Shown in pieces: positions 1-64,000 of a stretch of 64,000 nt of DNA. The notes below the pieces were generated by a model that was not told the origin of the DNA, made no database searches, and was given only the letters and a program-made list of their open reading frames with translations. A program made the position numbers and the translations under genes. The stretch comes from Aurantiacibacter poecillastricola (GTDB lineage: Bacteria > Pseudomonadota > Alphaproteobacteria > Sphingomonadales > Sphingomonadaceae): assembly GCF_030730945.1 (NCBI RefSeq), contig NZ_JAVAMS010000002.1, forward strand, positions 1,116,001 through 1,180,000. The letters are read 5' to 3'. Each line of letters opens with the position of its first letter. Position 1 is the stretch's first letter.

Positions 1-405
1 TGCCGAGATCGCCGCGACAGGACCGATCGGTTCGCGGAAGGTATACGCCGTCCGTCCCGCACCCGCGTCTGTCAGGTCCATGGGGATCTCGTGGCCGCCG
101 CCATCGCTGAGCGCCTGAACGCACAAGTCGACGCTGTTGATCGCGCGACCGGCTTCCACGCGCGCATCGACCAAGGGCTTGCCGCCCTCCCTGACGATCT
201 GGAGAGCCAGTTCTTCGGCTCGTTCGCGCATGATATCCGCCGCCCGCCGGAGGATGGCGATACGCTCGTGCACGGCAAGCCAGCAACTGCGGTCGCGGTG
301 GAGCAACTGCGCTTCATTCAGCCATTCATCGATTTGAGCCCAGTCAACAAGCGGTACTTCTGCAATCGGCGAGCGGTCGAAAGGATTGTGAACGATCGTT
401 TTCAT
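1..405 (-). CDS. aldehyde dehydrogenase, N-terminal part (cut by window edge)
   Basis: Reading the minus strand from the ATG at 405 gives 135 codons without a stop, running off the left edge. The product begins MKTIVHNPFDRSPIAE and reaches REPIGPVAAIS at the cut, which is the conserved stretch just before the NAD(P)-binding fold of the aldehyde dehydrogenase superfamily. Members oxidise aldehydes to acids; the catalytic Cys and Glu would lie in the missing part. Its start codon overlaps the stop of the preceding acetolactate-synthase-type gene (ATGA at 405-402), so the two are probably co-translated. Acetolactate synthase-like plus aldehyde dehydrogenase is a pairing I have seen in Alphaproteobacteria, but the substrate cannot be read here. 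Family assignment is good; specificity is unknown. Confidence 0.8.
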   Translation of the reverse strand, partial: MKTIVHNPFDRSPIAEVPLVDWAQIDEWLNEAQLLHRDRSCWLAVHERIAILRRAADIMRERAEELALQIVREGGKPLVDARVEAGRAINSVDLCVQALSDGGGHEIPMDLTDAGAGRTAYTFREPIGPVAAISA

Positions 406-2042
406 AGCTCGCACACCTTCGCGCCGAGTTCGTCGATCAGCACCTTCTTGTTTTCGGAATAGTCGACGGGCAGATCGACGATATGCACGCCGCCCGCCTC
501 GAATGCGTCGTTCAGGACCGCCACAAGATCTGCGCTCCGTTCGACCCGGTGACCGGTCGCTCCATAGCTTTGTGCGTAGGTGACGAAGTCGGGATTGGAA
601 AAGGTCAGGCCGTAGTCCGGAAAGCCGAGCTGGTCCTGCTTCCAGCGGATCATGCCGTATGCCGCATCGTTCAGGACGAGTACGACGAGGTTCAGGCCCA
701 GCCTGACGGCCGTTTCCAGCTCCTGCGAGTTCATCATGAACCCGCCATCGCCGCATACCGCGAGAACTCTGCGCCCGGGCGACAGCATCGCCGCCATCAT
801 GGCGGATGGAAGGCCCGCGCCCATCGTCGCCAATGCATTGTCGAGAAGGATGGTGCCCGGTTCATTCGCAATGTAGTTTCTGGCGAACCAGATCTTGTAG
901 ATACCGTTGTCGAGCGCAACGATATCATCGCGCGCCATTACGCTGCGTACGTCGGCAACCACGCGCTGGGGGACCATCGGAAAACGTTCGTCGTCGCTGG
1001 TTTCGGAAATGTGCGAAGCAATCTCGTGATGCAGGGCGGTATAATAGCTGCGATCGCACTGCAGCTTGCCATCCAGGCGGTTTCCCAGCCGCTCGACCGA
1101 ACCGGCAATGTCACCGATTACCTCCAGCTGCGGGAAATAGACCTGATCGACTTCGGCCGCCTTGTAATTGATATGGATGACGGTCTGCCCGCCCGGCTCC
1201 ATGAAGAAGGGCGGCTTCTCCACCACGTCGTGACCGATATTGACGATCAGATCGGCCTTCTCGATCGCGCAGTGAACATAATCGCCCGACGATAGCGCCG
1301 CGGTGCCCAGATAGAGCTCGTTATCTTCATCGACCACGCCCTTGCCCATCTGGGTGTCGAAGAAGGGAAAGCCGGTATCGGCCACGAATTTGCGCAACGC
1401 CTTCGAAGCGCGGCGGCGGTTTGCTCCGGCTCCGATCAGCAGTAATGGCCGCTCAGCCGCGATGATCCGCTCGGCCGCTTCGTCGAGCGCCGCATCTCCG
1501 GCGACCGCATAACGCCTGTGATGCGGCGGTATGACCGGTTCGATCGTTTCCTCTTCAGCGATATCTTCCGGAAGCTCGAGCAGCACAGCGCCCGGTCTTT
1601 CTTCCTGCGCCAGGCGGAAACCCTCGCGAACGAGCGAGGGGATGCGATTGCCGTTCACGATCTGGGTCGAAGCCTTGCATAGCGGCGTAAACAGCGAAAC
1701 AACGTCGACAATTTGGAACTGCGCCTGTTTCGATGTCTTTATCGGTTTCTGCCCGGTGATGATGATGAGCGGAAAGGCCCCGAGCGCGGCATAGGCTGCC
1801 GGAGTTGTCAGGTTCGTCGCACCAGGCCCGAGAGTTGCGAGGCAAACCCCCGCCTTGCCGGTCAGACGGCCATAGGTCGCCGCCATGAAGCCCGCACCTT
1901 GCTCATGGCGCGTCAATACCAATTCGATTGAGGACGTGCGCAGGGATTCCAGCAGGTCGAGGTTTTCTTCGCCGGGAACGGCAAAGATGTATTCCACCTC
2001 TTCAGCCTCTAATGCAGCGATAAACAAGTCAGAGGCTTTCAT
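402..2042 (-). CDS. acetolactate synthase large-subunit-type ThDP enzyme
   Basis: This 546-residue protein has the full three-domain layout of thiamine-diphosphate enzymes of the acetolactate synthase/acetohydroxyacid synthase family. The N-terminal PYR domain carries the catalytic glutamate in TRHEQGAGFMA (about residue 47). A central domain follows, and the C-terminal PP domain has the GDGGF...LND ThDP-Mg motif at about residues 433-457. The family condenses pyruvate with a second 2-oxo acid. No small regulatory subunit is adjacent, and the partner gene is an aldehyde dehydrogenase overlapping by 4 nt. A catabolic or specialised role is therefore more likely than the housekeeping IlvB role, but this is inference. 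The ATG at 2042 follows a purine-rich stretch and gives a complete PYR domain. Confidence 0.85.
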   Translation of the reverse strand: MKASDLFIAALEAEEVEYIFAVPGEENLDLLESLRTSSIELVLTRHEQGAGFMAATYGRLTGKAGVCLATLGPGATNLTTPAAYAALGAFPLIIITGQKPIKTSKQAQFQIVDVVSLFTPLCKASTQIVNGNRIPSLVREGFRLAQEERPGAVLLELPEDIAEEETIEPVIPPHHRRYAVAGDAALDEAAERIIAAERPLLLIGAGANRRRASKALRKFVADTGFPFFDTQMGKGVVDEDNELYLGTAALSSGDYVHCAIEKADLIVNIGHDVVEKPPFFMEPGGQTVIHINYKAAEVDQVYFPQLEVIGDIAGSVERLGNRLDGKLQCDRSYYTALHHEIASHISETSDDERFPMVPQRVVADVRSVMARDDIVALDNGIYKIWFARNYIANEPGTILLDNALATMGAGLPSAMMAAMLSPGRRVLAVCGDGGFMMNSQELETAVRLGLNLVVLVLNDAAYGMIRWKQDQLGFPDYGLTFSNPDFVTYAQSYGATGHRVERSADLVAVLNDAFEAGGVHIVDLPVDYSENKKVLIDELGAKVCEL

Positions 2043-2543
2043 TTTCGATATTCCCTTTTCAGAAGCATGAATGCCCTACGGCAATGCTTTCTCACTACAA
2101 CCGCAAAGAGAGTCACAGACGCAAGGAGCCCCGCCTCATTCGCACCATGCCGTTCAGCGAATGTTCTGAAATGCGCGTAGCCGCAAAAAGTATCCTAAAA
2201 ATCATAGCCCTTGGGTTTGGTAGGAAGGTAGGGACTGCGTTTCTTGACATTCCCACCGCCGCAGTATGAGTCCGCGATCCACCTTGTGTGCCCCCACGCG
2301 AAACCGGTGCAATTTGCGACATCGGCGAAAATGTTTTGCTTGCCCATCAAGGCATGGCGGAGACAGATATTTTCCCGCGCTGGAATCACGTGCCGATGAC
2401 ATTCGGATGCCTGAATGGCTAGGCCAGTGATCGGCGGTGCAGTTGACCTATCTGCATTGACATGATCGACGAGTACCGGGCCCAGACCTGATTTCTATCG
2501 TCCAGAGAATCAGAGATATCTGCCGATCATCCAAGGAACCAAT
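2043..2543. other. intergenic stretch without a convincing gene
   Basis: About 500 bases separate the acetolactate synthase unit from lspA. Several short overlapping minus-strand reading frames end or start here, but none has a ribosome-binding site or a recognisable product. No tRNA, terminator with a U-tract or long repeat was seen. It separates two unrelated gene groups, so an island junction could lie here; nothing in the sequence proves it. Confidence 0.4.
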
Positions 2544-3035
2544 ATGTACCGAAGTCTTGGTCTTTCGATCGCCGTTGCAGTCTTCGCGAGCGATCTCATT
2601 TCAAAATGGCTTATTGTGAATGTGGTCATGGACCCTGCCCGCACGATAGATGTTTTTCCATTCTTCAATCTGGTGCTCGGATATAATCGCGGTGTTACAT
2701 TCGGCCTTCTGAGTTCCGGCAATCCAATCGCGCCCTATTTGCTGTCCGGGTTCGCGCTTCTTGTCGTGGGCGTTCTGGCCAGATGGCTCTGGCGCAGTAC
2801 CGTACGCCTCGAATCCGCCGCGATAGGTTCGATCATTGGCGGTGCATTGGGTAACGTTGCCGACCGACTGGCGGACGGAGCGGTCACCGATTTTCTCGAC
2901 TTCTATGTCGGCGGCTATCACTGGCCGGCGTTCAATCTCGCAGATGTCGGAATAGTCCTTGGAGTGGCATTGCTTCTCGTTACCTGGTGGTCCGGAGAAA
3001 CGCAGCGCGACGATGGCACCGCGCCGAAAGTGTAG
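2544..3035 (+). CDS. lspA: lipoprotein signal peptidase (signal peptidase II)
   Basis: The 163-residue membrane protein matches LspA, the aspartic protease that removes signal peptides from prolipoproteins in the inner membrane. It has four hydrophobic segments. The conserved blocks are YNRGVTFGLL (about residue 47), GNVADR with a catalytic Asp near residue 107, and FNLAD with the second catalytic Asp near residue 134. AAGGAACC precedes the ATG at 2544. It lies next to a CadR/PbrR-like regulator and metal transporters. Extra lspA copies are well known inside lead/cadmium resistance cassettes, so this is probably an accessory copy rather than the chromosomal housekeeping gene. It is convergent with the merR gene downstream. 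Confidence 0.92.
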   Translation: MYRSLGLSIAVAVFASDLISKWLIVNVVMDPARTIDVFPFFNLVLGYNRGVTFGLLSSGNPIAPYLLSGFALLVVGVLARWLWRSTVRLESAAIGSIIGGALGNVADRLADGAVTDFLDFYVGGYHWPAFNLADVGIVLGVALLLVTWWSGETQRDDGTAPKV

Positions 3036-3061
3036 ATTCTGCGCTTTTGCCGAGGCAATCT

Positions 3062-3457
3062 TTAGGCGGATTTTCTAGCAAGCCCGCCGATGATGCCGCA
3101 GTCGGTGGCAGTGCCCCCATCGCAGGCCCGTGCCAGGCCGATCAGTTCCTGTCTCATCGCCTGCAGCTGTTCGATCTGCTCTTCCACCCGGCGCAAATGA
3201 TTTCGTGCCAAATTCGCAGCGTCCTTGCAATCCCGGTTTGGTGCGTCCGACACTTCGAGCAGCGAGCGAACTTCGGACACCGAAAAGCCCAAACCCCGAG
3301 CCCGCCGGATGAATACGAGCCGTTCGACATCGGCGTCTGCGTAAATCCTTCGTCCCGACTGGGAGCGCGGAGCGGGCTTCAGAAGACCGATCTCTTCATA
3401 ATAGCGAACGGTGTTGACTTTGGTCCCGGTCGCGCGGGCAATTTTTCCTATCTGCAT
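3062..3457 (-). CDS. MerR-family metal-responsive regulator (CadR/PbrR type)
   Basis: This 131-residue MerR-family regulator has an N-terminal winged helix (MQIGKIARATG, VRYYEEIGLL) and a dimerisation helix (about residues 75-110). Cysteines are at positions 77, 112 and 120, the spacing used by CadR/PbrR/ZntR proteins to bind Cd, Pb or Zn. Proteins of this type twist promoters with an over-long 19-20 bp spacer into an active form when metal binds. The gene is divergent from the CDF-like transporter and FTR1 permease, and a matching dyad lies in the promoter at 3556-3586. The exact metal cannot be decided from sequence. Confidence 0.9.
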   Translation of the reverse strand: MQIGKIARATGTKVNTVRYYEEIGLLKPAPRSQSGRRIYADADVERLVFIRRARGLGFSVSEVRSLLEVSDAPNRDCKDAANLARNHLRRVEEQIEQLQAMRQELIGLARACDGGTATDCGIIGGLARKSA

Positions 3458-3555
3458 TCTTTAATCCTCGATGATGGCCATCGCAGGGTGTGTGTCTCCG
3501 CGACGCAATCGCACATCGGCCGTCAGACTTTCTGCGAAAAGTTCGCAGAAAGTCC

Positions 3556-3586
3556 TTGATCCTCCAGTAACTGGAGATTGTAAAGC
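3556..3586 (+). promoter_or_regulatory. MerR-type promoter with 19-bp spacer and operator dyad
   Basis: TTGATC (3556-3561) and TAAAGC (3581-3586) are separated by 19 bp, and the spacer holds the dyad CTCCAGT-A-ACTGGAG (3562-3576). This over-long spacer with a central dyad is the signature of MerR-activated promoters. It faces the CDF-like gene whose ATG is at 3596, only 10 nt beyond the -10 box. The predicted transcript therefore has almost no leader and no Shine-Dalgarno sequence. Confidence 0.75.
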
Positions 3587-3595
3587 TTAGAAACC

Positions 3596-4237
3596 ATGAG
3601 TTTAGATGATTCGGAAGACTGTGGTTGCACCGGCGACCCTGAGAGGGCGGTTGACGATCCGCAATACCGCCGCGCGCTTTGGATCGTGATTATCCTCAAT
3701 GTCGGCTTCGGCATGATCGAGCTGGCCGCCGGGTTTTTAGCCGCGAGCCAGGCGCTCAAAGCCGACGCGCTAGACTTCCTTGGCGATGGCTCGATCACCT
3801 TCATCGGACTGCTTGCGCTCGGATGGACGGCATCGACGCGTGCTCGGGTGGCGCTCGCGCAAGGTTTGTTTCTGGCGGCGCTTGGTGTGAGTGTGATCGG
3901 CGCGGCGATCTGGCGCATGTTCGATATGGTGCAGCCGGAAGCCGGCATCATGGGCTGGGTGGGGTTTGTCGCCCTGCTTATCAACCTTGCCGCCGTTTTT
4001 GTGCTCGCTCGCTTTCGCAAAGGAGGCGATGCTCAAGCGCGCGCGATATGGCTATTTTCACGCAACGATGCCCTGGCCAATGTCGCGGTCATCGTCGCAG
4101 CCGGTTTGGTTTATTGGTTGGGAAGCGCATGGCCTGATATCATCGTGGCCGCTGCGATTGCGTTTTTGTTCCTCCATTCGGCTCTCGAAATTATCCGCCA
4201 TGCGCGCAGCGATATGAAGACGCAGCAGATTGCATGA
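3596..4237 (+). CDS. short CDF-like cation transporter
   Basis: The 213-residue integral membrane protein has about six hydrophobic segments and resembles the transmembrane half of cation diffusion facilitators. It lacks the usual C-terminal cytoplasmic domain. In canonical CDFs the metal site is HxxxD in TM2 and TM5; here the matching places read ALDFLGD and RNDALAN, so the histidines are absent. The N-terminus has a Cys pair (DCGCTG). It is the first gene behind the MerR-type promoter and overlaps the FTR1 gene by 4 nt. Metal export is the likely role, but substrate choice must differ from CzcD-type proteins. A second protein of the same kind is at 15496-16125. Confidence 0.75.
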   Translation: MSLDDSEDCGCTGDPERAVDDPQYRRALWIVIILNVGFGMIELAAGFLAASQALKADALDFLGDGSITFIGLLALGWTASTRARVALAQGLFLAALGVSVIGAAIWRMFDMVQPEAGIMGWVGFVALLINLAAVFVLARFRKGGDAQARAIWLFSRNDALANVAVIVAAGLVYWLGSAWPDIIVAAAIAFLFLHSALEIIRHARSDMKTQQIA

Positions 4238-6150
4238 TGAAATATTTGGCGCGCCTGTCCGGCATTTGCCTGGCCCTTCTGTTGTCGTTCGGCAGCGCGC
4301 AAGCGTTGGCGGCAGAACCCAACACGATCTGGCGCTTGCTCGATTACATGGCGGTAGATTATGCAGCTGCCGTCGAGGACGGCGAAGTCGTCAACGAACT
4401 CGAATATGAGGAAATGGTCGAATTCGCCGGTTCGGTACGATCGGGTATTGCGGAATTGCCTGAAAGCCCCGGTCGCGTTCGGCTAGAGGCAAACGCGAAG
4501 CAACTTGAAGCCGATATCCTCTCGATGGCCCCCGTTGATCAAGTTGCCACGGCAGCCAGAAAGCTCGCTGCGGATCTCCTAGCCATCTATCCGATCACGC
4601 TCTCGCCTTCGAGGGCGCCCGATCTTGAGCGCGGAAGACTGCTGTACCAGGAGACTTGTGCCAGTTGCCACGGGGTGTCAGGAAACGGTCGCGGGCCGGC
4701 GTCTGCGGGCCTTGATCCACCGCCGATCGCATTTACCGACGTCGATCGCGCGCGCCAGCGTAGCATTATGGGTCTCTATCAGGTTATCGACCAAGGGATC
4801 GATGGCACCGCCATGCCCGGTTTCTCACAGCTCTCCTCCGACGATCGTTGGGCCCTGGCCTTCTATTCGGGATCCGTCGCCTTTGAGGCGGCGGACGAAG
4901 GGGCGCGTCTATGGAAGTCAGATTCCGAACTACGTAAACGCTTTCCCGATCTTGCCGCTCTCACGAAGATCACGCCGGACGAACTGGCAGGAGAGATCGG
5001 GCAAGAGCGCGCGGACGCGCTCATGGCCTATCTTCGGGCCAACCCGTCGGCGATCGCCGATGCAGCGGGGCCTCTTGGCATCACACGTACCCGGCTCGCA
5101 GAAGCTGAACGCGCCCACGCGAACGGGAATATTTCCCGGGCCAAGGAGCTCGCACTGTCGGCATATTTGGACGGGTTCGAACCCGTCGAACCGATATTGG
5201 CGACACGCAATCCGGATCTTCTGGTGCGTATCGAGAGCGGGATGATGGACTTGCGTGCAGCCATCGACGCAGATCTGCCGACCTCTGCGATAAGCGAACG
5301 GATCCGGGCCATCGAGGGTTTGCTCGTACAGGCTGAAAATGTCCTTACGCCGGAATCTGCGACGGGATGGTCAACCTTTGTGGCATCTTTCGCGATCCTC
5401 CTCCGCGAGGGTCTGGAGGCATTGCTGATCGTGATCGCCATGATCGCTTTCGTGAGGAAGGCGGGACAGGATCGGGCATTGCGATTTGTCCATGGCGGGT
5501 GGACCGGTGCGCTGGTAGCAGGCGCGTTTACTTGGCTTGCGGCGACCTATCTTCTCGACATCAGCGGTGCCGGCCGGGAATCGATCGAGGCATTCGGTTC
5601 GCTGATTGCAGCGCTGGTCCTTCTGTCGGTTGGCGTCTGGATGCACGGAAAATCACAGGCAGACAATTGGCAGCGCTATATCCGCGACAAGCTTGGCAAG
5701 GCGCTTTCGCGCGGATCGCTCTGGTTCCTGTTCGGGATCGTATTCCTTGTCGTCTATAGAGAGGTCTTCGAAACCATCCTTTTTTACGCTGCGCTGTCCG
5801 CTCAGGGAAGTACGGGCTATCTGCTGGCGGGCGCTGCCACGGCCGGTTTGCTCCTTGTCGTCATCGCCTGGCTGCTGCTGCGCTACAGCCGGACGCTGCC
5901 GATCGGAAAGTTCTTTGCCTACAGTTCGGTGCTCATCGCCCTGCTTGCGATTGTCCTGATTGGCAAAGGGATCGCGGGCTTGCAGGAAGCGGGTGTGATC
6001 GGAATTGCACCGATAGCCGGCGGTCCGCGACTAAGTATGCTTGGAGTTTATCCGACGTTCCAAGTGATTGGCGCTCAATTTGCAATGGCATCCGCACTTT
6101 TACTTGGTTTCTGGATTAATCACACCCGAGCATCAAACAATGACCGGTAA
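4234..6150 (+). CDS. cytochrome c-FTR1 fusion iron permease
   Basis: The 638-residue protein begins with a signal peptide. It continues with a periplasmic region containing a c-type haem site CASCH at about residues 142-146, and ends with a seven-helix FTR1 iron permease domain. The family's REXXE motifs are visible as REGLE near residue 391 and REVFE near residue 509. FTR1 proteins move ferric iron coupled to oxidation of Fe(II); the fused cytochrome domain could accept the electrons. The gene overlaps the upstream CDF-like gene (ATGA), placing it in the same MerR-controlled unit. In such cassettes FTR1 homologues accompany lead or other metal resistance, so the true substrate may be a toxic metal rather than iron. 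Confidence 0.87.
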   Translation: MMKYLARLSGICLALLLSFGSAQALAAEPNTIWRLLDYMAVDYAAAVEDGEVVNELEYEEMVEFAGSVRSGIAELPESPGRVRLEANAKQLEADILSMAPVDQVATAARKLAADLLAIYPITLSPSRAPDLERGRLLYQETCASCHGVSGNGRGPASAGLDPPPIAFTDVDRARQRSIMGLYQVIDQGIDGTAMPGFSQLSSDDRWALAFYSGSVAFEAADEGARLWKSDSELRKRFPDLAALTKITPDELAGEIGQERADALMAYLRANPSAIADAAGPLGITRTRLAEAERAHANGNISRAKELALSAYLDGFEPVEPILATRNPDLLVRIESGMMDLRAAIDADLPTSAISERIRAIEGLLVQAENVLTPESATGWSTFVASFAILLREGLEALLIVIAMIAFVRKAGQDRALRFVHGGWTGALVAGAFTWLAATYLLDISGAGRESIEAFGSLIAALVLLSVGVWMHGKSQADNWQRYIRDKLGKALSRGSLWFLFGIVFLVVYREVFETILFYAALSAQGSTGYLLAGAATAGLLLVVIAWLLLRYSRTLPIGKFFAYSSVLIALLAIVLIGKGIAGLQEAGVIGIAPIAGGPRLSMLGVYPTFQVIGAQFAMASALLLGFWINHTRASNNDR

Positions 6151-6324
6151 CGCGATGCAGCCTGATAATATATCTTTCTATTACGGCGTTTGTGTCGACC
6201 CAGGTCGGTACATGAATAGCGCATTTGTTCGTTCTTATGCATTGAGCTGCGCGACGGCTTCGGCATTCGAAGAGAATATCGACTTGTGCCATGTGATTGG
6301 TCCTGCTAGCGGGGCCAAAGTGTC

Positions 6325-6669
6325 ATGACCCTCCGTATGCCCCTTCTTGCCTTGAAGCCGGTTTTCGCCATGCTGATTCTCTTCGGCCTGGTGTTCAGCG
6401 TAAGCGTGGACGCGGCGGTATGCGGGCCTGAAATTGGCGAACTTACAAGTGTCAAAGCTGCAAGTAGCGAGACTGGTCAAGACTTGCCGGACAGCCCGAA
6501 TGAGCAGCATGGCATCTGCGCCCACGGCCATTGCCATCATGGAGTCCAATTTGCAGGCAATGCGGATATCGGGGCCGGTGAGCGTTCATCCGGTGCACAG
6601 CATTTCTTCGAACCCGTCGGCCTGACTGCAGTCCAGCAAGCGATTTTGACGCCCCCTCCTCGAATCTGA
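6325..6669 (+). CDS. small exported protein with a Cys/His-rich motif
   Basis: The 114-residue product has a hydrophobic signal-like N-terminus (about residues 10-30). A Cys/His cluster, HGICAHGHCHHG, lies around residues 62-73 and is suited to binding transition metals. It sits about 60 nt before czcC, and similar small proteins often precede CzcCBA operons. I infer a periplasmic metal-binding or sensing helper for the efflux pump. No enzyme domain is visible, and the function is not established. Confidence 0.6.
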   Translation: MTLRMPLLALKPVFAMLILFGLVFSVSVDAAVCGPEIGELTSVKAASSETGQDLPDSPNEQHGICAHGHCHHGVQFAGNADIGAGERSSGAQHFFEPVGLTAVQQAILTPPPRI

Positions 6670-6733
6670 CGTCCAGTATTGCCGCCGCAATGTCGGCGCG
6701 CATTCGGCATGTCAGTAGAGGAAAAATCAATTC

Positions 6734-7987
6734 ATGTTTGCCATTATTTGGCGAGGCGCCCTTTTTGCAGGGCTGAGCCTCGCAGTACTGCCCGGTGCGG
6801 TGCGTGCACAAGAACGCGCGGTGTTGACGCTCGACGAAGCTCTCGCGCGTGCGGGGGTGGACGAAAGCGCGCAGGTGCAATCAGACAATCCGCGTTTGAT
6901 CGGGCCGCAGGCCGAAACGGACGCGGCACGCGCGCTTATCGATCAGGCACGGCTTCGGCCAAATCCTGAGCTTGCCTTTGAAGCGGAGAACATCGCAGGA
7001 AGCGGTGCCTTTTCAGGGCTGCAAGCAACCGAATATACGCTGTCTTTGAGTCAGCGCCTCGAGCTAGGCGGCAAGCGGGGCGCACGCATTCGCTCGGCCG
7101 AGGCCGAGGCGCGCGTGGCAATGCTTTCTGGAGAATTGTCGGTCGCTGAGCTGAGTCGCATGGTGCGCGAACGCTACATCGAGGCGGTCGCTTCAGCTGC
7201 GCGACTGGAACTTGCCCGCGACGTAGTCGAACGCAATCGCGAACTCGCGCGTATAGCTGGCCTGCTTGTCGAAGTTGGCCGCGAGCCGCCGCTGCGCTCG
7301 CTTCGTGCAGAAGCGGCCCTTGCTGAAGCCGAGGCGGAGTTTGAAGCCGCGCGAGCTTCAGAGATAGCGGCGCGGAGCGCGTTGGTGGCGCTCTGGGGTG
7401 AAACGTCCCCTCCCCCGGACGTGCCATCGGCGTTTCCCGGGATCGAACCTCCTGCGATGCTTCTTGCATCGCCTTCTGCTTTGCGTCTCCAAGTCGCGCG
7501 TGCCGAACGCGAGGCGGCGGACGCTGCGATCGACAGGGAGCGCTCTTTGGGTGTTCCCGATCCGGCCATCTCCGCCGGTGTCAGGCGGTTCGAGGAAAGC
7601 AGGGATCAGGCCTTCCTAGTGGGCGTCTCGATTCCCCTTCCTTTCCGCAATCGCAATCAGGGTAACATCGCCGCTGCCGAGGCCCGCTTCCGCGCGGCCT
7701 CCGCACGCGAGGCTGTCGCCCGCGCGGATTTCGAACTCGAAGTAACCCAGGCGCGCGGCCGCTTTCTCGCCGCCGAGGCTCGTGTAGAGACTCTGTCCCA
7801 AACCTCCCTGCCTCAAGCGGAAGAAGCCTTGCGCCTCGTCCGGATTGGGTATCGCAACGGCAGGTTCCCGCTGATCGAGGTTCTGGCTGCGGCCGAAGCC
7901 CGCGATGCAATCCGAGAAGCCTTGATCCAAGCCCAGGAAGATCGCGGTCGCCTGGCGGCGCAGTTGATCTGGCTTGGCGCCCAATGA
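6734..7987 (+). CDS. czcC: CzcC-like outer membrane efflux factor
   Basis: The 417-residue protein is of the TolC/OEP family: a signal peptide ending near VRAQ (about residue 27), then two repeats of long alpha-helical segments rich in Ala and Glu. It forms the trimeric outer-membrane channel for the tripartite CzcCBA pump that expels cobalt, zinc and cadmium. GAGGAAA lies about 10 nt upstream of the ATG at 6734. The stop overlaps an ATG of the following adaptor gene (ATGA at 7984). Confidence 0.9.
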   Translation: MFAIIWRGALFAGLSLAVLPGAVRAQERAVLTLDEALARAGVDESAQVQSDNPRLIGPQAETDAARALIDQARLRPNPELAFEAENIAGSGAFSGLQATEYTLSLSQRLELGGKRGARIRSAEAEARVAMLSGELSVAELSRMVRERYIEAVASAARLELARDVVERNRELARIAGLLVEVGREPPLRSLRAEAALAEAEAEFEAARASEIAARSALVALWGETSPPPDVPSAFPGIEPPAMLLASPSALRLQVARAEREAADAAIDRERSLGVPDPAISAGVRRFEESRDQAFLVGVSIPLPFRNRNQGNIAAAEARFRAASAREAVARADFELEVTQARGRFLAAEARVETLSQTSLPQAEEALRLVRIGYRNGRFPLIEVLAAAEARDAIREALIQAQEDRGRLAAQLIWLGAQ

Positions 7988-7998
7988 GGAAAATACCC

Positions 7999-9147
7999 AT
8001 GAACCGTAAGCGTTTGGCCGTACTGATCGGCCTGATCATTCTTGTTTTTGCGGCTGCTGTAATGCTGTGGCCGGACAACGGCGCAGAACCGCACAGCGAA
8101 GAGGAAACCGAAGAAAGCGATCTCCCGGAAGGACTGGTCCTACTCGGCGAAGAGCAGATTCGAAGCTCCGAAATCATGGTCGAGACCGTTGGTGAGGGCT
8201 CGGCGGTAGAGCTAGTGTTCCCAGCCACAATCGCCGCTAGCCCCACAGGCAGCGCGCGGATCGATGCGCGAGCGGCGGGCGTGGTGCGGAGCGTTCAAAA
8301 AACGCTGGGTGATTACGTCCGGCAGGGTGAAACCATTGCGCGTATCGAAAGTGCGGAAGCGGCAGCTTTGGCATCGCAATTGAGCGCGGCGCGCGCGCGC
8401 GTCAACGAATTGTCAGCCGCCTATGAGCGCGAACGCCGGCTTTTCGAAGCCAATGTTACGGCGCGGCAGGATCTCGAAGCGGTGCGCGCCAATCTCCAGG
8501 TCGCCCAGTCAGAACTGTCCCGCGCGCAGGCAGCGGTTGCGGCAGCGGGCGTGAGTGGCGACGGTCGGTCTTTGGCGGTTACCAGCCCTCTTGCAGGACG
8601 GGTAACGGCGGCGCCTATTGTCCTTGGTTCGTTTGTCGATGCGGGAGAGGAACTCTACCAAATCGTGAATCCTAATGCGATGCAGATCGAAGTCGCACTC
8701 CCCTCTGCAGAAGCGAGCCGTATTCAGCCAGGCGATGAAGCCACGCTGGAACTTGCAGAAAACCGCGAGATCGGAGCGCGGGTCCGCTCCGTCACGCCAT
8801 CGCTCGATCCTGAGAGCCGCAGCGCGACGGCAGTCCTTTCGCTCACGCGGTCCATCCCCGGTCTTCAACCAGGTGCCTTCCTGCAAGCGCGCATCCGGCC
8901 TTCGGGCGAGGTCGACACGGGCCGCATGTCGGTGCCCGAAAGCGCGGTGCAGTCACTCGACGGCCAGGAAGTGGTTTTCGTGCGCACGCGCCGCGGCTTC
9001 CAGACCCGTCCGGTGGTGACCGGCGCACGTTCCGCAGGCCGCGTGGTGATCGAATCCGGTCTCGAAGCGAACTGGCGGATCGCAACCGAGAATGCCTTCC
9101 TGCTCAAAGCCGAACTCGAAAAAGAGGAAGCCGAACATGGACACTGA
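7999..9147 (+). CDS. czcB: CzcB-like RND membrane fusion protein
   Basis: This periplasmic adaptor of the CzcCBA pump has an N-terminal membrane anchor (about residues 5-22). A lipoyl/barrel-sandwich half-motif VVRSVQKTLGDYVRQGETIARIES follows in two pieces, then a coiled-coil hairpin (about residues 125-180), the second lipoyl half (TSPLAGRVTAAPIVLGSFV) and beta-barrel domains. An ATG at 7984 is also in frame, but the start at 7999 has GAGGAAA about 8 nt upstream and a better signal-anchor, so I prefer it. It ends in EHGH and overlaps czcA by 11 nt. Confidence 0.88.
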   Translation: MNRKRLAVLIGLIILVFAAAVMLWPDNGAEPHSEEETEESDLPEGLVLLGEEQIRSSEIMVETVGEGSAVELVFPATIAASPTGSARIDARAAGVVRSVQKTLGDYVRQGETIARIESAEAAALASQLSAARARVNELSAAYERERRLFEANVTARQDLEAVRANLQVAQSELSRAQAAVAAAGVSGDGRSLAVTSPLAGRVTAAPIVLGSFVDAGEELYQIVNPNAMQIEVALPSAEASRIQPGDEATLELAENREIGARVRSVTPSLDPESRSATAVLSLTRSIPGLQPGAFLQARIRPSGEVDTGRMSVPESAVQSLDGQEVVFVRTRRGFQTRPVVTGARSAGRVVIESGLEANWRIATENAFLLKAELEKEEAEHGH

Positions 9148-12100
9148 TCGCATGCAGGAAACGGAGCACTCGCACCGCCACGGCCTGATCGGCATGATCC
9201 TAGACATGGCCGTGCGTTTTCGCTGGGCCATGGTCGTTTTGACGATCGGTGTTGCCATCTATGGCGTGATGAACCTTCTTCGGCTTCCCATTGACGCCGT
9301 ACCCGACATTACGAACGTTCAGGTGCAGATCAATACCGAAGCGCCCGCCCTTTCCCCCTCCCAGGTCGAAACGCAGGTAACCTATCCGGTGGAAACCGGT
9401 CTCGCCGGGATCGATGGTCTGGAAATGACCCGTTCGATTTCGCGCAACGGGTTCAGCCAGGTTACTGCAATCTTCGAAGAAGGTACTGACATCTATTTCG
9501 CGCGGCAGCAGGTCAATGAGCGCCTGACGCCGATCACCGCTTCGCTGCCCGAAGGAGCAGAACCGGTAATGGGACCTATCTCGACCGGTCTGGGCGAAGT
9601 ACTCATGTATACGATCGAGTTCGAGCATCCGGGGGGCAAGGAAGCACCGAAGGGCAATGCGGTCGGTTGGCAGTCCGACGGAAGCTTCGTTACCGAACGC
9701 GGTGACAGGCTGGATAGCGATGTCGCTAAGGCTGCTTATCTGCGTACCATTCAGGACTGGGTGGTCGCTCCACTCATGCGGTCGGTCGATGGCGTCGCCG
9801 GTGTCGATTCCATCGGGGGTTTCCGAAAGCAATATCTCGTACAGCCCGATCCTGCTCGCATGACAGGCTACGGGCTTTCATTCGATGAGGTGATCGATGC
9901 GCTGGAAGCCGCCAACCTTGCCGAAGGCGCGAATTTCGTCGAGCGATCAGGAGAAGCCCTGCTGGCTCGTGTCGATGCACGGCTCGGCAGTGTCCAGGAC
10001 ATCGAGCAAGCAGTCATATCTACACGTGGAGGCGTTCCCATTCGCGTGGGAGATGTCGCAACGGTCAGCATTGGCGGTGATCTCAGAACCGGGGCTGCAT
10101 CGCTGAATGGCGACGAGGCTGTGGTTGGTACCGTCCTCATGCGGGCAGGAGAAAACAGCCGCACTGTTTCAGCCCAGGCCGCTGAGAGGCTTGACGAAGT
10201 CCGCGCCTCCCTGCCGCAAGGTGTGGTAGCCGAAATCGTCTACAATCGTTCGTCTCTCGTCGATGCAACGATCGCGACCGTCGAGAAGAATCTCGTCGAG
10301 GGTGCGCTGCTGGTCATAGCCATCCTGTTCCTTTTGCTCGGCAACATACGGGCCGCAATTATCGCCGCTCTGGTTATCCCTTTTTCGATGCTGATGGCAT
10401 CGATCGGCATGAACCGGCTCGGAGTGTCAGGCAATCTGATGAGTCTGGGCGCGCTTGACTTCGGTCTGATCGTCGATGGGGCCGTGATTATCGTCGAGAA
10501 TAGTGTGGCACGTCTTGCGGCCAGACAGGAGCATGAGGGCCGGCTCCTGACACTTGGCGAACGGCTGACGGAAACGCGGCTTGCCGCGCAGGAGATGATC
10601 AAGCCGACTGTCTATGGTCAGGCGATTATCCTTCTGGTGTTCGCACCGTTGCTGACCTTCACCGGAGTCGAGGGCAAGACGTTCTCGCCGATGGCCATCA
10701 CGGTCATGCTGGCGCTCGCGTCGGCATTCGTACTCTCGCTGACTTTCGTCCCGGCGATGATCGCGATCCTGCTGAACAAAAAACTGACGGAGAAGGAAGT
10801 CAAACCGATCCGGATCGCCAAGGAACGCTATGGGCCTCTTGTCCGCAAAGCCATCGCCCGCCCTTGGCCGGTGATCGGGGCCGGTGCCGGCATTTTTGCC
10901 GTTGCTGCTCTGGTGTTCAGTTTCCTTGGCAGCGAGTTTACACCGCAGCTCGACGAGCGCGATATCGCGGTGCAATCATTGCGAATCCCTTCCACATCTC
11001 TCGAGCGGTCTCTGGCGATGCAGCGGCGAGTAGAAGATCGATTGGAGGAATTTCCGCAAGTGCAGCTTGTATTCTCACGTACCGGTACTGCGGAAGTGGC
11101 CAGCGACCCGATGCCGCCCAACGCCTCCGATGCGTATGTGATCCTGAAGCCGCGCGATGAATGGCCTGACCCGGATCTTTCGAAAGATGATCTGGTGGCA
11201 GAAATGGAGAGTGCTCTGGGAGGCCTGGTTGGCAATCTCTATGAGTTCAGCCAACCAATCGAACTTCGCTTCAACGAACTGATCGCTGGCGTGCGCGGCG
11301 ATGTCGCGGTCAAGATCTACGGCGACGACCTGACCGCCATGACCTCGGCAGCGAACGAGGTCGCCGGGATTTTGCGCGAGGTCGAGGGAGCTGCGGATGT
11401 TAAAGTCCAGCAGGTCACCGGTTTCCCAACGCTTGATATTGCCTTCGATCGTCCAACGATCGCTCGATATGGGCTGAAGGTCGAAGACGTCGCTCAATCC
11501 GTCGCAATTGCTTTGGGCGGGCGGCCTGCCGGGCTGGTCTTTGAAGGCGATCGAAGGTTCGAGGTCGTCGTTCGGCTTTCGGATGCGACACGCGATGATT
11601 TCGATCAGCTTGGTGCATTGCCGGTGCTGCTTCCGAACGGAGCGACCATACCGCTGCGCTCGGTCGCCGAATTCCGGGTTGTGGATGGCCTTGCCGAAGT
11701 CCGCCGTGAACAGGGACGCAGGCTGGTGATCGTTTCCTCCAATGTGCGCGAGCGCGATCTTGGCTCCTTCGTTGAGGAAGCGAGGGCGAATGTCGAGGCG
11801 CAGGTCGAATTGCCCGCTGCAGCCTTCATCGAGTGGGGCGGCCAGTACCAGAACCTTCAGGCTGCGCAGGAACGGTTGCAGATCGTTATCCCGATCGCTT
11901 TCGCGGTTATACTCCTGTTGCTCTATATGGCAGTCGGAGGCTGGGTTCCCGCTCTGGCTGTTTTCAGCGCGATCCCGCTCGCCCTCGCTGGCGGCATCTT
12001 CTCGCTGGCTCTGCGCGGAATGCCGTTTTCGGTTTCGGCGGCAGTCGGGTTCATCGCCCTCTCGGGCGTGGCGACCCTCAACGGTCTCGTGATGGTGACT

Positions 12101-12448
12101 GCAATACGCCAGCGTCTGGACAAGGGGATGGCGCTCGATGAGGCCATCGTGGAAGGCGGACTGGCGCGCTTGCGTCCAGTATTGATGACGGCTCTGGTCG
12201 CGTCGCTCGGGTTTGTCCCCATGGCGATCGCGACCGGCACTGGAGCGGAGGTTCAACGGCCTCTGGCAACGGTGGTCATTGGCGGTCTGATCACCGCCAC
12301 TGCGCTCACCTTGTTCGTCCTTCCCGCGATCCTAAAGCTCGTCTTCGCCACCAGAAAGGATGACCGGACGTGGCGTCAACGCTGGTGGGACCGCCTGCGC
12401 CGCAACGTCACTCCCGAGGAACGGCAAGAGCTGCAAGAGGTTACGTGA
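9137..12448 (+). CDS. czcA: CzcA-like heavy-metal RND efflux transporter
   Basis: The 1103-residue RND proton/metal antiporter of the inner membrane has the two-fold repeat of twelve transmembrane segments and two large periplasmic loops. The TM4 signature ALDFGLIVDGAVIIVEN around residue 440 matches the HME-1 class (Zn, Co, Cd), in contrast to Cu/Ag CusA types. The reading frame is open upstream to 9092, but the ATG at 9137 (MDTDRMQETEHSHRHG) overlaps the end of czcB and is preceded by AGAGGAAG. The N-terminus is His-rich. It operates with CzcB and CzcC upstream. Confidence 0.93.
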   Translation: MDTDRMQETEHSHRHGLIGMILDMAVRFRWAMVVLTIGVAIYGVMNLLRLPIDAVPDITNVQVQINTEAPALSPSQVETQVTYPVETGLAGIDGLEMTRSISRNGFSQVTAIFEEGTDIYFARQQVNERLTPITASLPEGAEPVMGPISTGLGEVLMYTIEFEHPGGKEAPKGNAVGWQSDGSFVTERGDRLDSDVAKAAYLRTIQDWVVAPLMRSVDGVAGVDSIGGFRKQYLVQPDPARMTGYGLSFDEVIDALEAANLAEGANFVERSGEALLARVDARLGSVQDIEQAVISTRGGVPIRVGDVATVSIGGDLRTGAASLNGDEAVVGTVLMRAGENSRTVSAQAAERLDEVRASLPQGVVAEIVYNRSSLVDATIATVEKNLVEGALLVIAILFLLLGNIRAAIIAALVIPFSMLMASIGMNRLGVSGNLMSLGALDFGLIVDGAVIIVENSVARLAARQEHEGRLLTLGERLTETRLAAQEMIKPTVYGQAIILLVFAPLLTFTGVEGKTFSPMAITVMLALASAFVLSLTFVPAMIAILLNKKLTEKEVKPIRIAKERYGPLVRKAIARPWPVIGAGAGIFAVAALVFSFLGSEFTPQLDERDIAVQSLRIPSTSLERSLAMQRRVEDRLEEFPQVQLVFSRTGTAEVASDPMPPNASDAYVILKPRDEWPDPDLSKDDLVAEMESALGGLVGNLYEFSQPIELRFNELIAGVRGDVAVKIYGDDLTAMTSAANEVAGILREVEGAADVKVQQVTGFPTLDIAFDRPTIARYGLKVEDVAQSVAIALGGRPAGLVFEGDRRFEVVVRLSDATRDDFDQLGALPVLLPNGATIPLRSVAEFRVVDGLAEVRREQGRRLVIVSSNVRERDLGSFVEEARANVEAQVELPAAAFIEWGGQYQNLQAAQERLQIVIPIAFAVILLLLYMAVGGWVPALAVFSAIPLALAGGIFSLALRGMPFSVSAAVGFIALSGVATLNGLVMVTAIRQRLDKGMALDEAIVEGGLARLRPVLMTALVASLGFVPMAIATGTGAEVQRPLATVVIGGLITATALTLFVLPAILKLVFATRKDDRTWRQRWWDRLRRNVTPEERQELQEVT

Positions 12449-12461
12449 ATGGAGAGTATCA

Positions 12462-12887
12462 ATGATTACTAGCCAGCTCAGAGTGACCCTTGCCGGCGCC
12501 CTGATACTTTCAAGTGTTCCAGCATCGGCGCAGGATCAGAGCACGCTTGTTCCGATCGCCGGTGTCTGGAGCCTTGGTGAAACGCGGTCTTGTGATAGCG
12601 GACCGGCCTGGGTGTTTTTCGCAGATGGCTATTATGCCGAAGTGCAGCTTCCGGACGGTGCCCCCGCCGCCGTCGGAATTTGGCGAGACGAGGGCGATGC
12701 CATCGCTTACACCCACGCGCACATGCCATTTGAAGGTCATGAACGGCCGATGCGGGTTCGTCATCTTACCATCGAAGAGCGCACCGCCGAAAAACTTACA
12801 ACCCGCAACTATCGCGGTGTCACGCGCACGTTTCACCGCTGTCCAGCGAATTCGCTGAAAGTGCCGGCAGGTCAGGACGCACATTGA
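12462..12887 (+). CDS. small exported protein after czcA, function unknown
   Basis: The 141-residue product has a clear signal peptide (MITSQLRVTLAGALILSSV..ASA, cut near residue 24). A compact soluble domain follows with the pattern GVWSLGETRSC...GPAWVFFADGYY, suggestive of a lipocalin-like or beta-rich fold. GGAGAG precedes the ATG at 12462 and the gene starts 13 nt after czcA, so it belongs to the czc operon. No family is recognised with confidence. A periplasmic accessory role in metal resistance is inference from position. Confidence 0.65.
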   Translation: MITSQLRVTLAGALILSSVPASAQDQSTLVPIAGVWSLGETRSCDSGPAWVFFADGYYAEVQLPDGAPAAVGIWRDEGDAIAYTHAHMPFEGHERPMRVRHLTIEERTAEKLTTRNYRGVTRTFHRCPANSLKVPAGQDAH

Positions 12888-13003
12888 CGCTTTCTTTACG
12901 CAATATGCGGGCTTCGCTAGTCCCTATTCGGGTTTCGCGAACCTGCAAGCTTACGGGTCTGCGGCACCGGGAGCGGTCAATTTCCAATGGGATGCAATAG
13001 GCA

Positions 13004-15499
13004 ATGACACGAACCATCGAACTCGAAGTCTCACCGCTCCTTCCCGACATCCCCAGCGAAACCGACCATTGCATCGCTCGCTTGCAGTCTTTGCTCAACT
13101 CGCGGATCGGCGTGCACGAAGTCACGATATTGCCCGGCGAGAAAGATGCATCCGCCCGACTAGCGATATCATACGATGCCGATCGCCTGACTGTCCCCCG
13201 CATCAAGGAGTTGGCCCATGTGGCCGGAGCGGAAATCTCCGAACGCTACGGACACGTTGTCTGGCAAGCCGATGGCATCAATTCCACCCGCCGTGCCCAA
13301 ACGGTCGCGGACCTGCTGGCGAGCAAACCCGGTATCCTCGAAGCAAATGCTGATGCGAGCGGGAGGTTCATCGCCGAATACGACCGTCAGCTAACCGATG
13401 AGCCTAGGATTGCGGGCGAGCTCAAGAACCTCGGCGTGTCGGTTCTGGCGGGCGATGTCGTCAGGAACGCCGAGCACTCTTCCAAAGACCATAGTCACGA
13501 TGATGAAGATCATGCCGGACACAGTCATGGCGGAATCTTCGGCGCGAACACCGAACTCTATTTCTCGCTCGCCTCGGGCGCATTTCTCGCGACCGGGTTC
13601 GGGATTGAGAAACTATGGTCTGGGCATCCCGGATGGCTGCCATTCGCGTGCTATCTCGCAGCGTATTTCTTTGGCGGATTCTTTACCGTCCGAGAGGCGT
13701 GGGACAATCTGCGCCTCCGCCGGTTCGAAATCGACAGCCTCATGCTTGTCGCTGCTGCGGGCGCCGCCTTTCTTGGGGAATGGGCCGAAGGCGCGCTTCT
13801 GCTGTTCCTGTTCAGTTTCGGCCACGCGCTCGAACACTACGCGATGGGCCGCGCCAAGAGGGCGATCGAGGCGCTCGCCGAGCTCGCGCCGGAAACGGCA
13901 CGAGTAAAGCGCGGAACTGACGTCGTTGAGGTTCCGGTCGAGAAGCTTGCGATTGGCGACGTGGTCATAGTGCGTCCGAATGAACGCCTTCCGGCCGATG
14001 GTTTCATCCTGGACGGCGTCAGTGCCATCAATCAGGCTCCGGTGACCGGTGAAAGCGTGCCGGTCGACAAGAGCGCGGTTTCGAATATCGCTTCTGCGCG
14101 CGCCAATCCTGACAATCTTGCGGATGACAATCGCGTCTTTGCAGGGACGATCAACGGATCGGGCGCGCTCGAAGTGGAAGTGACCCGGCGATCGAGCGAT
14201 ACGACGCTCGCCAAGGTCGTCCAAATGGTGAGCGAAGCCGAGGCTCAGCAATCTCCTACCCAGCGTTTCACGCAGCGCTTTGAGCGAATTTTTGTGCCCG
14301 CCGTGCTCGCTCTGGCCGGCCTGCTCCTTTTCGCCTGGGTTGTCATCGACGAGCCGTTCCGCGACAGTTTTTACCGGGCGATGGCGGTGCTTGTGGCTGC
14401 CAGCCCCTGCGCTTTGGCGATCGCCACCCCGAGCGCGGTCTTGTCCGGAGTAGCCAGAGCAGCACGCAGCGGTATTCTGGTAAAAGGCGGAGCGCCGCTC
14501 GAAGATCTTGGTGCGCTAAAGGCCATCGCGTTCGACAAGACGGGTACGCTTACAAAAGGTGAGCCCCGGATTACCGATGTTGTGGCAGCGCCCGGCGTAG
14601 CGGAACGAGAGTTGCTTGCGATTGCGTCCGCCGCCGAAAGCCTGAGCGATCATCCTCTGGCACAGGCGATCGTCAAGGATGGCCGCGAGCAGATCGGCGA
14701 TGAGACACTACCCAAAGCGCGCGATCTTGAAAGCTTCACAGGCAAGGGCATCACCGCAATTGTTGGCGGGGAGCGGGTGTGGATCGGCAAGCTCGAAATG
14801 TTTGGCCAAGACGGCGTTCCTTCGCTCAGTGAGGGCCTGTCGGGAGAAATCGAGGCCATGCGCGAGCGTGGGCGGACAACAATGGGCGTTCGTTCGGAAA
14901 CGCGCGATCTTGGAGCGATCGGTTTGCTCGACACGCCGCGGGCGGCAGCAAAGGCGACGCTCGAAGCGCTGCGCGGCCTCGGGATCACCCGAATGATCAT
15001 GATCTCGGGCGACGATCAAAGAGTGGCCGATGCGGTTGGAAAGGATGTCGGCCTCGATGAGGCCTGGGGTAATCTCATGCCCGACGACAAGGTCGAGGCC
15101 ATCCGCAAGCTTGCCGGTCAGGACAAGGTTGCGATGGTCGGAGACGGGGTTAACGATGCTCCTGCCATGGCGAATGCCACTGTCGGGATAGCAATGGGCG
15201 CTGCAGGCTCGGACGTTGCATTGGAAACAGCCGATGTCGCCCTTATGGCTGATGATCTTGCCCGGCTGCCTTTCGCCGTCGATCTGAGCCGGCAGACCCG
15301 CTCGATCATCCGGCAGAACATGATCGTCAGTCTCGGAATTGTCGCTGTGCTTATTCCGGCGACTATTTTCGGTCTCGGGATAGGCCCCGCTGTCGCGGTT
15401 CATGAAGGTTCGACATTGATCGTGGTCGCCAACGCGCTCCGGCTTCTGGCGTATAAAGAGAAGAGCGGTGCAAAGGCGATAATGGAGACGCAAGCATGA
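13004..15499 (+). CDS. heavy-metal P-type ATPase, P1B-4-like
   Basis: The 831-residue pump has all P-type landmarks: the TGES actuator loop, phosphorylation motif DKTGT at about residue 511, SDHP, and GDGVND with hinge. The intramembrane metal motif is SPC (about residue 467) rather than CPC. The last membrane region carries HEGST (about residue 800). Together these define the P1B-4 group, associated with Co, Zn or Fe export. The N-terminus lacks CxxC metal-binding motifs and instead has a His/Asp-rich linker at about residues 160-180. The gene overlaps the next one by 4 nt, starting an operon of metal transporters. The start at 13004 is the first ATG giving both N-terminal domains. Confidence 0.9.
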   Translation: MTRTIELEVSPLLPDIPSETDHCIARLQSLLNSRIGVHEVTILPGEKDASARLAISYDADRLTVPRIKELAHVAGAEISERYGHVVWQADGINSTRRAQTVADLLASKPGILEANADASGRFIAEYDRQLTDEPRIAGELKNLGVSVLAGDVVRNAEHSSKDHSHDDEDHAGHSHGGIFGANTELYFSLASGAFLATGFGIEKLWSGHPGWLPFACYLAAYFFGGFFTVREAWDNLRLRRFEIDSLMLVAAAGAAFLGEWAEGALLLFLFSFGHALEHYAMGRAKRAIEALAELAPETARVKRGTDVVEVPVEKLAIGDVVIVRPNERLPADGFILDGVSAINQAPVTGESVPVDKSAVSNIASARANPDNLADDNRVFAGTINGSGALEVEVTRRSSDTTLAKVVQMVSEAEAQQSPTQRFTQRFERIFVPAVLALAGLLLFAWVVIDEPFRDSFYRAMAVLVAASPCALAIATPSAVLSGVARAARSGILVKGGAPLEDLGALKAIAFDKTGTLTKGEPRITDVVAAPGVAERELLAIASAAESLSDHPLAQAIVKDGREQIGDETLPKARDLESFTGKGITAIVGGERVWIGKLEMFGQDGVPSLSEGLSGEIEAMRERGRTTMGVRSETRDLGAIGLLDTPRAAAKATLEALRGLGITRMIMISGDDQRVADAVGKDVGLDEAWGNLMPDDKVEAIRKLAGQDKVAMVGDGVNDAPAMANATVGIAMGAAGSDVALETADVALMADDLARLPFAVDLSRQTRSIIRQNMIVSLGIVAVLIPATIFGLGIGPAVAVHEGSTLIVVANALRLLAYKEKSGAKAIMETQA

Positions 15500-16125
15500 G
15501 CGGCGATGATAACTTCAATCTGGATACGTCTGACAAGCGCCGCACATTATGGATCGTCTTATGGCTTAACGTTGCGATTGCGGTCGGGTTTTTCGTCATG
15601 GGCTACTTTGGCGACTCGAATGCGCTGCTGGCCAACGGACTCGACAATTCGTCGGACGCGCTTGTCTACGCTCTCAGTCTCCTTGCGCTGAGTCGACCGC
15701 GCTCCTGGAAGCGAGGCGCAGCGCGCTTTTCTGGCGTCATGCTTTTGATCTTTGCCGGCGGAGTGATTGCTGATGCCGTCAGGCGGTTTGTTGAAGGTTC
15801 TGAGCCGGGTGGCATCCTGATGATCGCGATGGCTGCCGTCGCGGGCATAGTGAACCTCTATTGCCTTCGCCTGTTGCAAAAGATGCAGAACAAGGACGTC
15901 AACATGCGGGCCGCCACCACATTCAGCTTCAATGACTTCATTTCGAACGGCGGGATTATCATCGCTGGCGTCATCGTTATGATCACAGGCGCGAACTGGC
16001 CGGACCTTGTGGTCGGCATCGCTGTGGCTGGCATAGCTCTTTACGGCGGGATCGATATCCTGCGCGACGCGCACAGTGACAAGCACGACGAAGCGGGAAC
16101 GGTTCATGGCGAAACACGGGAATGA
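15496..16125 (+). CDS. short CDF-like cation transporter (second copy)
   Basis: The 209-residue, six-segment membrane protein is related to the product at 3596-4237: both open with a basic/polar stretch followed by R-x-LWIV. Both lack the CDF cytoplasmic domain and the CDF histidines. Here the TM2 site reads NGLDNSSD and the TM5 site FNDFISNG. It overlaps the P-type ATPase gene upstream and the membrane protein gene downstream by 4 nt each, so all are translated as a unit. Export of a divalent metal is inferred. Confidence 0.72.
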   Translation: MSGDDNFNLDTSDKRRTLWIVLWLNVAIAVGFFVMGYFGDSNALLANGLDNSSDALVYALSLLALSRPRSWKRGAARFSGVMLLIFAGGVIADAVRRFVEGSEPGGILMIAMAAVAGIVNLYCLRLLQKMQNKDVNMRAATTFSFNDFISNGGIIIAGVIVMITGANWPDLVVGIAVAGIALYGGIDILRDAHSDKHDEAGTVHGETRE

Positions 16126-16988
16126 GCCTCGTCCACGAGATATTTGTAACTGAGGATTTGTCGGCGATCCTGACCTTGGCGATGCTGGCAAGCCTCGGCC
16201 TGGGTGCTGGCGTTGTCTGGGAAGAAAAGCACGGGCCTACCCCGAACGAAAATGGGTTCGCGGCGGCCGTCCACTCTGGCGCCCTTGCCGCACTTGCGCT
16301 TGTTTTGACCGGTCCTGCAGTTGGACAAGCAAGGGGTGACTTCATAGACGCAGCCCTGCTCCCCGCTGGCGGGACTCTCTATCTTCTGGCGGTGCTGATC
16401 GGAGGCTGGGCTTCGCATCGCGACTCAGTTGGAACCCTGTCCGACGCCGTGGGAAGACGCGGGCCGAAGATGACCATTGCGCTTCAAGGCGGTATTGCGC
16501 TGGGGTTTGGTGGCATCGCTCTGGGTGCAGCAGCAGCCGTGTCTGTCTTCGCCGGTTTCGCAGCAACACTAGGGGTTGGAATCACCTTTTTCCTGGTGGG
16601 GCGAAAGACAACAGCCGGATTTCGCGACAGCGCGATGAAACGCATGGATCGTCTGGCGATCCATGTTTTTCTGTCACTCGCCTTTGTTGCCGCAGCGGTA
16701 GCCGGGTTTTGGCTTCTCCACGGCATGAGCGAAACAACCGACGCGCGGTTGGCAATTCTACTCGCAGGATACTTTCTTATCTGGTCGGTTCATTTTTTGC
16801 TGCAAATCCCGGGCAGACTGGGAGGTTTGAATTTGGCAGCACTCGCGGCCTTCATCTCCGGGCTTGCGATGTTCGGAATGATTGCAGTCGGATTTAACGC
16901 CGCGATCGGAGCAATCGATAATTCCGATGCGATCCTTCAGCATCCGGATACCGCCGGCAACGAAATCGTAAATAGCGGAGAGAAGTGA
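16122..16988 (+). CDS. multi-pass membrane protein of unknown function
   Basis: The 288-residue protein has about seven to eight hydrophobic segments and no cytoplasmic domain of note. I do not recognise the family. It is locked between a CDF-like protein and a CzcD-like transporter by overlapping start and stop codons, so it is expressed with metal export genes. A role in metal transport or in assembling the neighbours is possible. The ATG at 16122 overlaps the preceding stop, which supports this start. Confidence 0.6.
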   Translation: MSLVHEIFVTEDLSAILTLAMLASLGLGAGVVWEEKHGPTPNENGFAAAVHSGALAALALVLTGPAVGQARGDFIDAALLPAGGTLYLLAVLIGGWASHRDSVGTLSDAVGRRGPKMTIALQGGIALGFGGIALGAAAAVSVFAGFAATLGVGITFFLVGRKTTAGFRDSAMKRMDRLAIHVFLSLAFVAAAVAGFWLLHGMSETTDARLAILLAGYFLIWSVHFLLQIPGRLGGLNLAALAAFISGLAMFGMIAVGFNAAIGAIDNSDAILQHPDTAGNEIVNSGEK

Positions 16989-17941
16989 TGGCGCACTCGC
17001 ACGATCATACTGGCCACAGTCACGGCGAGGAAAACCTTAGCGATCGTCAGCTGATCCTCGCGGTCGCGATCAATGTCCTCCTGACCCTTGCCCAGATCGT
17101 CGGCGGCATCCTTTCGGGGTCACTGGCGCTTATCGCGGATGCATTGCACAACTTCAGCGATGCGGCCTCTCTTGGTCTTGCATGGTTTGCGCGGCGCATA
17201 GGCCGGCGGCCGGCGGACAAGCTGATGACCTTCGGCTACGCCCAGGGAGAAGTCGTCGCCGCGCTCATCAATCTGACGACCTTGCTGATCATCGGATTCT
17301 ATCTGATCGTTGAGGCGATCAACCGTTTCGCCGCGCCGCAGCCGGTCGAAGGCTGGACCGTGATCTGGGTTGCCGGGATCGCACTTGTCATCGATCTCGT
17401 CACCGCATTCATTGTCTATCGCGGCGCGCATGACAGCATTAACATGAAGGCTGCCTTCCTGCATAATGTTTCGGACGCGCTGGCCTCGATCGGTGTGATC
17501 GTCGCCGGAGTGCTAATCATTCTATACGATCTCGTCGTCGCCGATCTCATCATCACTCTCATCATCGCGGCCTATGTCATCTGGCAGGGCGCGACGCTCC
17601 TACCGCGAACCGTTCGTCTGCTGATGGGAGCAGTGCCGGACGAGGTGGAATTTGATCAGATGGTTGAAAACCTGCGCGCGCTTGGCGGCGTGCAGGATAT
17701 TCACCACGTCCATGTCTGGAATCTGGGAGAACATCACCGGGCGCTCGAAGCCCATCTCACTCTTGTTGATTACTCCCAAACAGCATTCGAGGGAGTCAAG
17801 CGACGCGCGCGGGCGATGCTGGAAAAGGATTTCGGCATCGCACATGCCACTTTCGAGCCCTGCCTCGCTACGGACTGCGATGATGCGCTGATCCCTGCCC
17901 ACCCGGCACCCAACAACGGGAAAGACACGGCCGGTGATTAA
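16988..17941 (+). CDS. czcD: CzcD-like cation diffusion facilitator
   Basis: The 317-residue CDF zinc/cobalt/cadmium antiporter has a His-rich N-terminus (MAHSHDHTGHSHGEE) and six transmembrane helices. Intact metal sites HNFSD in TM2 and HNVSD in TM5 are present, and a C-terminal cytoplasmic dimerisation domain contains DIHHVHVWNLGEHH. The ATG at 16988 overlaps the preceding stop (TGATG); a GTG one codon earlier is also in frame but less likely. It closes the operon begun by the P-type ATPase. Confidence 0.92.
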   Translation: MAHSHDHTGHSHGEENLSDRQLILAVAINVLLTLAQIVGGILSGSLALIADALHNFSDAASLGLAWFARRIGRRPADKLMTFGYAQGEVVAALINLTTLLIIGFYLIVEAINRFAAPQPVEGWTVIWVAGIALVIDLVTAFIVYRGAHDSINMKAAFLHNVSDALASIGVIVAGVLIILYDLVVADLIITLIIAAYVIWQGATLLPRTVRLLMGAVPDEVEFDQMVENLRALGGVQDIHHVHVWNLGEHHRALEAHLTLVDYSQTAFEGVKRRARAMLEKDFGIAHATFEPCLATDCDDALIPAHPAPNNGKDTAGD

Positions 17942-18068
17942 GCTTTCGCTGGCCTGTTCCTGCCCGACCGTTCGCAGACCCTGAGCCCTCATCGCGCGCC
18001 GGTCACGGACGGTATTGCAGTCCGGAACCGATGCACCGCGAGCCGCCCTAACCCGATATGGGCATAAA

Positions 18069-18115
18069 AGCCTACTACTGCTATTGCGAATACGTCTCAA
18101 TAGCAGTAGTAGGCT
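18069..18115. repeat. perfect 18-bp inverted repeat before the TonB receptor
   Basis: The arm AGCCTACTACTGCTATTG (18069-18086) is followed by an 11-nt loop and its exact reverse complement (18098-18115). The stem is long and perfect, but it is not followed by a T-run on either strand, so a simple intrinsic terminator is unlikely. It lies 128 nt after czcD and directly before the remnants of the receptor's signal peptide. A regulatory RNA structure or an operator for receptor expression is possible. Confidence 0.7.
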
Positions 18116-18268
18116 GGTAAATGTCTCGAAAGGATTCTTCACAGGTATCGCGCTACCGCCTCGCTCATAGCAATTGCACTGGCCGCCCCTGCTTACGCCA
18201 ATGAAAAAGACCCGACCGATGAGCGGCAATCGCAGGACGGGATAGCAAACCCAAGCGAATCGATTATC

Positions 18269-20377
18269 GTGATTGGCGGTCGCATCGATGCGTATGAAGT
18301 GGCCGGTGCGGCGGACCTAATCGATGGCGAGGAACTGAGCGAATTCGAGCATGGTGACGTCAACCGTGTCCTGCGCCAGGTGCCGGGGGTCAACATTCAG
18401 GAAGAGGACAGTTTCGGGCTATTCCCGAATATTGGCTTGCGCGGCGCGCCGGTCGAACGGTCGAGCAACATCACCTTGATGGAAGATGGCGTTCTTATTG
18501 CCCCTGCCCCCTACGCCGCTCCGGCCGCGTATTACTTCCCTGCGATCGGTCGAATGGATGCAGTCGAAGTGATCAAGGGCGCGGGCTCGGTACGCTATGG
18601 TCCTCGCACGATCGGCGGGGCCATCAATTTCCGATCGACTCCGATACCGACCGAGAGCCTTGCTGGCGAAGCCTCCGGACAGCTTGGTTCTCGCGGCTAT
18701 TATCAAGGTCATGGCTGGATTGGCGCTAGCGCCGGCAATTTCGGGGCGCTGGTGGAAAGCTATCAGCAAGGCAGTGACGGGTTCAAGACGATAGATGGGC
18801 TTCCCGGCGCTGAGACCGGTTTTCAACGTCAGGACTATCGCGCCCGCTTCGCCGTCCACACCAGCCCAGATTCGCCGGTCGATGCGCGCCTCGAGTTCGC
18901 CTATGGTCGATCAGAACTTGAGGCGAACGAAACCTATTTGGGCCTCGCCGACGCGGATTTCGCGAGCGATCCGTACCGGCGCTATTCGGCCAGCCAACGC
19001 GACGTTTTCACGGGCGAGCACGATCAATATCGGCTCACCGGCACCCTCCGGTTGCCCGACGACACGCAGTTCGCGGTTACCCTATATCGCAACGATTTCA
19101 CACGAAGTTGGTCGAAGCTACAGGACATCGATTTCGATGGTGATGGCAGCTTTGATGCCATCCAACCCGTTTTCGATGCTCCCTCCTCAAACGAGAGAGG
19201 CCTCGCAATCCTGCGAGGCGCAGAGTGCGCTGAAGGTGCCCTTCGCATTCGCAACAACAACCGCGTCTATCGGAGCGAAGGCGTCCAGCTTTCGTTCGAA
19301 AGACCTTTCGAGACCGGCGAGGTCAGGCACAACCTGGCTGCGTCGCTCCGGTATCACGAGGATGAAGAAGACCGGTTGCAGAATGAGGAATTCTATACGC
19401 AAACGGATGGAGATCTCGTTTTCGTCCGGCAGACGGCTCCGGGCGCTCAAGCCAATCGCGAGGCGAAGGCGAAGGCGATCGCTTTCTATCTGGAGGACCG
19501 GATCGAGATCGGCGGGCTTACTCTGACACCCGGCATTCGGTACGAAGGCATCGACCTTACCCGACTGGACTATGATCGAGCCGACCCCGCTCGTCTCGAT
19601 GGACCTTCGCGCATACGTAAGACCAACATTGACGAATGGCTTCCCGCACTCGGTGCAACCTATGCACTGGGAGACGTGCTGTTGATTGCAGGCGCTTCGC
19701 GCGGTTTTTCTCCCCCCGGGCCAGGAAATCCGGAGGCGCGAGCCGAGAAAAGCTGGAACTATGAATTTGGTGGGCGTTTTCGGAATGGCGCCATTCAAGC
19801 TTCCGCGATTGCGTTTTATTCCGACTATTCCAATCTGCTCGGAAACTGCACACAATCCGTGGGGTGTAGCGTCGGGGATATTGGCGACCAGTTCAATGCT
19901 GGGGCCGTCTCCGTAAAGGGGTTGGAGCTGGCAGCTTCGACGGAGCATCAAGTGGGTAGGGAAATTTCAATTCCCTTCTCGGTGGTTTACACGCTCACCG
20001 ACGCGCAATTCGAAAGCAGTTTCGAGAGTGCGTTCTTCGGTTCCGTGTCCCAGGGCGACGCACTCCCCTACATCGCTCGCCACCAATTCTATGCCGAAAC
20101 GGGGCTCGCATTTGGACCGGCATCCTTGCTCGTGAGCGCCAATTACACATCGCAAGTACGCACCGAAGCAGGTAGCGGGGATATTTCGCCCGATGAGCGT
20201 ATTGACGAAAGGATTGTCTTTGATCTCGCCGGCCGGTTTGCGCTGACGGAAGGTCTCTCTTTGTGTGCCAGAGTGGATAATCTGTTCGACAATGCTTATG
20301 CTGTAGCGCGTCGGCCTTCGGGTTTGAGACCGGGGGCTCCCCGGCGCTTCGTAGCAGGCGCTAGCGTGCGCTTCTGA
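18269..20377 (+). CDS. TonB-dependent receptor, 5' end probably frameshifted
   Basis: The reading frame encodes a TonB-dependent outer-membrane receptor: a plug domain (GADLIDGEEL; LRQVPGVNIQ; NIGLRG; DAVEVIKGAGSVRYGP) and a 22-strand barrel ending in the aromatic-terminated RRFVAGASVRF. It resembles FecA/ZnuD-like receptors. The first start in frame is a GTG at 18269, which gives no signal peptide. The same frame upstream encodes a convincing export signal (SLIAIALAAPAYA, about 18161-18199) yet has no start codon before a stop at 18110. An ATG at 18121 lies in a different frame. A single-base indel around 18121-18155 is the simplest explanation. The metal context suggests uptake of a metal or metal chelate. 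Confidence 0.75.
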   Translation: MIGGRIDAYEVAGAADLIDGEELSEFEHGDVNRVLRQVPGVNIQEEDSFGLFPNIGLRGAPVERSSNITLMEDGVLIAPAPYAAPAAYYFPAIGRMDAVEVIKGAGSVRYGPRTIGGAINFRSTPIPTESLAGEASGQLGSRGYYQGHGWIGASAGNFGALVESYQQGSDGFKTIDGLPGAETGFQRQDYRARFAVHTSPDSPVDARLEFAYGRSELEANETYLGLADADFASDPYRRYSASQRDVFTGEHDQYRLTGTLRLPDDTQFAVTLYRNDFTRSWSKLQDIDFDGDGSFDAIQPVFDAPSSNERGLAILRGAECAEGALRIRNNNRVYRSEGVQLSFERPFETGEVRHNLAASLRYHEDEEDRLQNEEFYTQTDGDLVFVRQTAPGAQANREAKAKAIAFYLEDRIEIGGLTLTPGIRYEGIDLTRLDYDRADPARLDGPSRIRKTNIDEWLPALGATYALGDVLLIAGASRGFSPPGPGNPEARAEKSWNYEFGGRFRNGAIQASAIAFYSDYSNLLGNCTQSVGCSVGDIGDQFNAGAVSVKGLELAASTEHQVGREISIPFSVVYTLTDAQFESSFESAFFGSVSQGDALPYIARHQFYAETGLAFGPASLLVSANYTSQVRTEAGSGDISPDERIDERIVFDLAGRFALTEGLSLCARVDNLFDNAYAVARRPSGLRPGAPRRFVAGASVRF

Positions 20378-20572
20378 GTATCTACGCCGGCCGATGATCG
20401 CGCAATCTTGTAGGAGGCGGGAGCGCCAGTGAGCATTTCCGCCCCACTAAATGCAGGTGAGGTCGAGACTCACGCAATCGATTGCGTCGACATTCGACGT
20501 GCCGCAGGCCACACACCCGCCAAAATATGAGGACGGCGGACACCTCCCCTCACGACAAATAGGATTATGCAC

Positions 20573-21231
20573 ATGACCCTCTCCATTGGCTCGACAGCCC
20601 CCGATTTCACAGCGGAAACGACCCAAGGCACCATCACCTTCCATGATTGGATGGGCGACAATTGGGCTATCCTGTTTTCTCATCCAAAGGCATTTACCCC
20701 GGTTTGTACGACCGAGCTGGGTTACATGGCCGGTCTCGGCGAGGAATTTGCCAAACGCGACACCAAGATTCTCGGCCTGTCGGTCGACAGCAGCCAAGAC
20801 AATCGCGACTGGCTACCCGATATCGAGGCGCGGTCAGCGGCAATAAAGTCGATTACCCGGTGGTCGGCGACAGCGACCTGAAGGTGGCCAAACTCTACAA
20901 TATGTTGCCCGCCGAGGAGACTGGCAGTGCGGAGCAAAGAACCGCAGCCGACAATGCTACCGTTCGCGCCGTCTATATCGTTGGCCCGGACAAAAAAATC
21001 CGTGCGATGCTACTTTATCCGATGAGCAGCGGACGCAATTTCGAAGAAGTGCTTCGATTGCTCGATTCAGTCCAGCTCACCGAAAGTAAAGGCGTGGCAA
21101 CCCCGGTCAATTGGCAGAGTGGGGATGACGTCATCATTCCACCGTCTGTTTCCGATAAAGAAGCGAAAGCGCGCTTCCCGCAAGGTTTCACAACGCTGCG
21201 CCCCTATCTGCGCACGGTTAAAATCGACTGA
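20573..21231 (+). pseudogene. 1-Cys peroxiredoxin (Prx6-type), frameshifted
   Basis: From the ATG at 20573 (AGGA 8 nt upstream) the product reads as an AhpC/TSA-type peroxiredoxin with the peroxidatic Cys in FTPVCTTELG (about residue 46), up to DIEA near 20832. The homology then continues in another frame as SGNKVDYPVVGDSDL and runs through the Prx6-type C-terminus (VNWQSGDDVIIPP) to the stop at 21231. The break is at about 20832-20840. Intact, it would reduce peroxides with one catalytic cysteine. As given, translation would end at 20881 and lack the C-terminal half. It is either a true inactivating mutation or a sequence error. Confidence 0.8.
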
Positions 21232-21329
21232 CCAGCGCAAGCGGATGTGGTGTATTTGGGCTCGAACTCAACAGGGGAACCCGCATGAAGCTAGACAAAA
21301 GCAGTCACGCAACTGCGGCTTCCGCCGCA

Positions 21330-21973
21330 TTACGATTTGGCACCGACGAATTCGTAAGCGCATCCTGCCAGAAACTCGCGGAAATGGAGTTCGTTCAGCT
21401 CTCGGCGGGCTGGTAGCCACGGGCGGAATTCTTCGTATCGCGCGAGACGCCGAACGGTTTCGTAGCGAATATTCCGATTTCAATCAGCCATCGCGGCCAG
21501 CGCTCGGGGTGTTTCAGGCCAAGCAGGGCCATCCGGCCACCCGTCGGGAGAGCAGCCGAGGCGCGCTCGATGAGCCCAGCGTAATCAGGTGGCATTTCCA
21601 GTCCAAAGGTGCTGATGACTGCGCGGGTCTCGCTCGGAAAGCGGAAGGCGGCTACGTCTGACTGCACAAATTCGACATTGCTTGCTCGCAGGCGCTTCGC
21701 TCGTCGACGGGCTTGGTCGAGCATGCCTTGCGAAAGATCAACCAGCGTCACCTTGCCGCTTGGTCCTACGCTCTCAAGCAGAAACGCGAGGTTTGCGCCG
21801 GTGCCAGCACACAGATCGACCACATGGTCGCCGGCCTTGAGTTCAAGCCGGTCAACCAGATCGCGTCGCCAACGACCAAGACCGGCCCACCGAAACCCCG
21901 ACACCAATCGGTCATAGATTCCCGCGTTCTTGTCGTAGAGGCGTTCAACCTGTTCATTGGATAGAATTGCCAT
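21330..21973 (-). pseudogene. class I SAM-dependent methyltransferase, 3' frameshift
   Basis: The minus-strand product from the ATG at 21973 has the Rossmann SAM motif VVDLCAGTGANLAFL and the following acidic motif VTLVDLS, resembling UbiE/ArsM-like small methyltransferases. The family pattern is normal to FGVSRD. The annotated frame then ends as TKNSARGYQPAES at 21395. In a neighbouring frame the expected continuation EEFRPWLPARRELNELHFRE is present and runs to a TAA at 21330. One base appears to be missing near 21436-21439 (Asp-Tyr-Glu-Glu expected). The gene follows DUF3703 with an 8-nt gap in a MerR-controlled unit; its substrate is unknown. Confidence 0.75.
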
Positions 21974-21981
21974 GGCGCGTG

Positions 21982-22344
21982 CTAACGAGCCTCGTCCGAA
22001 GAGATCGTAAGGATCTCCGCGAGGTCGTCCGGGTAAGGCATTGGCGCGAATGCGCTCACGTTTGCGCGTCCGGTATTCCCCCAGGGGAGCCGTCCGGTGA
22101 GATTGCCAAGAGGGGCGAGCGCAAGACGCATGACCTGCCCCAGAATTTCCCGGCCATCGCGGGTTTCAACCGCATAGCCCAGCATCGCCATATGCGAGCG
22201 AAGATGCGGCCCGAAGAAGCCTTGGCCCAGAATGTGTTCCCGCTCGAGCGCGGTCCACGCCAAAGCCCGGTTACCAGACTGCCTGGCGGCACGGAAAACG
22301 CGCCGCTCAGCTTCGATAAGTTCGACAATGTCCTTCTTCGCCAC
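21982..22344 (-). CDS. DUF3703-family protein
   Basis: The 120-residue soluble protein is His- and aromatic-rich (EREHILGQGFFGPHLRSHMAMLGYA). I recognise it as the DUF3703 family, commonly found beside MerR regulators and metal-resistance genes. Its biochemical role is unknown. It is the first gene behind the MerR-type promoter at 22380-22410 on the minus strand and is followed by the methyltransferase. The conserved histidines make metal binding plausible. Confidence 0.72.
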   Translation of the reverse strand: MAKKDIVELIEAERRVFRAARQSGNRALAWTALEREHILGQGFFGPHLRSHMAMLGYAVETRDGREILGQVMRLALAPLGNLTGRLPWGNTGRANVSAFAPMPYPDDLAEILTISSDEAR

Positions 22345-22379
22345 AGGATTTCACCGTTCTGCTTGCATCTTCGAATCGC

Positions 22380-22410
22380 CTTATGCACCTTGTAGTGGCT
22401 ACAAGGTCAA
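22380..22410 (-). promoter_or_regulatory. MerR-type promoter and operator, 19-bp spacer
   Basis: On the minus strand TTGACC (22410-22405) and CATAAG (22385-22380) are 19 bp apart. They embrace the perfect dyad ACCTTGTAG-TGG-CTACAAGGT (22387-22407). This matches promoters activated by ZntR/CadR-like MerR proteins. It drives DUF3703 and the methyltransferase, with a leader of about 30 nt. The regulator gene starts at 22427 on the other strand, so the same site can also control its own expression. Confidence 0.8.
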
Positions 22411-22426
22411 GCATTGCGAGAACTCC

Positions 22427-22813
22427 ATGAAGATTGGTGCCCTGGCGCGGAAGACCGGCACGACCGCCGAAACGATCCGCTACTACGAACGTACGGGATT
22501 GCTGGAGGAACCACCACGGACCGCCGGCAACTACCGGGACTATGGCCCGACCGAATTGGCCAGATTGCGGTTTATCCGCCGCGCACGCGACCTTGGCTTC
22601 ACCATGGCGGAGGTGCGCCAATTGCTTTCTTTGTCGGATGATCCATCGCAATCGTGCGAAGCCGTGGACTCTATTGCCAGCCTCCACCTACGCGAAGTGG
22701 ATCGGAAGCTTGGTGACTTGCGAAAACTGCGAACCGAACTGCGCCACATGGTCGACGACTGCCAGCACGGAGCGGTTGGCGAATGCCGGATAATCGAAGT
22801 GCTTGCCGGCTAG
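22427..22813 (+). CDS. MerR-family metal-responsive regulator
   Basis: The 128-residue MerR protein has a winged helix (MKIGALARKTG; IRYYERTGLL) and cysteines at positions 77, 112 and 120, the same arrangement as the regulator at 3062-3457. This makes Zn, Cd, Pb or a similar soft metal the likely effector. The open frame extends upstream to 22232, but the ATG at 22427 gives the standard family start and lies just outside the operator dyad. It should control the divergent DUF3703-methyltransferase unit. Confidence 0.9.
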   Translation: MKIGALARKTGTTAETIRYYERTGLLEEPPRTAGNYRDYGPTELARLRFIRRARDLGFTMAEVRQLLSLSDDPSQSCEAVDSIASLHLREVDRKLGDLRKLRTELRHMVDDCQHGAVGECRIIEVLAG

Positions 22814-22859
22814 CGGGAAGCGCGCGTTTATTCGAGCGGTGACGGGACGCAAACCATGA

Positions 22860-23150
22860 TCATCTCGAAATTCGGGGCGTGTTCTGACATATCTCGTCGG
22901 TGCGTTCGACAACAGAACCGATCCAGTCATCGATCTCGGCTTCGACCCATACCGTGCAACGGGGACCGAGCGAACGCGACTTTGGAAAACGGCCTTCGCG
23001 CATCCGCTGATAGATTGCCGTTCGGCGCAGGCCCACGCGCGCCATGACCTCGGGAAGACGAATGAGCCGGTCTGGCGGTGGCTCGACAGGAACGGCTTCC
23101 GCGTCCGTTTCGAGACCAGTCGTCATTTCAGAGAGCGAAGCTTTGTTCAT
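22860..23150 (-). CDS. AlpA/excisionase-like HTH regulator
   Basis: The 96-residue protein contains the AlpA pattern RLIRLPEVMARVGLRRTAIYQRMREGRFP (residues about 28-57), a MerR-like winged helix typical of small regulators and excisionases of mobile elements. It overlaps the upstream XRE-like gene by 23 nt. Its position at the boundary between the metal island and the transfer region suits an element-borne regulator of excision or transfer. The partner integrase was not found in this window. Confidence 0.82.
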   Translation of the reverse strand: MNKASLSEMTTGLETDAEAVPVEPPPDRLIRLPEVMARVGLRRTAIYQRMREGRFPKSRSLGPRCTVWVEAEIDDWIGSVVERTDEICQNTPRISR

Positions 23151-23589
23151 CCTGCCGCTCCAGTTGCGCGAGGTGATCCGACAGGAGACCGGCGGTGCGG
23201 TGCGCGGTCCCCTTTGCCCAGCGCGGTCTCACATCGAGCAGCCTTTCGCCCAGCGCTTGATCCAAAGCAGACGGCAACTCGCTTATGAAGGTTTCAAGAA
23301 ATTCCAGCACGCCGCTATTCTGCCAATCCTTGCTACGCCGCGAGTACCCCGCGAGTGCCAGCATCAGGGAGGTGCGCGGCGCGTGTCCGCTCGCGTCAAG
23401 GATGGCCAGCGCCTCTGGCAGTGTGGCTGACCTTGTCCCGGCGAGGATGCGTCGGAGCGCGTCCTTGTTGATATTCGTCTGTGCGGCAATCGTCCGCCGG
23501 GACTTGCCACTTTCGTCCACGGCATGGTCGAGGAAAGCGGCGACTCCTCGCGATAGTTCTTCCCATTTGTCGTTTGTGTTTCGCGCCAT
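23128..23589 (-). CDS. XRE-like helix-turn-helix regulator, putative
   Basis: The 153-residue protein has an N-terminal helix-turn-helix-like stretch (SRRTIAAQTNINKDALRRILAG, about residues 30-51, in two pieces SRRTIAAQTN and INKDALRRILAG). A short alpha-helical C-terminus ends in a Gln/Glu-rich tail. I infer a DNA-binding repressor of the element. Its promoter region carries a GAAC-N7-GAAC box and two TAGGAAA words, which also recur upstream of the transfer operon. The target sites are not proven. Confidence 0.6.
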   Translation of the reverse strand: MARNTNDKWEELSRGVAAFLDHAVDESGKSRRTIAAQTNINKDALRRILAGTRSATLPEALAILDASGHAPRTSLMLALAGYSRRSKDWQNSGVLEFLETFISELPSALDQALGERLLDVRPRWAKGTAHRTAGLLSDHLAQLERQDEQSFAL

Positions 23590-23663
23590 TGTTCCTGCTT
23601 CCGGTGATCTTCAGCGAATCACCAACAGGCTAGGCGACGCGTCAAACTGTAGGAAAGGAAAAA

Positions 23664-23678
23664 GAACAAATAAGGAAC
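23664..23678. promoter_or_regulatory. GAAC-N7-GAAC box (LexA-type, Alphaproteobacteria)
   Basis: GAACAAATAAGGAAC is an exact GAAC-N7-GAAC direct repeat, the LexA box form known from Alphaproteobacteria. It lies 75 nt upstream of the XRE-like gene start at 23589. It may be bound by host LexA or by the element's own S24-family regulator. Confidence 0.6.
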
Positions 23679-23865
23679 ACGTAGGAAACTGGCTCATCGT
23701 CACACGATTTGATTCGCGCAGATTCCGGTCCCTCGATCTCAGACTTCGGTATGGGTGGCGCAATGATCGGTATTCTTGGCCGCAATGTCTGCACCGGTCG
23801 CGCAAAGCCTGGTCAGATTGCCCAGAATCGACGATTTCTCTTGGTCGGAATGCCGCGTGCGGCAG

Positions 23866-23886
23866 TTTCCGTTTTCCTACACCCCG
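23866..23886 (+). repeat. 21-bp element upstream of pilin gene, copy 1
   Basis: The 21 bases with core GTTTTCCTACACCCCG are identical to 57595-57575 on the minus strand. Copy 1 ends 66 nt before the pilin ATG at 23953; copy 2 ends 72 nt before the first gene of the traD-traI operon. Same orientation and near-equal spacing to the first gene suggest a shared promoter or activator site that co-ordinates pilus and relaxosome genes. Confidence 0.75.
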
Positions 23887-23903
23887 CCTTCCAATCGAGG
23901 AAA

Positions 23904-23918
23904 GAACATACAGCGAAC
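23904..23918. promoter_or_regulatory. GAAC-N7-GAAC box before the transfer operon
   Basis: GAACATACAGCGAAC lies 17 nt after the 21-bp element and 34 nt before the pilin start at 23953. An operator at this place would overlap or follow the promoter, fitting repression that is relieved when a LexA/S24-type protein is cleaved. Confidence 0.6.
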
Positions 23919-23952
23919 GCATCGCTGCCAATGTTCGAAACGGAGTTCCTCG

Positions 23953-24279
23953 ATGACCAAGGCAATCACCCTTCCCCGCCAATCCGTCAAAGGCATTCGT
24001 GCCCGCGACTATATTCTTCCGGCCGCGATTGCGCTCGCCTGCGCCGGTGCCGCCTATGCCGGTGCCGACACGACCTTTGATCCGGCGCTGCAGAAGTTCA
24101 CTGACTTCCTCGAAGGTTCGGGCGGCAAGATCATCACCGTCCTCAGCCTTGCCGGCGGTTTGATCGCGCTCGCCTCGGGCCGCTTCGCCCTTGGGCAGGT
24201 CGCGGTCCCGGTCGGTGTCGGAATTGGCGTCGGCACAGGCGTGCCGATCGTCACCTCGGTCGTGACCGCAACCATTTGA
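23953..24279 (+). CDS. traA: F-type pilin precursor (TraA-like)
   Basis: The 108-residue product has a long basic N-terminal leader, a hydrophobic segment ending AYAGAD (likely signal-peptidase cleavage near residue 37), and a mature part of about 70 residues. The mature part has two hydrophobic helices separated by a short basic loop (RFALGQ). This is the build of VirB2/TraA conjugative pilins. It is the first gene of the transfer operon, directly before traL, as in F. The ATG at 23953 is chosen because the longer frame upstream runs through the control region. Confidence 0.82.
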   Translation: MTKAITLPRQSVKGIRARDYILPAAIALACAGAAYAGADTTFDPALQKFTDFLEGSGGKIITVLSLAGGLIALASGRFALGQVAVPVGVGIGVGTGVPIVTSVVTATI

Positions 24280-24305
24280 TCGCGGTCTAACGACGGGAGG
24301 GCGGC

Positions 24306-24593
24306 ATGGCCGACAGATACCTCGTTCCACGGCGGCTCGACGACCCGGAGGTCATCGGCTTCTGGACCATCGACGAGTTTGCGGGGCTGCTCGTCCCGTT
24401 CGCGTGGGGCATCCTTTCGCAGCACATCATCATCGGCACCGGCCTATCGGTCATGACCTGGTTCGCCCTTCGAAAGGCGAAGGCATCAGGCGCAGGGTCG
24501 AAACTGGTCCATGCTGCCTACTGGTATCTGCCGGGGAGCTTCCTCGGGCTGAAAGCCACGCCGCCCTCCCACTGCCGCCTGCTCGCAGGCTGA
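24306..24593 (+). CDS. traL: conjugative transfer protein TraL
   Basis: The 95-residue protein has the TraL pattern: a short N-terminal RYLVPRRLDDPEVIGFWTID followed by a membrane region (about residues 25-55) and a basic C-terminus. TraL is a small inner-membrane part of F-type secretion systems, corresponding to VirB3, needed for pilus assembly. It follows the pilin gene by 26 nt. The start is preceded by GGGAGGGCGGC. Confidence 0.88.
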   Translation: MADRYLVPRRLDDPEVIGFWTIDEFAGLLVPFAWGILSQHIIIGTGLSVMTWFALRKAKASGAGSKLVHAAYWYLPGSFLGLKATPPSHCRLLAG

Positions 24594-24605
24594 GGGAGGA
24601 CCCAA

Positions 24606-25175
24606 GTGAAACACGAATTCGCCTATGAGGAAGCGCAGCGTCACCTCAAACAGCGCAACCGCTTCGCCGCGCTGTCAGCCGTGCTGGGCCTTACCAGCCT
24701 GCTGGCGGTCGGCGCGGCGGCGACGCGCGAGGAAAGCGTCATTTTGGTGCCTGTCACGACCGAGCGCCTGACGCTCGGGAGCGGCGGTACCGATGCGCAC
24801 TACCTCGAACTCGTAACCCGCGACACCGCGCTCATGCTGCTCAATCGCGCACCCGAGAGCCTCGACTACTGGATGGAACAGGTCCTCAAGGTGGCAGATC
24901 CGTCAGCGCACGGGAGCCTCAAGGCCGAGCTCGTCAAGATCGTCGACGAGCAGCGCGGTTCGGACATCAGCCAGGCCTTCGTCATCTCGCGGATGGAGGT
25001 CGACGCGCAGGCGCTCACCGCTGTCGTCACCGGCACGCTCAAGACCTTCGTCGGTGCGCAGGTGATCGCAAGCCAAGAGCGCAGCTTCGAATTCAGCTGG
25101 AACCGCCGCGGCCTCAGTCTCGGCCTCACCGGCTTCCGCCAGCTCCCAACCGAAAACGAGGAGGAGAACCCATGA
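24606..25175 (+). CDS. traE: conjugative transfer protein TraE
   Basis: The 189-residue protein is TraE (VirB8-like): a cytoplasmic N-terminus, one membrane helix (about residues 22-40), and a periplasmic domain. The ends of the domain read PVTTERLTLGSGG and FEFSWNRRGLSLGLTGFRQLP. It is part of the inner-membrane core of the F-type channel. The start is a GTG at 24606 with GAGGGAGGA about 8 nt upstream; no ATG fits as well. It overlaps traK by 4 nt. Confidence 0.9.
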   Translation: MKHEFAYEEAQRHLKQRNRFAALSAVLGLTSLLAVGAAATREESVILVPVTTERLTLGSGGTDAHYLELVTRDTALMLLNRAPESLDYWMEQVLKVADPSAHGSLKAELVKIVDEQRGSDISQAFVISRMEVDAQALTAVVTGTLKTFVGAQVIASQERSFEFSWNRRGLSLGLTGFRQLPTENEEENP

Positions 25176-25927
25176 CACTCCTATCCCGCCCCTTCCCCGC
25201 CGCGCTGACCAGCGTTGCGCTGGCAATCGCCACGGCCGCCTACGCTTCACCGGCACATGCCGACCAGTTCGTCGAGGCCGCTGATGGCGCCGCGATCGAC
25301 TGCGTGCTCGCGCGCGGCGCGCTGACCCGTATCGCCCTCATCGAGGACGGTTTCGCCAATGTCTCGAAGATGGCGAGCGGTTTTCCCTACAACGATTTCG
25401 AGGTGACCCACGAGCCGGTGCGCGGCGACATCTATGTCTCGGTGCCGCTGCAATATGCGAGCGCCAGGGTCAGCTTCTTCGCGACGAGCAGCGCGGGCTA
25501 TGTCTACAAGTTCACCTGCCGCGTCGAAGGCGAGGAAGCGAGCCAGCTCTTCGTCACCAATCCCGCGCTCGCCAAATCCCAGGCGAGTGAATGGGAAGGC
25601 GCAGCAGTGACGCGCGACGAGGCCGCGATCCGGCTGATCGAAGCGATGGCCAGCGATGGGGTCCTGCCGGGCTTCCGCGCCCGTGCCGAACTTTCGCGAC
25701 CACGCCACACCGACAGCCTCGAAGTGCAGCAGGTCGCGGAATACGAAGGCGCCGAACTGATCGGCCAAGCCTTTACTCTACGCAATCTTGGCTCGGCGCC
25801 CGTCGACCTTGCCGGTGAGCGCGAGGCGCCGGCCGGGGCGCTGGCCTTTGCCTATGGCCGCGACAGCCTTCAGCCTGGCGAGAGCACTCAGGCCTTCCTT
25901 GTCTTTACCAAGGGAGGGCTCGAGTAA
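25172..25927 (+). CDS. traK: conjugative transfer protein TraK
   Basis: The 251-residue secreted protein has a signal peptide (ASPAHA, cut near residue 30) and a TraK/VirB9-like beta-rich domain. TraK forms the outer ring of the F-type core complex with TraV and TraB. GAGGAGAACC precedes the ATG at 25172, and the stop overlaps the traB start (TAATG). Confidence 0.88.
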   Translation: MTLLSRPFPAALTSVALAIATAAYASPAHADQFVEAADGAAIDCVLARGALTRIALIEDGFANVSKMASGFPYNDFEVTHEPVRGDIYVSVPLQYASARVSFFATSSAGYVYKFTCRVEGEEASQLFVTNPALAKSQASEWEGAAVTRDEAAIRLIEAMASDGVLPGFRARAELSRPRHTDSLEVQQVAEYEGAELIGQAFTLRNLGSAPVDLAGEREAPAGALAFAYGRDSLQPGESTQAFLVFTKGGLE

Positions 25928-34886: not shown

Positions 34887-36604
34887 GGCTCATACAATCG
34901 CTTCGCATAGGACTGCTCGGTCTTCTCGCCGTCGCCGCGCCCCTTTCCGCGCAGCAGCAGGACGCGCGGGCCGATGGCAAGGCCTTTGGCGAAAGCCTGC
35001 GCGGCGAAGCGCAAGAAGCTGCCAGGTCGCAGCCCAATGCAGCAAACCTGCCCAACTACGACCGCAACGCCGTGCGAAACCTGGAAACGCTCGCCGACGA
35101 TCCCGACCGGATCGAAAGCAATGCGGCCGCCGCTGCTACCGGACACCAGGGCTACCGGGCGATGCGCGACAGCGTGGCCAATCGCGCGCGCTTCGATCCG
35201 AGTGAGATCGAGGACGTCATCGCGCGCAGCCTCGCCATCAACGAGACCCCGCTCGACTACACCAGCGGCATGGCAATCTCGGGTGGCCAGGGCAATTGCG
35301 TGCCGCTGCCGCCCGGGTCCGGATCGGCAGGGACCTACACCGCCACCTGCAACACCGGCACGCGGATCGACCAGTCGGTGGGTAATTGCGCGGTGCCGCT
35401 CGTCGCTAACGTAACCCGGCGCCAGCAATGGCAATATCTCTGCAATGAGACGAGCACAGTCTATGGATATCCCTGGTGCTCGGTATTCGATGGCGGCTCG
35501 TGCCGGATCACCGGGTATCGGCCCGGGCCCTGCCTTCAGTGGCGGCAGGACCAGTTCTACAGATACTGCACCGAACCTGGCGATCCCATCGCCGAAATCA
35601 CATGCGACACTCCGGATGCGCGCTACACGCCCTATGCGGTGACCACGGACAGCACGGTCGATACTTTTTCCGACGAGAGCCAGTGCACCGGTTTCGCCGA
35701 CAATGGCGACTGTACGCTCGATACCGAGATCTGCACCGATGCCGATCCGCAGACACGGGTGATCGACGGTGTCTCGGTTACGCGGCCGTGCTGGGAATGG
35801 CAGCGCAGCTACACCTGCACATCGCGCGAAGCGGCGAGCGACTGTTCCGACATCGAAAGCCAGGGCGCCTGCCGGTTCATCGGCGAGGAATGCCTCACCG
35901 ACGAGACGCCCTGCGAGACCTGGGAGCGCATCTACGATTGCCCGCTCCCCGAGATTGACAGCACCACCCAATACGTCTGCGACGGCGATGTCTATTGCAT
36001 TGACGGTAGCTGCGAGACGATCGAGCGCACCGCGAACGACGAGTTCAAGGATGCCGTCACCGCGCTCCATGCGATGGACGAGGCCCGCGGCCAGTTCGAT
36101 CCCGAGACCCTCACACTGTTCCGCGGCACGCGCAACACCTGCTCCTCAAAGGTTTTCGGGGTGCTCAACTGCTGCAAGGGCAAGGGCTTCCCGCTCATCC
36201 CCGGCATCAGCCTGCTGGTCGCGCTCGGCTGCAGCCGGGAGGAAGTGCTGCTCCACCAGCGCGATGCGCAGGGGCTGTGCGCTTATGTCGGGACCTACTG
36301 CTCGGACAAGTTCCTCGGCGTCTGCCTTACGAAGAAGAAGGTCTATTGCTGTTTCGAGAGCAAGCTCTCGCGGATCCTGCAGGAACAGGGCCGCAAGCAG
36401 CTCCCCAAGCCATGGGACAAGCCCAAAGAAGAACAATGTGAGGGGTTCACTCTCGACGAGTTCGCGCGGCTCGATTTGAGCCGAATGGATTTCAGCGAGG
36501 TCTATGCCGAGTTCACCGACGCGGCCCGACTGCCCGACGAGCTCGAAACGAGCATCCTCATCCAGCAGAAGATCGACGACTATTACGGAAGGGGTGGCCA
36601 ATGA
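34883..36604 (+). CDS. traN: mating-pair stabilisation protein TraN
   Basis: The 573-residue outer-membrane protein has a signal peptide, a helical N-terminal region, and a very Cys-rich central part (NCVPLPPGSG, CNTGTRIDQSVGNC, CEIWER-like repeats). The TraN ending has KVFGVLNCCKGKGF and YCCFESKLSRILQEQGR. TraN contacts the recipient and stabilises mating pairs. It is a likely determinant of recipient range. The ATG at 34883 overlaps the trbC stop. Confidence 0.9.
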   Translation: MRLIQSLRIGLLGLLAVAAPLSAQQQDARADGKAFGESLRGEAQEAARSQPNAANLPNYDRNAVRNLETLADDPDRIESNAAAAATGHQGYRAMRDSVANRARFDPSEIEDVIARSLAINETPLDYTSGMAISGGQGNCVPLPPGSGSAGTYTATCNTGTRIDQSVGNCAVPLVANVTRRQQWQYLCNETSTVYGYPWCSVFDGGSCRITGYRPGPCLQWRQDQFYRYCTEPGDPIAEITCDTPDARYTPYAVTTDSTVDTFSDESQCTGFADNGDCTLDTEICTDADPQTRVIDGVSVTRPCWEWQRSYTCTSREAASDCSDIESQGACRFIGEECLTDETPCETWERIYDCPLPEIDSTTQYVCDGDVYCIDGSCETIERTANDEFKDAVTALHAMDEARGQFDPETLTLFRGTRNTCSSKVFGVLNCCKGKGFPLIPGISLLVALGCSREEVLLHQRDAQGLCAYVGTYCSDKFLGVCLTKKKVYCCFESKLSRILQEQGRKQLPKPWDKPKEEQCEGFTLDEFARLDLSRMDFSEVYAEFTDAARLPDELETSILIQQKIDDYYGRGGQ

Positions 36605-37413
36605 CCCATTTCAATCGATTGGCAGCACTCGCCCTGAGCCTGACTGCCCTTCCCGCCAACTCGGCCCATGCCCAGGAGAAGCAGGCTTCCACATCGACCA
36701 ACTCGGCCGATGCGCTCTACTGCGAAGAGCGCCGGCTCGGCTACTGGTTCTACTGCGTCAAACCTGTTCCCGCAGAGAAACCGCAAGAGCCTGAAGCCGA
36801 GCCCGTCGCGGCAACGCAGGAACTCGACGCAATCACCTCCGATCTGCGCGAACTCAAGGCGCGCGCGATCCTCTATCCGACCGAGGCCAATGTCGCGGCC
36901 TATATCCGCTTCCAGCGCGCGCAGCTCGACCGCGCCTCGCTGTTCTCCGATGTCTGGCAGCGGGCGATCTGGCAGGACCCGGACCTCGACTACACGCTTG
37001 AACGCCCCGTCGGAGCGGTCGCGAAGAAGCAGTGGCAGGATGCCCGTAGCGCGGAGCGCGACAGCGTCATGGCAACGCTCTCGCAGCGCTACGGCCTGTT
37101 CTATTTTTTCAGTTCGACCTGCGGACCGTGCGAAGTGATGAGCCCGATCGTGAAGGGCGTCGCCGACCGCTGGCGGATCACCGTGCGCGCGATCTCCACC
37201 GATGGCGGTCCATCCAGGCATTTTCCTGATTATCGGGTCGAGACGAACCAGCGCGGCAAGCTTGGTCTCGAAGGTAAAGCCACCCCCGCCCTGGTGCTGT
37301 GGGACAGCGTGACCAAACGCCCGATTCCGATCGGCTACGGCGTGCTCTCGGCCGACGAGCTGCAGGACCGCATCTACCTTCTCACCTCCAAGGAAGCCGG
37401 ACATGATTACTAG
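36601..37413 (+). CDS. traF: conjugative pilus assembly protein TraF (thioredoxin-like)
   Basis: The 270-residue periplasmic protein has a signal peptide and a TraF domain with thioredoxin fold and active-site-like CGPC (FFSSTCGPCEVM, about residue 175). In many F plasmids TraF lacks a CxxC, while here it is present, suggesting redox activity. It overlaps traN by 4 nt and traH by 11 nt. Confidence 0.88.
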   Translation: MTHFNRLAALALSLTALPANSAHAQEKQASTSTNSADALYCEERRLGYWFYCVKPVPAEKPQEPEAEPVAATQELDAITSDLRELKARAILYPTEANVAAYIRFQRAQLDRASLFSDVWQRAIWQDPDLDYTLERPVGAVAKKQWQDARSAERDSVMATLSQRYGLFYFFSSTCGPCEVMSPIVKGVADRWRITVRAISTDGGPSRHFPDYRVETNQRGKLGLEGKATPALVLWDSVTKRPIPIGYGVLSADELQDRIYLLTSKEAGHDY

Positions 37414-38839
37414 CATCCGCAATGCGGCATTGACCCTCGCCGCCGCCAGCATGATTGCGTCTCCAGTCGCTGCCAACGTCGGCGACAGCATGGACCGCTT
37501 CATGGACGACATGGGCGCGGCGGCGAATGTCACCGGCCCGACCGCCTTCGAAGGCCAGTCGGCAGGCTATTACAGCCTCGGCAATGTCTGGACGCGCTTC
37601 CCTCAGAAGACGACCAACATCGCCAATCTGCAGCTGCCGCGCGCAAGGGCGGGCTGCGGAGGCATCGATATCTTCGCCGGGTCCTTTTCCTTCATCAACG
37701 CGAGCGAGATGGTCGCTCTTCTGAAAGCCGTCGCCAACAACGCGGTCGGCTTTGCTTTCAGCCTCGCGATCGACACCGTCTGTCCCGAGTGCAACAAGAT
37801 CATGCAGGAGTTCAGCCAGAAGGCACAGCTCATGAACAATCTCTCGATCAATTCCTGCGAGATGGCGCAGGGGTTGGTCGGCGGACTGTGGCCCAAGGGC
37901 GATCTCGCCGACAAGGCGATCTGCGAGGCGATCGGCAATTCCGAAGGAATCTTCACCGACTATGCGGCCGCCAAGCACGGCTGCGGCACGCGAGGACAGC
38001 GCGCCTCGACCAACGAGGGAGCCGGTAGCGACTATGCCGACGTCAATCCCGGCGTCGCGCGCAACTACACCTGGCACGTCCTCAAGAAGAGCGCCTTCTT
38101 CAATCCCGGCGGGACCTTCGACCGCGAACTTGCCGAATACGCCATGACGCTGATTGGCACGGTCATCTACGTGCCGCCTAAGGATGATGAACCCGGCAAG
38201 TTCGTGCCCTTCGCGGGCGACGCGTCCTCGACGCTCGTAAGCGCGCTCCTAGACGGGACGCAGGGGCAGACCGTGCGCGTTTTCCGCTGCGACGAGACCG
38301 ATCTCTGCCTCAATCCCACCTTCGAGCAGATGAGCCTATCGAATGCAAAGGCCATCCGCCCGCGGGTCGCGCTCCTCATCGGCAATATGGTCGATGCGAT
38401 CCGGGCCGACACCGCTATCGGCAATGCCGAAAAGGAACTGCTGCAGGTGGCCTCTATCCCCTTATACAAGATCCTTGCCGTCCAGGCCGCCTATGGACGC
38501 GGGATGCCGACCGACGACCGTGACACGCTCGCTGAGATCGCTAGCATCGACCTGCTCTATGCCATCCTCGACCGGATCGTCTCGGAAGCCGGTCGCTCGA
38601 TGGCGAGCTTCATCGCCGCCGACGAAGCCAAGCTCGCGATCTGGCGCAGCCAGGTTGCTGAGGTGCGTTCGGGGCTCGTCCAGCGACAGGCCACCGGACA
38701 GGCCAAGGTCTCCGCTATCATGCAGATCATCGAGAAAACGGCGATGATCGAAAACGCCCTTGCCGCCTCGATGTCGCCCTCGATGTCGGCAGCGCTCGAC
38801 TGGTCGCGAGGGCTCCAGTCGCGCTCGATTATCCCCTGA
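37403..38839 (+). CDS. traH: conjugative transfer protein TraH
   Basis: The 478-residue exported protein has a signal peptide (ending near VAA) and the TraH pattern GCGGIDIFAGSFSFINASEMV, with conserved Cys pairs and coiled-coil stretches. It is a periplasmic/outer-membrane assembly factor for F-type pili. It starts within the end of traF and precedes traG by 9 nt. Confidence 0.92.
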   Translation: MITSIRNAALTLAAASMIASPVAANVGDSMDRFMDDMGAAANVTGPTAFEGQSAGYYSLGNVWTRFPQKTTNIANLQLPRARAGCGGIDIFAGSFSFINASEMVALLKAVANNAVGFAFSLAIDTVCPECNKIMQEFSQKAQLMNNLSINSCEMAQGLVGGLWPKGDLADKAICEAIGNSEGIFTDYAAAKHGCGTRGQRASTNEGAGSDYADVNPGVARNYTWHVLKKSAFFNPGGTFDRELAEYAMTLIGTVIYVPPKDDEPGKFVPFAGDASSTLVSALLDGTQGQTVRVFRCDETDLCLNPTFEQMSLSNAKAIRPRVALLIGNMVDAIRADTAIGNAEKELLQVASIPLYKILAVQAAYGRGMPTDDRDTLAEIASIDLLYAILDRIVSEAGRSMASFIAADEAKLAIWRSQVAEVRSGLVQRQATGQAKVSAIMQIIEKTAMIENALAASMSPSMSAALDWSRGLQSRSIIP

Positions 38840-38848
38840 GGCCGCGAC

Positions 38849-41551
38849 ATGGTCGAGATCTTCACTACCGGCGGCGGCGAGTACATCGTCAATGTCTTGA
38901 ACGCTGTCGCCGCGTGGACCGGGGCCGGTGGCTACAAGAGCCTGATCCAGGTGGCGCTGGTCATGGGCATGGCGCTTGCGGTCATTGTCGTCGCGTTCAA
39001 TCAGGACTGGCGCGCCTGGCTCAACTGGTTCCTCGGCGCGACACTCATTTACATGTGCCTGATGGTGCCGCGCATGGATGTGCAGGTCACCGACCGTGTC
39101 AATCCGAGCCTCGCTCCGGCGACAGTCGCCAATGTCCCGCTCGGTCTTGCCCTGATGGCAAGCTTCACCAGCCAGGCGGGCGACTACCTCACCCGTTCCG
39201 CAGAGCTCGTCTTCGGCCTTCCCGACGATCTCAACTATTCGAAGAACGGCATGATTTACGGCGCGCGCCTGCTCGAAGCGACACGCTCGCTGCGCATTGC
39301 CGATCCCGAGTTTGCCGCCAATTTCGACGAGCATGTCCGGCAATGCGTGTTCTACGACCTGCTCCTCGGCCGCTACTCGATGAAGGAACTGTCCGAAAGC
39401 AACGATATCTGGGCGACCATTGCGCCTGGCAGTGCCGCGCGTGCGCAGAAGTTCCTTACTCGCGAGGTGGATGACAGTGTAACGGCTTCGATACTGACCT
39501 GCCGCGAGGCCTATACCGCGCTCTCCAACCAGTGGGCCGGGCTTATCGATGAGATGACCCAGGTCGCCGGGCGCCAGCTCTACCCCCGGCAGACCGAAGC
39601 GCTCGCGAAGGCCAAGCTCATCGCCGATCTGCCCATCGCTTATCAGTATCTCACCGGGGTCTCGAAGGACGCCAGCAGCATCTTCCGCCAGGTGCTCACG
39701 ATCAACGCGATGAACCAGGCGATGCATGGCTTTGCCGGAGCGAGCGGTGCGTCGAGCGTCGATGTATTCGCGCAGACCCGCGCCGATATCCAGACCGAAC
39801 GGACCTATTCTTCGATCGCGCACAATGCGATGAAGTGGGTGCCGATCCTCAACGTCGTGCTGACGGTGGTTTTCTACGCCCTTTTCCCGGTGCTCTTCCC
39901 GCTGTTCCTGATGCCAAGGACCGGTCCGATCGCGCTGCGCGGCTATGTCACGGGGTTCTTCTATCTCGCCGCCTGGGGGCCGCTCTTCGTCATCCTCCAC
40001 ATGATCCTGATGCTCAAAGGCGCTGGCGACGTCGCCGCCGCGGGCGGTGCAAGCGGACTCACGCTCGCGACCTTCTCCGGCATGACCGACGTCAACAACG
40101 ATATCGGGATCCTGGCCGGCTACCTCGTCGCATCGATCCCGTTCCTTGCAGGCGGCGTGGCCAGGGGCGCGCTCGCAATATCGGGCCAGGCCACGAGCTA
40201 TCTCAACCCGAGCCAGAACGCGGCAGAAGAGGCGGCCCGTGAGGCGAGCACCGGCAATGTTTCGCTCGGCAATACCAGCCTTGAGAACTCGAACGTGTTT
40301 TCACGCCAGTTTGCGCAAGCAAGCCTCGCTCCCAGCATTGGCTACGGCGCCGTGCAGACGCGAGCCACGGGAGAAAACGGCACCCAGACCACCGGCTTCC
40401 CACAGGCAGAATTCGCCACCGTGCCGACCTCCAGCTATCCGTTCACACCAACGCTTGGGCAGGACTTCTCGAGCCGGCTTGCGACGATGGCGAGCCAGAG
40501 CCGCGGCCAGAGCGAGACATTCTCGAACCTTGCCCAGCAATCGACGAGCTCGGCGGTCACCCGCTTCAGCGAGCTACGCGATGCCTACACCCGCTCGCGC
40601 TCGAACGAGAGCGTCAGTGGCACGTCAACGAGCGACAGCATCGGCAGCGCATTCAGCGAAGTCGACAATGCCTCGAAGACACTTCAGCAGCAGTTCGGGC
40701 TGTCGCGGCGTGCCGCCGACGACATCACTGTGTCCTGGTTCTTGAACGGGGATGGCGCGCTAGGACTCAAGGGGGAAAAGGGCGCTGGATCGGCGAGCAT
40801 CGGCGTAAAGGGCGGACGCAATCAGAGCTGGACCGATAGCGATATCGGGATCGCCTCCGAGGACCGCTCGCGCATCATGGGCGCGCTGCGCCAGATCTCG
40901 GATAGTCGCAGTTGGTCGAGCACCCGTGAGGGTTTCCTGCGCGAGACAAGCTCAAGTTCTGAAGCGCTGGTGTCAAGCAGCTCGGCCGGCATCACCACGT
41001 CGATCACCGAAGCGCAGAGCTATACCCGTGAAGCACGCCGCGCCGAAGAGATCGCCAGCCGGCTCGAGAACCAGGCAAGCTGGTACGAAAGCGCCAATGC
41101 CGCAGGCACTCTCAACCTCAGCCAGACCTATCGCGAATGGGGCATGGCGGAGATCGATGCCAATCGGGACTATTATGGGCCGGTGCGCTTCGACGATATC
41201 GACTTCCAGATGAGTGCGAGGGGCCAGCAACTCCAGACGCGGTTCGTCGAAAGCTATGCGGACCGGCTAAATGCCGAGATCGCGGACGACCTCGTTCTGC
41301 CGCCCTTTGCGCCTGTTGCTCGACCTCCCGTGAGCAACGCAGATGGCGTGCGTGGATCGGTACGGCTCGGCGGGGTACCAGGGAGTCTTGGCGCCGCCTC
41401 AAGCGAGCGCGAGGACATCGCCCGCGATGTCGATCGAGTCCAGCAGCAAGGCGAACGGCGGGTCGGGACCGTAAAAGGATACCTCGACGGCAAGACCCGC
41501 GATGCCAAGGGAGCCTCGGCCGAAGCGGCCGACGACGTGAAGGAATGGTAG
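38849..41551 (+). CDS. traG: conjugative transfer protein TraG
   Basis: The 900-residue protein has an N-terminal membrane half with at least four hydrophobic segments (to about residue 450) similar to F TraG. A long Ser/Gln-rich soluble periplasmic region follows. F TraG works in pilus assembly with its N-terminus and in mating-pair stabilisation and entry exclusion with its C-terminus. It is the last large gene of the operon. Confidence 0.9.
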   Translation: MVEIFTTGGGEYIVNVLNAVAAWTGAGGYKSLIQVALVMGMALAVIVVAFNQDWRAWLNWFLGATLIYMCLMVPRMDVQVTDRVNPSLAPATVANVPLGLALMASFTSQAGDYLTRSAELVFGLPDDLNYSKNGMIYGARLLEATRSLRIADPEFAANFDEHVRQCVFYDLLLGRYSMKELSESNDIWATIAPGSAARAQKFLTREVDDSVTASILTCREAYTALSNQWAGLIDEMTQVAGRQLYPRQTEALAKAKLIADLPIAYQYLTGVSKDASSIFRQVLTINAMNQAMHGFAGASGASSVDVFAQTRADIQTERTYSSIAHNAMKWVPILNVVLTVVFYALFPVLFPLFLMPRTGPIALRGYVTGFFYLAAWGPLFVILHMILMLKGAGDVAAAGGASGLTLATFSGMTDVNNDIGILAGYLVASIPFLAGGVARGALAISGQATSYLNPSQNAAEEAAREASTGNVSLGNTSLENSNVFSRQFAQASLAPSIGYGAVQTRATGENGTQTTGFPQAEFATVPTSSYPFTPTLGQDFSSRLATMASQSRGQSETFSNLAQQSTSSAVTRFSELRDAYTRSRSNESVSGTSTSDSIGSAFSEVDNASKTLQQQFGLSRRAADDITVSWFLNGDGALGLKGEKGAGSASIGVKGGRNQSWTDSDIGIASEDRSRIMGALRQISDSRSWSSTREGFLRETSSSSEALVSSSSAGITTSITEAQSYTREARRAEEIASRLENQASWYESANAAGTLNLSQTYREWGMAEIDANRDYYGPVRFDDIDFQMSARGQQLQTRFVESYADRLNAEIADDLVLPPFAPVARPPVSNADGVRGSVRLGGVPGSLGAASSEREDIARDVDRVQQQGERRVGTVKGYLDGKTRDAKGASAEAADDVKEW

Positions 41552-41555
41552 GACC

Positions 41556-41765
41556 TCAGAGAATGACGTCGTACACAATCACAAACACGACAAAAGCCGC
41601 CAATGCAGCAAAAATCGCAATCAACTTTAGCCGTCCCCACGGGTCTGCCCAAGTCTTCTTCCAAGTGTAGGCAGTAAGTCGGTTCTCAGCGATGGCCCGG
41701 TCGACTTCACGAAATCCTTCCCAGTCCTGCTTGCCGCCGGTGGGAGTGTTGTCTGGATCGCTCAT
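41556..41765 (-). CDS. small single-pass membrane protein, unknown
   Basis: The 69-residue product has a hydrophilic N-terminus (SDPDNTPTGGKQDWEGFREVD) and one strong C-terminal membrane helix (about residues 47-68). It is convergent with traG, ending 4 nt beyond it. GGAGAATGAGCG-like purine-rich sequence precedes the start. No family is recognised. Its position next to traG raises the idea of an entry-exclusion function, without direct evidence. Confidence 0.5.
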   Translation of the reverse strand: MSDPDNTPTGGKQDWEGFREVDRAIAENRLTAYTWKKTWADPWGRLKLIAIFAALAAFVVFVIVYDVIL

Positions 41766-41903
41766 CGCTCATTCTCCTTCGGGAGCCAGTCTGCACCCTC
41801 CCCTCTAGACAGCCCCTTCGCGTTGCCGCGAAAATAGCTGAAAATCATCGGGAAAGCGAGCACGGTATCTTGGCCTGCAGGCCCGAAAATGAAAGAAGGT
41901 GGC

Positions 41904-42428
41904 ATGGTAGGAAGATCACCTCAGAATAATGTCTTCGATTTTCGCGCAGGAGTTCTCCGGCAGAAGCAAGGCAAACGGCGCGGCCTTGCGCTGCTTGTTG
42001 TCGGAGGCTTACTCGTTGGCATTCTGGGCGGCCTTCTCGGCATCTACTGGCCGTTTGGTTCGGCGATCGCTGAGGCACGAACCACGCACAGCTTTGCGGT
42101 GTGCGGCATGGTCAGACGGACTTGCGTTGTCGACGGCGATACCATCTGGCTCGAAGGCGTGAAGATCAGGATCGCGGATATCGACACACCGGAAATCTCG
42201 CAGCCCAAGTGCGACTACGAGTACGACCTCGGCATCAAGGCCCGCGACCGGTTGGTTGTCCTGCTCAACCAGGGCGAATTCGAAGCGGTGACGATCGGTA
42301 GCAGGGACGAAGACCAGTACGGTCGGAAACTCCGTGTGCTGCTGCGCAATGGACGCTCGATCGGCGACCAACTGGTCGCAGAAGGCCTTGCGCGAACCTG
42401 GTCCGGGCGCAGGGAGCCATGGTGCTGA
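41904..42428 (+). CDS. membrane-anchored staphylococcal-nuclease-like protein
   Basis: The product (about 174 residues from the ATG at 41904; an ATG at 41889 is also in frame) has one membrane helix (LALLVVGGLLVGILGGLLGIYW). A thermonuclease fold follows with the pattern VVDGDTIWLEGVKIRIADIDTPEI, DQYGRKLRVLL and LVAEGLARTW. The catalytic Asp and Arg/Glu/Arg set of SNase appears largely kept. Such genes are frequent in conjugative elements of sphingomonads. The role in transfer is unknown. GAAGGTGG lies just before 41904. Confidence 0.8.
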   Translation: MVGRSPQNNVFDFRAGVLRQKQGKRRGLALLVVGGLLVGILGGLLGIYWPFGSAIAEARTTHSFAVCGMVRRTCVVDGDTIWLEGVKIRIADIDTPEISQPKCDYEYDLGIKARDRLVVLLNQGEFEAVTIGSRDEDQYGRKLRVLLRNGRSIGDQLVAEGLARTWSGRREPWC

Positions 42429-42559
42429 TGCGCGACTGGCCAGACAGCGACGATCCCTTGCCGGGCAACGAGCGGGAATGGAAATTGAACCTCGAAGCAT
42501 GGCTGCTGGGTATTCCAATGGTCCTCATGCTTGTCGTCGGCATCGGGTCGCTCCTTTGA
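42419..42559 (+). CDS. 46-residue membrane protein
   Basis: The ATG at 42419 overlaps the end of the nuclease gene and opens a 46-codon frame with a hydrophilic start (MVLMRDWPDSDDPLPGNE) and one membrane helix (LEAWLLGIPMVLMLVVGIG). Its stop TGA overlaps the TTG start of the next gene (TTGA). This chain of overlaps is the main support. No function is known. Confidence 0.5.
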   Translation: MVLMRDWPDSDDPLPGNEREWKLNLEAWLLGIPMVLMLVVGIGSLL

Positions 42560-42753
42560 CGCTCACCCGTGATCAGGAGCTTTGGGGCATGGCGCTTTGG
42601 ATTGAGAAGCACCACGGCGATGCCGGGCATGAATTCATTGCGGCGAAGATCGATCAGTTGACGCGGGCTGGCGAGGAGGACGGGGCAAAACTCTGGCAGG
42701 ACGTAGCAAATCGTTATGAGCAGCTGAGCGAGCGCAAGTCCCATTCCTCTTGA
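42556..42753 (+). CDS. DUF6961-like small protein
   Basis: The frame starting at the TTG at 42556 encodes 65 residues (TLTRDQELWGMALWIEKHHGDAG at the start, in two parts), helical and without membrane segments. The pattern resembles the small DUF6961 family common in sphingomonads; this match is from memory. An ATG at 42589 is an alternative start but would remove the conserved N-terminus. The 3' end overlaps the convergent gene at 42635-42943 by 119 nt. Confidence 0.55.
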   Translation: MTLTRDQELWGMALWIEKHHGDAGHEFIAAKIDQLTRAGEEDGAKLWQDVANRYEQLSERKSHSS

Positions 42754-42943
42754 TACAGTCGGGGGCGGTAGCCTCTACAGCCTTCAGGTAGGCTTCGAGC
42801 CGTTCGATCGTTCTGCGGCGCGGTCTGCGCCCCATCCTGAGGTCGAGTACGAATCGCGGATCGCCGACAGCGCGCCGTCCGAAGCGTGTCGCCGAAATAT
42901 GATGATCTTTCAGATGCTTTTCGATCCGTTCCAGCAAGGTCAT
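42635..42943 (-). CDS. small HTH-type protein, convergent overlap
   Basis: The first 60 residues (MTLLERIEKHLKDHHISATR, FGRRAVGDPRFVLDLRMGRR) look like an XRE-type helix-turn-helix protein of a kind common in sphingomonads. The last 40 residues are low-complexity and antisense to the DUF6961-like gene, so the functional part may end near residue 60. It is divergent from the S24 regulator, with a GTTC-N7-GTTC box between them. Confidence 0.5.
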   Translation of the reverse strand: MTLLERIEKHLKDHHISATRFGRRAVGDPRFVLDLRMGRRPRRRTIERLEAYLKAVEATAPDCIKRNGTCARSAAHNDLLRPARVLPRPPRQPASTDRSSPQ

Positions 42944-42975
42944 GTCCCTTTCGCTCCGACTCGCAAATCCCTTGT

Positions 42976-42990
42976 GTTCTTGTTATGTTC
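42976..42990. promoter_or_regulatory. GTTC-N7-GTTC box before the S24 regulator
   Basis: GTTCTTGTTATGTTC fits the LexA box form used in Alphaproteobacteria exactly. It lies between the divergent HTH gene and the S24-peptidase regulator, so either host LexA or the regulator itself could bind it. Two further boxes of the same form precede the XRE-like gene and the pilin gene. Confidence 0.65.
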
Positions 42991-43014
42991 TTAGTAGGAT
43001 CGCATCCGCGAGTC

Positions 43015-43028
43015 TAGGAAAATTCCTA
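43015..43028. promoter_or_regulatory. TAGGAA-AA-TTCCTA palindrome
   Basis: A perfect 14-bp palindrome lies 25 nt before the S24 regulator start at 43054. Its half-site also occurs upstream of the XRE-like gene and inside both copies of the 21-bp transfer-promoter element. It is a candidate operator for an element-encoded regulator. Confidence 0.55.
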
Positions 43029-43053
43029 CGATCAAGATTCGAAGGACAGACGA

Positions 43054-43689
43054 ATGGAACATGTGAGGGAAGAGCTCGACCGGCTGATCCTCAAGGGCGG
43101 ATATGGTTACGCGTCGATATCGCGGCTGCTCGGCCGTAACCCCGCCTATGTACAGCAGTTCATCAAGCGCGGTTCACCGAGGAAGCTCGATGACGAGGAT
43201 CGAAAGACGCTCGCCTGCTTTTTCGGCGTCGACGAGCAAGTACTTGGTGGTCCCGCCAATCCGGTCACCGACGGCATGGTCGAGATACCCGTTCTTGATG
43301 TCGAAGCATCAGCTGGCTTCGGCGCGGTAGCTGCCAGCGAGACCGCACATACCCGGTTTGGGTTCGACGAGCGCTGGTTGCGGCACCTGACGTCGGCGAA
43401 GAGCGCGAGCCTGTCGATTGTCGGGGTCAAAGGTGACTCGATGGAGCCCACGCTCAGCGATGGCGACGAGGTCCTGGTCGATGCGTCAGATCATGGCTCG
43501 CGGTTGCGTGACGGGATCTACGTCCTTCGATCTGATGATGCGCTCGTGGTGAAGCGGATCGCGATCAAACCTGGCGGTCGCCAGATCACCATTGCCAGCG
43601 ACAATCCGGCGTACCCTACCTGGCACGACATGGATCGGTCTGAGGTTCACGTGGTGGGCAGGGTCATCTGGTTCGGCCGAGCATTGTAG
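43054..43689 (+). CDS. S24-peptidase (LexA/CI-like) transcriptional regulator
   Basis: The 211-residue protein has an N-terminal DNA-binding region (YASISRLLGRNPAYVQQFIK, about residues 19-38) and a C-terminal S24 domain. The catalytic Ser129 sits in GVKGDSMEPTL and Lys167 in ALVVKRIA. An Ala-Gly cleavage site is present in EASAGFGA (about residues 87-88). Proteins of this type cleave themselves when RecA filaments form, relieving repression. Given the LexA-type boxes in its own promoter and before the transfer operon, it probably ties transfer to DNA damage, as SetR does in SXT elements. Confidence 0.87.
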   Translation: MEHVREELDRLILKGGYGYASISRLLGRNPAYVQQFIKRGSPRKLDDEDRKTLACFFGVDEQVLGGPANPVTDGMVEIPVLDVEASAGFGAVAASETAHTRFGFDERWLRHLTSAKSASLSIVGVKGDSMEPTLSDGDEVLVDASDHGSRLRDGIYVLRSDDALVVKRIAIKPGGRQITIASDNPAYPTWHDMDRSEVHVVGRVIWFGRAL

Positions 43690-43835
43690 CGGCAGGACTT
43701 GGGCCGGAACCAGACATTCCGATTCTGATTCCTGGGTCTGAAATCAGGACGGACGGCGCAGGAGCATGTAGTCGGGATCGAGACAGTTGGCTAAACTTGG
43801 GAAATGGCCATTAGAATCAGGCATCATCAAATCCT

Positions 43836-45458
43836 ATGTTGTTGAAGCCGCCTCCTCCCGTTGCTGGCGACACGGGCCTTAAAGAGTTTCGGATTGCTGC
43901 GAAGCTCCATGAAGAATCATTGCGCAACAAAGCGAGCCGCGAGCTATATCGCAAAGACCTAGCGAGGTGGCAGAGGCTCTACGCTACACTTGCGGGAAAA
44001 CGTGAGGCTGGCTCATCTGCGGCCCTGCACTTCACGAAGCTTTCGAGCCTCTGCGGCGAACTGCTAGACGAGTACGGGCCTGAACCACCGCCCAAAAAGA
44101 GATCGCCAAAAAAGTTCGTCTCTGTCCCCCTCAAGTATCCCGACTTTGCCGACGAGTTTACTCACCGCATTCACTTTCTCGAAGGTCCAGGCCTACGGCG
44201 ACAAAGAGCAATTGCGCTCGCAGGCTATGCACCTGCCGTCTCCCGACAGACATCGGGCCGAGGCCGTGCCCTGATCTCGGTTGGAGTCCGGCAGGATCAG
44301 GTCCGGCTCTACGAGCGTCTGGTCGAAGCTATCGGCGATCTTGCAATGAGCGATTATTCGGCAGCGGGATTTGACATTGGCTACGTCGTGCGGCCCGAGG
44401 GTATTCCGCAAGGCCAATCCTGGACTGCCAATCCACTCGATCCGAGCTTACCGATCGCACGGATTTGGGAAGATAACGAGAGGTCTAGAGGGTACGGCCT
44501 CCACGCACGTCTGCTCGGCAATCAGTGGCGCGGAATTGATGGGAAGGGACTGCCCGACGACCTGCCGGACACAACTGAAGGTCCTTGGGATCCCGACCCA
44601 CATTGGCAACGGGTGCTCGAACTTACAGATGCAGACCGACTTAGCGAAGCACTTCAATTGGTCGAAGCGGTTCCTGGCAATGAACGGGAATCGCTATACG
44701 ATGAAGTCATCTATTTGAGATTTCTCACGAAAACGCCATTGCAAGCACAGGACATTCGCGTTCTCGCGCGCAAACACGCAGAAAGTTCCCTCATATCAGG
44801 GCGATTGCTAGAGGAGTTTGAGGCTTTCCTCGACCATCTCGACGCGCAGTTCGCACAAGAGCCACCAGTTCTCGAGGAAATGAACCGACTTCGACCAGAC
44901 TACGAGTCCTCGGCAATACCGCCAATGCCTCCGGCTTCGGACTGGGCTGCTTGCCGTCGGCAAATCGCTCAGTTTACCAACCCCAGCGGGCAACGTGGTC
45001 GAATTTTCTCATGGAATATGGGTGTTGCGGATACCGGAGCCTCCGAATTTTTCGCAGGCGCAATGGTCGCCGCCGAAGAGGCGTTCCGTAGAGAGAGATC
45101 AATTCCGGAGATTGGGCGAGGTTGGGTCTCTGAGATTGCCCTGCTCGATCTGGTCCGCTCGATATGGCCGTCAGCGGTTCATCAGTGGCGACCAGCATTT
45201 CTAGGAATGCAATCCGTTGACATCTATGTGCCCGAAATCCCGCTCGCGATCGAGTATCAGGGGCAGCAGCACTACGAGCCAATCGCACTTTTTGGCGGAG
45301 AGGAGGGGTTTGAACTCACTTGCATTCGAGACGAGAAAAAGCGGGCCTTGCTGGCGCATTATGGAGTGCCTCTAATCGAATGGCGATACGACATTCCGAT
45401 CATAAAAGCAGAGCTAGTTTCTCAGCTCGCAAGCCTGCAAATTGCCGTTCCAGATTGA
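43836..45458 (+). CDS. protein with C-terminal PD-(D/E)XK-type nuclease domain
   Basis: The 540-residue product is not recognised as a whole. Its N-terminal 400 residues are soluble and helical, starting with a Lys/Arg-rich segment. The last about 115 residues (from WVSEIALLDLVRSIW near 431) form a restriction-like nuclease: Asp462 in VDIYVPEIPLAIEYQG with Glu473 and Gln475, QQHY, and a downstream RDEKKRALLAHYG. This type of domain occurs in many defence proteins. The gene is convergent with the SIR2 protein gene and is visibly less GC-rich than the transfer genes, indicating separate acquisition. A role in anti-phage or anti-plasmid defence is inference. Confidence 0.65.
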   Translation: MLLKPPPPVAGDTGLKEFRIAAKLHEESLRNKASRELYRKDLARWQRLYATLAGKREAGSSAALHFTKLSSLCGELLDEYGPEPPPKKRSPKKFVSVPLKYPDFADEFTHRIHFLEGPGLRRQRAIALAGYAPAVSRQTSGRGRALISVGVRQDQVRLYERLVEAIGDLAMSDYSAAGFDIGYVVRPEGIPQGQSWTANPLDPSLPIARIWEDNERSRGYGLHARLLGNQWRGIDGKGLPDDLPDTTEGPWDPDPHWQRVLELTDADRLSEALQLVEAVPGNERESLYDEVIYLRFLTKTPLQAQDIRVLARKHAESSLISGRLLEEFEAFLDHLDAQFAQEPPVLEEMNRLRPDYESSAIPPMPPASDWAACRRQIAQFTNPSGQRGRIFSWNMGVADTGASEFFAGAMVAAEEAFRRERSIPEIGRGWVSEIALLDLVRSIWPSAVHQWRPAFLGMQSVDIYVPEIPLAIEYQGQQHYEPIALFGGEEGFELTCIRDEKKRALLAHYGVPLIEWRYDIPIIKAELVSQLASLQIAVPD

Positions 45459-45654
45459 GTAGCAATGTTGCTGGCGCGTTGCCGCTCTCTCCTCGGACGC
45501 GGGGCCAATGTGCTTGCTACGCGGAGCTAGTGCTGATTTTTCTGATTGTGGACCGCTTGAGGACCGTTCGGTCTTGCTGTCGGTTTGCTGCTGAAAGCCG
45601 GTACCCCTTAGCGACCGTCCAACGGGCCGCGTTGGTCTGACAACCCCATGGGCA

Positions 45655-48600
45655 CTACTCGACAAGCGCTTTCAGGCGGCGATAGTCTTCTCGCTCTCGC
45701 AATGTGGGATTCTTCGTGCTGAGCGCCAGCAATGACTCCCGAAGTCCATAAGGCAAGCTTGCTCGATCATCGCCCGAGATAGCATTGAGCAATTCGAGCG
45801 CTTCTTCTGGATGGTTCAACGCTTGGCTCTCTTCGTCATCGAGTTCCTTCGACAACCTGTAGGTGAATGTGTCGGCATGAGGCACGGGCAGAAGGAACCG
45901 CTTCACAGTGTGGACGGCATCGGGAAAATGCTCACCTGAACAATCCACGATCCTTAAGAAGCCGCGAGTAACTTCTTGGCTTCGAAAGCTTTTCTCGCGA
46001 GGCCAAGCTTCTTCGACAAATGGCTTCCCGAAATTGGTCCAATTCTTGCGGCGAGAAATCGCATTTCCTAGCGTCCAGAGCGCATGCGCACGGGTTTCCT
46101 GATCGAGCTCCTTCAGAACGCTGCGCACTTCTGCGAAATTGAAGATGGCACCATCATCCAGAGTCGGATCTGAAAGAAGGACCAGCGCATCCACCAAAGA
46201 CTTCCGGGCCTCTTTGTCCAATGGCCATTCAACTGCCCCTTTCAGAGCAATCTTAAAGGAGTCCCGCAAGCGGTCCCAGACTTCGCGAGGCAAAGGATTC
46301 TGATTATAGATCAAGCCATGCCAGGCTGCTTCCGCATGGTTCGCCTTGATGTCGAACAAAGGAATGAGGATTTCGTTTGCCCAATCTTCGTAGCAATGGA
46401 CGATCCACCCAAGCTGCTTGGTTAGTATTGCGACAGCGTGTCCCGCCCCGTCGCCAGGCACTGAGATCAATCGCTCAAACCTGCTCTCGAATTTTTGACC
46501 GAGTCGGCCGCGCTTCTTTGCTTTTCTTGGTGTCAGACTCCAGAGGGCTTCAGCAAGCTTGCCAAGCGGACTATTGATAGCCTTTGCATTCGATACTTCC
46601 GAAGTGACAACCACTTCGCCGCCGACCGACGTTTGCCCGAGACTGCTCTTGGTCTTACTCGGATCGGCTGTCTCGAAGGGTCGAAGAAAGCCATCGAAGA
46701 TGTCCAGCGCACGGCTGCGCCTATCTCGATAAAGAGCTTTGATGTTGGCCTTCAGCCATTCCGTAGAATAGTACCGAAGCTCCAAGGCCCGATCGGCGCT
46801 GAGCCCAATGATTGTGTAGGCAAGTAGCAGCTTGAGCCTAAGTGGCGTCCGTGCCGGCCAGCATGACAGTAGATCGATCCATCGTCTTACTGGGAATTCG
46901 TCGTCTTTGAGAGCACGACGCAACGCAGATAATGCCCTGAAAGTATGGTTCTCAACTAGTCCTTTGAACGGCTTGAATTCACGAAGCTCGGCTAGATCGT
47001 CGGTCGAAAGTGCTTCGGCAGCACCAAGAACCTTATCGATCGCCACACTTTCAAGTCCCTGTGCGTCTCGGATTTCGGAGATCATTCCACCTTTGGAACC
47101 CATGCTATCGTCTGCACTCTTGGCCCATTCATCCGACCATCTCGGATCGACAGTCTTCAGATTAGTCAGAGCTTTCTGTGCTTTTGTGCTCAATTCACAG
47201 CCGTTCAGTTCCATCCAACGTAGCCGAGATGCCGCATGAGCAGCACTCCGCAATCGATATTCCTCATCGGTTTGGTGGTCCCAACGTGGCGGTCCTGCGA
47301 TCAACCTCTTTTCGAGTGAGCCGCGTTGCCGCGAACCTGATGACGGCCAAATTTGTTTGATCAGCAGCATTACGCCGCGCTGATTGTTTGAAGACCAGAA
47401 TTCTTGATCTCTCAGCTCATGCAATAGATCGAGCGCCTGAACGTCAGACAGAAACCCTTCGTTCGTCGCTGCCCAAACGCGCAATGCCGCGAAGAGACGT
47501 TCTTCATCTTTCAGCCACTGCCGATACTCATCCAATGCCAAGGTAGGGTCAAGTTCAACAAGTCTGCGAAAGAGCGCACGGTACCACAGCACAAGCTGGT
47601 TTTTGCGACCGTAGTTTGATTCACCTGGCTTTCCGGTGGGGTGAAGGTTGGGACACCGCCAGAAAAAGTCGCCCGTCTCGTCAAGCAATTCGACCATCCG
47701 TATGAGCGAATTGCGGATTATTCGAACAACTTGCGGAAGGTTTTCATCTGGGATCTTGAGATCTGTATTGTGGCGATCGAGCACTCTAACCTTCAATTGA
47801 ACAACGTTGCGCAGGTTGACTTTCGCCCAATCGCGCTCGGTCGGCCAGACAGCACCGATGTAAGGCCTCTCGGCCACAACTGTAGGCTGAAGGCAGCGCT
47901 CCAGATAACGAAGGCTCTGCCCATTCCATCCCATAGTTTTGACAAGGCCTTCGAACTCAAACCAGCGGAATTCAGCTTCATCAAATGTCTGCGTTTCTGC
48001 ATGCTCCAGGTACAGCGCCCAGAAGTGTCTGGCCTCATCGGGATACTTCTCGCCGTGCCTGTCACGCAGGCGGCGCGCAACGAACCAAAGTAGATGGGGG
48101 CTAAGCCCTTTCCATCCAGATGCCCACCAAACAGCAGGGGGTTCGTGTGATACTTCGCCGAACCAACGAGCAAGATGATGCATTCTTGGCGACAGCGGTA
48201 ATCGATAAGGGGTCATCTGCCCGTGTAATGTCGGAACACCTGCCTGGGTCTCGTCGTCTGTTTTTGGAGCGAGCGGGTTTTCGACGTGCTCATCATAGAG
48301 CTTGTTGGTCGACTTCGGTGGCCGTGGCGTGTCAGAATCCAAGCCATATAGCTCTAAAGGATCGACCTCTTCCGCATCATCGCCCCAGCCAGTGCTCTTA
48401 GGTTGACCATATCTTGCATTCGGATCGAAGACGCTGAGCCACTCCGAGGTGATGGACGGATCGGCGTTCGCAAACGCCGCGGCGCCTCTACTGCTACCCA
48501 CAAGCTCGACGACCTGCCCACGCTCGTAAGGTAGCAACGCGCGAGGTCCTCTCTGAGCCTTTGCAACAAGGCTTTGCGCCCATTGCTCTGGATCTTCGGC

Positions 48601-49440
48601 TGCTGCAGCCCACTGATGTATTGTGCTCCATAGATTGGCATGCCGGTCCGACGCGTCGTATTCAATCGGTGTTACGCCGCGATCCTGCCACGCTTCCAAG
48701 ACGCTTTGATCCCCGCCGGGCGCGAACGCATAAACAGGATTATCGTAAACCACACCTTTGCGATTATTCAGCCCTTCAAGCAGGTAGCGCATCGGCGGGT
48801 CTTCAGCACTGTAGCCGAGAAACACTAAGGTGTGACGCTCTCGCAGGTCTTTCACGAAGCGGGTTGCCCATCCCTCCGCTAAATACGCTCGGCCAAAGTC
48901 TGCACTGCTGATCACGTAGCTAGGCAATTCCCCTCTTTCAGGGTCGGCCAAGCGACCATGCAAATAGACCAGGCCATCGACCGCTCGGTTGATGTTTAGG
49001 TCGGGCAGGTTGGGTGGAACAATGAGCGGACCCTTGCATCCGGCTCGCTCGAATAATGTGTCGAAGTTCGTCGTGACAAGTTGTGTGGATCCCGCCGCAC
49101 CTTTCGAAAGCGATAGAATTGCCCGGTGGTTTGCGAGGGTCTTAGCCCGAATTTTGCCAAGTGCCTTGAATATCTCGCGGTCGATTTCAGATCGGTCAAA
49201 GTCCCTCTCGAGAAGATAGAAAATGCGATCAAAATCCCACCCCTCGTCGAGCCGCTTCCGGGCTGGTGTAGCATCGAGTGCAGTTACGATGCGATCAGTG
49301 AGTTGCCAGAAGCTATCAAGACCGGCGGGCATTGAAACTCCTGCCCCGCAAAAGAAAACCACGTTGCCCTGCATCTGCTGATTGAGCAGGTGCGATGGAA
49401 TATCCGGGCCGGTCTCGGCGAACCTCATAAGTCTGCCCAT
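45655..49440 (-). CDS. SIR2-domain defence protein (SIR2 + DUF4020-like, DSR1 type)
   Basis: The 1261-residue protein begins with a SIR2 NADase-like domain: GAGVS at residues 32-36, catalytic-type Asn125 in TTNFDTL, His161 in YLHGR, and FLGYSAEDPPMRYLL near residue 210. A very long helical C-terminal part follows, ending in a region I associate with DUF4020. SIR2 plus DUF4020 is the layout of the defence-associated sirtuin DSR1, which depletes NAD upon phage infection; this match is from memory. The lower GC content than the transfer genes suggests it was acquired. It is convergent with the nuclease-domain gene. Confidence 0.75.
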   Translation of the reverse strand: MGRLMRFAETGPDIPSHLLNQQMQGNVVFFCGAGVSMPAGLDSFWQLTDRIVTALDATPARKRLDEGWDFDRIFYLLERDFDRSEIDREIFKALGKIRAKTLANHRAILSLSKGAAGSTQLVTTNFDTLFERAGCKGPLIVPPNLPDLNINRAVDGLVYLHGRLADPERGELPSYVISSADFGRAYLAEGWATRFVKDLRERHTLVFLGYSAEDPPMRYLLEGLNNRKGVVYDNPVYAFAPGGDQSVLEAWQDRGVTPIEYDASDRHANLWSTIHQWAAAAEDPEQWAQSLVAKAQRGPRALLPYERGQVVELVGSSRGAAAFANADPSITSEWLSVFDPNARYGQPKSTGWGDDAEEVDPLELYGLDSDTPRPPKSTNKLYDEHVENPLAPKTDDETQAGVPTLHGQMTPYRLPLSPRMHHLARWFGEVSHEPPAVWWASGWKGLSPHLLWFVARRLRDRHGEKYPDEARHFWALYLEHAETQTFDEAEFRWFEFEGLVKTMGWNGQSLRYLERCLQPTVVAERPYIGAVWPTERDWAKVNLRNVVQLKVRVLDRHNTDLKIPDENLPQVVRIIRNSLIRMVELLDETGDFFWRCPNLHPTGKPGESNYGRKNQLVLWYRALFRRLVELDPTLALDEYRQWLKDEERLFAALRVWAATNEGFLSDVQALDLLHELRDQEFWSSNNQRGVMLLIKQIWPSSGSRQRGSLEKRLIAGPPRWDHQTDEEYRLRSAAHAASRLRWMELNGCELSTKAQKALTNLKTVDPRWSDEWAKSADDSMGSKGGMISEIRDAQGLESVAIDKVLGAAEALSTDDLAELREFKPFKGLVENHTFRALSALRRALKDDEFPVRRWIDLLSCWPARTPLRLKLLLAYTIIGLSADRALELRYYSTEWLKANIKALYRDRRSRALDIFDGFLRPFETADPSKTKSSLGQTSVGGEVVVTSEVSNAKAINSPLGKLAEALWSLTPRKAKKRGRLGQKFESRFERLISVPGDGAGHAVAILTKQLGWIVHCYEDWANEILIPLFDIKANHAEAAWHGLIYNQNPLPREVWDRLRDSFKIALKGAVEWPLDKEARKSLVDALVLLSDPTLDDGAIFNFAEVRSVLKELDQETRAHALWTLGNAISRRKNWTNFGKPFVEEAWPREKSFRSQEVTRGFLRIVDCSGEHFPDAVHTVKRFLLPVPHADTFTYRLSKELDDEESQALNHPEEALELLNAISGDDRASLPYGLRESLLALSTKNPTLREREDYRRLKALVE

Positions 49441-49954
49441 GCTCTTAGTTTGATTGGGAAAACTGCTATAGCGCTTATCGATCCGACCCGCACGGATTGG
49501 CTCGCGTAGTTGACAGGTTATCCCAAACCCGATCGCCGTTCTCTGTTAAAGCGATCAGCACTTACATTGGCGAAGGTAGTAGGCGTCCCGTGAAATGAGT
49601 ATGTCATGTTCCTTCTCGTTGGTCGGAATATCCCTGGACAGTGTCCGCTTTTGGGAACTTAGGCTACACATCGCTGCGTCTTTGATTAGAGCGCATTGCG
49701 GCCGTTGGCGCTCCTGACTGATCGGCAGGCCTCTGGGAGAAAGCTCTGTCATCGAATGACCGGTAAAAAGCCGGAAGAGGTTCTGCAAAGTGACGACTGC
49801 TGCGGTTTTCTGTCCGCCAATCTCCAATCATGATATGCAATGACATATGAGGAGTCAGGAATATATGTCCTTGCATATTTTTCTTGCCATTCTCACGGAT
49901 TGTTATATATGCTAAAATATATAACACTCGATGAGCATATGCAGAAACATATTT
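49441..49954. other. AT-rich intergenic region with hipBA operators
   Basis: The left part (49441-49830) shows no convincing gene; a 90-residue minus-strand frame at 49555-49827 has no family features. The right part is AT-rich and contains two inverted repeats, at 49833-49878 and within 49902-49925 (GTTATATA...TATATAAC). They look like the operators of the hipBA unit that starts at 49955. Confidence 0.55.
49833..49878. repeat. 16-bp inverted repeat upstream of hipBA
   Basis: ATATGCAATGACATAT (49833-49848) and ATATGTCCTTGCATAT (49863-49878) are reverse complements at 15 of 16 positions, separated by 14 nt. A TTTTT run follows directly. It can act as an AT-rich terminator for leftward-inserted cargo or as an operator of the HipB-type antitoxin. 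Confidence 0.6.
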
Positions 49955-50578
49955 ATGAGCACAGCAATCGAAGACATCGCCGCAAGCATCAAAGCGGCTC
50001 GGATAGCAAAGGGCTTTACCCAGAAAGAGCTGGGTGAGCGGGTAGGTTTACCTCAAAGCCATATTTCCAAAATCGAAGGCGGCAATGTGGACCTACAGAT
50101 TTCCAGCCTTGTCGAAATAGCGCGCGCGCTGGACCTCGAGTTGAAGCTTGTGCCTCGGAGGACCGTACCGGCGATCGAAGGCGTTTTGCGATCACAGCGC
50201 GAAAGAAGCGAGACAAGCCGAACGCTCGCAACGATTGCCGAAACCAACCGGTTCGCCGAGCGAGTACGGCAGAGCTATCCGAGCGTCACCGAAGTGACCG
50301 AGCTTCAGAGCGCACTCAAGGATATCCAGGCCGTTAATTTCACTCCCGAAACGCTCAAAGCCATCGAGCAGGCCTTGCAGCCCGTCGCTCATCTGAAAAA
50401 GCATCTTCAAGATCTCGGCTGGGCGCTTGAGCAGCAAGAGGGAAGGGAGAAACTCGCCCAGCAGATCACGGCATCCACACGTGCCCTCCAACACGTCAGA
50501 AACTTGCAGGTTCACGCAATCGATCGAAGTAGTGCCCCCAGACGGCCTGCTTACCGGCTTGAGGACGGCGCCACATGA
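49955..50578 (+). CDS. hipB: HipB-like antitoxin with long C-terminal extension
   Basis: The product has an XRE helix-turn-helix at about residues 5-60 (IKAARIAKGFTQKELGERVG, PQSHISKIEGG) as in HipB. It is then followed by about 145 further residues of predicted helix, giving 207 residues from the ATG at 49955, more than twice the usual HipB length. An ATG at 49931 is also in frame. Its stop overlaps the hipA start (ATGA). HipB binds HipA and represses the pair; the extension may add toxin control or oligomerisation. Confidence 0.82.
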   Translation: MSTAIEDIAASIKAARIAKGFTQKELGERVGLPQSHISKIEGGNVDLQISSLVEIARALDLELKLVPRRTVPAIEGVLRSQRERSETSRTLATIAETNRFAERVRQSYPSVTEVTELQSALKDIQAVNFTPETLKAIEQALQPVAHLKKHLQDLGWALEQQEGREKLAQQITASTRALQHVRNLQVHAIDRSSAPRRPAYRLEDGAT

Positions 50579-51789
50579 TCGACGCAGCGGCTCTCGACAT
50601 CTTTCTGGGTGAGACGCGCGTTGGAACGATTGCGCGCCTCGATGGAGATGCGAGCATCTTCACATTCGACGAAGTCTACCTTGCCGACCAGGAACGGCCG
50701 ACTCTGTCGCTCGCCTACAAGGACGCGAATGGCGAAATCATTGCGGACACACGCAGCTATCGAACGAAAATCGAGCCGTTCTTCTCCAACCTCCTCCCTG
50801 AAGGAACGCTTCGCGACTACCTGGCCCGCCGCGCGGGCGTGAAAGCCGCGCGCGAGTACCACCTTCTCGCACAGCTCGGGCACGATCTTCCCGGCGCAGT
50901 GCGCGCCGTCGCCGTCGATGCCGAGGAAAGGGAGGCTGACGAGCCCGATGATGAAGCGGTGGAGAAGCAGGCAGAGCGCGCGCTGCGCTTCTCGCTTGCC
51001 GGCGTCCAACTCAAATTCTCGGCGATCAAAGCCCAGGGCAAGAATGGCGGACTGACGATCCCGGTCACAGGCAGCGGCGGCGACTGGATCATCAAGCTGC
51101 CCTCTGCGAGACATCCGGACGTGCCCGAGGCAGAATTCGCAGCGATGAAACTGGCGGCAAAGATCGGGATCGACGTTCCTGAAATCGACCTTGTTCCGCT
51201 CGATCAGATCGATGGCATACCCGAAGGTATCACCCGTTACGGAGAGTCCGCTTTTGCCATCCGGCGCTTCGACCGGGGAGAAGAGGGACCCGTACACACC
51301 GAAGACTTCGCCCAGGTGTTCGGTGTCTTTGCAGACGATAAATACGAGAATGCGAGCTACCGCCAGATCCTCAGCGTGCTGGCGATCGAGACCGACGAGC
51401 AAAGCGTGGTCGAGTTCGTCCGCCGGCTCACCTACTCGGTGCTGATCGGGAATGGCGACATGCACCTCAAGAACTGGTCGTTGATCTATCCGGATAGGCG
51501 AAACGCGCTGCTGGCACCTGCCTATGACCTGCTTTCGACGCTCGCCTATATCCCAGGCGACGATGCTGCACTCAAGTTTCATAGCTCGCGCGAGTGGGCG
51601 TCCTACACCTATGATGAACTCGAAGCGATCGCCGACAAGGCAAGGCTGCCTGCCAAGCTGATCACCGCGACAGCGAGGGATGTCGTTGCACAGTTCGACG
51701 ACGCCTGGAGCAGCGAAAGCGGACACCTGCCCTTCCCCGATGACGTGCGAAGCGCGATTGAGAGGCATCGCAAAACTCTTGCGATCTGA
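50575..51789 (+). CDS. hipA: HipA-like serine/threonine kinase toxin
   Basis: The 404-residue protein is of the HipA family. It has a HipA N-terminal beta-barrel (LDIFLGETRVGTIARLD), an ATP-binding GGDWIIKLPS (about residue 175), catalytic NGDMHLKNWSLI (about residue 299), and DLLSTLAY after it. HipA-type kinases inactivate glutamyl-tRNA synthetase or similar targets and cause dormancy. The pair would stabilise the element or act in defence. It is convergent with traI. Confidence 0.9.
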   Translation: MIDAAALDIFLGETRVGTIARLDGDASIFTFDEVYLADQERPTLSLAYKDANGEIIADTRSYRTKIEPFFSNLLPEGTLRDYLARRAGVKAAREYHLLAQLGHDLPGAVRAVAVDAEEREADEPDDEAVEKQAERALRFSLAGVQLKFSAIKAQGKNGGLTIPVTGSGGDWIIKLPSARHPDVPEAEFAAMKLAAKIGIDVPEIDLVPLDQIDGIPEGITRYGESAFAIRRFDRGEEGPVHTEDFAQVFGVFADDKYENASYRQILSVLAIETDEQSVVEFVRRLTYSVLIGNGDMHLKNWSLIYPDRRNALLAPAYDLLSTLAYIPGDDAALKFHSSREWASYTYDELEAIADKARLPAKLITATARDVVAQFDDAWSSESGHLPFPDDVRSAIERHRKTLAI

Positions 51790-51882
51790 GAGCAGTTCCG
51801 AAATCCGATCGTTCGCGCGTAAGCACCACCTGGACCAACTGCCGGACCAACACGTCTGAAGATTGGGTCGCAAAGCGGCCCT

Positions 51883-54795
51883 TCAAATCCCGAAATCCAG
51901 TGTCTTGCTCTTGCTTCGGGCGAGTTCCTTTTCGGCCTTGTTGGCCTCTTCCGGTTTTGGCGCATCAAGCTCGCCGTTTTTCCTTTTTGTCGCGGCCAAC
52001 CTCGCGGTGACCTCGAGGGCCGATGCCTTCTCGCCTTTGTTGCGTGCGACGGCCGCTCCGAGCTTGTCCGAACTGTCGACAACCAGCGTCAGGTGATCGC
52101 GAAGCCTCGTGATCGTCACCAGGAAGGTCTTCTGGTTCGACAGGTTGCGCTCGCGGCTGTCCATGACTGCAATGCCGCGATCGGATGTCAGACCCTGCGC
52201 CATGTGGGCGTTGAGCGCATAGGCAAGATCGATCCGCTTCAGCATCGGATCGTCCTTTTTGAGCTCGACCTGGTCTCCCTTGGAAGTTTCGAATGTGACC
52301 TTCCCGCCGACAATGGCAACCACCCTGGCCTGGTCGGCATTGAAGAGGCCGCGGCGATGATCGTTGCGGGTCCAGCGGATCCGGTCGCCTTCATGGATCT
52401 CGAGCTTCCTCGGCTCATGCAAGGTCAGATTCTGGTCGCCCTTTCCTGCCCTGATCCGCGCGGGATCGAACCGGAACCGCTTGCCGCGCTTGTCCGCGAC
52501 TTCGACCTGCCTGCCTTTCCCGTCCTGTCCCAAGACACGATACTCGCCCGCTGACAGTCCCAGCGCCTGTTGCTTTCTCGAGACCTCGAGCACCCTTCCC
52601 GGCCGGTAGACCGAAAGATGTCGCAGCTCCTCGCGGGTCGTGTTGACGCGGTCGAGCACTCCGAGCTCGGCCTTGCCCGGGCCAATCTCGCCATTGGCGA
52701 GAAGTCCTTGCTGGACGGCAGCATTGGCCGCAGAGCGGATGGCGCGTCCTGAAGCATAGATCGAAGTACGGGCGCGGGTTTCTTTGTCGAGCGCAAGCCA
52801 TGCTTCGGAGGCAACCAGCGCACCATCGCCCTTGGCCTCGATTATATGTTGTTTCAAGTGACGTAGCGCCTTGCGCACATCGCCCGTCTGCGCTGCCGCC
52901 TGCGCCTCGCGGATGACTGGATCGCGGGCACGCAGGTTGGTCGCCATTTCAGCGCGCGCCATACCCGTCCGCTGCAGCAGCGCGAAGGGCTTGCCCGCAT
53001 CGACTGCGCCGAGCTGCTTGCGGTCCCCCATCAGGACCAGCCGGTGAACGCCAGCCAGATTGGCAAGGCGGACGAGCTTCTCCTTTTCCTCGTTCGAAAC
53101 CATCGATGCCTCGTCGAGGACAAGCACATGGTCTTTCAGCGCCGCCTTTGCCTCCAAACGTAACGCCGCGTTGCCGGGATCTTTGAGCAGCTTGTTCCAG
53201 CCACCAAGAAAGCGTGCCAGCGTCTGCGAGCCCATGCCGGTGTCGCGTTCGAGCATCTGGACGAGCGTGTTCTGGATCGCGAGCCCCATGACCGGGTGGC
53301 CCTCGGAGCGCAGCACCTCGGCGACGGGTTTCAGAACGCTGCTCTTGCCGGCACCGGCAATTCCCTGGACCGCGATCGTTCGATCCTCGGACGTCAGGAT
53401 CAACTTCGCCGCCCCGAGCTGACCCGCGTTGAGGCGGAACCCCTGCCCTGCCATTGCAGCGGTCTGGACACGATCAGTCGCGCTTCCCGGCTCAACTGCA
53501 GATGAGCTCGCACCCTTGCCGGCGGCAACCTCGGACACGATCCGCTGCTCGGTCAGCACCGCGTCACGCGAGGCGAGCCAGCCCCTGTGGTCTCCCTTGC
53601 CCGCTATCAGGTCGCCGGAGCGCACCAAGGCGCGGGTCCGTCTTTCAATATCGGCAATCGTCGCTGGCAACCCGAAATCGAGCGCGGCCTTGTAGAGCGC
53701 GGTGCGCTCGAAGGCAGCCTCGCGCTGCGAAAGATGACGCACCGCCGAAGCGACGGCCTGTGCCGCTGCGATCGTCTCACGGTCCTGTCTGAGGACCGAC
53801 TTGGGCACGAGCGGATCGGCCGGATCGCCCCTGACATGCGCGGCAAAGCGTCCCAGCCATGCGCGCCCGCGCTCGACAAGCGAGCCGAACCTGCCAGTTT
53901 CGATCGACTGTTTCAGTGTGCGGGTCCGGGCCCGCTCGACCAAGGGGGAGAGGTCCAGTCCGATGGATTTCGCGGTGTCGCTCCAGAGCTTTCCCAGGGT
54001 TTCGCGGTCCTCGATCCCATCCTTGCTGGCGCGCGTATCGAGCGCGGCGATGCGGCCCGCTTCAAGACCAGGACCGCGCCGTGCATCGAGCACTTCCTGG
54101 CGCCGGCTTGAGAACGCCATGACCTGTTCACGGGTGATACCGCGCGCTTCGAAATTGCCGTGCTTGAGGGTCGGTCCCGGCTCGTAGCCCAACTTTTCGA
54201 CCGTGACGCGAAAGCGCGCCATCGCGATTGCATTGAGCGTGGTGTTGAGCTGCCAGAGCCGGTCATTCTTGAGCGTACGCCACTTCCCGTCCTTGCCTTG
54301 CGTGACATTGGCGATGACCGCGTGGAAATGGAGGTTCGGCTCCTGGTTGCGGTTGGTGTCGTGCTGGAACAGGCCGATCGCAAGGTTCCCGGTAGCCTGC
54401 GTTACGATCTTGCCTTTCTCCACCATCCGGGTCTCGGCCGCATTCTTCTCAGCCCAGTGCAGCGCTTCGAGGACGGCTTCGCGGTAGGCGGCGATGATCC
54501 GCTCGTCGTTCCCCACAAGTGCCAGCAGCGACCAGCTCTTGGGGACGGAGAAGGTGAGGTCTGTACCCGGACGGTGTACCTGTCCGGGATTGCCGACGCT
54601 GCTGCCGTCGGGCAGCTCGCCGCGCAGCAACGCATCGAACGCTTGGGCCTCGACCTTGCCATCGAGACCAAGGCGCTTTGCACCCTCGCCCACCCACTGG
54701 CCCGAGCGGTCGGCATCGGCGCTCGCGTAGTAATTGTCCGATGCGAAGTAGCTCGCAGCCGCCGAAGGCGAGCGGACATTGGCGACGGAAAGCAT
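51883..54795 (-). CDS. traI: MobF conjugative relaxase/helicase TraI
   Basis: The 970-residue protein combines a MobF relaxase (TrwC/TraI type) and a RecD-like helicase. The relaxase has tyrosines at 22-23 in NYYASAD and the HUH metal site in NLHFHAVIANV near residue 157. The helicase part shows GIAGAGKSS near residue 480, LDEASMVS, and a C-terminal NAHMAQGLTSDRG. It nicks oriT, stays bound to the 5' end, and unwinds DNA for transfer. It is the last gene of the operon, 49 nt after traD, and its predicted nic site is at 57756/57757. Confidence 0.93.
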   Translation of the reverse strand: MLSVANVRSPSAAASYFASDNYYASADADRSGQWVGEGAKRLGLDGKVEAQAFDALLRGELPDGSSVGNPGQVHRPGTDLTFSVPKSWSLLALVGNDERIIAAYREAVLEALHWAEKNAAETRMVEKGKIVTQATGNLAIGLFQHDTNRNQEPNLHFHAVIANVTQGKDGKWRTLKNDRLWQLNTTLNAIAMARFRVTVEKLGYEPGPTLKHGNFEARGITREQVMAFSSRRQEVLDARRGPGLEAGRIAALDTRASKDGIEDRETLGKLWSDTAKSIGLDLSPLVERARTRTLKQSIETGRFGSLVERGRAWLGRFAAHVRGDPADPLVPKSVLRQDRETIAAAQAVASAVRHLSQREAAFERTALYKAALDFGLPATIADIERRTRALVRSGDLIAGKGDHRGWLASRDAVLTEQRIVSEVAAGKGASSSAVEPGSATDRVQTAAMAGQGFRLNAGQLGAAKLILTSEDRTIAVQGIAGAGKSSVLKPVAEVLRSEGHPVMGLAIQNTLVQMLERDTGMGSQTLARFLGGWNKLLKDPGNAALRLEAKAALKDHVLVLDEASMVSNEEKEKLVRLANLAGVHRLVLMGDRKQLGAVDAGKPFALLQRTGMARAEMATNLRARDPVIREAQAAAQTGDVRKALRHLKQHIIEAKGDGALVASEAWLALDKETRARTSIYASGRAIRSAANAAVQQGLLANGEIGPGKAELGVLDRVNTTREELRHLSVYRPGRVLEVSRKQQALGLSAGEYRVLGQDGKGRQVEVADKRGKRFRFDPARIRAGKGDQNLTLHEPRKLEIHEGDRIRWTRNDHRRGLFNADQARVVAIVGGKVTFETSKGDQVELKKDDPMLKRIDLAYALNAHMAQGLTSDRGIAVMDSRERNLSNQKTFLVTITRLRDHLTLVVDSSDKLGAAVARNKGEKASALEVTARLAATKRKNGELDAPKPEEANKAEKELARSKSKTLDFGI

Positions 54796-54843
54796 GGGCT
54801 GGGATCACTTTCTCTTGGCCCTCGTCCCCTCCCCGGTCGAGCG

Positions 54844-57183
54844 TCACATATCCGGATCGAAGTCCCCGTAATCGTGACCATGGTCCTGCCCCTGATCGGC
54901 ATCGCGACCCTGCTTCGCTGCACCGCCAAGAAGCGACTTCTGCTGCTCTTCCTGGAGCCTCTGGTCGGCCTTGCCGCGCGCGACTTGTGCCCGCTGATGC
55001 GCTGCGGGATCGGGAATATCGGACCTGGCGGAAGGCACAGCCCGTTGCTCCATCCCGCGGTGCTCCTCAGCTTTCGAAGACAGAGGAAGTTCGGATTGAG
55101 CCGGCCGCTGAGGGTCCGATGTCGCCCTTTTCCCTCGTGCATTCGAATCGCGACGCTTCTTTGTCTGGTCCAGTCGAGCCTGATCGCCCTTGTTGCTGCG
55201 ATGGGTCCGGCGCAGTTCCTTTTTGTCTTCCTTGTCGGCTTTCTTTTCAGCGCTGTCGGAGCGATCGTGCGCGTCCCTCATCCGGCGAGGATCACCATCA
55301 TTGTCGCCTGTTTCAGAGGCTGCTCCGGCACCGCCCCCTGCTCCATCTTTATCATCAGCGTGCCGGGTCTGCGGCGGTGGCTTCGGCATATCGCGGGGAA
55401 TGAAGCCTTCGGCTACCCGAGGCCAGTTGCGCGGTGCGAGAACCACGGGTGCCGCCGGAAATCCTTCGGGAAACTTGATGAAACCATGAAGGTTCTTGAG
55501 CTTCATCAGCTCGTCAGGAAGCAGCAACGGAACGACCTGGCGCCGGGGCGTCAGGCTGACCGCGTCACGCGCATTGTTGTAGCCGTAGCTGTAACCTTCC
55601 TCCATCTCGCGAACCTCGCGGTGGCCGATGATATCGGAACACCAGGTGGCGGTCTCGCGATCTGCTGTGCCAAGGATCAGCTTGGTGCGGGCAAGCGAGG
55701 AGAGGGTCATCGCCATGTTCTCACCGTAGACATCCTTGAGCTTGGCAAAGGCATGAATCCCGGTGACGATCGCGCCCCCGAAATTGCGCGCGGTCTGGAG
55801 GCCCTTTTCGAGTGAAGGCAGGCGATGCAGCGCGCCAAGTTCGTCGATCAGGAACCAGAGCCTGATGTCCCGCGAGCGCTGGCCCGCCATCAGCGTATTG
55901 ATCGCGGTATCGAGCCACAGCGTGAGCAACTGCGAGAGCACGCTCATGTCGATGTAGCGCGCGGACAGAAACAGGATAGAGCCCGGTTTACCTGCCCCGT
56001 TGACCCACTCGCGGACCGAAAAGGGCGTCCCGTCTTCGGGCAGCATCTGGAGCGCCTTGGCGTTGACATTGAACACTGCACGCACCGATTCCGCCATGCG
56101 CGCCGCGCTCGGCGTGCTGATGGGACCGGCCATGGTATCTTCGACGAGACGGTGCAGATCGGAGAGATCGGCGTTCATGAGTTCGTGGGCGAGCGCGGCG
56201 TTGGTGCCCCGCCCCGCTTCGGCGAGCTTGAGACAGGTCTCGACGAACAGCGTGCGCGCGGCGAGCACCCAGAACTGTTCGGCGCCGCCCCCATCGTGCG
56301 GGACGAGGGACTCCGCCGCGGCATGGAATTCGGCACGCGTGGAGCAATCGTTGAACACGCTCCATGCGGGGCAACGCGCGTCGAGCGGGTTGAGAATGAT
56401 GTCGCGTTTGGGATCGTAGAAGGTTTCGACAAAGGCCCCGGTAAGATCGAAAATGACCGCACGTTCGCCCCGTTCACGGATCTCCCTGGTAAGCTCGGTT
56501 AGGACGACGGTCTTGCCTGTCCCGGTTGTGCCAACAAGCATCGCGTGGCTCTGCTCGAGGCGCCAAGGCCAGTTGACCCCTGCCAGATGCGCGGGAGAAT
56601 AGAAGCCCGCATCCCGCAGCGAAGCCGACCCGGCCAGACGCCAGCGCCAGCCCAACGCATCGCCATACTCGCGGGCACGGGCATTGCGGTTGTGCGCGGC
56701 GATCTCCCGGTCAAGTTCACGCAAGGTAGCAAGCTCCGCCCCGCGCACATGCTTCTTCTGTTTGGACTTCTCGCCGAAGCGTTCGGCAACCCACCAGAAA
56801 AGCGCGAAGAGCGGCGCAAGAATGAATCCGGCAAGCCACAAAGCGCTGATCACCGCACTCCGGAAAAGCGCGACCGCTTCGCGCATCGGCGGGTAATCGG
56901 TGACCACGGAAATTGGAAAAGCAACGAGGCTCCCGTCGGCAAGCTTGAGGTTCACAAGCTTGTTCGGGTCGAACTCCATGAAGGCATAGCCAGAGGCATA
57001 GGCATGCATCCACAGGAGGTAGACATGGTACTCGTCTAGCGCACCGCTTACGTCCCAATAGACGAGGCCGAGAACGACCAGGAGGGTCACGACCAAGGGC
57101 CCCTTCAGGCCCGCGGCAAACATGAAGCCGAAATGCCCCAGAAGCTGGCTGCCGCGGGTGAAGTTGACGAGATTATGCTTCAT
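54844..57183 (-). CDS. traD: type IV coupling protein TraD
   Basis: The protein of about 779 residues has two N-terminal membrane segments (about residues 18-55 and 115-140), a Walker A MLVGTTGTGKTVV near residue 220, and FLIDELGALHRLPSLEKGLQ. The C-terminus is long, charged and Lys/Arg/Gln-rich (from residue 610). TraD links the relaxosome to the secretion channel and pumps DNA. The ATG at 57183 (MKHNLVNFTRG) is preferred over the far upstream start, as it overlaps the preceding gene by 11 nt. Confidence 0.92.
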   Translation of the reverse strand: MKHNLVNFTRGSQLLGHFGFMFAAGLKGPLVVTLLVVLGLVYWDVSGALDEYHVYLLWMHAYASGYAFMEFDPNKLVNLKLADGSLVAFPISVVTDYPPMREAVALFRSAVISALWLAGFILAPLFALFWWVAERFGEKSKQKKHVRGAELATLRELDREIAAHNRNARAREYGDALGWRWRLAGSASLRDAGFYSPAHLAGVNWPWRLEQSHAMLVGTTGTGKTVVLTELTREIRERGERAVIFDLTGAFVETFYDPKRDIILNPLDARCPAWSVFNDCSTRAEFHAAAESLVPHDGGGAEQFWVLAARTLFVETCLKLAEAGRGTNAALAHELMNADLSDLHRLVEDTMAGPISTPSAARMAESVRAVFNVNAKALQMLPEDGTPFSVREWVNGAGKPGSILFLSARYIDMSVLSQLLTLWLDTAINTLMAGQRSRDIRLWFLIDELGALHRLPSLEKGLQTARNFGGAIVTGIHAFAKLKDVYGENMAMTLSSLARTKLILGTADRETATWCSDIIGHREVREMEEGYSYGYNNARDAVSLTPRRQVVPLLLPDELMKLKNLHGFIKFPEGFPAAPVVLAPRNWPRVAEGFIPRDMPKPPPQTRHADDKDGAGGGAGAASETGDNDGDPRRMRDAHDRSDSAEKKADKEDKKELRRTHRSNKGDQARLDQTKKRRDSNARGKRATSDPQRPAQSELPLSSKAEEHRGMEQRAVPSARSDIPDPAAHQRAQVARGKADQRLQEEQQKSLLGGAAKQGRDADQGQDHGHDYGDFDPDM

Positions 57184-57502
57184 CGTCGTCTCCCATGGGT
57201 CGGGGTGCAATGATACCGAGGCGCTCCAGCCGGCGCTGGTAGGCAGCGACGGTTTTATCACGCAAGGTAGTGTCGGGATGATGCGTAAGCAGCGCATCTA
57301 ATGCGACAGTGATGAAGATGTTCTGGCGGACCGGATCGGTCGATGGAGTCCTCAGATCAGCTTCGGTTGCGCGATGCCAGGCATCGAAGATGCAATCGCA
57401 AACAACGATACTCGCGCTGACCCTGCGCTCGTCTGCTTGTTTCCTGATCCATTCGGCGATCAGGGGCGTGACATAGGTCACGAACCGGTGGTGTCTTTGC
57501 AT
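57173..57502 (-). CDS. small protein first in the traD-traI operon, putative relaxosome accessory
   Basis: The 109-residue product is soluble, basic to neutral, and ends in an acidic MGDDDEA. No known domain is certain, although its size and place next to oriT and before traD match accessory DNA-binding proteins such as TrwA/TraY/TraM. Its start at 57502 lies 73 nt from a 21-bp element shared with the pilin promoter. The role is inferred from context. Confidence 0.6.
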   Translation of the reverse strand: MQRHHRFVTYVTPLIAEWIRKQADERRVSASIVVCDCIFDAWHRATEADLRTPSTDPVRQNIFITVALDALLTHHPDTTLRDKTVAAYQRRLERLGIIAPRPMGDDDEA

Positions 57503-57574
57503 TTTTCCAAGTTCCTTGTGTTCAAAGAACCTGGCTCACCCTTCGAAAGGCAAGTGCCACTCTAGGCCGCAGCA

Positions 57575-57595
57575 CGGGGTGTAGGAAAACGGAAA
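57575..57595 (-). repeat. 21-bp element upstream of traD-traI operon, copy 2
   Basis: This is the exact copy of 23866-23886 in inverse orientation in the window, so both copies point toward their operon. The distance to the first start codon is 72 nt here and 66 nt there. Downstream of it lie GTTCTTTGAAC and GAAC-N5-GAAC, similar but not identical to the GAAC-N7-GAAC box of copy 1. Confidence 0.75.
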
Positions 57596-57733
57596 ATTCA
57601 CATAGCTTTTCAGAAAATTAAACGGATCTGTGCCGACTCGGCACGGACGAGCGAGCAACTGGGCCGCATCCGGCACAGAAGATGACATCGGCGAAATTTC
57701 GTGAATTCGCGAAGCAATTCCGCGCCTTCCATT

Positions 57734-57757
57734 GCAGCACCCGCTGCGTACGGTGTG
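57734..57757 (+). other. predicted oriT stem-loop and nic site
   Basis: GCAGC-ACCC-GCTGC (57734-57747) forms a short hairpin directly followed by GTACGGTGT (57748-57756) and G57757. In F, a hairpin ending TTTTTGC is followed by GTGGGGTGT and the nick before GG; in R388 a hairpin ending GGTGC is followed by GTATTGTCT and the nick. The 9-nt spacing matches both, and 7 of 9 bases match F. The predicted nick is between 57756 and 57757 on the plus strand. Confidence 0.65.
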
Positions 57758-58084
57758 CCTGTCAAGTTCCAATGTGTGCGGGGCTTTTCAGGAGGCCCTG
57801 AGTTCCGTTCAATGGGTTGAATTCTAATCCTTATTCTTGGAGCGCGAGCAATTGTGTCCTCGTAGGGAAAAGCGAGATTCAGGGCGAAAATGCCGGTGGG
57901 CTACCAACTGGCCTTAGTTATGTGAGAATCCCCCTCGGCGGGTCATTCCCCAGGCGGGCCAATTGCCCGGTCGTTTGAGAGGATCATAGGGACCAGATAG
58001 CCATCACCGGACTGTCCCAAGATCGAATGGAGATGAGGTGCAGAACGATCGGGAATACCCATCTCTCCTAACCCTGCGAACAAG

Positions 58085-58116
58085 AAAAAAGGCAGGAACC
58101 GTTCCCGGTCCCCGCC
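58085..58116 (-). terminator. rho-independent terminator after the 73-residue gene
   Basis: On the minus strand GGCGGGGACC (58116-58107), loop GGGAAC and GGTTCCTGCC (58100-58091) pair with two G-U wobbles. TTTTTT (58090-58085) follows. It would end minus-strand transcription of the leading-region genes and insulate oriT. Confidence 0.8.
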
Positions 58117-58128
58117 CTGATCCTACGG

Positions 58129-58350
58129 TCAGAACTCATCGAGCATTGCCCCATGAACCGTATGCACCACGCGCGCTGCAAGATGCGCAGGAAGCGCGTT
58201 GTAGTCACCCTCATCCAAAGCAAAGTATCCGAGTTCTCGGTCCTCAACGATATGCTGATCGAAGAAGCTGTGCAACGCCCGACGCTCTGCCACAGCCAGC
58301 GCGGCAAAGTAGCGTTCCGAGTTCGAATTGATCCGAGCAATTGAAGCCAT
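58129..58350 (-). CDS. 73-residue soluble protein in the leading region
   Basis: The 73-codon frame has AGGAGG about 6 nt upstream of its ATG at 58350 and is followed by a strong terminator. The product (MASIARINSNSERYFAALAV...) is helical and acidic at the end. No family is recognised. It is probably a small leading-region protein expressed early after transfer. Confidence 0.55.
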   Translation of the reverse strand: MASIARINSNSERYFAALAVAERRALHSFFDQHIVEDRELGYFALDEGDYNALPAHLAARVVHTVHGAMLDEF

Positions 58351-58587
58351 TGTATCCTCCTGATGTCTGCCGTTGACGGCAGGAGCAGGACGGATGGGCG
58401 TGCGGCCGGCGGGTCAGGGATCGCCCACTTGGGCGACCGCGAAGCGGCGGTAGGGGTAACGATTTTGTCGGACCGTAGCGTAGCGAAGGGGAGTCAAAAT
58501 GGTGGGACCCTGCCGTCCTTGACGCGCCTGTTGCACGGCCATCAGAATGGGAGAACGTGAGCCAGGCCCCTCCCCTCCGGTCCCAAG

Positions 58588-59025
58588 CTAGATAGCTCCC
58601 GAGACCTTCTGCGCGACCTCTGTCAGCGTCGCCTGCAGGCGGTTGATCTCCGATAGGCTGGTCCCGCTGGGCACGTATCGCGTCACAAGAAATTCGCGCG
58701 ACTGCGACATGGCATGCAGGTGTTCCCGCGTCCGCTTCCGCAGCACCAGCCCAAGCTCGACTGCGAGGTCCGCCCTTGCCGCGAGGTTGTGCTGGAGACC
58801 CCGGACCTCGCCCGCGCTGTGACCCGATCGGAGAAGGAATGCGTTGAGGTAAAGCTCGACCGCATGAATCGCGACCATGCGAAACGGCGCCCGCGACCTG
58901 GGTTCTCCGGGCCGTCCATTCTGCACGAGAAGCTGGGCCGCGATCCGATACTCATTTGCAAGTGCCACAACCTCGGCTGCAGTCGCGGCCTCACCCGGAT
59001 AGCAAACGATCGCCTGGTCAGTCAT
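58588..59025 (-). CDS. HEPN-domain-like small protein
   Basis: The 145-residue protein, started at the ATG at 59025 because the longer upstream frame is a shadow of ssb, is all-helical. It shows the HEPN-type pattern HAVELYLNAFLLRSGHSAGE, then LQHNLAARADLA, and an RKRTREH stretch at residues 96-102 that could be the Rx4-6H ribonuclease motif. HEPN proteins are common RNases in defence and toxin systems. The assignment is by pattern only and is moderate. Confidence 0.5.
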   Translation of the reverse strand: MTDQAIVCYPGEAATAAEVVALANEYRIAAQLLVQNGRPGEPRSRAPFRMVAIHAVELYLNAFLLRSGHSAGEVRGLQHNLAARADLAVELGLVLRKRTREHLHAMSQSREFLVTRYVPSGTSLSEINRLQATLTEVAQKVSGAI

Positions 59026-59090
59026 GGCGCTCTTCGTAGCACCGCTTTTGCAAACGATTACTGAAAGTTCTTCGGCGTTCCATACGCGAG

Positions 59091-59125
59091 GAAGGGGCCC
59101 TGTCCGGCTGGGACAGGACCCCTTC
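59091..59125. repeat. 15-bp stem-loop between ssb and the HEPN-like gene
   Basis: GAAGGGGCCCTGTCC (59091-59105), loop GGCTG, and GGACAGGACCCCTTC (59111-59125) pair at 14 of 15 positions. No U-tract follows on the minus strand. It may be a transcription barrier that adjusts expression after ssb or a structure used in single-stranded DNA. Confidence 0.65.
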
Positions 59126-59149
59126 GGGAGGCGAGATCGAGGTGAGAGT

Positions 59150-59548
59150 TCAGTCGATCTCGGGAGCGTCCTGGTTGTCGTGATCGTCACCGCTGCCGTT
59201 GCCGCGCGAGAGGAAGTCGACCTTGTCGGCGAGGATCTCGGTGCCGTAGCGCGTGCCCCCGTCCTTGTCCTCCCACTGGGTGTAGTGGATGCGGCCCTGA
59301 ACACTGACCAGCTGGCCCTTGGAACAGTACTGGCCGACGGTCTTGGCGAGGCCGTTGAAGCAGGTAACCCGGTGGAACTCGCTTTCCTTGGCGGTGTAGC
59401 CGTTCTCGTCCTTGTAGGTCTTGCCGTCCTTGTCCCGCGCAGGGCGATCGGTGACGACAGTGATCCCGGTGACATTGGTGCCGCCCTTGGTCTCGCGGGT
59501 GTCGGGATCGCGGGCGATGCGGCCGGTAATGATGGCGATATTGGTCAT
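59150..59548 (-). CDS. ssb: single-stranded DNA-binding protein
   Basis: The 132-residue SSB has the OB-fold pattern MTNIAIITGRIARDPDTRE, FHRVTCFNGLAKTVGQYCSKG and LVSVQGRIHYTQWEDKDGG, and a short acidic tail. It is shorter than chromosomal SSB and the C-terminal tip (DAPEID) lacks the standard DDDIPF end. SSB genes are typical of leading regions, where they protect newly arrived single-stranded DNA. The plus strand, predicted to be transferred, is its template. Confidence 0.9.
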   Translation of the reverse strand: MTNIAIITGRIARDPDTRETKGGTNVTGITVVTDRPARDKDGKTYKDENGYTAKESEFHRVTCFNGLAKTVGQYCSKGQLVSVQGRIHYTQWEDKDGGTRYGTEILADKVDFLSRGNGSGDDHDNQDAPEID

Positions 59549-60203
59549 GATGGTAGTCCTTCAGTTCCTTAAACCGGAGACCATCTCCGGCTTGCGAACA
59601 TCCAGAAGAAGCAGGGCATGGGAGGACTGCACCGCAGGGGCAAAGCTCCAAGGGAAACCTGTTCATGACGGGTGGTGCGGGCAGGCAGCGCAGCTGCCAA
59701 CACGGCCGGAAAGGAACGGGTTGCCGTCCTCAGCTGACCTGGTTCAGGACTGTTCGCGACTAAAGCCGGATGGGTATCGGGTGTGGGTCTGCAGGCTCAC
59801 TTGACCTTTCCTGCAATCAGCTAACGCCATCGCCCTCCGATGCCTCCAGGAGATCCATGAAGTTGCAGGCTGCTTCTCGGTCTTGCTCGTTCTCGAACGC
59901 CACATCGAGATCGGGGGCTGACCCGAACATGTGCAGGAACGATCACAGGGCAAAGTGCTCAGCGGCAGCGTAATTTGAGGCAGATAAGTCCGTACTGCGC
60001 CCTCTAGGTAGCCTTTCGACATGGCTCGCATCGTCCTTAAAAGTGGTCGTCCGTCGGGCCGATGGACCGCAGTGCAGGAGCAGGATCAAAACGCCGTCGC
60101 TGCTGGTGAATCGGAAGTCGCGGTTGGCACGCGCATCGCTGCATAGTTCAACGATGACCTGGGGCTCGTACTAGCGGCCTGTCCAACATGCGCTGCCACT
60201 TGA
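59549..60203. other. intergenic stretch between ssb and the Gabija-like pair
   Basis: About 650 bases carry no gene I can support. Short frames exist on both strands (for instance 59817-59930 minus and 60021-60146 plus), but they lack ribosome-binding sites. The stretch upstream of ssb (59549-59620) must contain its promoter. It may mark the junction between the conjugation module and the defence module. Confidence 0.4.
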
Positions 60204-61880
60204 TCACATGGCTACCGCGCTGGCCCCGAAAAGCGCCTCGATTTTGGCCTGGGCCCCAACCCCGAGGTCAGCCACAATCAGCTTGTCTTTGGCGCGCGAG
60301 CAACAAACATAGAAGAGGTGGCGGGTTCTCCGCTCCCGGCTTTCGCTGGTGTCGGTTCCTGCCAGCAGCTTGCCAAACGAGTATTGGTTCCAGTTCGCGC
60401 CAGCGTCATCCAAAACCACGATCACGTTCTGAAATTCATCGCCTTTCACGCCGTGTTTGGTTGAGAACGGCATGCTGTTTTCCAGCACGGCGCGGTAACG
60501 ACTGACTTCCAGATAGGGCACCGCCAGAAGAAGATCCAGAAAGGCCTGATGCGCTGCCTCGGGCGATCCTGCCTCGGCAGCCACCACAGGGCCTGCCACG
60601 GCCGCTTCCAAGTCATCAAGGAGTGTGACCAATTGCGCTGCCCGCAGATGCATTAAGATTGCTTCAATCGTTCCTCCGGCATCAATTAGTTTGATGAGGT
60701 CATCTAGGGCCGCCTTCACTCGCGCCTTCTCGGCTGCCCCCGCGATCGGGATCGGGCGTTCCTTCAATGAACTGATAGCGCGCCCCACCCGCCCTTCACG
60801 CCAAGCAGTAATAAATGGCTCGACTTTTTTAAGGAAGAAGGCTGCAATCGGGTCTTCGCCGCTCTGAAACTTATCTTGCGCAAAGCTTCCCCGACTGGCG
60901 AAGGCTGCCAATAGATCGGCATATCCGGCCTTGCGGGCGATAAGGCGGTGAGTGAGGAATAGAACCTTCAACTCGCCCTGTACACTCCAGCCGAAGACAT
61001 CCTGCGCTTTCTGGACGGCGAGTTCGGCAATGTCCGCGTCCGGAGCCGTGCCGGTGAGACTGACATACACCGCGCCCCCCGGTAAATTGGCACCCGCTGG
61101 CTCCTGCTGAATGTCAGTTCGGACCTTGTTGAGAACGTCGATCACCGCCTTGGAGCACCGATAGTTCTCCTCCTTCTTGATTTGAACCAGCTGTGCCTGC
61201 TGATCGGCCGACAATTCGCCGACCCCTCCCGAATAGATGTTCTGCATCTTGTCGCCAAAGAAACCGATCAGCGGGGGATGCTCTGTCTTAAGAAGATGAT
61301 CCAACAGGGCGGAGACAACCAGCGGATCAGTGTCCTGGTATTCGTCTACAAATATGAACGGGAATCGAGCGGCGACCACTTTCGATAAAAGCGGATGGTC
61401 GTGGAACATAATGTGAGCCACGCCCAAAAGGTCGTCGTGAAAAATTCGGCCTTCCAAGAAGTTTGCGCCGCGATCGGAGTAGGCGATCGTCGGTACCGTC
61501 TTTAAAGCTTCTGCCAATTCCTCCTGATCTTGCTTTCTGCGGCTGCTTGCAGGCAACCGGTCATTGAACGCAAGAAGGGCGGGCCTCAGCTCTTTCTGAA
61601 AGTTTTTGATCGAGGCCCATAAGAAGTCGTGGATCGTTGAGACCACAAACAAGGGGTCGTGCTCTGTACGCTCGATGATCTCATTCTTTGCTACATTCGT
61701 GAAAGTAATGCACGCCACACGCTGGCCTTCCCCGATAACGCTCGAACGGTCCGGTCCTCGAATGAAATCAAGAGCGCGAATGAGGGACGATGTTTTGCCC
61801 GAGCCCGCCCCGGCGTCGATCAGGAAGCTCTGTCGCGTGTGCAGACAATCCAGGATTTTTTCGTCCGCTTCCGTCATCAT
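60204..61880 (-). CDS. gajB: UvrD/REP-like helicase, GajB-type (Gabija)
   Basis: The 558-residue protein has the Walker A GAGSGKT at residues 24-30, a DExx box FVDEYQDTDP, GDKMQNIYSG, and the C-terminal motif HGVKGDEFQNVIVVLDD with RHLFYVCCSRAKDKLIV. It is a superfamily-1 helicase of the UvrD/Rep type. Its start overlaps the stop of the OLD-family gene (ATGA at 61880-61877), so the two form a unit. An OLD nuclease followed by a UvrD helicase is the Gabija anti-phage system (GajA/GajB). In the known system GajB acts with GajA in degrading or sensing DNA. Confidence 0.85.
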   Translation of the reverse strand: MMTEADEKILDCLHTRQSFLIDAGAGSGKTSSLIRALDFIRGPDRSSVIGEGQRVACITFTNVAKNEIIERTEHDPLFVVSTIHDFLWASIKNFQKELRPALLAFNDRLPASSRRKQDQEELAEALKTVPTIAYSDRGANFLEGRIFHDDLLGVAHIMFHDHPLLSKVVAARFPFIFVDEYQDTDPLVVSALLDHLLKTEHPPLIGFFGDKMQNIYSGGVGELSADQQAQLVQIKKEENYRCSKAVIDVLNKVRTDIQQEPAGANLPGGAVYVSLTGTAPDADIAELAVQKAQDVFGWSVQGELKVLFLTHRLIARKAGYADLLAAFASRGSFAQDKFQSGEDPIAAFFLKKVEPFITAWREGRVGRAISSLKERPIPIAGAAEKARVKAALDDLIKLIDAGGTIEAILMHLRAAQLVTLLDDLEAAVAGPVVAAEAGSPEAAHQAFLDLLLAVPYLEVSRYRAVLENSMPFSTKHGVKGDEFQNVIVVLDDAGANWNQYSFGKLLAGTDTSESRERRTRHLFYVCCSRAKDKLIVADLGVGAQAKIEALFGASAVAM

Positions 61881-63874
61881 TTTGCGGGATGCTCGGCCAG
61901 CCATTGGAGGCCTTGTTGAATATAGAGGGGAATCTCCCAGCCTGGTGCGCCCATCAGATCGAGGGCGAAATCGACCTTCCCGAGCTTGCCGCTCAACTCC
62001 CACGCTTGTGCTGTCAGGCCTGCGTCTATCGCTTTCTTGACGGCAGCCTTAGTCGTGCTGAGCTTGGCATGATTGTCAGTCAGCCAAGTGATGTTGGCGT
62101 AGATGAATGCTTCCTCGAATGAACGACCACAATGCCCGTCCTGGGTGACCTGATAGGCAACCCGAATGCAGCCTTGCGTCTTGGCCGCATTATCGCAGGC
62201 TTGCAATTCTTCGACGGTTTCCTTCTCGGGAATCCATTTGCGGAGACAGGCGTTGCTAGTGCTTTTCCCCGTCGCGACCGGGCATTTTTTTCCTCCGTCA
62301 TCGACCGAGTCCAGGTCGGTAATGATCAGGCTCGGAATGCCAAGAAAGTCGATGATCGGCTTAAACTTATGGGCGTGCCCCCCGCCCACCTCAGAAATGC
62401 TGACATACTGACTTCCGAGCGTCTCGCAGCCAGCCACCTTGGCTTGCTCCTCAATCATCATTGGGAGCAGCAGCCGCTCGACCTGGCCTTCCACGAAGAT
62501 GGCCTTGTCCGCGAAAAACAGATCGCAATGAGTCAGTCGAACATAGCGGCGCAGGAAGTCGAGAAGGTCGGGGTTGTGTGGTGGCAGCGGTAGCTGCGAA
62601 AGGTCCTGCATGACGACCTGACGGCCAACCCTGCGGAAATAGCGCACGGGCTCGAACTCAGAATGAGCGATCATGTGGGACGAGTGTGTGGAGAGCAGAA
62701 CTTGTGCTGTCGTCCCTCCGTCCGTTTCCAAAACCTTCGAAATCTCGCTGATGAAAACCGTCTGCATCTGCGGGTGCAGGTGCGCCTCGGGTTCTTCAAT
62801 CGCGATTATATGAACGCGCGGCTTGTCGCCCATCGTCGCGTCGATCGCAGCGCGGAAGGACTCCAGCTGCAGGACAATGTAAATCAGGTTTTTGTAGCCG
62901 AGCCCGTTATATTTTTCGGGCAGCTCGAACTCCTCCATTACTCCTTCTTTTTCGGCGTGTTCGCTGGCATAATATATTCGCGCATTGTCACGGTAAATTG
63001 TTTCTGCGCTCAGTTCAGCACGTACCCTCAGGTCCGGCGCTTTTTGGCCTGGCGGATAGCCAAAACTCTGAAGGCGCTTCGTCAAACGGCCAAAGGCTTT
63101 GCCGTACATCCCCGTAAGGTCGCCTGCGCTCGCCGTGAGTGCATCTTCGATCGCTTGATAACCGGCAGCGTCATCGACCCGATAGAAGCGTTCGTAATGA
63201 TCGTGGAGAAGTTTTGAGAGCTTCGCGGACCGGCTTCCCTCATCGTCATCGACGTGCCGCTGAGCGGGCACGATGTCGATGCGCAGTAGGGATTTCAGCA
63301 AATTGCCGTCTTCGAGTTGTTCCACTTCTTTGCCGTCAGGGGACACTTTGAAGAAAACGCGTTTGAAATGATCTCTGAACGTCTCTTTCAGATAGTCGCA
63401 CAGCGAGACGTCTTTGCGAGGCCTGGCCCCAAACTCGTCGAGAAGCTTTTTCGCGTTCTCCAGTCGATAGTCGATCCGCATGCGCACTCTGCTTGTGCCA
63501 GGCGTAAGGTCCATCAAAAGCTTGGTGGCTGCAACGAGGTCGGCGGGATCTTCGCCATAGGAAAAGGTCAGATCGAGCCGCATACGCGGTGTAAGCCGCC
63601 TAAGCAGCTCAATCTTCTTTTCTGGATCAGCTTCAGCCGCAACCTTTCGCTCGATCCGCTTCAGGTCCCGGTGGCGAAGCTGAGAGAGGTCGTGGAAGGA
63701 GATTTTAGGAGCCTCGGCTCCTTGCCCGATAAACAGCCGGAGAGCCTCCATTACTGAGGTTTTCCCGCTATTGTTCGGCCCCACCAAAATGGTCGTCGTT
63801 TTGTCCTGGGCGAGATCGATTGAGAGTCGGCGCAGCAACCTGAAGTTTCGGATCTTAATGTTCTCAAGGCGCAT
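61877..63874 (-). CDS. gajA: OLD-family ATPase/TOPRIM nuclease, GajA-type (Gabija)
   Basis: The 665-residue protein has an N-terminal ABC-type ATPase (GPNNSGKTSVMEAL at about residues 33-46; IAIEEPEAHLHP near residue 348) and a C-terminal TOPRIM nuclease (AIFVEGQVERLLLP, LIITDLDSVDDGG). This is the OLD-family build, and adjacency to a UvrD helicase places it in the class that contains GajA. It is longer than the best-known GajA (about 580 residues), with extra length between ATPase and TOPRIM. GajA cuts DNA when nucleotide levels fall during infection. Confidence 0.87.
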   Translation of the reverse strand: MRLENIKIRNFRLLRRLSIDLAQDKTTTILVGPNNSGKTSVMEALRLFIGQGAEAPKISFHDLSQLRHRDLKRIERKVAAEADPEKKIELLRRLTPRMRLDLTFSYGEDPADLVAATKLLMDLTPGTSRVRMRIDYRLENAKKLLDEFGARPRKDVSLCDYLKETFRDHFKRVFFKVSPDGKEVEQLEDGNLLKSLLRIDIVPAQRHVDDDEGSRSAKLSKLLHDHYERFYRVDDAAGYQAIEDALTASAGDLTGMYGKAFGRLTKRLQSFGYPPGQKAPDLRVRAELSAETIYRDNARIYYASEHAEKEGVMEEFELPEKYNGLGYKNLIYIVLQLESFRAAIDATMGDKPRVHIIAIEEPEAHLHPQMQTVFISEISKVLETDGGTTAQVLLSTHSSHMIAHSEFEPVRYFRRVGRQVVMQDLSQLPLPPHNPDLLDFLRRYVRLTHCDLFFADKAIFVEGQVERLLLPMMIEEQAKVAGCETLGSQYVSISEVGGGHAHKFKPIIDFLGIPSLIITDLDSVDDGGKKCPVATGKSTSNACLRKWIPEKETVEELQACDNAAKTQGCIRVAYQVTQDGHCGRSFEEAFIYANITWLTDNHAKLSTTKAAVKKAIDAGLTAQAWELSGKLGKVDFALDLMGAPGWEIPLYIQQGLQWLAEHPAK

Positions 63875-64000
63875 GCGGTCATTATCTCAAATGGCTCGAA
63901 GATCTCGAAGGTGACTGTAGGGCCATCCTGACACAAGGGGGGAGTAGTTTGCTATCGAATTGAACCGGAATCGCCTGTCACTCGATCCCGGGTGGCTTGA

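Follow-up and report, generated by a model that had tools for sequence, protein, structure and literature searches.

A 24-nucleotide sequence in the genome of Aurantiacibacter poecillastricola, at positions 57734-57757 of the 64,000-nucleotide stretch analysed here (the window), raises two questions. Is it the origin-of-transfer site at which a MobF relaxase would nick, and do the genes that follow it belong to the same conjugative element? Sequence comparison makes it very probable that a MOBF oriT nic region and an attachment site of recombinase-bearing mobile elements coincide at these positions, and that one such element, equipped with Gabija, is docked here.

Anatomy of a predicted nic region

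The site and the genes of the conjugative element around it are as follows.

57630-57644, no strand: palindrome GTGCCGA-c-TCGGCAC in the left arm of the predicted oriT, a candidate accessory-protein site
57734-57747, plus strand: hairpin with arm GCAGC (57734-57738), loop ACCC (57739-57742) and arm GCTGC (57743-57747), directly 5' of the nick stretch
57748-57756, plus strand: nine-base nick stretch GTACGGTGT, followed by G at 57757, with nic predicted at 57756/57757
57173-57502, minus strand: 109-aa accessory gene, first in the operon and ribbon-helix-helix-like by position and pattern
54844-57297, minus strand: TraD coupling protein (PF10412, 1e-154)
51883-54795, minus strand: TraI relaxase-helicase, MobF (PF08751, 2.7e-78), whose best solved relative is F TraI (5n8o)
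25927-41551, plus strand: F-type T4SS genes TrbI/TraB-like, DsbC-like, TraC, TraU, TraN, TraF, TraH and TraG (among ten proteins scanned)

A sequence-only reading had described a hairpin, nine bases and a G at these positions, which matches the sequence to the base, and a gap of 231 nt to the first gene of the MobF operon, which agrees with our map because the minus-strand 109-aa ORF has its start at 57502. It had also called the arrangement a hybrid F/R388 architecture; there is nothing special in this, as hairpin, spacer and nick form the published layout of both plasmids. The F nic region is given as a 49-mer, GCAAAAAC-TT-GTTTTTGC-GTGGGGTGT/GGTG (PMC5422253; a slash marks nic here and below), and that of R388 as CGCACC-GAAA-GGTGCG-TATTGTCT/ATAG (Table 1 of PMC4814116). 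Comparison with these known MobF oriT sequences, which the same reading had proposed as a check, gives seven of nine bases shared with F and a hairpin layout like that of both. The nine-base spacing claimed for the two plasmids holds for F but not for R388, whose authors count eight bases from arm to nic in that source, nine being reached only with a 5-bp stem. As in F and R388, a MobF relaxase gene is adjacent and the hairpin lies directly 5' of an 8-9 base single-stranded stretch that ends at nic, predicted here from sequence anatomy. Unlike in F and R388, the hairpin arms and right side are of other sequence, and the sphingomonad family keeps GTNNGGTGT/GC.

The 109-aa accessory protein has no Pfam match, and its predicted structure is of low confidence (mean pLDDT 60). 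Plasmid proteins encoded in the same position match PF01402 (RHH_1) in three of five cases scanned, and BLASTP of the 109-aa protein to one of them gives a weak match (E 0.004). The palindrome of the window is present in five of 15 left arms examined, the remainder having other inverted repeats or none of at least 6 bp.

Because the window sits in a 1.21-Mb contig, we call the carrier of the site an ICE-like, chromosomally located F-type (MOBF) conjugative element. Elsewhere in the window are metal-type cargo genes for cation efflux, an FTR1-cytochrome protein, outer-membrane efflux and AcrB/CzcA-family proteins (3596-12448, plus strand); a SIR2_2-domain protein of 1261 aa close to the relaxase operon, possibly a defence gene of the host element (45655-49440, minus strand); and a HipB/HipA-like pair adjoining TraI (49931-51789, plus strand).

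Recurrence of the site in related elements and distant plasmids

A stem of at least 5 bp with a loop of 3-5, then nine bases of which at least seven match F, then G, occurs once in the 64-kb window when both strands are searched. Thirty dinucleotide shuffles yield 0.1 such hairpin-nonamer sites per 64-kb window, so one window could hold one by chance. Comparative data contradict that explanation. We collected 37 loci with relatives of the window TraI, 36 of them at 55-94% identity over the best segment and one (L042) at 32%. A single site of the form (GCTGC or TCCGG)GT[A/C]CGGTGTGC is found in 34 sequences (the window, contig C2 and 32 loci); the pattern is absent from L010, L018, L035, L039 and L042, four of which are truncated contigs. 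On the host side, the distance between core and accessory gene is 243-255 nt in every case in which that gene was detected. Locus L036, with a TraI of 55% identity, keeps GTACGGTGTGC behind a different stem, CCGG-ATCT-CCGG. The 16-mer GCTGCGTMCGGTGTGC occurs in 50 of 397 family genomes, with 0 in every row for a reversed-pattern control. Given this recurrence at a kept distance, its counterpart in the plasmids described below and the empty control, a chance hairpin beside an F-like nonamer is exceedingly improbable. The distant relative L042, from the cyanobacterium Waterburya, has GTCTGGTGT/GAG about 190 nt upstream of its 32% MobF relaxase, in the same orientation and with no clean hairpin, a possible distant nic.

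Sequences of the GTNNGGTGT/GC type are found in related ICE-like elements, in plasmids and at the ends of the mobile elements treated in the next section. One might therefore suppose that the site is purely an attachment site for recombinases, near the relaxase operon by chance, with nic elsewhere; indeed, much of the strict conservation stems from elements that use the site as their attachment core. Plasmids without such recombinases speak to this point. A tblastn search of PLSDB returned at least 5000 records, and we examined 13 sphingomonad MOBF plasmids out of 60 matches listed, their TraI proteins being 40-45% identical to that of the window. None has any of the island recombinases in the stretch examined, and a search for near-identical DNA with the oriT region of the window gave no plasmid match. 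A strict pattern, hairpin plus G[T/C]NNNGTGT, is present in eight of the 13, against 0.0046 per segment in shuffles; seven of these sites lie 227-256 nt from the accessory gene and that of L149 lies at 770 nt, while a second match in L155, at 800, is evidently spurious. Relaxed inspection adds L157 and L158, with clean hairpins and ATAGGGTGT/GC, and L154 and L156, with GTAGGGTGT/GC and an imperfect hairpin; L148 lacks the site by either approach. The stretch is thus found in 12 of 13 plasmids and a clean hairpin in 10 of 13.

The plasmid arm pairs differ (GCAG/CTGC, GCACC/GGTGC, ACGGC/GCCGT, GCTA/TAGC and others), and L153 reads GCACC-TTTA-GGTGC-GTGGGGTGT/GC, the nonamer of F behind an R388-like hairpin. 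Among the relatives of the window, too, hairpin arms vary yet stay complementary outside the shared core, while the nick stretch is kept. That recombinase-free plasmids have hairpin and nick stretch in the same place, that the nine bases resemble those of F and equal them in L153, and that varying arms preserve pairing outside the shared core all argue against a pure attachment site, which we consider very unlikely. The assignment of 57734-57757 as the oriT nic region of a MOBF conjugative element is strongly supported by comparison. The proposed nic at 57756/57757 gains from the accessory-gene spacing kept in relatives and from the recurrence of stretch and hairpin in distant MOBF plasmids, and the rightward direction of transfer predicted from it fits the position of the tra genes, on the side that would enter last.

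Mobile elements docked at the nick stretch

The site is also an attachment site: at the copy in the window, a 22,291-bp mobile element has its left junction. The features here are as follows.

57743-57758, plus strand: 16-bp core GCTGCGTACGGTGTGC, the left attachment junction, repeated at the right end of the element (C12:1196034-1196049)
57757-64000, plus strand: left part of the inserted 22,291-bp element, which runs past the window to C12:1196047 (L044:16047)
57770-57781, plus strand: right-side motif like CCAATTGCGCGG, with 4 mismatches here, common to element left ends and native right sides
58068-58340, minus strand: orf90, an element gene with homologs also on native right sides
59150-59548, minus strand: single-strand binding protein (ssb) of the inserted element (PF00436, 2.2e-27)
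60204-62003, minus strand: GajB-like helicase (Gabija), element cargo (PADLOC GajB, 8.5e-164)
61877-63874, minus strand: GajA-like ATPase-TOPRIM nuclease (Gabija), element cargo (PADLOC GajA, 9e-182)

Six genomes, that of the window included, have a same-orientation pair of cores exactly 22,291 bp apart. Between the cores, the other five are 98.7-99.99% identical to the window. Outside the element, identity over the left 5 kb falls to 81.7-94.8% in four of them, and megablast finds no match there in the fifth (G338); to the right, flanking DNA can be aligned only in part, at 85-91%. Five further elements with both ends seen measure 20,675, 22,049, 14,148, 11,212 and 11,456 bp, which with the six 22,291-bp copies makes 11 elements of six types. 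Between filled G305 and empty L033 (Citromicrobium sp. JLT1363), an ungapped comparison shows 3 differences in 5000 nt on the left and 2 in 3000 on the right. For other filled sites, similarity to the best empties is 69-99.8% per side; the least similar are G342 (71 and 55%) and G006 (88 and 63%), for which no close empty was available. Element ends match empty flanks at only 52-59%.

The sequences left and right of the core assort independently. In L006 and L007, the 1.5 kb to the left of nic is 100% identical, and the right sides bear no relation to each other. The left sides of L021 and L038 are likewise 100% identical up to the core, and their right sides are unrelated apart from partial similarity further right. 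In the pairs L007/L040 and L008/L020, similarity is 83-99% to the right of the core, against 59-85% to its left. The genome of the window itself has two copies of the exact 23-mer of the site, six core matches and four recombinase places of at least 48% identity, with sites or ends on C2, C8, C12, C31 and C5. With up to 4 mismatches allowed, CCAATTGCGCGG is found in 21 of the 25 distinct left ends of elements and in 32 of the 37 right sides classed as native or other, compared with 16% of random 42-mers; these counts are descriptive, because the motif was picked by eye from these same sequences. Probable tandem arrays at one oriT are seen in L133 (G321), L127 (G249), G544:C1 (663721 and 689752) and G538:C1, where a right end is followed by the apparent left end of another element or recombinase copies lie 26 kb apart.

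These boundaries bear on the earlier proposal that ssb and its neighbours lie in the strand that enters first. This stands if transfer starts at the predicted nic, but not in the sense of the conjugative element's own leading region: the genes form the left end of the 22,291-bp element and so belong to the island. The host conjugative element has ssb-like and orf90-like genes of its own beyond the second nick copy.

That second hairpin-nick copy, which reads GCAGC-TTAG-GCTGC-GTACGGTGT at the right end of the element, lies beside two tyrosine-recombinase genes, with the TyrB gene within 27 nt of nick 2; none of the hosts' left-arm palindromes occurs in the five element right ends examined. Both recombinases match PF00589 and read intact in the element of the window, and the genes overlap by one base where coordinates were checked. 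We searched 296 genomes of the order with one recombinase, scoring at most six candidates per genome. Matches were found in 42 genomes, and among the candidates scored, 22 places in 16 genomes reach at least 48% identity. A clean hairpin and nick stretch lie just outside the recombinase gene in 20 of these 22 places, including G000:C8 (L095) and G000:C12 in the genome of the window, and in none of 14 loci of other integrases at 33-38% (L175-L188). The two remaining places are L173, with the nick stretch and no clean hairpin, before a gene whose start we take to read like a sirtuin, and L189, where a hairpin is present, the stretch is lost after GTCCGG and only GCTGCGTCCGG of the core is kept. 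L189 and L173/L201 are apparent elements at secondary, non-oriT sites. Four arm pairs occur among the elements (GCAGC/GCTGC, GCCGC/GCGGC, GCATC/GATGC and GCAGT/ACTGC), so the sequence shared by element and host can shrink to about GTNNGGTGTGC.

A census de-duplicated by 60 nt on each side gives 91 core sites: 54 host-side, 19 element right ends and 18 other. Of these, 48 of 54, 19 of 19 and 6 of 18, respectively, have a stem of at least 4 bp (G-T allowed) whose base is nine bases from nic. When the stem is slid by one base, stems persist in 27 to 52 of the 54 host-side sites, so the position of the stem has no discriminating value within the GCTGC group. Islands occupy at least 26 of the 54 host sites: 23 are recognised by a left-end similarity of at least 0.74 (11 of them supplied the templates), and L130, L138 and L140 by a recombinase pair on the right-hand side. 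Twelve of the 18 other matches lack a hairpin, nine of them in one coding-like context (aacttgtcc...GCTGCGTCCGGTGTGC...ttgccggt). These nine (L112, L121, L123, L126, L131, L132, L141, L142 and L144) have the 16-mer with C at -7, no hairpin and no tra genes; we treat them as coincidental and as matches to be filtered from motif surveys.

Which enzyme makes the junctions? Breakpoints fall in the nick core, and TrwC of R388 is described as catalysing site-specific integration into an oriT copy (PMC3264647), so TraI might recombine two oriTs and swap right-hand modules, with the tyrosine recombinases as bystanders. We judge this improbable. A pair of adjacent tyrosine recombinases marks the right end of all 11 elements seen with both ends, relatives of the recombinase are predictive of the motif, and elements also occupy sites without an oriT (L189 and L173). 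Moreover, the base at -7 differs in six of 14 host-side pairs whose left 500 nt are at least 99% identical, reflecting about three independent changes (4 of 12 pairs with right-side similarity below 0.75, and both of the others), which points to an exchange 5' of -7 and not at the T/G joint. In the empty/filled pair, the empty core and the left junction both have A at -7, whereas the right junction has C. We infer, modestly, that -7 lies within the recombinase overlap.

Transfer, precedents and implications

Integration by the recombinases at a MOBF nic region, the reading we favour, suggests the following sequence of events. TraI (51883-54795) would bind the hairpin and cut the plus strand at 57756/57757, and DNA to the right of the predicted nic would enter the recipient first. 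Judging by the anatomy, the adjacent tyrosine recombinase pair would insert a circular element within the nick stretch. After insertion, each junction has a complete hairpin and nick stretch, that of the host on the left and an element-borne one on the right. Because no relaxase was detected in the element, it would most likely spread by borrowing the TraI and T4SS of the host for its own nick copy, either in trans or in cis. Pfam scans found no relaxase family among the ORFs covered (15 genes of the window element and 7 of 12 ORFs in G000:C31, 8 of 9 in G130, 10 of 13 in G396, 5 of 9 in G342 and 3 of 6 in G208), and tblastn with the window TraI found no relative in the 11 elements. More tentatively, and as a possibility we rather doubt, the element could be a nick-to-nick hitchhiker, with the full oriT of the host (nick 1) as start and the minimal hairpin-nick of the element (nick 2) as stop. 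The 22.3-kb island would then be exported as a single-stranded DNA circle without prior excision, and the host element behind nick 2 would be held back. If true, the island would travel on the host relaxase and antiviral defence genes would be the first DNA into the recipient.

Five of the six element types have defence-like genes. Besides Gabija, the window element encodes a type IIG/DrmMI-like protein (PADLOC), efflux genes, hydrolases and an ABC1 kinase. The G000:C31 element has ZorD, ZorA and LmuB, with EH_Signature and OmpA proteins between, presumably ZorC and ZorB. A DruM-like methylase and OLD are found in the G130 element, a type IIG enzyme and PDC-S73 in G208, methylases and weak restriction matches in G342, and sulfatases, GH3 and transporters (Pfam) in G396.

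The closest precedent is that of the streptococcal IME_oriTs, of which the elements described here are a MOBF, apparently relaxase-less variant. As described in PMC7563843 and PMC5704250, IME_oriTs integrate by tyrosine recombinase into the nic region of ICE oriTs, do not move in cis with their ICE and use their own relaxase. As in those accounts, our elements are integrated at a (predicted) nic region with a known empty site and tyrosine recombinase at one end, and near-identical copies are found in distant hosts, with varied cargo and occasional non-oriT sites. The streptococcal elements, by the same descriptions, occupy MobT oriTs of Firmicutes, measure 2.7-10.9 kb and encode a Rep_trans relaxase of their own, whereas the present ones occupy MOBF sites in Alphaproteobacteria, measure 11.2-22.3 kb and have two adjacent recombinases, no detected relaxase and defence-rich cargo. 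Relaxase-less mobile genomic islands of Proteobacteria with a helper-like oriT, such as the SXT-mobilised MGIVflInd1, are also on record (PMC5704250). As presented there, these share with our elements a tyrosine integrase, the lack of a detected relaxase and a helper-like oriT sequence (here the right-end hairpin and nick stretch, together with the right-side motif at the left end), but insert at other places in the chromosome, outside the helper; here the nick stretch of the helper is itself the integration site, with only L189 and L173 deviating among the 22 recombinase places. Strand-biased integrative elements likewise have several tyrosine recombinases and no HUH relaxase and are found with conjugative plasmids; the account in PMC9345347, in the parts that describe them, identifies no oriT and reports no nic targeting.

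In the literature searched, mostly outside subscription journals, we found no islands docked in a MOBF nick site, the arrangement being known from MobT elements of Firmicutes, and no paper on the oriTs of this alphaproteobacterial MOBF group, which seem little studied. The novel finding is that recombinase-bearing islands of one family, rich in defence genes, are docked in a MOBF nick site. For a large group of alphaproteobacterial MOBF elements, the comparison predicts concretely where nic lies, and it cautions that genes immediately to the right of an oriT are not necessarily the element's own leading region. More broadly, mobile islands hitch themselves to conjugative elements at the conserved nick stretch and, because five of the six island types carry defence-like genes, this links the spread of defence to the leading position of conjugation.
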